This document shows positions 1 through 22,838 of a DNA stretch of 22,838 bases, in pieces. The notes beneath the pieces were generated by a model. The model had not been told where the DNA came from, ran no database searches, and saw only the letters and a list, made by a program, of their open reading frames with translations. Source of the stretch: a virus; the IMG/VR virus record IMGVR_UViG_3300027816_000429, positions 1 to 22,838 of that record. One strand, given 5' to 3'. Within the stretch, counting starts at the first letter, position 1; each line of letters starts with the position of its first letter. The position numbers and the translations under genes are program-made.

Positions 1-148
1 GTCTATCAGGTTGGATTTCCCTGTATCTTGTTACTGCACGTTCTATCGCTTCCCATTTACTTTCTGCAAGCACTTGGAAGTGATGGGTTGCTGTACCACA
101 ATTTGTGGTATAAGTAACCTCTAATCGATAAACTTTCTTGTCTGCCAT
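1..148 (-). CDS. Hypothetical phage protein, partial (N-terminal 49 codons)
   Basis: An open frame on the minus strand starts with ATG at 148 and runs off the left edge, so only its N-terminal 49 residues are visible. It begins MADKKVYRLEVTY and continues with a Cys, paired His residues and the stretch ESKWEAIERAV. The alternating pattern at the start looks like a beta strand followed by a helix, as in many small phage proteins that begin with a modified-residue or DNA-end-binding fold, but I do not recognise the family. The start is supported by the intergenic cassette just upstream: hairpin, T-tract and TTTAAATAATTAC leader directly before ATG, exactly as for the gene starting at 1201. No function is proposed. 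Confidence 0.6.
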   Translation of the reverse strand, partial: MADKKVYRLEVTYTTNCGTATHHFQVLAESKWEAIERAVTRYREIQPDR

Positions 149-160
149 AGTAATTATTTA

Positions 161-186
161 AAGAAAAAAGGGGAAGCTATCCCCTT
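161..186 (-). terminator. Hairpin plus T-tract between the genes at 201-371 and 1-148
   Basis: Read on the minus strand, a 7-bp stem AAGGGGA/TCCCCTT (plus-strand arms 168-174 and 180-186) encloses a 5-nt loop. It is followed by TTTTCTTT and then the AAATAATTAC leader of the next gene. This has the form of a Rho-independent terminator, although an RNA-processing hairpin would look the same. Confidence 0.7.
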
Positions 187-200
187 ATGCGGTAGGCAAT

Positions 201-371
201 TTACGATATACGATTATTCGTGTTACCTATGTTCTTTAGTGGTATGGCATCAATGAGCTCGCCATTAAGCGCATATATACGCTTAACGTGCTTATTGTTG
301 CTATACCTTACTATGGCAGTAATTACCCAATTACCATCCATCTTCACTGTCTTAATTTCAAGTGTCTTCAT
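201..371 (-). CDS. Small hypothetical protein, 56 aa
   Basis: ATG at 371 opens a 56-residue frame that ends at TAA (201-203). The product starts MKTLEIKTVKMDGNWVITA and ends IGNTNNRIS. It is basic, with no membrane segment or cysteine motif, and alternation of hydrophobic residues suggests a small beta-rich fold (WVITAIV, RIYALNGELI). I do not recognise the family. The start fits the local pattern: an AT-only leader of about 20 nt (AATTTAAATCAT) lies before the ATG, and the gene is followed by a hairpin at 161-186. Coding is supported by the tight fit between the flanking leader and terminator rather than by homology. Confidence 0.6.
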   Translation of the reverse strand: MKTLEIKTVKMDGNWVITAIVRYSNNKHVKRIYALNGELIDAIPLKNIGNTNNRIS

Positions 372-605
372 ATGATTTAAATTAAATTAATTAAAAAAAT
401 AAAGGGATAATAATCAATGAGTTATGCATCATTACTTAAAGCAAAGGATTATGTTGAGATTGGTTGGTCTCTGAGTAGTACCACTATGTGAGTAGTACAG
501 CTCCTGTTGTTCTCCTCCTCCTCTGTGTGTGATGATAGTAACTAATCTTACAGAGACAAAGAGAAATTATGTGGAGATTGGATGTCCCCACATAACTTGC
601 ATTGG
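372..605. other. Non-coding stretch, possible decayed gene slot
   Basis: These 234 bases have no credible frame on either strand. The left end (391-408) is identical over 18 nt to 2216-2233, the T-tract and hairpin arm of another intergenic cassette, but here the second hairpin arm is missing. The sequence ATGATAGTAAC at 532-542 recurs at 2518-2528 and 3857-3867, also between minus-strand genes. A 9-nt direct repeat GAGTAGTAC lies at 473-481 and 490-498. On the minus strand there is a purine run (AGGAGGAGGAG). The flanks look like two cassette ends around a lost gene. Confidence 0.45.
567..595 (-). terminator. Possible terminator hairpin after the small membrane protein gene
   Basis: Inverted repeat TTATGTGG (567-574) and CCACATAA (588-595), 8 bp with a 13-nt loop. 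On the minus strand it lies 11 nt after the stop codon of the gene at 606-761 and is followed by TTTCTCTTTGTCTCT, a T-rich but interrupted tail. The position fits a terminator; the large loop and broken T-tract make it weaker than the others in this arm. Confidence 0.45.
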
Positions 606-761
606 TTAGTTCTTTATGAGCATAGGAGCTAGCATGCATGCCCAAAATCCTGTTGATGCTAGAATTGAGTGGTACACGTGTACACCCATTGACATCAACA
701 CACCCATTGCTACACCTAGTGTAGCTGTGGCTATTACATAGCCTAATACTTGTTTCTTCAT
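606..761 (-). CDS. Small membrane protein, 51 aa
   Basis: ATG at 761 gives a 51-residue product beginning MKKQVLGYVIATATLGVAM and ending MLAPMLIKN. Residues 5-25 form a clear hydrophobic, small-residue-rich helix, and residues about 32-48 form a second hydrophobic segment with a Cys near its middle. Lys residues at both ends suggest both termini face the cytoplasm. Phages often encode such two-helix peptides as lysis-timing, superinfection or membrane-modifying factors, but nothing here picks one out. The start is preceded by TTTAAATAAGTAGAT, the usual leader of this arm, and by the hairpin at 782-800. Confidence 0.6.
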   Translation of the reverse strand: MKKQVLGYVIATATLGVAMGVLMSMGVHVYHSILASTGFWACMLAPMLIKN

Positions 762-781
762 ATCTACTTATTTAAAAAGAA

Positions 782-800
782 AGAGGGTATGTAACCCTCT
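782..800 (-). terminator. Hairpin plus T-tract between the genes at 806-1201 and 606-761
   Basis: Perfect 7-bp inverted repeat AGAGGGT (782-788) and ACCCTCT (794-800) with a 5-nt loop. On the minus strand it is followed by TTCTTTTTAAATAAG, a T-tract that merges into the leader of the next gene. It begins 5 nt after the stop codon of the upstream gene. Confidence 0.8.
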
Positions 801-805
801 AATCT

Positions 806-1201
806 TTATGCTTGCTGAAAGCATTTGTGTTTGAAGTAAGATATCTTCTTTACAGTACCATCTTCTTGAGGTATGTCTTCAGATATTCTCTCACTAAAAG
901 CATACAATATAGCATTCTTGTGTAGAGAGGTCATTGACACCTTACCTAGAATATATTGAAATGCTTGTGAGCCACCAGGCTGTACAAGAACAGCGTTTTC
1001 ACTACGCGCAATCTCGTGCATGTCTTTAGCATGCAGTAGTAGATCGTCGTAGTTATCACTGCAGTTGTTCAAGAACTCCTGTGTTGAAGGGTAGATATCA
1101 CTAAGATATACTAAGTTACCCTCCATTCCCCATGCAGACTTAAGTTCTGCTAACTGCTCAGCACTTGGGGTATGTACTGAGCACCAAATGAATTTTTTCA
1201 T
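806..1201 (-). CDS. Csx20/ring-nuclease-like protein, candidate viral antagonist of cyclic-oligonucleotide signalling
   Basis: 131 residues. Motifs in order: a short N-terminal strand ending in His10, then SAEQLAELK (13-21); VYL (31-33); a helical middle; LVQPGGSQAF (72-81); LYAFSER (99-105); DGTVKK (114-119); FKHKCF (123-128). This order resembles what I recall of Csx20, a small protein from type III CRISPR loci with a His/Thr start, a central LVQGDFGA-like strand-loop, a YATTxR-like strand and an FKHVxFR-like end. Some Csx20-type proteins are reported to degrade cyclic oligoadenylates. Function here is inferred from pattern memory only. If right, the protein would act in the host cytoplasm to remove a CRISPR second messenger. 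It could instead belong to a related phage family of unknown role. The start has the standard TTTAAATAATTACT leader, and a strong hairpin follows the stop. Confidence 0.45.
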   Translation of the reverse strand: MKKFIWCSVHTPSAEQLAELKSAWGMEGNLVYLSDIYPSTQEFLNNCSDNYDDLLLHAKDMHEIARSENAVLVQPGGSQAFQYILGKVSMTSLHKNAILYAFSERISEDIPQEDGTVKKISYFKHKCFQQA

Positions 1202-1220
1202 AGTAATTATTTAAAGAAAG

Positions 1221-1240
1221 AAAGGGACTTACGTCCCCTT
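1221..1240 (-). terminator. Hairpin with GUAA loop plus T-tract
   Basis: Minus-strand reading: AAGGGGAC, loop GTAA, GTCCCTTT (arms 1233-1240 and 1221-1228; 8 pairs including one G-U). Then CTTTCTTTAAATAATTAC leads to the ATG at 1201. The loop is of GNRA type. It starts 3 nt after the stop of the gene at 1244-1744. Confidence 0.8.
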
Positions 1241-1243
1241 CAA

Positions 1244-1744
1244 TTACTTCTCGATGTGCCCATCAATCCAATCTTGCATATCCCACAACGTAAGGTCTGA
1301 CTGCAAGAACTTCTCAAGGAAGTTATTGTGTTCAGCAATACGTCTCATGATGAATACATCATCGATAAACTCCCAACGTCTTAGCTGTATCATAGCAACC
1401 TTATACATCTCACTCGTTGGGCTTATGTTACCTGAATAGTAATCAGGTCCATCGTTGGATGTAACAATGTTGGCAGATATACGCCACACAGATCCTGTTG
1501 GCATCCTTGAGTCTATATGTATACCAATGTCTACTACACTACCATCTTTCAATGTGTAGTTAGGTAGTATTGGATAACAATAGTCCCAATTAGGATGATA
1601 CGGATAGGCTAGGTGATTGTAGTTGTCTTCAATCTTACCTGCCACATTGCGTAGTTTCCACAATCCCTCATTGATATGAGGATAGCACTCCACCAACTTA
1701 TCCATACACTTACGGATAGTCTTCTTTGTAAATGACTTTTTCAT
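1244..1744 (-). CDS. Hypothetical phage protein, 166 aa
   Basis: The product starts MKKSFTKKTIRKCMDKLVE and ends DMQDWIDGHIEK. It has a basic helical N-terminus (1-30), a Tyr/Pro/Trp-rich middle (YPYHPNWDYCYPILPNY, about 47-63), a strand-rich section with VVDIGIHID and SVWRISANIV, and a C-terminal helical part with paired Arg residues (QLRRW, MRR). No membrane segment and no recognised catalytic motif. The aromatic middle and strand-rich centre suggest a compact alpha/beta binding protein, but I do not know the family. The start is supported by the TTTAAATAATTATT leader directly before ATG and by the hairpin upstream at 1765-1780; the next hairpin lies immediately after its stop. Confidence 0.7.
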   Translation of the reverse strand: MKKSFTKKTIRKCMDKLVECYPHINEGLWKLRNVAGKIEDNYNHLAYPYHPNWDYCYPILPNYTLKDGSVVDIGIHIDSRMPTGSVWRISANIVTSNDGPDYYSGNISPTSEMYKVAMIQLRRWEFIDDVFIMRRIAEHNNFLEKFLQSDLTLWDMQDWIDGHIEK

Positions 1745-1764
1745 AATAATTATTTAAAAAAATA

Positions 1765-1780
1765 AGGGGATTGCTCCCCT
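1765..1780 (-). terminator. Hairpin with GCAA loop plus T-tract
   Basis: Minus-strand reading: AGGGGA, loop GCAA, TCCCCT (arms 1775-1780 and 1765-1770), then TATTTTTTTAAATAATTATT and the ATG at 1744. The loop is a GNRA tetraloop. It starts 6 nt after the stop of the gene at 1787-2188. Confidence 0.8.
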
Positions 1781-1786
1781 CATTCA

Positions 1787-2188
1787 TTACAAATCAATCG
1801 CAAGATATACTTCGCTTAATGTATTTAAGTTAATTGTCTTAGTAATAACACTTTTGTAAGTGTCCTCATCAATTTTGTTTATTACTACGACAAACAAAGA
1901 GTAGTCTTTGTACATAAACTTTTCATTAAAATACCAAAGTACAGTACCAGTATCATCATACCCGTTATCAAAGAACAATCCTTTAGGTGATGTACCTTCA
2001 ATCCATAGTCTATCAAATTGAGTGTCATCATAGTCTTTCTGAGTTCGCATATCAAAACGGTTGTGTAGTAAGAACAGCCTCACTTCATGTTTTGGATTCA
2101 CAAGATTCGCTACTTGATACTTCTCAATGATGGCTCTAACAGTGTTGATTGCTGTTACTTCCTGCGCATTTTCTAAATAAGTTTTCAT
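1787..2188 (-). CDS. Hypothetical phage protein, 133 aa
   Basis: The product runs from MKTYLENAQEVTAINTVRA to LSEVYLAIDL. The N-terminal third is a likely amphipathic helix; the rest alternates between strands (VRLFLLHNRF, TVLWYFNEKF, SLFVVVINKI) and short charged turns (TQKDYDDTQFD). The final residues again form a strand. No cysteines, no membrane helix and no catalytic signature that I recognise; the size and layout fit a small alpha/beta phage protein. The ATG at 2188 is preceded by a longer leader than its neighbours (TTTAAATAAGTATTAATTAAAAAC followed by AATTAGTC), and that second AT-rich part is shared with the gene starting at 2464. Confidence 0.7.
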   Translation of the reverse strand: MKTYLENAQEVTAINTVRAIIEKYQVANLVNPKHEVRLFLLHNRFDMRTQKDYDDTQFDRLWIEGTSPKGLFFDNGYDDTGTVLWYFNEKFMYKDYSLFVVVINKIDEDTYKSVITKTINLNTLSEVYLAIDL

Positions 2189-2226
2189 GACTAATTGTTT
2201 TTAATTAATACTTATTTAAAAAAATA

Positions 2227-2242
2227 AAGGGATTTCTCCCTT
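2227..2242 (-). terminator. Hairpin with GAAA loop plus T-tract
   Basis: Minus-strand reading: AAGGGA, loop GAAA, TCCCTT (arms 2237-2242 and 2227-2232), then TATTTTTTTAAATAAG. The loop is a GNRA tetraloop. Positioned 12 nt after the stop of the gene at 2255-2464. Confidence 0.8.
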
Positions 2243-2254
2243 CATTTCTACATG

Positions 2255-2464
2255 TTACTCCATATCCATTTCTTTACGTCTAGTTATTTCATCTTGTATG
2301 AGTATGTTAAGTTCATCTAACTTAGACAGTTCATACATGAGTTCTGATCTACTTGATTCGATCTCTAGTAGTCTGTTGTACAGCTTATCCATTTCTTCTT
2401 GTGTTACGAACTCATAGTTCAACAGTTCTTCTGCAGGCAGACCTTGGATTTGTTCTTTTGTCAT
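2255..2464 (-). CDS. Small acidic coiled-coil protein, 69 aa
   Basis: The product starts MTKEQIQGLPAEELLNYEF and ends RRKEMDME. After a short N-terminal segment with an LPAEEL turn, residues about 20-65 form one long predicted helix with hydrophobic residues spaced three and four apart (LYNRLLEIE, LMYELSKLDELNILI), so a coiled-coil dimer or a helical adaptor is likely. It is rich in Glu and lacks Cys and Trp. I do not recognise the family. The ATG at 2464 follows the leader TTAAATAATTATTAATTAAAACC, whose first half matches the leaders of its neighbours. Confidence 0.7.
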   Translation of the reverse strand: MTKEQIQGLPAEELLNYEFVTQEEMDKLYNRLLEIESSRSELMYELSKLDELNILIQDEITRRKEMDME

Positions 2465-2504
2465 GATTACATGGTTTTAATTAATAATTATTTAAGAATA
2501 AAAA

Positions 2505-2535
2505 GGGACACGTCACTATGATAGTAACGTATCCC
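2505..2535 (-). terminator. Strong 13-bp hairpin plus T-tract
   Basis: Plus-strand arms 2505-2517 and 2523-2535 pair over 13 positions, with two G-U pairs, around the loop ATGAT. On the minus strand the stem is followed by TTTTTATTCTTAAATAATTA. It is the longest stem of the arm. It contains the 11-mer ATGATAGTAAC (2518-2528) that also occurs at 532-542 and 3857-3867. Confidence 0.85.
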
Positions 2536-2542
2536 TGTAGGG

Positions 2543-3754
2543 TTAGAATGGCAGTAGCGCAGCTATGTCATCAGGTCCAAGGTATGGTGGCAACTCAACG
2601 TTGTTCACAAGCCTCTCATGCTTGAACCACTCTTGCACAACATCTTCATTTAGCCATTGCTCAACGATGTTACGTTGTGTATCACTACATCTACCATTGT
2701 GCACTATGTGCATTTGCTGTATGATGTAGCGTGAGCCATCATAATTTGGCTGTATAGCTAGGCTAAATGGCTTATCACCAAAGGTGCAGTGGAAGTGGAA
2801 GACGTTACGATTCTTAGCACTGTCAAGGTAGTTGTAGATACAATGGTTCATTATACTACCTTCATTCCACAAGCGCTTATTATCAGCAATCAACTCCATG
2901 CCTGGCATCAGTGGACAAGGCTGAGAGTATGGATACTCTATCAACTCCATTAACATGAGATGCTTCTCACGTACAAGACGCGATAGCTTAGTATGTTCAG
3001 CCTTAAGTCTGGCTACTGACCATGTGTGGTCTATCTTCACATTTAGCTGATGACATTCCATAGTGATGTCAGGGCAATGCATGAATTGTCTCCACTCATA
3101 AGGCATTTTACCATTGTTGTGAACATACTGTATTAATCTTTCAGGATTAACATCAGTAGCGCATGCTTGCAACAGCTCATCTAGTACACTACCGTATTCA
3201 CCATTGACATAGGTATCTAACAATATGTTAGTATACTTAGCCAACTTGAGGTGACGATACTTACCTGAGTAAGTAAGGTAGTGTTTCATCAGTTGCTTAG
3301 GGTTGGTAACCTTGCCTTTGATGACACGTGTGAACGACGCAGGAGTGAGCAGTGACAACAATGGATAGTAACCATTTTTGCCATATGCTAGCAACCACTC
3401 ACAGCCTAGCTCTTTCACTATAGCTACCATAGCATCAGTATAGATACTTGCCATCGTGAAGCCTTTCCACATCTTAACACCATCAGGTGTGATGTGCATG
3501 CCACCCGCTAAGCTTTGCTTTGTGAATACCTTACCTGATGTATTGTTCATCATCAGCTTGTGGCTATTCACTGCGTAAGTGATGCTGTTATCATCATTCA
3601 CACGTGCAGTGATCGTAGTGAATGAACCTTTGTGTAGGTAGTTCACAACGTCCTTGGCAAAGAACTTGAATCTTTGCACGTCTGCAGGTAGTTGTTGAAC
3701 AGCTTTAACTTGGTCGATGTAGTGCTGACCTTGCACATAAAGTAACTTCTTCAT
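2543..3754 (-). CDS. PcfJ-like phage protein, 403 aa
   Basis: The C-terminal half carries the pattern I associate with PcfJ-like proteins: LWNEGSIMNHC (His304-Cys305) followed by a Tyr/Leu helix, a strand block (VFHFHC), then a strand ending in IIQQM and an NG turn. PcfJ-like proteins occur in plasmids, mobile elements and phages and have no settled biochemical role. The N-terminal half has helical, basic segments and several His and Trp residues. The chain ends DDIAALLPF, an acidic-hydrophobic tail like that of the next gene upstream. A longer frame reaches 3829, but its first codons lie inside the hairpin of the upstream gene (3820-3839), so I chose the ATG at 3754, which gives MKKLLYVQGQ. 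It is the largest gene of the left arm. Confidence 0.6.
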   Translation of the reverse strand: MKKLLYVQGQHYIDQVKAVQQLPADVQRFKFFAKDVVNYLHKGSFTTITARVNDDNSITYAVNSHKLMMNNTSGKVFTKQSLAGGMHITPDGVKMWKGFTMASIYTDAMVAIVKELGCEWLLAYGKNGYYPLLSLLTPASFTRVIKGKVTNPKQLMKHYLTYSGKYRHLKLAKYTNILLDTYVNGEYGSVLDELLQACATDVNPERLIQYVHNNGKMPYEWRQFMHCPDITMECHQLNVKIDHTWSVARLKAEHTKLSRLVREKHLMLMELIEYPYSQPCPLMPGMELIADNKRLWNEGSIMNHCIYNYLDSAKNRNVFHFHCTFGDKPFSLAIQPNYDGSRYIIQQMHIVHNGRCSDTQRNIVEQWLNEDVVQEWFKHERLVNNVELPPYLGPDDIAALLPF

Positions 3755-3819
3755 GACTATATGAATTAGTTGAGTAGACAGTGATTCTATCAAGGCAATC
3801 ACACATTCCTTAAAAAAAC

Positions 3820-3839
3820 AAAGGGACAAATGTCCCCTT
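3820..3839 (-). terminator. Hairpin plus T-tract after the Cys-rich protein gene
   Basis: Minus-strand reading: AAGGGGAC, loop ATTT, GTCCCTTT (arms 3832-3839 and 3820-3827), then GTTTTTTTAAGG. A second small stem, GATAG/CTATC (3859-3872), lies between it and the stop codon. This hairpin decides against the long form of the downstream gene. It is the only junction of the arm without a TTTAAATAA leader right after the T-tract. Confidence 0.75.
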
Positions 3840-3870
3840 GCTTTGCTGTGTGATGCATGATAGTAACCTA

Positions 3871-4230
3871 TCAGAATGGCAGGTCATCATCATCATCTGT
3901 GGTATCATCAGTTGGGTTACATAACTTATTGTATGTAGCATCACTGATAAAGCCATATCTACGAAGCGTGTCTGCATCAAGGTGATCAACACAACCATCG
4001 CAGAATAGCTGATGAGCATATGCTACGCATGTGCCATAAGTTCCACCCTCATCACTGTAGTCTACATCCCAGATACCAAGTACAGTTGTGTCCATTTCTT
4101 GACAGCAAATGCACTTACCTGATAGGTGAAGATCCATTTGGTGAGAGTCTAGTAGTGTTATCACATCCTTGATGTGTTCTACACTTTGACCTTGAGCGTT
4201 AGCTCTGCTGATGAACTCTTGTATCATCAT
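3871..4230 (-). CDS. Cys-rich zinc-binding-like protein with SSB-like acidic C-terminal tail, 119 aa
   Basis: Residues 1-36 are helical (EHIKDVITLLDSH). Two cysteine knuckles follow, CICC at 40-43 and CDGC at 77-80, with Cys68 between them, as in zinc-ribbon folds. Between the knuckles is a strand section with GIWDVDY and a Gly-rich turn. The last twelve residues are almost all Asp and end DLPF. That ending is the hallmark of bacterial SSB tails, which recruit replication and repair proteins, but there is no OB-fold, so this is not SSB itself. I infer a small adaptor that binds SSB partners or competes with SSB for them. The start at 4230 has two adjacent ATG codons (MM), so it could begin one codon later. 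Confidence 0.6.
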   Translation of the reverse strand: MMIQEFISRANAQGQSVEHIKDVITLLDSHQMDLHLSGKCICCQEMDTTVLGIWDVDYSDEGGTYGTCVAYAHQLFCDGCVDHLDADTLRRYGFISDATYNKLCNPTDDTTDDDDDLPF

Positions 4231-4290
4231 AGTAAACGTTGGCGATTTAACCTATACCATCTAGCCAAAGGTTGTTATTTAAAAAGAAAA

Positions 4291-4306
4291 AGGGACTGTC
4301 GCCCCT
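4291..4306 (-). terminator. Hairpin plus T-tract after the 31-aa gene
   Basis: Minus-strand reading: AGGGGC, loop GACA, GTCCCT (arms 4301-4306 and 4291-4296; one G-U), then TTTTCTTTTTAAATAAC. It lies 8 nt after the stop of the gene at 4315-4410. About 45 nt then separate it from the ATG at 4230, the longest leader among the regular cassettes. Confidence 0.75.
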
Positions 4307-4314
4307 CTTGTGTG

Positions 4315-4410
4315 TCATCTCTTCACTGTATCAGTGCAATGACAGTTGCCTAAGTAAATCATCGACTTACATACAGGACATTTTTCGAAATACTTAAATG
4401 TATAACCCAT
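4315..4410 (-). CDS. Zinc-knuckle micro-protein, 31 aa
   Basis: A 31-residue product starting MGYTFKYFEKCPVCKSM and ending CHCTDTVKR. It has a CPVC knuckle (11-14) and a second Cys-His-Cys cluster (23-25), giving one plausible four-ligand zinc site. A longer frame upstream (to 4545) is less likely because it would include the T-tract and hairpin at 4421-4455; the ATG at 4410 instead has the usual leader TTTAAATAAATATATT. It is the first gene of the left arm, next to the divergent control region. Peptides of this kind can be transcription or nuclease modulators, but no function can be read from the sequence. Confidence 0.55.
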   Translation of the reverse strand: MGYTFKYFEKCPVCKSMIYLGNCHCTDTVKR

Positions 4411-4432
4411 AATATATTTATTTAAAAACAAA

Positions 4433-4455
4433 AAGGGACGAAGTATAATACCCTT
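4433..4455 (-). terminator. Weak hairpin plus T-tract, first cassette of the left arm
   Basis: Minus-strand arms AAGGG and CCCTT (plus strand 4451-4455 and 4433-4437) with a 13-nt loop, followed by TTTTGTTTTTAAATAAATATATT and the ATG at 4410. It has the same layout as the other cassettes although no gene is evident upstream, so it may act as a leader attenuator or end a non-coding transcript from the divergent region. Confidence 0.4.
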
Positions 4456-4592
4456 ATATAACAAAACTTGCGTCATACATAGATAAGAAAGACGACAGCT
4501 CGCACGCAGTGCACAGATAGATTGAATGATGATTGAGTGTAGCACATCAAAAGATTATGAAGAGATCATGTTAAGCCCATCATGCAAACTTC

Positions 4593-4609
4593 CACAGCCG
4601 AAGGCTGTG
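4593..4609. other. Perfect 7-bp stem-loop
   Basis: CACAGCC (4593-4599), loop GAA, GGCTGTG (4603-4609). On the plus strand it is followed by CTTTTCTTCC, so it could end a short plus-strand transcript; on the minus strand no T-tract follows. Its neighbours on the right are the palindrome at 4632-4641 and the nested GC-rich stem. Confidence 0.6.
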
Positions 4610-4648
4610 CTTTTCTTCCAGTAAAATCATAGCAAGCTTGCCACTTCA

Positions 4649-4703
4649 TGGGGGGTAGCCCCAAGCTGCTGAGCTGGCGGGGCTGGCTGCTGTAGGGCCC
4701 CCA
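4649..4703. other. GC-rich nested stem-loop, candidate structured RNA or origin element
   Basis: An outer stem TGGGGG (4649-4654) pairs with CCCCCA (4698-4703). Inside it AGCCCC (4657-4662) pairs with GGGGCT (4679-4684), and inside that an AGCT/AGCT pair flanks GCTG. The 55-nt element is the most GC-rich stretch of the window and has no coding frame. It could be a folded RNA, a replication or packaging signal, or a protein-binding site. No known RNA family was recognised, and it does not fold as a tRNA. Confidence 0.4.
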
Positions 4704-4776
4704 CCCACACTCTAATACACTAAAAATGCATATACCCATGACCTACACTCTTACATAATGTGTGTCTAAAAAGGCG

Positions 4777-4784
4777 TATATTTG
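4777..4784 (+). promoter_or_regulatory. TATATTTG, Bacteroidetes-type -7 box 4 nt before a start codon
   Basis: Exact match to the Bacteroidetes -7 consensus TAnnTTTG, followed by GGGT and then ATG at 4789. No clear -33 TTG lies at the usual spacing. The same box-to-ATG arrangement occurs at 5836 and 5984. If active it would start transcription at or next to the ATG. Confidence 0.4.
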
Positions 4785-4788
4785 GGGT

Positions 4789-5415
4789 ATGGCATATCTT
4801 AATTCTAATGTTCCTACGATTACTTGTTTTATAAGGAATCAGTTTTTGTATAACCATGAGAAGGGTCATGGGGAGTTTACTTTAGCTGATGTACATGCGG
4901 TTGCTTCTATACAGAAGAGGGTACCTCTCTTTGAGGCATTCTTAGAGAATGGTGTCAACTGGACTCGTAGGCCTATCCATGCTTTCTGTTGGAAGAAGGA
5001 TGCTGAGGTGTTACCTCTTACTGAGCATGTGTACTGGGATTGTTTTTCTTCTTATATAGATGTACATGTACGAGAGAGGTTAGCGGGTAAGCAAGCAGAT
5101 CTTATTTCTATTACTGGAGTAAAGAGGCAAGGTATTTATATGTTTACTCTTGATTGGTCTCATGAGAATCGTAATATGTTAGACACTAATTTCTCTGAGA
5201 CGCCAGAGCATAAGTGCGGGCATGTGTTTAAGATGGACAATGGTAATTACTTTATCTATCCTAACAATAGGATTATCTGGTCAGATAAGGCGTGGACCTT
5301 TAACAGGATAGAGTCAAATCCTGGTTATAAAATTGATATGAATGTTTATTCTGTAGAGAATGATATGGGGTATCAGACAGATTATAGCTACATGACTGAA
5401 TTTACTGAAGAATAA
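4789..5415 (+). CDS. Conserved crAss-like phage protein of unknown function, 208 aa
   Basis: The product begins MAYLNSNVPTITCFIRNQF and has an early NHEKGHGE stretch, a Trp-rich middle (FCWKKDAEVLPL, VYWDCFSSY), a strand section with FTLDWSHEN and a C-terminal acidic end (YMTEFTEE). I recall closely similar openings (YLNxxVPTxTCxIRNxFLYN) in crAss-like phage proteins, so it seems a core but uncharacterised family. The frame is open back to a GTG at 4762, adding nine residues. I prefer ATG 4789 because homologues as I remember them start near MxYLN and because a TATATTTG box sits 4 nt upstream, inside the longer version. First gene of the rightward arm. Confidence 0.75.
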   Translation: MAYLNSNVPTITCFIRNQFLYNHEKGHGEFTLADVHAVASIQKRVPLFEAFLENGVNWTRRPIHAFCWKKDAEVLPLTEHVYWDCFSSYIDVHVRERLAGKQADLISITGVKRQGIYMFTLDWSHENRNMLDTNFSETPEHKCGHVFKMDNGNYFIYPNNRIIWSDKAWTFNRIESNPGYKIDMNVYSVENDMGYQTDYSYMTEFTEE

Positions 5416-5426
5416 TTTGTATATTA
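5416..5426 (+). promoter_or_regulatory. TTTGTATATTA motif ahead of the small basic protein gene
   Basis: Begins directly after the stop codon of the gene at 4789-5415 and 17 nt before ATG 5443. The same 11-mer is found at 6746-6756 and 12502-12512 upstream of the structural and lysis units, with a close variant at 14430-14440. A phage promoter element is inferred from this recurrence. Confidence 0.45.
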
Positions 5427-5442
5427 TAAGAAAGGATATATT

Positions 5443-5583
5443 ATGGCAAAGGTTAAAGAAGCATCTAGTAAGAAGCTGTTTAGGGTGAAGGTATCACGAC
5501 CAGGTGTACATGCTAAGACAAAGACGTCTAAGCTTAAATCGAGTAAGAATTATAAAAAAGCGTATCGCGCACAGGGGAGATGA
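5443..5583 (+). CDS. Small highly basic protein, 46 aa
   Basis: The product is 46 residues, starting MAKVKEASSKKLFRVKVS and ending NYKKAYRAQGR, with about a third Lys or Arg and almost no acidic residues. The ending SKNYKKxYRxQGR is one I have seen in many crAss-like and other Bacteroidetes phage genomes as a tiny conserved gene. A nucleic-acid-binding role in the virion or on phage DNA/RNA is the natural inference from the charge; nothing in the sequence proves it. It overlaps the following lipoprotein gene by 4 nt (ATGA), implying translational coupling, and follows a TTTGTATATTA motif. Confidence 0.75.
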   Translation: MAKVKEASSKKLFRVKVSRPGVHAKTKTSKLKSSKNYKKAYRAQGR

Positions 5584-5741
5584 GGAAGTTAGGATTAATA
5601 GGGGGGATAGTTTTTATAATGGTATCTTGTAAGACAAGTTCACATAAATGTGATGCATATGGTGATGTTGATATAGATGACATCCATAAGATTAATATAG
5701 AGTCACAAAAAAAATACTGTAGTTATGTAATTGTCAAATAA
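5580..5741 (+). CDS. Small phage lipoprotein candidate, 53 aa
   Basis: Starts MRKLGLIGGIVFIMVSC: two basic residues, a hydrophobic stretch of about 12 residues and Cys17 in a lipobox-like MVSC context, as in bacterial lipoprotein signals cut by signal peptidase II. The mature part would be 37 residues with a conserved-looking CDAYG and an acidic DVDIDD stretch. I recall similar short CDAYG proteins in crAss-like phages. Phage lipoproteins can block superinfection by shielding receptors or act in lysis; here the function is unknown. Its ATG overlaps the stop of the basic protein gene, and a strong terminator follows at 5805. Confidence 0.7.
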   Translation: MRKLGLIGGIVFIMVSCKTSSHKCDAYGDVDIDDIHKINIESQKKYCSYVIVK

Positions 5742-5804
5742 TTTTTTTTACATTTGACAAGCTTTCCTTTCATAAATGATTTGAAGTTCATAGTGGTTAT
5801 GATG

Positions 5805-5835
5805 AAACTCCCAGCACCAACTGGGAGTTTTGTTT
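5805..5835 (+). terminator. Rho-independent terminator
   Basis: AAACTCCCAG (5805-5814), loop CACCAA, CTGGGAGTTT (5821-5830), a perfect 10-bp stem followed by TGTTTT. It ends the unit containing the basic protein and the lipoprotein, 63 nt after the last stop codon. The tail runs directly into a TATATTTG box for the next gene. Confidence 0.9.
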
Positions 5836-5843
5836 TATATTTG
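5836..5843 (+). promoter_or_regulatory. TATATTTG box 4 nt before ATG 5848
   Basis: Matches TAnnTTTG and is followed by CCTT and the start codon. It lies at the end of the preceding terminator's T-tract. No -33 TTG is visible because the terminator stem occupies that place, so it may need an activator or may be used differently. Confidence 0.4.
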
Positions 5844-5847
5844 CCTT

Positions 5848-5973
5848 ATGAAAAGATTTGACATTAAGAAACATGTTGACAGTATCAAAAAGCTTAAAGC
5901 TGTAAAGAAGCTTACACTTAAAGAGAAAGTAGGGCTTTACAATAAATCTAATTCCAGAGGTTGTAACTGTTAG
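5848..5973 (+). CDS. Small basic protein with C-terminal CNC, 41 aa
   Basis: The product starts MKRFDIKKHVDSIKKLKAV and ends NSRGCNC. Residues 6-30 form a Lys-rich amphipathic helix (IKKHVDSIKKLKAVKKL), and the last three residues are Cys-Asn-Cys. It is not recognised. The charge pattern suggests nucleic-acid or membrane-surface binding, and the terminal Cys pair could be a redox or metal site, or anchor a disulfide. It sits alone between a terminator and the next TATATTTG box. It is below the length usually reported by gene finders, but the frame is intact and the start is placed like that of the next gene. Confidence 0.55.
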   Translation: MKRFDIKKHVDSIKKLKAVKKLTLKEKVGLYNKSNSRGCNC

Positions 5974-5991
5974 ATAAATATTTTATATTTG
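5961..5991 (+). promoter_or_regulatory. Bacteroidetes-type promoter, TTG at 5961-5963 and TATATTTG at 5984-5991
   Basis: A -33 TTG is separated by 20 nt from a TAnnTTTG -7 box, the spacing known for Bacteroides promoters. The box is followed by CTT and ATG 5995, so the predicted transcript would have almost no leader. The -33 element lies in the end of the preceding gene. Confidence 0.55.
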
Positions 5992-5994
5992 CTT

Positions 5995-6183
5995 ATGGAA
6001 AAGACAGTAATATTGCAGGTAGCACTAAACGAGAATGATTCATTAGAGATACAGGTAGGTGGTGCTAATAAGTTTCCACCACTTATGCTGGTAGGTATTT
6101 TAGAACAAGTAAAGATGCAGATTCTTACTGATATGGATAATCTTAGTAATGACGATCCAACTCCTAAGCAGTATGATGCGTAA
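5995..6183 (+). CDS. Small acidic hypothetical protein, 62 aa
   Basis: The product is MEKTVILQVALNENDSLEI at the start and PTPKQYDA at the end. An N-terminal strand pair (VILQVAL, LEIQVGG) is followed by a helix (LMLVGILEQVKMQILTDM). This strand-strand-helix layout is common in small phage proteins of unknown role. The frame is open from TTG 5989, but ATG 5995 is the better start: TTG forms the last bases of the TATATTTG box. It overlaps the next gene by 8 nt, indicating translational coupling. Confidence 0.65.
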   Translation: MEKTVILQVALNENDSLEIQVGGANKFPPLMLVGILEQVKMQILTDMDNLSNDDPTPKQYDA

Positions 6184-6430
6184 ATATGTTAAGAAACCTG
6201 TAGAGATAGAGGCTCTGCAGTGGACGGGTGATAACGTAACTGAGATTTTATCTTTTGCAACAGCATGTTTTAGCTATGAAAAGAATGGTGCTCGTGTATT
6301 AGCCGTAGCTACACTGGAAGGTACTATGACTGCATCAGTAGGTGATTATATCATAAAGGGAGTACAGGGTGAGTTCTATCCGTGTAAACCTGAGATATTT
6401 GATCTTACATATGAAGAAGTAACTGAATAA
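6176..6430 (+). CDS. Conserved small phage protein (GDYIIKGVxGEFYPCKPxIF family), 84 aa
   Basis: Begins MRKYVKKPVEIEALQWTGDN, then a variable middle, then ATLEGTM, SVGDYIIKGVQGEFYPCKP and FDLTYEEV. This start-and-end signature is one of the most widespread small-protein patterns in tailed phages; its role is unknown. It is predicted to be a compact beta-rich fold: the first strand carries the xxxKPVxIEAxQWTG motif and the end carries the Cys-Lys-Pro loop. I chose the second of two adjacent ATG codons (6173, 6176) because most relatives start with MxxxxKKPV. The region upstream (to 6149) is inside the preceding gene. Confidence 0.8.
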   Translation: MRKYVKKPVEIEALQWTGDNVTEILSFATACFSYEKNGARVLAVATLEGTMTASVGDYIIKGVQGEFYPCKPEIFDLTYEEVTE

Positions 6431-6438
6431 ACCAACAT

Positions 6439-6675
6439 ATGAAAGAAGTAAAAATGAAACCATTTGGAGAGGACCTATTTAACATTGATACCACAATAGA
6501 GAATCCAACAGATGTAGAGCAAGTAAAGATTATCTTTGCTGAACTTGCAGAGCGAGTAAAAAAGAATTATGAAGAAGAAAGATCGCCAGTGAAGAGTCTG
6601 CTTTTTGATCATGCTATTGGCGAACTCATCAATGCGCAGATGTCAGTTGTAAAACTGATAACTTATAAACCATAA
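6439..6675 (+). CDS. Acb2/Tad1-hook-like small protein, candidate cyclic-nucleotide sponge, 78 aa
   Basis: The product is mostly helical: a short N-terminal part (MKEVKMKPFGEDLFNID), helix 1 with VEQVKIIFAELAERVKKNY, then a serine turn (RSPVKSLLFDHAI) and a final helix ELINAQMSVVKLITYKP. The pattern of a helix, a short Ser/Arg turn, a hydrophobic helix and a conserved last helix with xLxxAxMxxVxxI resembles, as I recall them, Acb2-type proteins (the Acb2/Tad1 hook domain). These phage proteins bind cyclic di- and trinucleotides and block CBASS and Thoeris-type signalling. This is pattern inference only; helical small phage proteins are easily confused. It sits next to a widespread accessory phage gene, fitting an early counter-defence position. 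It is the last gene before a strong terminator. Confidence 0.35.
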   Translation: MKEVKMKPFGEDLFNIDTTIENPTDVEQVKIIFAELAERVKKNYEEERSPVKSLLFDHAIGELINAQMSVVKLITYKP

Positions 6676-6690
6676 ATTGTAAAACTGATA
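6647..6690 (+). repeat. 14-nt direct repeat at the end of the Acb2-like gene
   Basis: TTGTAAAACTGATA occurs at 6647-6660, inside the last codons of the gene, and again at 6677-6690, right after its stop codon; unit spacing is 30 nt. It looks like a short tandem duplication that includes the gene's end. Confidence 0.85.
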
Positions 6691-6701
6691 TTAGGTAAGA
6701 C

Positions 6702-6735
6702 ATCCCTAGGATATTTTCCTGGGGATTTTGTTTTT
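6702..6735 (+). terminator. Rho-independent terminator before the structural unit
   Basis: ATCCCTAGGA (6702-6711), loop TATTT, TCCTGGGGAT (6717-6726): ten pairs with one G-U, followed by TTTGTTTTT. It separates the small-gene unit from the appendage genes. Confidence 0.9.
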
Positions 6736-6738
6736 CAA

Positions 6739-6756
6739 TAACTTTTTTGTATATTA
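6739..6756 (+). promoter_or_regulatory. TAACT-T-tract-TTTGTATATTA promoter-like element of the appendage unit
   Basis: TAACT, then a T run, then TTTGTATATTA (6746-6756), 41 nt before ATG 6798. A near-identical layout (CAACT, T run, TTTGTATATTA, then an AT-only stretch ending in TATATA-TACG) stands before the holin gene at 12493. Inferred phage late promoter. Confidence 0.5.
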
Positions 6757-6797
6757 TATATGTACGTTTATTTTTATAACATTAAAAACTTAAAACA

Positions 6798-7340
6798 ATG
6801 TGGAATAATATTTCAAACTTCGCAGCCATTATTGCTAATAGAATGGTGCGTACCAAGCTTAATGATCTTGATCTATTACCATTAGGTGCACGTGATGAAA
6901 GCTACGATGGTAATTATAGAGATGCTGCTATTAAACCAAAAGATCTTGTAAATGCTGCGGATGTACAGAATACTGCACATTATGAATTAGATATTAGTGT
7001 TTTTCCTTTTACTGTTACAGTGAATACTACTAAGGGAATTATTGATATCATTAATACAAATGTAGGTGGTGGACCAGTTGAAAACTTTGGTGCACCTTAT
7101 GTGTTTTACATTGATAATCCTGAGCTCGATTTAACTGTTGGCAACAGAGATAATGTATATCTACAGTATTCTGTATACTATTCTCAAGCTGCTGATGACA
7201 ATGCAATTCCTTATCTTGTTTCAACAGGATTGGATCCTAATGGAGTAGGATTTAGCTTGTATAATGCTAATCCTTTGGCCGCAGATACAAATAACTGGGA
7301 AGGCGCGTTATATGTTTATTATGAACTTTACACAATTTAA
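6798..7340 (+). CDS. Phage appendage/structural protein with MWNNISN N-terminal module, 180 aa
   Basis: Residues 1-55 (MWNNISN, AIIANR, DLDLLPLGARDESYDGNYRDAAI, DL) match the same part of the 280-aa protein at 7498 closely, while the rest differs. The C-terminal portion is beta-rich (FPFTVTVNTTKGIIDIINTN, APYVFYIDN, LYVYYELYTI). A shared N-terminal module with different C-terminal parts is typical of phage fibre or decoration proteins that attach to a common virion site by the N-terminus. The function is inferred from position in the fibre gene block and from the module. It is the first gene of the unit that follows the terminator at 6702 and the promoter-like element at 6739. Confidence 0.6.
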   Translation: MWNNISNFAAIIANRMVRTKLNDLDLLPLGARDESYDGNYRDAAIKPKDLVNAADVQNTAHYELDISVFPFTVTVNTTKGIIDIINTNVGGGPVENFGAPYVFYIDNPELDLTVGNRDNVYLQYSVYYSQAADDNAIPYLVSTGLDPNGVGFSLYNANPLAADTNNWEGALYVYYELYTI

Positions 7341-7342
7341 TT

Positions 7343-7492
7343 ATGGCAACTAAAAAGAAAACAGAAGAAGTAGTAGAAGTTAAAGTAAAAAAGACATCTA
7401 CTAAAAAAGCTAAGGTTGAAAAACCAGTAGTATTAGTTAATGGAACAGGTAAAACCTGGGCTCAATTAGAAGCTGAGCACGCAAATAAATAA
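7343..7492 (+). CDS. Small Lys/Thr/Val-rich protein, 49 aa
   Basis: Starts MATKKKTEEVVEVKVKKTS and ends WAQLEAEHANK. The N-terminal 28 residues are a low-complexity, charged Lys/Glu/Val/Thr stretch, probably disordered; the C-terminal part (VNGTGKTWAQLEAEH) looks like a short helix preceded by a strand. Such Lys-rich tails followed by a short TW..L domain are common in small phage virion proteins, but I do not know this family. Spacing to both neighbours is only a few bases, placing it in the same structural transcription unit. It is too short for most automatic calls, but the reading frame is clean. Confidence 0.6.
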   Translation: MATKKKTEEVVEVKVKKTSTKKAKVEKPVVLVNGTGKTWAQLEAEHANK

Positions 7493-7497
7493 AGATC

Positions 7498-8340
7498 ATG
7501 TGGAATAATATATCAAATCTAAGGGCAATTATTGCAGGAAAACGACTTAGAAAGCAACTTGCTAATAAAGATCTAATCATTGTAGGTATTAAGGATGATA
7601 ACTATGATGGCGGTTATTCAGATGGTGCTATTACTGTAGAAGACTTAGCAACTAATTTAGCTACTGATAGACTAGTTGCTGGCGATAGAGAAGTTGTACT
7701 AGCTGATGCTGGTGGCGTTGCAGAATTAACATTTGATGCAGGTGCGGCAGTAATACAGACATCAAGTCCAAACTCTGACTTATATATCAGAACACTAGCT
7801 GGAGATGATATTATTCTTCAATCAGGAGATGATATTAGACTTGAAGGTGATCAAGGTACTTTTGACCAAGAATTTGAAGGTGGAGATATAAGGCTTTCTG
7901 CAGGAAACGGTTCAGATGGTAATGCAGCTAATGCAGGTGATGGAGGAGATATTGTAATTACAGCAGGTATTGGTGGTACCAGTGTTTCTGGCATTAATGG
8001 AGAAGGAGGTTATGTAACTATTGAAGCTGGTTATACACCACGTACAGGAATAGCAGGACCTGATGTATATATTCGTGGGGGTAGTAGTGCAAGTGGTATT
8101 TCTGGTAATGTTGCAATACTTGGAATAGTTAATAGTTGGAACTTTGCCTTAAACGAGGGTTTTATAGCACATCCAGTAGTAGTATTAAATGTGCTTCCAA
8201 GTCCAGGGTTTCCTGGAGCAACAGCTATTATTAGTGATTCTACTGTTCCTGCATTAGGTAACTTTGGTGTTATTGCTACAGGTGGTGGTACTAATATAGT
8301 ACCTGTATTTTCAGATGGTAATAATTGGTTTATAGGATAA
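7498..8340 (+). CDS. Gly-rich beta-repeat appendage protein with MWNNISN module, 280 aa
   Basis: The N-terminal 55 residues repeat the MWNNISN module of the protein at 6798 (DLIIVGIKDDNYDGGYSDGAI). Then come repeated short strands separated by Asp/Gly loops: residues about 95-200 include DDIILQSGDDIRLEGD, GGDIRLSAGNG, GGDIVITAGIGG, GGYVTIEAGY and VYIRGGSS. That periodicity suggests a beta-solenoid or stacked-strand fibre shaft. The C-terminal 70 residues (FIAHPVVVLNVLPSPGF, NNWFIG) are likely a globular tip. The role as a fibre or appendage protein is inferred. Recombination between modules could produce such paralogues. Confidence 0.65.
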   Translation: MWNNISNLRAIIAGKRLRKQLANKDLIIVGIKDDNYDGGYSDGAITVEDLATNLATDRLVAGDREVVLADAGGVAELTFDAGAAVIQTSSPNSDLYIRTLAGDDIILQSGDDIRLEGDQGTFDQEFEGGDIRLSAGNGSDGNAANAGDGGDIVITAGIGGTSVSGINGEGGYVTIEAGYTPRTGIAGPDVYIRGGSSASGISGNVAILGIVNSWNFALNEGFIAHPVVVLNVLPSPGFPGATAIISDSTVPALGNFGVIATGGGTNIVPVFSDGNNWFIG

Positions 8341-8374
8341 ATAATAACGACTAATTAGCTAAAAACAAATAGAT

Positions 8375-8728
8375 ATGTCAATAGGTAATTTAAGAGATCA
8401 GGGTAATCAATCAAAGAACTTTCCTTGGCAGTTAAAAATGTTGCTAGGCCTGCAGGCTATTGCAAATGCGTTAACAGGTACAACTACAGGTCAAGTTAGA
8501 ACTCCAGGTATTGTAAGAGTAACAGGTGGCTATTCAAATCCAGTTAAAGTGTACAGCTTTTCTGTAGCTAATGTTGGTACTGGAAATGGTACAGTTATGG
8601 GTGCAACAATCAAGCCAGGTGAAATAGTAAACTTTGATGCTGGTGTACTAAACAACTATTTTGCAGCAGGTACATTAACAGCAAATGGTACAGGAACAGA
8701 ATTATTAGTTTCTTATATAATAGACTAA
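8375..8728 (+). CDS. Phage structural protein, 117 aa
   Basis: Begins MSIGNLRDQGNQSKNFPWQ; the opening SIGNLxDxGNQxxNFPWQLKML is one I recall from several Bacteroidetes and marine phage structural genes. The rest is Gly/Thr/Val-rich beta: GIVRVTGGYSNPVKVYSF, an internal GAT..PGE turn, then TLTANGTGTELLVSYIID. It is probably a small beta-sandwich attached to a fibre or baseplate; the exact site is unknown. Its stop overlaps the next start by one base (TAATG), which couples their translation, so the two products are probably needed in a fixed ratio. No transmembrane segment, no Cys. Confidence 0.65.
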   Translation: MSIGNLRDQGNQSKNFPWQLKMLLGLQAIANALTGTTTGQVRTPGIVRVTGGYSNPVKVYSFSVANVGTGNGTVMGATIKPGEIVNFDAGVLNNYFAAGTLTANGTGTELLVSYIID

Positions 8729-9981
8729 TGGGTACAATTATTACATCCTCATCTGGATCAAGTAATTCCAATATACTCACTAACCTACCTATGCTTGCAG
8801 ATGCATTTGGCAGGTTAAGAGTATCTACACCATTAACATTATTTGATTCTTCTCATAGATACAAAGACAATGGTCTTTGGGCTACAGCTGCAACTGGTGG
8901 AGGTACAGCAGTATTTAGTCCTAATGAAGGATTAGTAAATATGAATGTAGATACTTCTATCGGAAGTAGAGTAGTAAGAGAAACAACTAAAGTATTTTCA
9001 TACCAACCAGGTAAATCATTACTTGTACTGAATACATTTGTGATGGCTCCTGCACAAAATAATCTTAGACAAAGAGTAGGTTATTTTGGTACACAAAATG
9101 GTATATACGTTGAATTAAACAACAGTACTTTAAGTTTTGTAGAAAGAAGCTCAGTAACTGGATTAGTAACTGAAAGTATTGTAAATCAAGCTGCTTGGAA
9201 TGTAGATACTTTAGATGGTAATGGTCCATCAGGAATTACATTAGACATAACTAAAGCTCAGATTCTATTTATGGATATTGAGTGGCTAGGCGAAGGTACT
9301 GTACGATTAGGCTTTGTTATAGAGGGTAACTTTGTACTTTGTCATAGATTTAATCATGCTAATTATATTACCTCTACTTATATTACTACAGCTTCATTAC
9401 CGCTTAGATATGAGATTTCAAATCTAGGCACAACAACTAGTCCAAGTACATTAAAACAAGTATGTTCTAGTGTTATATCTGAAGGAGGGTATGAACTTAG
9501 AGGAGCGCAACAAGCAATAGGTACTCCAATTACAGCACCAATAACTTTTGCAGCAGCAGGAACTTATTATCCAATTAGTGCTCTTAGATTAAAAACTACT
9601 GCCTTAGATGCCGTAGTTATTATTACTGCTGCATCTATATTAGGATTGGGTAATGGTAAAAATTATGCTTGGAGAATTGTACAAAATGCTACTGTAGCAG
9701 GAGGATCATGGTTAACCACTGGTGTAGATTCTGCTGTAGAGTACAATCTTACGGGAACATCTTCTACAGGAGGTAGAGTATTAGCACAAGGATATGTTAA
9801 TTCATCTAATCAAGCATCTCCTAGCATCAATATATTAAAAGAAGCAGTATTTACTACTCAACTAGAAAGAAATAGTTTTACGTCAACTCCTTATGAGCTA
9901 GTAATTGAAATGGCAATAGATACAATAGGAGGAGTTTTAGGAGCATATGTTTCAATAGATTGGGAAGAAATAAGCAGATAA
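8728..9981 (+). CDS. Phage structural protein of the FGRLRVSxPxTLFDSSHRY family, 417 aa
   Basis: The stretch DAFGRLRVSTPLTLFDSSHRYKDNGLWA (split here by function: residues about 26-53) is a recurrent signature in structural proteins of cyanophages and other tailed phages. Downstream are beta-rich blocks: VFSYQPGKSLLVLNTF, QRVGYFGTQNGIYVELN, ILFMDIEWLGEGTVRLGFV and LPLRYEISNLG, consistent with a jelly-roll or lectin-like fold of a tail or capsid decoration protein. The C-terminal third (from about 265) is a separate domain ending VSIDWEEISR. Its exact role in the virion is not known to me. It shares a one-base overlap with the gene upstream and is followed closely by another appendage gene. 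Confidence 0.7.
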   Translation: MGTIITSSSGSSNSNILTNLPMLADAFGRLRVSTPLTLFDSSHRYKDNGLWATAATGGGTAVFSPNEGLVNMNVDTSIGSRVVRETTKVFSYQPGKSLLVLNTFVMAPAQNNLRQRVGYFGTQNGIYVELNNSTLSFVERSSVTGLVTESIVNQAAWNVDTLDGNGPSGITLDITKAQILFMDIEWLGEGTVRLGFVIEGNFVLCHRFNHANYITSTYITTASLPLRYEISNLGTTTSPSTLKQVCSSVISEGGYELRGAQQAIGTPITAPITFAAAGTYYPISALRLKTTALDAVVIITAASILGLGNGKNYAWRIVQNATVAGGSWLTTGVDSAVEYNLTGTSSTGGRVLAQGYVNSSNQASPSINILKEAVFTTQLERNSFTSTPYELVIEMAIDTIGGVLGAYVSIDWEEISR

Positions 9982-9991
9982 AAATTAAACA

Positions 9992-10555
9992 ATGAGTACA
10001 CAAATTTCAATATCTGGTGCGTTATCTAGTAATTTAGTGTACGTACAAACAAAAGAAAGTAATATTATTACTGGACTACTCCCTACATCATTAATTGCAA
10101 CTGGGATTGGATCTGGAATTGGTAGTCTTACAATACTTAAAGATACATTACAGGTAGGAAGTACGTATAGATTTATAATGGGTGGTATAGCTGATGTAAG
10201 CAATGTAGCAGGACAGAACATCAAGTTTGATATAGGATTATCAACACAGTCTTTTGCACAACTTAGCTATCCATCCCCTGCATCTAATAACGGTAATGCT
10301 TTTCAACTTGAGTGTACATTTACTGTTAAAACTACAGGAGTAGCAGGTGTGGCTGGGATAATGGGAACTATATTATTTAGTTCCATGAATATTAGTGTAG
10401 GTACATCACCATCACAATCAGGTACATCTTTTAGTATAGGTACTACATTCGATACTACTGTAAATAATACATTATTTATAAATGGCTATTTCTCAACTGC
10501 ACTAGTTACAAACAAAATGGTTAGTAATATTCTTACCCTTGAAAAACTTAAATAA
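9992..10555 (+). CDS. Beta-rich appendage protein, 187 aa
   Basis: Starts MSTQISISGALSSNLVYVQ and ends MVSNILTLEKLK. It is Ser/Thr/Gly-rich and almost lacks charged residues, with strands such as YRFIMGGIADVSN, FQLECTFTVKTT and TLFINGYFST. This composition, with low charge, is typical of the C-terminal or connecting domain of phage fibres. It may be a knob protein that assembles on the product of the gene before or after. No catalytic motif is seen. It lies 10 nt after the previous stop and 9 nt before the next start, in the same unit. Confidence 0.6.
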   Translation: MSTQISISGALSSNLVYVQTKESNIITGLLPTSLIATGIGSGIGSLTILKDTLQVGSTYRFIMGGIADVSNVAGQNIKFDIGLSTQSFAQLSYPSPASNNGNAFQLECTFTVKTTGVAGVAGIMGTILFSSMNISVGTSPSQSGTSFSIGTTFDTTVNNTLFINGYFSTALVTNKMVSNILTLEKLK

Positions 10556-10564
10556 CTGTTAGAT

Positions 10565-10873
10565 ATGCTAGAGAAACCATTGCAAGGGGTAATTAGTACA
10601 TCTGGTACAAATGTACTTACTGCACCATCTAATTCTACTATTAAACTCTTGGTATTTACTGTAAACAACTCTATAGCATATACATTTACTGTATCTAAGT
10701 ATAGCAAAGCCACTAATAAGACTGTAGTAATTTATTCTGTTAATTTATCTGCAGGAGATACATTAATCGATGAAAGAAGTTATATTCTTAATCCAGGTGA
10801 TTATATCACATTTACATCATCAGTTTCAGGTACTACATATGAATTAACTTACTTCTTATATGGAACTACTTGA
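10565..10873 (+). CDS. Small beta-sandwich appendage protein, 102 aa
   Basis: Starts MLEKPLQGVISTSGTNVLT and has the order strand-loop-strand: PSNSTIKLLVFTVNN, YTFTVSKYSKA, TVVIYSVNLSAGD, LNPGDYITFTSS and ELTYFLYGTT. I recall similar proteins with a SGTNVLTAPxxxTIKLLVFTVNN opening in Bacteroidetes phage structural clusters. A receptor-side or decoration role is inferred. It overlaps the long fibre gene by 14 nt, so translation of the two is probably coupled. Confidence 0.65.
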   Translation: MLEKPLQGVISTSGTNVLTAPSNSTIKLLVFTVNNSIAYTFTVSKYSKATNKTVVIYSVNLSAGDTLIDERSYILNPGDYITFTSSVSGTTYELTYFLYGTT

Positions 10874-12491
10874 TAACAATGGCAATATATTTGGCATACC
10901 TGGAGTTACAGTAATAGGTATAGACGGTAAACCTAAAACACTAACAACAGGGGGACCTCCATCTGGCCCTGCAGGTGGGGATCTATCAGGTACTTATCCC
11001 AATCCAGTTGTAGTATGGACTAATGGTTCTTCAACTTACGCATTACTCTTTTATCCTTTATCATCAAATCCTGCTGGATATATAGATATAACTGCACTAG
11101 CTCCTTATTTAACTTCTGCAACTGCAGCTGCTACGTATGTGCCAATTGCAGGTGGGTCAATGACTGGGTACCTTACATTAAATGCTGACCCTACTACAGC
11201 TTTACACGCAGCAACAAAGCAATATGTAGATAACTTATCAGGAGGCATTAACTTCCATGCTCCTTGTCACGTTGCTACCACAGGAAACCTGTCAGCAACA
11301 TATCTGAATGGTGTATCAGGAGTTGGTGCTACATTGACTTCTACTATAAACATAGCATTAGTAATAGATACTCATACTTTATCAGTTGGAGATAGAGTGC
11401 TAGTGTGGCAGCAAACAGCAGGTCTTGAGAATGGTATTTACTCAGTAACAGATGCGGGATCAGCATCTACTCCTTGGATATTAACTAGAGCTACAGATGC
11501 AGATAACTCTCCTACAGGTGAATTACAGAATGGTGACTTTACTTTTATACAAGTAGGGGCAACTTATGGAGGATATGGTTTTATCCTAAATACTACAGGA
11601 GCAATTACTGTAGGTGTAACAGCTATCAACTATGTTCAGTTTAATGCTGCCCAAGTTGTAGCAGCAGGATATGGGCTTCAGGAACTTACTCCTAATGTTC
11701 TTTCTGTAGATACGTCTTTGATAGCTACAGTAGCAAGTTTAGCGTCATATCTTACAACAGCATCTGCCGCAGCTACTTATTACCCACTTACTAACCCTGC
11801 AGGATATATTGATATTTCAGCTCTTGCTGGATATCTTACTGCAGCTACAGCAGCAGCTACTTATTATCCTTTAACAAACCCTTCAGGATACATTACATCT
11901 GCAGCATTAGCCCCATATCTGACTTCTGCTTTAGCAGCTTCTACTTATGTACCACTAACTAGAAACATTACTATTAATGGTACTACACAAGATTTATCTG
12001 CTAATAGAACTTGGACTGTTACAGCACCAGACCCAGCAGGATGGACAACAATCGTAAAGAGTGCAAACCAAGATGTGACGAATAACGCTACTTTTCAAGA
12101 CGATACAGAACTCCAATTCTCTGTTGTGGCAGGAGGTCACTATATGATTGAAATGAATGTATGTTGGTCAGGAAACAACGCAACGGGTGACTACAAAATG
12201 GCTATTGCTGTGAGTGCAGGAACGATGAAAGGTTATGGGTTATCACTTGCATCCGATACAACGGCAATGAAAACGCTTTCAACGGTTGCTGGTGGTAGCA
12301 TATCAACTCAGACAACGTATAACCTTGTGGCTACAGATATAGATTTTTTAATGACTTCCAAGATCTATTTCAATTTTATAGCATCAGCAAATGCAACTTG
12401 TAAATATCAGTTTGCAAACGTTACAGCAGGAGCAGGGCGTACATCACGCACTTGGAAAGGTTCAATAATGAGATATAAAAGAATAGATTAA
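10860..12491 (+). CDS. Long tail fibre, 543 aa, with repeated NPxGYI segments and divergent C-terminal domain
   Basis: N-terminal part with GPAGGDLSGTYPNPVV, a PxAGGSMTGxLxL element and a DNLSGG linker, as in phage tail fibres. Three related segments (S/T)NPxGYI...ALAxYLTxAxAAxTYxPL start near residues 69, 312 and 339, probably shaft repeats. Residues about 140-260 form a separate domain (VGDRVLVWQQTAGLENGIYSV). From about residue 390 (DPAGWTTIVKS) to the end, a C-terminal tip domain (ATFQDDTELQFSVVAGGHY, ATCKYQFANVTAGAGRTSR) has different codon use: ACG is frequent there and rare before. I infer that the tip is a recently exchanged receptor-binding domain. The gene ends the appendage unit; no terminator is visible before the next promoter element. 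Confidence 0.7.
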   Translation: MELLDNNGNIFGIPGVTVIGIDGKPKTLTTGGPPSGPAGGDLSGTYPNPVVVWTNGSSTYALLFYPLSSNPAGYIDITALAPYLTSATAAATYVPIAGGSMTGYLTLNADPTTALHAATKQYVDNLSGGINFHAPCHVATTGNLSATYLNGVSGVGATLTSTINIALVIDTHTLSVGDRVLVWQQTAGLENGIYSVTDAGSASTPWILTRATDADNSPTGELQNGDFTFIQVGATYGGYGFILNTTGAITVGVTAINYVQFNAAQVVAAGYGLQELTPNVLSVDTSLIATVASLASYLTTASAAATYYPLTNPAGYIDISALAGYLTAATAAATYYPLTNPSGYITSAALAPYLTSALAASTYVPLTRNITINGTTQDLSANRTWTVTAPDPAGWTTIVKSANQDVTNNATFQDDTELQFSVVAGGHYMIEMNVCWSGNNATGDYKMAIAVSAGTMKGYGLSLASDTTAMKTLSTVAGGSISTQTTYNLVATDIDFLMTSKIYFNFIASANATCKYQFANVTAGAGRTSRTWKGSIMRYKRID

Positions 12492-12492
12492 T

Positions 12493-12512
12493 CAACTTTT
12501 TTTTGTATATTA
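12493..12512 (+). promoter_or_regulatory. CAACT-T-tract-TTTGTATATTA promoter-like element of the lysis unit
   Basis: CAACT, a T run, then TTTGTATATTA (12502-12512), 34 nt before ATG 12547. The downstream AT stretch with TATATATACG also resembles the one at 6746-6766. There is no TAnnTTTG match here, so it differs from the class seen at 5836. Confidence 0.5.
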
Positions 12513-12546
12513 AGTATATATACGTATTTTTTATAATTAATAGACA

Positions 12547-12984
12547 ATGAAAGCAACTCTTATTAAAGTATACGGATCATTAATACTACCAGTGATTGTA
12601 TTCTTTGCTCCAATATATGTAATGGTATTTCTAGTGGGTCTAGCTACTTTAGTTGATACAGCATTTGGTATTTGGAAAGCTAAGTCATTAGGTGAAGTTT
12701 GTGATTCTAAAAAGTGCCGCAAGGGACTAGTACCAAAGATAAGATCATATGTTGGAATAGTGCTGCTTCTATTTGTTGCTGATTACTATATAGTAAATGA
12801 ACTTACTAAGCTTTTTATTGATATTGATTTTGTATCCACAAAACTTGTATCTTTAGGGCTCATAGTTATTGAAGTTAAGTCAATGGATGAGTCATTTGAG
12901 AAAGTAAAAGGATACTCATTCATAGGTAAGCTTTACGATAACTTGAGAAATATCAAGAAAGTAAAAGATGACATGCAACCATGA
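12547..12984 (+). CDS. Holin, 145 aa
   Basis: A membrane protein with hydrophobic segments near residues 10-40 (two helices, LILPVIVFFAPIYVMVFLVGL), 67-87 (YVGIVLLLFVADYYIV) and 98-110 (KLVSLGLIVIEVK), and a basic C-terminus (NLRNIKKVKD). A Lys/Cys-rich loop (CDSKKCRKG) lies between the first two groups. Position directly before a spanin candidate and a Cys/His endolysin supports a holin that triggers lysis by making pores in the inner membrane. It resembles phage holins of Bacteroidetes and Firmicutes of the 140-residue class. The stop overlaps the next start by 4 nt. It is the first gene after the TTTGTATATTA element. Confidence 0.75.
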   Translation: MKATLIKVYGSLILPVIVFFAPIYVMVFLVGLATLVDTAFGIWKAKSLGEVCDSKKCRKGLVPKIRSYVGIVLLLFVADYYIVNELTKLFIDIDFVSTKLVSLGLIVIEVKSMDESFEKVKGYSFIGKLYDNLRNIKKVKDDMQP

Positions 12985-13514
12985 AGCTTAATTGGGAAAA
13001 AGTAATAATAGCAATAATCTCCTGGATCATAGGTACAGCAATCTTAATTGTGTTGCTTAACTCTTGTTCTATTGAGCACCACTTATCTAAGGCACAGAAG
13101 CATATTGATATAGCCAAAAGAAAAGGTGCAGTAATCAAACCTGATACTGTATGGCAGTATAGCTATACAAAAGAAGTTGTATTTGATACAGTAACAAATA
13201 CCTATAAAGAGATCTTAAAGAAAGATAGTAGCTTTCAAACTATTAATAATGTGATAGCTCCAGGAATGTCGCGTCAAGAAAGATTAGCATTGGAAGATTA
13301 TTACAAACATCTTGAAAAAATGATGAAGCTTCAGAATGATTCTTTAGGTAAACAGCTTAAAGCATATATAAAAGCAAATCGTCAAGAAAATAAAACAGAA
13401 AGAGTTATTACACGCATAGAGAATCGTCAACCATGGGTATGGGTTATTTTAGCATCTATTATATGCGTTATATTAATATTAATTAGAAGTATATTGAAGC
13501 ATTATGGCTTATGA
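12981..13514 (+). CDS. Candidate unimolecular spanin (u-spanin), 177 aa
   Basis: Topology is the main evidence. Residues 8-26 are hydrophobic and end at LLNSC with Cys29, a lipobox-like site (Asn at -2 is unusual). A soluble, charged, probably coiled-coil section runs from about 98 to 145 (QERLALEDYYKHLEKM, KQLKAYIKANRQENK). Residues 152-168 form a C-terminal membrane helix (WVWVILASIICVILILI) with a basic end. An outer-membrane lipid at the N-terminus and an inner-membrane helix at the C-terminus is how a u-spanin such as T1 gp11 joins the two membranes and fuses them at the end of lysis. It lies between holin and endolysin, overlapping both. Alternatively the first segment is a plain membrane anchor. 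Confidence 0.55.
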   Translation: MKLNWEKVIIAIISWIIGTAILIVLLNSCSIEHHLSKAQKHIDIAKRKGAVIKPDTVWQYSYTKEVVFDTVTNTYKEILKKDSSFQTINNVIAPGMSRQERLALEDYYKHLEKMMKLQNDSLGKQLKAYIKANRQENKTERVITRIENRQPWVWVILASIICVILILIRSILKHYGL

Positions 13515-14022
13515 ATTTTTAAAATTAGAAAGGGCTCCCAGAATCCTTGTTGAAGCAGTAAAGATGATGGGTACAAAAGAGATTGTTGGTAAAGAGCATA
13601 ATCCTGAAATTTTAAGATGGGCTCAAGTACTTGGTCTTCAAAAATTTTATAATGCAGATGAGATTCCATGGTGTGGTCTTGCAATGGCATATGCTGCTAA
13701 AATGGCTAACCTTGAATATCCATCACAACCATTATGGGCACTGAACTGGGCAAATTTTGGTACGCAAGTAACAGAACCTATGCTTGGCGATATTCTTACT
13801 TTTAAAAGAGATGGTGGTGGTCATGTAGGTATTTACGTAGGTGAAGATGATGAATGTTATCACGTATTAGGAGGCAATCAGAGTAACGCGATGAATGTTA
13901 CTCGCATACTTAAATCAAGATTGCATAAAGCAAGAAGAACAAAATGGAAAGTAGCTCAGCCTGTTAACGTAAGAAAAATACAACTTACAGCAAAGGGTAA
14001 AATAAGTACAAATGAAGCTTAA
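13504..14022 (+). CDS. Endolysin of the Cys/His peptidase type (TIGR02594-like), 172 aa
   Basis: PWCGLAMAY gives the likely catalytic Cys57, and GDILTFKRDGGGHVGIYVGED gives the likely His107, with GGNQSN (123-128) as a candidate third site. This order and spacing is that of CHAP/NlpC-like cell-wall peptidases, in particular the TIGR02594 family common in phages. It would cleave peptidoglycan stem peptides or cross-links at the end of infection. No signal peptide is visible, so it needs the holin for release. The basic C-terminus (KARRTKWKVAQPV and beyond) may bind the wall. It starts inside the last codons of the spanin candidate (11-nt overlap) in a lysis cassette. Confidence 0.8.
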   Translation: MAYEFLKLERAPRILVEAVKMMGTKEIVGKEHNPEILRWAQVLGLQKFYNADEIPWCGLAMAYAAKMANLEYPSQPLWALNWANFGTQVTEPMLGDILTFKRDGGGHVGIYVGEDDECYHVLGGNQSNAMNVTRILKSRLHKARRTKWKVAQPVNVRKIQLTAKGKISTNEA

Positions 14023-14026
14023 GATT

Positions 14027-14185
14027 ATGAAATTTAGAAATAACTGGACAGTACGTAATAAACAATGGGATAAATTTGAATTACGTTTTAGATTAGGAAA
14101 GATAGATGTATTTGCTATTGAAGTAGATATATCACGTTCATTCTACATGCTTACATTGTTAAACTTTAGTATTAAAAACAGATAA
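14027..14185 (+). CDS. Small hypothetical protein of the lysis unit, 52 aa
   Basis: Starts MKFRNNWTVRNKQWDKFEL and ends LLNFSIKNR. It is basic, with alternating strand residues (KFELRFRLGKIDVFAIEVDI) and a short hydrophobic stretch (SFYMLTLLNF), too short and polar to be called a membrane helix with certainty. I do not recognise it. It lies 4 nt after the endolysin stop and 1 nt before the next start, so it is part of the lysis transcript and may be a lysis accessory factor, but that is only from context. Confidence 0.55.
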   Translation: MKFRNNWTVRNKQWDKFELRFRLGKIDVFAIEVDISRSFYMLTLLNFSIKNR

Positions 14186-14186
14186 T

Positions 14187-14345
14187 ATGAAATCAACTAA
14201 AAAAACAATAACTACTACAGGTAACAAACGACTCTATCAAATGGGTCCTATTGATGCTACAAAGCTTATTGCTTATCCTACCTCTTCTATTTGCATGCTC
14301 GAGGGTAATGCATCCCTTATGAAAAAGAAAGGCAAAAATAAATAA
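14187..14345 (+). CDS. Small basic hypothetical protein, 52 aa
   Basis: Starts MKSTKKTITTTGNKRLYQM and ends MKKKGKNK. Both ends are Lys-rich, and the middle (PIDATKLIAYPTSSICML) is mildly hydrophobic with a single Cys. No family is recognised. It is the last gene before the terminator at 14366 and starts one base after the stop of its neighbour, so the two are probably translated together. The basic ends suggest contact with nucleic acid or the membrane surface; this is a guess from composition. Confidence 0.5.
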   Translation: MKSTKKTITTTGNKRLYQMGPIDATKLIAYPTSSICMLEGNASLMKKKGKNK

Positions 14346-14365
14346 CCAACAACACATGTTAGCAC

Positions 14366-14394
14366 AAAGGCTCCTTATATAGGGGCCTTTTTTA
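14366..14394 (+). terminator. Rho-independent terminator after the lysis unit
   Basis: AAAGGCTCC (14366-14374), loop TTATATA, GGGGCCTTT (14382-14390): nine pairs with one G-U, followed by TTTATTT. It ends the lysis transcript and precedes the packaging operon promoter. Confidence 0.9.
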
Positions 14395-14410
14395 TTTAAA
14401 CATATATTAG

Positions 14411-14440
14411 TTAACTATTTTTTATTATATTTGTATATAC
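14411..14440 (+). promoter_or_regulatory. Promoter-like region of the packaging operon (TAACT, TATATTTG, TTTGTATATAC)
   Basis: TTAACT (14411-14416), then TATATTTG (14426-14433), a TAnnTTTG match that overlaps a variant of the other motif (TTTGTATATAC, 14430-14440). It lies 15 nt before ATG 14456. No -33 TTG is seen at the expected distance. Combining both motif classes in one place suggests they may be one family of elements. Confidence 0.5.
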
Positions 14441-14455
14441 TAAATAATATATATT

Positions 14456-14695
14456 ATGTCAGAAGCAGAAAACCAACAAGAACTGACAGCAGAACAAATC
14501 GCTGAGTACAGAAAGACATCTATGGCTTTTTACAAGGATCGTATATCCTTTATGAAAGTACAGTTGGAGTACGAGCGCTTATCTGCTGAAATTGATGAAG
14601 CTAAGCTAAAAGGATTAATGGCTAGGCTTAAAATGGCACATATAACTGCGCCACCACAAGAAGAAGCTGAAGAAGAGTCTGAAAAATCTGAGTAA
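14456..14695 (+). CDS. Small acidic helical protein, 79 aa
   Basis: Starts MSEAENQQELTAEQIAEYR. Residues 10-61 form one long helix with coiled-coil spacing (AEYRKTSMAFYKDRISFMKVQLEYERLSAEIDEAKL). The tail is acidic and disordered (PPQEEAEEESEKSE). Small coiled-coil proteins with this look occur near the packaging genes of crAss-like phages; I do not know its function. It is the first gene of the operon that ends with terL and portal. A head-assembly or packaging adaptor is a guess from position only. Confidence 0.65.
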   Translation: MSEAENQQELTAEQIAEYRKTSMAFYKDRISFMKVQLEYERLSAEIDEAKLKGLMARLKMAHITAPPQEEAEEESEKSE

Positions 14696-14697
14696 AA

Positions 14698-15069
14698 ATG
14701 GCAAAAGCAAATTTGGTTCAAAAGCGAATCAGAATGAGCAAAAGAGATATTATTAAGTATCAGCTTATGTCTCATTCTTTTATTAACTCTATATCATATA
14801 GTGATGCTGAATTAAATTGCTTGACTCTATTAGGTGTATGTGGAGAAACTGATCTATCAGAATTCTGTAATTACACTGTTGACGAAAATATCTTTAAGGT
14901 GTCTCAAACCGCACGTAACTTTCTTACAAAAGCAGAAAAAATGAATCTGATTGACAAGAATGGTACTAGTAAAAAGAAGGTAAAACTTAAGGATGATCTT
15001 CAGATACAAACATCAGGCAACATAGTACTGGATTACAAAATTGTTTATCTTGATACCCAAGAGTCATAA
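14698..15069 (+). CDS. Conserved phage protein, possible winged-helix DNA-binding, 123 aa
   Basis: The product begins MAKANLVQKRIRMSKRDII and has a helix-turn-helix-like middle: SDAELNCLTLLGVCGETDLSEF, then VDENIFKVSQTARNFLTKAEKMNLI, then a beta wing (KKVKLKDDLQIQTSGNIVLDYKIVYL). That order of helices followed by a hairpin is how winged-helix domains look, and the spacing SQTARNFLTKAEKxxLI resembles a recognition helix. I recall related proteins in other Bacteroidetes phages, of unknown role. A small terminase or a transcription factor would fit the position upstream of terL. Basic N-terminus. Confidence in the fold is moderate, in any function low. Confidence 0.55.
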   Translation: MAKANLVQKRIRMSKRDIIKYQLMSHSFINSISYSDAELNCLTLLGVCGETDLSEFCNYTVDENIFKVSQTARNFLTKAEKMNLIDKNGTSKKKVKLKDDLQIQTSGNIVLDYKIVYLDTQES

Positions 15070-15454
15070 GATATTTATAGAACCTACAGCAGAAGAAACT
15101 GGTTTCAATAAGATTCTTGTTACAGATGTTGTAGGTTTCTATTATAGCGAATTAAGACGATTACTAAGTGAGATTGATTCTATATCTATTAAAATAGATA
15201 AATTAGGTACATTTAAAGTAAAACCAAAAGAAGTAAGACGCTTACGCGCGAGATTGTCTACTCACTTAAATGCACTTAAGGACCCTGAGACATTTAATCA
15301 AATGCGTATTAAAAAAGATCTGGAAGATAGGTTGAAAAATATTGAGCGCATTAGTAAAATGATTAAAGAAGAAAGTGAACGTAAGAAACAAATAAAACAA
15401 AAACGTAATGAACAGGATCAAGGAAATCTGGAAAAACAGGAAACTGATATTTGA
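15041..15454 (+). CDS. IHF/HU-like DNA-binding protein, 137 aa
   Basis: After the start region KSHKIFIEPTAEETGF the chain has a helix pair (ILVTDVVGFYYSELRRLLSEI) and then the sequence IKIDKLGTFKVK, matching the HU/IHF hallmark GxGTF, with a basic arm following (KPKEVRRLRARLSTHL). IHF-like proteins are a known feature of crAss-like phages. The C-terminal half is a Lys/Glu helix, unusually long for HU (about 90 residues), so it carries an added coiled coil. No ATG is available near the start: TTG 15041 and TTG 15050 are the options, giving overlap with the preceding gene. It would bend DNA, possibly for packaging or nucleoid condensation. Confidence 0.65.
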   Translation: MFILIPKSHKIFIEPTAEETGFNKILVTDVVGFYYSELRRLLSEIDSISIKIDKLGTFKVKPKEVRRLRARLSTHLNALKDPETFNQMRIKKDLEDRLKNIERISKMIKEESERKKQIKQKRNEQDQGNLEKQETDI

Positions 15455-15704
15455 AGGAGTCTGGAATACTATCTTTAGAAAGCGCTATATTGAAAAAATA
15501 GCAAACGAAAGATTAGCTATCTGTTTTGATTGCGAAGGTTTAGATGAAGAAGGATTAGATTGTGCAGTTGCTGGCACACAGCCCTGTTGTAAAGCATGTG
15601 GTTGTTCACTAGCCTATAAAACAAGATCATTATCTTCATCATGTCCATATGAGCATTGGGTAGCAGTAGAAAAAGATGATGAAGAATATGAAGATGAAAA
15701 TTAA
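15408..15704 (+). CDS. Cys-rich zinc-binding-like phage protein, 98 aa
   Basis: The N-terminal 30 residues are basic and helical (MNRIKEIWKNRKLIFEGVW). Then come CFDC (39-42), a Cys at about 52, then QPCCKACGCS and a final Cys (SSSCP), so six to eight cysteines that can form two zinc sites. The block CxxCxxxxxxGxxCxxxxTQPCCxxCGCxLxxKTRSLSSSCP is a pattern I recall from crAss-like phage genomes. The tail is acidic (VEKDDEEYEDEN). Role unknown; regulatory, packaging or head-assembly functions are all possible. It starts inside the IHF-like gene with a 47-nt overlap, an unusually large overlap for this window. Confidence 0.7.
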   Translation: MNRIKEIWKNRKLIFEGVWNTIFRKRYIEKIANERLAICFDCEGLDEEGLDCAVAGTQPCCKACGCSLAYKTRSLSSSCPYEHWVAVEKDDEEYEDEN

Positions 15705-15709
15705 TTATT

Positions 15710-15928
15710 ATGTGGGCAACATACGAATATAACGAAGATAATGAGGACAATGCATATCACATTGTTCCTTTAGATGATGATAACATGCATATATTAAGTA
15801 GAGCATGTGACTGTAGACCTCAAGCCAGCGCAGTAGATGAAATCTCTACATTGATAATTCATAACTCCTTTGACGGTAGAGAAGCATATGAAGAAGCAAT
15901 GGCTATTATTAACCCTCCAGAAGATTAA
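15710..15928 (+). CDS. Small acidic phage protein, 72 aa
   Basis: Starts MWATYEYNEDNEDNAYHIV, continues PLDDDNMHIL, CDCRP and LIIHNSFDGREAYEEAM. The Cys-Asp-Cys stretch and the end IIHNSFDxRE are familiar to me from small proteins in Bacteroidetes and other phages, whose function is not known. It is strongly acidic, predicted to be compact alpha/beta with the IIHNSFD strand-turn near the end. Six bases separate it from the upstream stop and 3 from the nuclease start, so it belongs to the packaging operon. Confidence 0.65.
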   Translation: MWATYEYNEDNEDNAYHIVPLDDDNMHILSRACDCRPQASAVDEISTLIIHNSFDGREAYEEAMAIINPPED

Positions 15929-15931
15929 CAT

Positions 15932-16768
15932 ATGGCAATTCAATTCACAGCATCAGATCACAAATACCAAAGCATAGACCAAAACGAAAATATAGAATGG
16001 ATAAGCGTAACAAGCTTAATCAGCTTACTTAAAAAACCATTTGATAAAGAAGCAACAGCTCTTAAAGCTTCTAAAAATAAACGATCAAAGTGGTTTGGTC
16101 TTACACCAGAAGAGATAATATCTATATGGGATAAAAGTAATACAGTAGCTATAGATTTAGGTACTTGGTATCATAACCAAAGAGAAGAAGATATAGTATC
16201 ATGTGATACTATCGGTAGATCAGGAAAAAATATAACTATTGTTAGACCTATTGAACAAGATGGAGTAAAACTTGCTCCAGATCAAAATCTTGTAGAAGGA
16301 ATTTACCCTGAACATATGGTATATTTAAAGTCTGCAGGCATCTGTGGTCAAGCAGATAGAGTGGAGGTAATTGGTGATACTATCGATCTTTATGACTACA
16401 AAACCAACAAAGAGATAAAGCTTAATGCATATACTAACTGGGAGGGTGTAACAGAAAAAATGCTATTGCCAATTAACCATTTAGATGATTGCAACTATAC
16501 TCATTACTCCTTACAGCTGTCTATTTATATGTATATCATGCTTAAGCATAATCCTAATCTAAAACCAGGTAAGATTGTATTAGAGCATATTATTTTTAAA
16601 AAAGAAGGTGAAGATAAATATGGTAATCCTATTTACGCAAAAGATCAAGATGGTAATTTTGTTGTGGATAAGATAGTTCCTTATAACTTACCTTATCTAA
16701 AAAAAGAAGTGATAAATATTATAAAGCATATCCAGAATAACCCAGATTTTAAAAAGACAAAGAAATGA
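15932..16768 (+). CDS. PD-(D/E)XK family nuclease, 278 aa
   Basis: RecB-like nuclease motifs appear in order: GTWYH with His81, GQADRV with Asp142, DLYDYKT giving D155-Y-K157 as the D-x-K core, and QLSIYMY with Gln195 and Tyr199. This order (H, D, DxK, QxxxY) is that of RecB/Cas4/lambda-exonuclease-type PD-(D/E)XK domains. The N-terminal part (DHKYQSIDQN, WISVTSLI) resembles the first strand of related phage proteins. It probably digests DNA ends in replication, recombination or packaging. It overlaps the next gene by 4 nt, which links it to the packaging operon. Confidence 0.8.
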   Translation: MAIQFTASDHKYQSIDQNENIEWISVTSLISLLKKPFDKEATALKASKNKRSKWFGLTPEEIISIWDKSNTVAIDLGTWYHNQREEDIVSCDTIGRSGKNITIVRPIEQDGVKLAPDQNLVEGIYPEHMVYLKSAGICGQADRVEVIGDTIDLYDYKTNKEIKLNAYTNWEGVTEKMLLPINHLDDCNYTHYSLQLSIYMYIMLKHNPNLKPGKIVLEHIIFKKEGEDKYGNPIYAKDQDGNFVVDKIVPYNLPYLKKEVINIIKHIQNNPDFKKTKK

Positions 16769-17286
16769 CAATAAAACTGTTTGATCTAGAAAATGGAGTT
16801 ATCAAAGCAACAGAGCACTGTTATACAATTAACTGGCTGCATGATATAATGGTTAACTATCCTGACAATCACCTTAAGATATATGCTTATATCTTTTATA
16901 TGACATGTCCTAACCCAGAACTTAATCCATTCTTTAACATGCCTGAAGATGATAAAGAGGATTTAATTGTAGAGTCAATTGGTCTGGATGTATCAACAGA
17001 TGATCAGCTAATTGTAAAAGCAATTGAAAAATGTACTATATTGTATACAACACCTACATTACGTGCATATAATGGTATTGCAAAGATGTTGGATAACTTA
17101 AGTTACTATATGGAGACAGCAAATATCACAGCTGGTAGAGATGGAAATATTAACTCTCTTATTGCTGCAGCCAAAAACTTTCAGGCAATTAGAGAATCAT
17201 TCAAAGGTGTTCTTAAAGATCTTGAAGCAGAACAGAGTAAAACATCAGTACGTGGAGGTCAAAATCTAGGATATGATCAGCTATAA
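16765..17286 (+). CDS. Conserved protein just before terL, candidate small terminase, 173 aa
   Basis: Starts MTIKLFDLENGVIKATEHC and includes YPDNHLKIYAYIFYMTCPN, FFNMPEDDKEDLIV, TTPTLRAYNGIAKMLDNLSYYM and AGRDGNINSLIAAAKN, ending in a Gln/Gly-rich tail (RGGQNLGYDQL). I recall very similar proteins directly upstream of terL in crAss-like phages. It is mostly helical. The position before terL, with a 14-nt overlap, is where small terminase subunits usually lie, but I cannot identify a DNA-binding motif, so the assignment is context-based. Confidence 0.65.
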   Translation: MTIKLFDLENGVIKATEHCYTINWLHDIMVNYPDNHLKIYAYIFYMTCPNPELNPFFNMPEDDKEDLIVESIGLDVSTDDQLIVKAIEKCTILYTTPTLRAYNGIAKMLDNLSYYMETANITAGRDGNINSLIAAAKNFQAIRESFKGVLKDLEAEQSKTSVRGGQNLGYDQL

Positions 17287-19486
17287 TGATCCAGAATATG
17301 TAATTCCTACATGGAATAATGGTGTATGGGAAACATCTTCTTTTGATACAAGAGAAGACTTTATAGAATTTCTCACTTCGTTATTTAAAGAACCTGGCTT
17401 ATATGAATTTGATGAAACATCATTTGCTTTTAATGAACAGGCACGCAAATTCAAAGAACAGGGTGAGGTTTACTGTATGGCTCCTTATATGAGCAAAGAC
17501 TTCATCTCTTACTGGGATAATGAAAAAGAAAAATGTCGTAAAGGAGTAATATTTAAAAATGGAGACAAAACATGGTATCTACCACGTGACTACTACATGT
17601 GGCTTAACTTCCTTCCAATATATGATAAGGAGAAAAAGAACTTTGACTTCGCAGGTGTGCGTGATGCACAATATCACATGGCACTTTATGAGTGCCTCGC
17701 AGAATTAAACTATAAGCACTGCAGTATACTTAAGAAACGTCAGATAGCTTCCTCATATTATCATATGGGTAAGTTCATTAATCAGATATGGTTTGAACGA
17801 GGTGTAATACTTAAGTTAGGCGCATCACTTAAAGATTATATTGGCTTAGAAGGATCCTGGAAGTTTCTAGATGAGTATCGCGCATTCTTAAATTCTAAGA
17901 CAGCATGGTATCGTCCTATGAATCCAGGTAAGGTACTTACATGGCAGCAAAAGATTGAAGTAACTGAAAATGGTCGTAAGCAAGAGAAAGGACTTAAAGG
18001 AATGCTTCAAGGTATGTCTTTTGAGCAATCTGACACAAAAGGCGTCGGTGGACCTTGTTCTTACTTCTTCTATGAAGAAGCAGGTATTGCTCCTACAATG
18101 AACAAAACCTTTGAATACTTACGACCTGCAATGCAATCAGGCAGTATAACTACAGGATTATTTATTGCTGCAGGATCTGTGGGTGATTTATCACAGTGTA
18201 AACCATTAGAGGATTTTACAATGAATCCAGACGCTAATGGTATGTATGGCGTAGAAACAGATCTTATAGATGAAACAGGAGTTAGAGGTAGAACAGCTCT
18301 TTTTATTCCTGAGCATTGGTCTATGCCTCCATATATTGATAAGTACGGTAATTCACTTATAAAAGAATCATTAGAAGCAATTGAGCTAATACGAGAAGAG
18401 TGGAAAAGAAATCTTTCACCTGAGATCTACAGATTACGTATATCTCAGCACCCTATCAATATAAAAGAAGCTTTTGCTTTTCGTGATGAATCAGTATTCC
18501 CACTTTTACTTATAGGAGCTCAAAAAAAACGTATTGAAGATAAAGAGTTTCCTTATGAGCATATTGAGCTGGAAAGGATGATGAATGGGGATATCAATGC
18601 CAAGCAATCAAGAAGGCTTCCAATTATGCAGTTTCCCGTAGATAAGAAGCTTGAAGATAAACGTGGAGTACTTATTGTATATGAAAGACCTGTTCCTGAT
18701 TCTAAATGGGGTACATATTACGCATCTGTTGACCCTGTAGGTGAAGGTAAGACAACTACATCAGAATCGCTTTGCTCTATACATGTATACAAAAATCCTG
18801 TAGAGGTAACCAGAATTACAGATAGAGGAGTAGAAAATCTTGCAGAAGGAGATAAAATAGTAGCATCATGGTGTGGTAGGTATGATGATCTTACTAAAAC
18901 ACATGAGCAACTAGAGCTCATCATTGAGTGGTATAATGCTTGGACAATTGTAGAAAACAACGTATCACTCTTTATTCAGTATATGATTGAAAGAAGAAAA
19001 CAAAAATATTTAGTACCTAAAAATCAGATTGTTTTTCTTAAAGATCTAGGTGCTAATAAGTCTGTTTATTCTGATTATGGCTGGAAGAATACAGGTACTA
19101 TATTTAAAACACATCTTCTCAGCTACTTAATTGGTTGGCTTACAGAAGAAATCAATCAGGAAACTGATGAAGATGGTACTGTTATTTCTACTACATATGG
19201 TGTAGAAAGAATAACAGATTACATGTCATTAGTAGAAATGGAACAATACAGACCAGGTACTAACGTGGATAGACTTGTTTCACTAGCTGCTTTGATTGCG
19301 TTTGCTAAAGTACAGCAATCAAATAGAGGATATAGTAAAAGAGTTGACGATGTAAGAACTAAAAACTTGCAAATCTCAGATAATTTATATAAATTAAATA
19401 GTACCCCTTTTCGACATATGGGTAATCGAAAGGGAGGTTCAAGTGGAAGTAGATTACCTAGATTACCATATAGAAAACTTAGATAA
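17273..19486 (+). CDS. terL: Terminase large subunit, 737 aa
   Basis: ATPase and nuclease parts are both visible. The ATPase has the stretch KKRQIASSYYH (154-164) in the Walker A position, without the usual GxxxxGK(T/S); a Walker B strand SYFFYEEAG with Glu268-Glu269; and a coupling-motif-like FIAAGSVGD. The nuclease domain has Asp487 in SVDPVGEG, Glu561 in IVENN and Asp666 in NVDRLVSL, a plausible RNase H-like metal triad. The basic Ser-Gly-rich tail (KGGSSGSRLPRLPYRKLR) is typical of TerL termini. The sequence reads like crAss-like TerL, longer than most. It packages genomic DNA into the head together with the portal gene, whose start overlaps its stop by one base. Confidence 0.92.
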   Translation: MISYNDPEYVIPTWNNGVWETSSFDTREDFIEFLTSLFKEPGLYEFDETSFAFNEQARKFKEQGEVYCMAPYMSKDFISYWDNEKEKCRKGVIFKNGDKTWYLPRDYYMWLNFLPIYDKEKKNFDFAGVRDAQYHMALYECLAELNYKHCSILKKRQIASSYYHMGKFINQIWFERGVILKLGASLKDYIGLEGSWKFLDEYRAFLNSKTAWYRPMNPGKVLTWQQKIEVTENGRKQEKGLKGMLQGMSFEQSDTKGVGGPCSYFFYEEAGIAPTMNKTFEYLRPAMQSGSITTGLFIAAGSVGDLSQCKPLEDFTMNPDANGMYGVETDLIDETGVRGRTALFIPEHWSMPPYIDKYGNSLIKESLEAIELIREEWKRNLSPEIYRLRISQHPINIKEAFAFRDESVFPLLLIGAQKKRIEDKEFPYEHIELERMMNGDINAKQSRRLPIMQFPVDKKLEDKRGVLIVYERPVPDSKWGTYYASVDPVGEGKTTTSESLCSIHVYKNPVEVTRITDRGVENLAEGDKIVASWCGRYDDLTKTHEQLELIIEWYNAWTIVENNVSLFIQYMIERRKQKYLVPKNQIVFLKDLGANKSVYSDYGWKNTGTIFKTHLLSYLIGWLTEEINQETDEDGTVISTTYGVERITDYMSLVEMEQYRPGTNVDRLVSLAALIAFAKVQQSNRGYSKRVDDVRTKNLQISDNLYKLNSTPFRHMGNRKGGSSGSRLPRLPYRKLR

Positions 19487-22254
19487 TGGAAATTTTAAAC
19501 GCGCTCCAACTTAAAAAGGGCAAAAGAGCTGAATATAACCGTTTAGGTAATATCACTCAGCCTCTTCAATTCTTACCTGCAAAAGATAAGGATGATGATT
19601 GGACAGCATGGAATATGGACTGGCTAGAATGGCAAGGTTTAAAACATATTCGTAGAAATGCTAGAAGGTTGATGAAGAACTATAAGTTGGCCAAAGGTAT
19701 CATTGATAAAACTGATTATCTAATAGAAGAAGATAATGAGTATAGAGATATCGTAGATACATTGGCAAGAGACTATCCTTCTGCATTAGAACTTAAATTT
19801 TATCCAATTATTCCTAATGTCATTAAGGTACTTACAGCAGAGTTTGCTAAAAGAAATACACGTGTAAACTTTAGAGCTGTTGATGAGTACACTTATAATG
19901 AAATTATGGAAGCTAAAAGAGCTGACATAGAAGAAGCATTAGTAAAAGAAGCAGAACAGAAATTAGCTGCTAAATTTATTGAAATGGGTGCTGATCCTAA
20001 TGATCCAGAGATTAAAAAGGCTATGTCACCTGAAGCTATTAAGTCACTTCCTGAAATTGAAAAGTTTTACGCTAAAGATTATATCAGTCTTTGTGAAGAA
20101 TGGGCATCTAAACAACATCTTATTGATGAGGAAAGATTTAAGCTGGATGAATTAGAAGAACGCGCTTTTGAAGATGCTCTTATAACAGATAGAGAATTCT
20201 GGCATTTCCAAATGCTTGAGGATGATTATAATCTTGAGTTATGGAATCCCGTACTTACATTCTACCATAAATCTCCTGATGTACGTTATATATCTCAAGG
20301 TAATTGGGTAGGTAAAATAGAAATGCTTACTGCATCAGACATAATTGATAAATACGGATGGATAATGTCTGAAGAGCAACTTGAATCTATTGAGGCAATC
20401 TATCCTGTAAGATCTGCTGGTTATCCTATCCAGGGATATCAAAATGATGGTACTTACTATGATGCTACAAGATCTCATGAGTGGAACGTAAACAGACCTT
20501 CTTTAGAGTATCGTCAGTTTACTTCTATGTATGATAACTTTGTTTATAATGGAGGAGATATCATTAACTGGATTATGGGTGAGTCAGAAGACTACTATGA
20601 CATGGGTACTGCGCACATGCTTCGTGTAACTACAGCATATTGGAAATCTCAACGTAAGATAGGACATCTTACTAAGATAGATGAAGATGGTTCAGTTATA
20701 AATAAGATAGTAGATGAGCATTATAAAATTGTAGATAAACCTATGTATGATACTACTTTCTTTAAGAATAAGTCCAAGGATAATCTATTATTTGGTGAGC
20801 ATATTGACTGGATATGGATTAATCAGGTATGGGGTGGTGTTAAAATAGGTCCTAACATGCCATCATGGTGGGGAATGCAAAACCCTGGAGGTATCAATCC
20901 TATGTATCTTGGTATCATGCAGAACAGGATTAAGCCTATGAAATTTCAGTTTAAAGGTGATAACACATTATATGGATGTAAACTCCCTGTAGAGGGTCGA
21001 GTATTTTCTGATAGAAATACAAAATCTGTATCCCTTGTAGATTTAATGAAACCATTCCAGATTTCATATAACATGGTGAACAATCAGATATCTGATATCC
21101 TTGTTGATGAAATTGGATCTGTAATTATGCTAGATCAGAATACATTACCACAACATTCATTAGGTGAAGACTGGGGTAAGGGTAACCTTGCTAAAGCATA
21201 TGTTGCAATGAAAGATTTTGGTATGTTACCATTAGATACTTCAATTACTAATACTGAGAATGCTCTTAACTTCCAACATTTCCAGGTTCTTAACCTAGAG
21301 CAAACCCAACGTATGCTTTCTCGTATTCAGTTAGCTAACTTCTTTAAGCAACAAGCATTTGAAGTAATAGGTATTACACCACAACGTCTAGGGCAACAAT
21401 TAGGTCAGACAAATACTGCCACAGGTATTGAACAAGCTATTGCAGGATCTTATGCACAGACAGAACAGTACTTTACTCAGCACTCTGATCATCTAATGCC
21501 ACGTGTGCATCAGATGCGTACAGACTTAGCACAGTATTATGCTTCTACTAAACCATCTATTAGAATGCAGGTAAGTACATCCAATGATGAGCGCATCAAC
21601 TTTGAAATAAATGGTACAGATCTTTTAATGCGTGATCTTAATGTATTCTGTTCTACTAAGGCTAACCATAGAACAATTATTGAGCAGATGAAGCAACTTG
21701 CTATATCTAACAATACATCTGGTGCTTCTATTTATGATTTAGGACATATCCTACAGACTGACTCTATGGGTCACCTAAATAATATTCTAAAAGATATTGA
21801 ATCTAAACAGAAACGGCAGAAACAAGAAGAATATGCTCAAGCTGAAAAAATGAAACAGATGGAACTTGAAGCCGCTGCTCAAGAAAAAGCAAATGAAAGA
21901 GAGTTTGAACAAATGGAAGCTGAGAAGAACAGAAGAAAAGATCTTCTTGTAGCTGAAATTAAAGCATCTGGGTATGGTGCTATGCAAGATGTTAATCAAA
22001 ATCTACAATCTGATTTTGTTGATCAAATGGAATCTATGCGTAAAACTGCTGAATATCAGGAGACTATGAACATGGATAGAGAAAAAGAAATTAATAAGAA
22101 TAATCAGTTTGCTCAAAAGATGCAGATGGAAAAAGAAAAAATGAACCATCAAACAAACATTAAGCAAATGGAAATGGATATAGCTAGAGAAAATAAAAAT
22201 CGATTTGACGTAAAACCTAAAAAACCTACTGAAAAAAAGAATAAAAAATCATAG
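19486..22254 (+). CDS. Portal protein, 922 aa, crAss-like, with long C-terminal coiled coil
   Basis: Length, position immediately after terL, and blocks such as YPSALELKFYPIIPNVIKVL, EWASKQHLIDEERFKLDEL and FWHFQMLEDDYNLELWNPV are characteristic of crAss-like portal proteins as I remember them. Residues about 100-550 form the wing and stem core. From about residue 760 to the end a Lys/Glu/Gln-rich coiled coil (KQKRQKQEEYAQAEKM, REFEQMEAEKNRRKDL) leads to a basic tail (KKPTEKKNKKS), which may reach into the capsid or bind the neck proteins. It forms the dodecameric DNA-entry channel and is the docking point for TerL. It is the last gene before the AT-rich gap at 22255. Confidence 0.92.
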   Translation: MEILNALQLKKGKRAEYNRLGNITQPLQFLPAKDKDDDWTAWNMDWLEWQGLKHIRRNARRLMKNYKLAKGIIDKTDYLIEEDNEYRDIVDTLARDYPSALELKFYPIIPNVIKVLTAEFAKRNTRVNFRAVDEYTYNEIMEAKRADIEEALVKEAEQKLAAKFIEMGADPNDPEIKKAMSPEAIKSLPEIEKFYAKDYISLCEEWASKQHLIDEERFKLDELEERAFEDALITDREFWHFQMLEDDYNLELWNPVLTFYHKSPDVRYISQGNWVGKIEMLTASDIIDKYGWIMSEEQLESIEAIYPVRSAGYPIQGYQNDGTYYDATRSHEWNVNRPSLEYRQFTSMYDNFVYNGGDIINWIMGESEDYYDMGTAHMLRVTTAYWKSQRKIGHLTKIDEDGSVINKIVDEHYKIVDKPMYDTTFFKNKSKDNLLFGEHIDWIWINQVWGGVKIGPNMPSWWGMQNPGGINPMYLGIMQNRIKPMKFQFKGDNTLYGCKLPVEGRVFSDRNTKSVSLVDLMKPFQISYNMVNNQISDILVDEIGSVIMLDQNTLPQHSLGEDWGKGNLAKAYVAMKDFGMLPLDTSITNTENALNFQHFQVLNLEQTQRMLSRIQLANFFKQQAFEVIGITPQRLGQQLGQTNTATGIEQAIAGSYAQTEQYFTQHSDHLMPRVHQMRTDLAQYYASTKPSIRMQVSTSNDERINFEINGTDLLMRDLNVFCSTKANHRTIIEQMKQLAISNNTSGASIYDLGHILQTDSMGHLNNILKDIESKQKRQKQEEYAQAEKMKQMELEAAAQEKANEREFEQMEAEKNRRKDLLVAEIKASGYGAMQDVNQNLQSDFVDQMESMRKTAEYQETMNMDREKEINKNNQFAQKMQMEKEKMNHQTNIKQMEMDIARENKNRFDVKPKKPTEKKNKKS

Positions 22255-22268
22255 CTATATAATGAGAA

Positions 22269-22310
22269 ACTTTTAAATATATAATCACTTTACCTTAAAT
22301 ATATAAAAGT
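22269..22310. repeat. AT-only inverted and direct repeats between portal and the next gene
   Basis: ACTTTTA (22269-22275) and TAAAAGT (22304-22310) form an inverted repeat, with four further A-T pairs after one mismatch. Within it TTAAATATATAA occurs twice (22273-22284 and 22295-22306). It could be a weak terminator-like hairpin or a protein-binding site. There is no strong terminator after the portal gene. Confidence 0.5.
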
Positions 22311-22318
22311 TAACTCGT

Positions 22319-22326
22319 TAAATTTG
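22319..22326 (+). promoter_or_regulatory. TAAATTTG, TAnnTTTG-type -7 box of the next unit
   Basis: Matches TAnnTTTG, preceded by GTTAACTCG (GTTAACT also precedes the box at 14426). It lies 40 nt before ATG 22367. No -33 TTG at the expected place. Inferred promoter for the head-assembly genes that continue past the window. Confidence 0.45.
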
Positions 22327-22366
22327 CTTATATTAATAGTAAGTCAATAATTAAAACCAACAAAAA

Positions 22367-22838
22367 ATGGCTGATGAAAAAACAAATGTCCAGGAAGTAG
22401 AATTTGACAACCTGGAAGAGTTGTTAGGAGTAGGAAGTGAAAGTATTATGGTTGCTTCAGGATCTACAACAGTAGATGATAATAAGAAACCAGGTATCTT
22501 TTCGCAGACTACAACTGACACTACGTTCCTTGACAAACCAATTGTAAATGATCCACCTGCTGCCTCAGCAAGTACAAGTACAGAAGGTACACCATCTGCA
22601 ACTCCATCAATTGAAGATACTTCACTAGAAGGCCTGAGTCAATTGATTGAAGAAAGTTTTTCAGATGAAAATCAGAAAAATGTAGGGGGTCGTCCTACTC
22701 TTACTAAAGACGTTATGATTGAAACAGCAAACAAACTTATTGAAAAAGGTTTGTTGTTTCCTTTTGATGACGGAAAGAAGTTGGAAGATTATTCTCAGGC
22801 AGATTGGGAAGAGCTTCTTGAAGCAAACTTTAATGAAA
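22367..22838 (+). CDS. Acidic head-assembly or scaffold-like protein, partial (N-terminal 157 codons)
   Basis: The frame starts at ATG 22367 and runs off the right edge. The visible part begins MADEKTNVQEVEFDNLEEL, is acidic and rich in Ser/Thr/Pro (residues about 60-85, TSTEGTPSATPS, probably disordered) and then has a folded part GGRPTLTKDVMIETANKLI and LEDYSQADWEELLEANFNE. Its place after the portal and its acidic, partly disordered make-up suit a scaffolding, cargo or internal head protein. I recall a conserved family at this place in crAss-like genomes, ahead of the major capsid gene, but its role is not certain. The C-terminus is not in the window. Confidence 0.6.
   Translation, partial: MADEKTNVQEVEFDNLEELLGVGSESIMVASGSTTVDDNKKPGIFSQTTTDTTFLDKPIVNDPPAASASTSTEGTPSATPSIEDTSLEGLSQLIEESFSDENQKNVGGRPTLTKDVMIETANKLIEKGLLFPFDDGKKLEDYSQADWEELLEANFNE

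What the first reader, a model, noticed from the sequence alone, without database searches (positions are those of the whole stretch)
806..1201. Candidate viral ring nuclease (Csx20-like) in the early arm
The order of motifs (H-x2-SAEQLAELK, LVQPGGSQAF, LYAFSER, DGTVKK, FKHKCF) resembles what I recall of Csx20 proteins of type III CRISPR loci, some of which are reported to cleave cyclic oligoadenylate. A phage copy would switch off type III CRISPR or related signalling. I am unaware of such a protein described for crAss-like phages.
Basis: inference. Interest (0 to 1): 0.75.

Follow-up and report, generated by a model that had tools for sequence, protein, structure and literature searches.

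The report
Divergent Csx20-like protein in crAss-like phage
A small gene in an environmental crAss-like phage contig encodes a distant but clear relative of Csx20, a bacterial enzyme that switches off type III CRISPR alarm molecules, so the phage may use it to silence that alarm; this has not been shown by experiment.

Summary
The 131-aa ORF at 806-1201 (minus strand) is real. P0001 keeps all six residues invariant in 25 Csx20 proteins collected here (H10, Q16, G77, R105, F123, H125). Its AlphaFold model has the same order of helices and strands as a bona fide Csx20 modelled the same way; SAVED and CARF domains, including ring nucleases, are among its best solved-structure matches, though Z stays below 8 and unrelated folds tie.

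It is not a typical Csx20: 36 bits against a curated cut-off of 70, outside the CRISPR-Csx20 clade (100/99), and nearer to a large, apparently uncharacterised phage and plasmid family ('NLTQH...AMIGGAPYLM...DGSVxKxxxFRHxGF'). The terminase confirms a crAss-like phage.

Best explanation: a viral cyclic-oligoadenylate (probably cA4) ring nuclease or sponge that blunts type III CRISPR or related signalling. Homology is shown; activity, ligand and timing are inferred. No sibling contig confirms the gene, and 43 related records (mostly fragments) lack it. Phage Csx20 was already reported (PMC12409355), so this is a divergent variant of a known kind.

The parts
806..1201 (-). ORF of 131 aa (P0001), Csx20-superfamily protein
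1172..1174 (-). codon of H10 in the beta1-alpha1 loop; invariant in Csx20, NLTQH and Fusobacterium phage relatives; proposed catalytic His (by analogy with Csx15 H13 and AcrIII-2 H128)
   Evidence: role inferred
1154..1156 (-). codon of Q16, invariant across all groups
971..973 (-). codon of G77 in LVQPGGSQAF (QGDFGA in CRISPR Csx20, IGGAP in the NLTQH family)
887..889 (-). codon of R105 (YAFSER), invariant across all groups
845..862 (-). DGTVKK turn of the C-terminal hairpin; D114, G115, V117, K119 invariant in the phage/plasmid branch
818..835 (-). FKHKCF: F123, H125, F128; F-x-H-x-x-F is shared with CRISPR Csx20
1207..1215 (-). TTTAAATAA leader element just before the ATG, repeated before several neighbouring genes
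1220..1241 (-). terminator-like hairpin of the upstream gene, separating it from this one
782..800 (-). terminator-like hairpin after this gene's stop
17273..19486 (+). large terminase, crAss-like (context)

Best explanation
The gene encodes a small CARF/SAVED-like (derived Rossmann) protein of the Csx20 superfamily. Most likely it is made during infection, dimerises, binds cyclic oligoadenylate (probably cA4) from a host type III CRISPR Cas10 or a similar cyclase, and removes it, by metal-independent cleavage using H10 with R105 and H125, or by sequestration. That would stop activation of the cOA-dependent effectors. Shown: the ORF, near full-length homology, retention of all six invariant Csx20 residues, a matching model topology, a crAss-like phage. 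Inferred: ligand, cleavage versus sequestration, catalytic roles, dimerisation, timing, and the presence of a cOA-signalling host.
For: NCBIfam Csx20 E 5.6e-9; PADLOC Csx20 E 7.5e-8; hhalign to 25 Csx20 sequences prob. 95.3, E 2.3e-8, residues 1-129; all six Csx20-invariant residues kept; model pLDDT 81.5 with strands and helices in the same order as bona fide Csx20 L019. VIA-align lists Cap4 SAVED (Z 7.2, rmsd 3.0, 108 aligned), SAVED-CHAT (7.2), Cap5 SAVED (6.9), Cam1 CARF (5.8), Crn1 Sis0811 (5.6) and the viral ring nuclease AcrIII-2 (5.5). The control L019 recovers Crn1 Sso2081 at the top (7.4; 7ygh 6.8), as published for Csx20 (PMC12409355). Csx20 cleaves cA4 in vitro (PMC12409355); Csx15 H13 and AcrIII-2 H128 show that a His in this part of the fold is catalytic in related proteins.
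Against: Score is half the curated cut-off (36.4 against 70 bits). It sits outside the CRISPR-Csx20 clade and nearer to the NLTQH family, for which I know of no tested function (long branch, 94/55). CRISPR-Csx20 positions such as QGDFGA, T102-T103 and R129 are replaced. Structural matches are below Z 8, argininosuccinate synthase ties at 7.2, and Foldseek finds nothing in PDB at E <= 0.001. No type III CRISPR host is linked. In Bacteroides at least one type III system uses SAM-AMP, not cOA.
Confidence: 0.55

Rival explanations
1. Sponge: the protein binds a cyclic nucleotide (cA4, or a CBASS or Thoeris-type signal) tightly without cleaving it, as reported for some Csx15 proteins.
For: Some Csx15 proteins only sequester cA4 (PMC13148439); SAVED domains of CBASS effectors are among the best fold matches.
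Against: All candidate catalytic residues are kept; the Csx15 paper argues that sponging suits low signal levels and that type III systems make large amounts.
Confidence: 0.2
2. The phage/plasmid branch (NLTQH family and this protein) shares the fold but does something else, for example binding another nucleotide or serving phage or plasmid DNA metabolism; Csx20 would be a CRISPR-adopted offshoot.
For: P0001 and the NLTQH family are closer to each other than to CRISPR Csx20; on two conjugative plasmids the NLTQH gene sits in a conserved ssb-recT-exonuclease-[NLTQH]-MoxR/AAA-DUF3150-VWA block.
Against: H10, Q16, G77, R105, F123 and H125 are shared with an enzymatically tested family.
Confidence: 0.2
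3. A degenerate or inactive gene, or an assembly artefact joining foreign DNA to a crAss-like contig.
For: The near-identical sister contig L122 begins at window position 7273, so no second contig covers 806-1201; 43 related records lack the gene, most of them fragments.
Against: The ORF is intact, keeps all invariant residues, and shares leader and terminator-like elements with its neighbours.
Confidence: 0.05

Closest known systems
Csx20 (NCBIfam NF040559), type III CRISPR-associated cA4 ring nuclease
   Same: Near full-length homology, same order of strands and helices, six invariant residues kept
   Different: 36 against a 70-bit cut-off; outside the CRISPR clade; no QGDFGA/TT motif; in a phage, no CRISPR locus recognised beside it
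Csx20-like proteins of Fusobacterium phages JD-Fnp1, -4, -6, -7
   Same: Phage-encoded, about 30% identical, same invariants, 42-48 bits to NF040559 for those scanned
   Different: KHKGF instead of KHKCF; phages of about 175-180 kb of Fusobacterium; group nearer the CRISPR Csx20 clade
'NLTQH' phage and plasmid family (named here)
   Same: Highest profile score with P0001 (39.3 bits), DG[ST]VxKxxxF[RK]HxxF hairpin
   Different: P0001 lacks the NLTQH start motif (has IWCSVH) and the LLTF segment; it is a long branch
AcrIII-2/Crn5, viral SAVED ring nuclease; AcrIII-1/Crn2
   Same: Phage-encoded; AcrIII-2 shares the CARF/SAVED superfamily core (Z 5.5)
   Different: No sequence relation was found; AcrIII-2 is a larger SAVED protein
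Csx15 and Csx16
   Same: CARF-like, about the same size, CRISPR ring nucleases or sponges
   Different: No Csx15 or Csx16 model hit P0001 at E <= 1 in NCBIfam; only the mixed PADLOC model Csx15/20/peptidase did

Membership tests
Csx20 (NF040559 equivalog) | Score above the curated cut-off of 70 bits | tested here: not met
   36.4 bits; bona fide L019 scores 121
Csx20 (NF040559 equivalog) | Placement inside the CRISPR-Csx20 clade | tested here: not met
   CRISPR clade 100/99 without P0001; long branch, placement unsure
Csx20 (NF040559 equivalog) | Location beside a type III CRISPR locus | tested here: not met
   Phage contig; neighbours are small unknown ORFs and a PcfJ-like protein; no significant cas match among the early-arm proteins scanned
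Csx20 superfamily (wider sense) | Significant profile homology over nearly the whole protein | tested here: met
   E 5.6e-9 and 7.5e-8; hhalign 95.3%, E 2.3e-8
Csx20 superfamily (wider sense) | Invariant residues H, Q, G, R, F, H | tested here: met
   H10, Q16, G77, R105, F123, H125 all present
Csx20 superfamily (wider sense) | CARF-like Rossmann core | tested here: inconclusive
   Same order of elements as L019; 15 of 50 listed rows are CARF/SAVED-type, but Z < 8 with unrelated ties
Ring nuclease | Cleavage of a cyclic oligoadenylate | not testable with these tools
   Needs a biochemical assay
Anti-CRISPR (AcrIII) | Relief of type III CRISPR immunity | not testable with these tools
   Needs an in vivo assay
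crAss-like phage | crAss-like terminase | tested here: met
   132 phage records matched, led by crAss-like phages, about 24% identity over 85%

The most novel reading that the evidence does not exclude
P0001 belongs to a large, overlooked mobile-element branch of the Csx20 superfamily (the NLTQH family on phages and conjugative plasmids) that serves as a widespread arsenal of cyclic-oligonucleotide nucleases or sponges, with CRISPR Csx20 as the host-adopted offshoot, and crAss-like phages use it against cOA signalling.
Probability: 0.4. Interest if true: 0.75.

Novelty: new variant of a known kind. Interest (0 to 1): 0.5.

Why it matters
If active, it would put cyclic-oligoadenylate counter-defence in crAss-like phages, for which I found no such report in the papers searched, and imply that some of their hosts use cOA signalling. 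It also points to a much larger set of untested Csx20-like proteins on phages and plasmids: a published survey counted Csx20 in four of 28,114 phage genomes (PMC12409355), while one motif pattern found dozens of relatives in IMG/VR.

Tried and rejected
Direct scans of IMG/VR and of GTDB contigs with P0001 or small alignments found no relative; only the motif pattern worked. The KHxCF version of the pattern in GTDB contigs gave one locus, the same contig as L019 (Laceyella sacchari). tblastn hits to Natrialba phage PhiCh1 were on the strand opposite to the annotated gene and were dropped as chance. No solved structure matched by sequence (the one row at E 0.86 is chance). A Csx15 or Csx16 assignment was not supported by NCBIfam, although Csx15-like folds are not excluded. 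No paper on a ring nuclease of a crAss-like phage was found; this library lacks most subscription papers, and the 2020 CARF-superfamily paper was not held. Predicted 'anti-CRISPR' genes of pig crAss-like phages (PMC12053484) rest on machine-learning calls and name no ring nuclease in the passages read. Supplementary files could not be read, so which four phages carry Csx20 in PMC12409355 is not known here.

Full report
Observation. It lies in a run of small minus-strand genes (about 200-4230) that diverges from a plus-strand block ending with terminase and portal. The terminase matches crAss-like phages at about 24% over 85% of its length, and IMG/VR holds hundreds of closer relatives. 'Early' is inferred from this layout only.

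Homology. P0001 matches the curated NCBIfam Csx20 model over residues 10-129 at E 5.6e-9 and two PADLOC Csx20 models at E 7.5e-8 and 1.1e-6. Pfam and PHROGs gave no match. The five phage and plasmid relatives found by tblastn and then scanned also match the Csx20 model below its cut-off. A pattern for the motif DG[ST]VxKxxxF[KR]Hx[GC]F found 79 stretches in IMG/VR; nearly all encode one family beginning NLTQH, and one, L019, is a bona fide Csx20 at 121 bits whose contig is also a Laceyella sacchari genome contig. From 398 genomes of the phylum of that Laceyella genome, 28 have a Csx20 above the cut-off; 25 sequences (24 of these plus L019) were used as the CRISPR-type reference set. Their CRISPR neighbourhoods were not checked one by one.

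Which branch. With profiles built here P0001 scores 39.3 bits to the NLTQH family, 36.8 to the Fusobacterium phage set and 23.3 to the CRISPR-type set, against at most 8.9 for shuffled sequence. hhalign gives 97.4% (E 1.1e-11, residues 52-130), 96.8% (E 3e-10, residues 1-130) and 95.3% (E 2.3e-8, residues 1-129). A tree puts the CRISPR-type set in one clade (100/99) without P0001; P0001 groups with the NLTQH family at 94/55 on a very long branch, so its exact place is unsure. P0001 is therefore a Csx20-superfamily protein but not a Csx20 equivalog.

Residues. Six positions are 100% conserved in the 25 CRISPR-type Csx20: H10, Q16, G77, R105, F123 and H125 in P0001 numbering. P0001, the NLTQH family and the Fusobacterium phage proteins have all six. 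D114, G115, V117 and K119 are invariant in the mobile-element branch and partly kept in CRISPR Csx20. H10 lies between strand 1 and helix 1, the place of the catalytic His of Csx15; its role here is inferred. CRISPR-type QGDFGA, the TT before R105 and the R after the final F are not kept.

Structure. The P0001 model (pLDDT 81.5, pTM 0.68; residues 31-50 weak) has the same order of main strands and helices as the model of L019 (pLDDT 90.3), except that the short second strand of L019 is not formed. The two models come from nearly the same alignment, so they are not fully independent. For P0001, 15 of the 50 rows listed by VIA-align are CARF or SAVED-type proteins spanning the whole model: Cap4 SAVED 7yia Z 7.2 (rmsd 3.0, 108 aligned), SAVED-CHAT 7.2, Cap5 6.9, Cdn1 6.3, Cam1 5.8, Crn1 Sis0811 5.6, AcrIII-2 5.5; but argininosuccinate synthase also reaches 7.2 (rmsd 4.6) and no Z reaches 8. 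Foldseek gives no PDB match at E <= 0.001. The control L019 gives Crn1 Sso2081 first (8htw Z 7.4; 7ygh Z 6.8, rmsd 3.1), in line with the published DALI match of Csx20 to 7YGH. So the fold evidence agrees with the sequence evidence but would not stand alone. Both models share the same best viral match, A0A5Q2WBQ4 (E 3.9e-7 and 1.4e-8).

Function. Csx20 degrades cA4, and cA3 at high enzyme concentration, in vitro (PMC12409355). Csx20 has been reported in four of 28,114 phage genomes (PMC12409355). By homology the best reading is removal of cyclic oligoadenylate by cleavage, or by sequestration as in some Csx15 (PMC13148439). Nothing here tests ligand or activity. The host is unknown; a Bacteroides type III system is known to use SAM-AMP (PMC10600005), so a cA4-using host cannot be assumed.

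Conservation and assembly. L122 is 99.98% identical to 7273-22838 but stops there, and none of the fetched relatives covers 806-1201. A search of 43 related records, three of them over 110 kb, found no homologue; most are fragments, and no positive control was in that set. The gene is best viewed as a sporadic accessory gene, or as so far unsampled in relatives. It shares the terminator-like hairpin plus TTTAAATAA leader of its neighbours, which argues for a resident gene.

Verdict. Observation confirmed; interpretation partly supported; a new, divergent variant of a known kind, a viral ring-nuclease candidate. The wider NLTQH family is probably the more interesting lead.

Noticed in passing
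L009-L087 (viral contigs); plasmid loci L007, L200-L202: A large family 'NLTQHxATxEQ...AMIGGAPYLM...YAFSxRESVE...DGSVxKxxVFRHxGFV' on phages and on 144 plasmid records, annotated hypothetical in the rows seen, with sub-cut-off Csx20 similarity (33-47 bits in the members scanned).
   Followed up: partly
L200, L201: On plasmids Rts1 and pPROV175-PER the NLTQH gene sits in the same block: ssb, recT, lambda-type exonuclease, NLTQH, MoxR/AAA ATPase, DUF3150, VWA.
   Followed up: no
window 160-4310, minus strand: Most small genes here are separated by a terminator-like hairpin followed by TTTAAATAA shortly before the next start codon; 18 terminator-like sites in 1-5000 against 2.6 expected. Possibly single-gene transcription units or a promoter element.
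   Followed up: partly
window 4837-4992: 156 bases are 77.7% identical to Synechococcus phage Sf-CH1b under a gene annotated PurM; the enclosing ORF 4762-5415 has 28-30% relatives in crAss-like contigs. Possible gene exchange between distant phages.
   Followed up: partly
window 2543-3829, minus strand: PcfJ-like protein (Pfam E 9.6e-5, just under its cut-off); weak relative in the crAss-like contig G411.
   Followed up: partly
L103, L106, L111, L116: Csx20 as the C-terminal part of 564-607-aa open frames; PADLOC holds a model of such a fusion (CARF-HEPN-Csx20).
   Followed up: no
L019 and L088: A bona fide Csx20 lies on a 46-kb Laceyella sacchari contig that IMG/VR lists as viral; it may be a prophage, a plasmid or a misclassified piece.
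   Followed up: no
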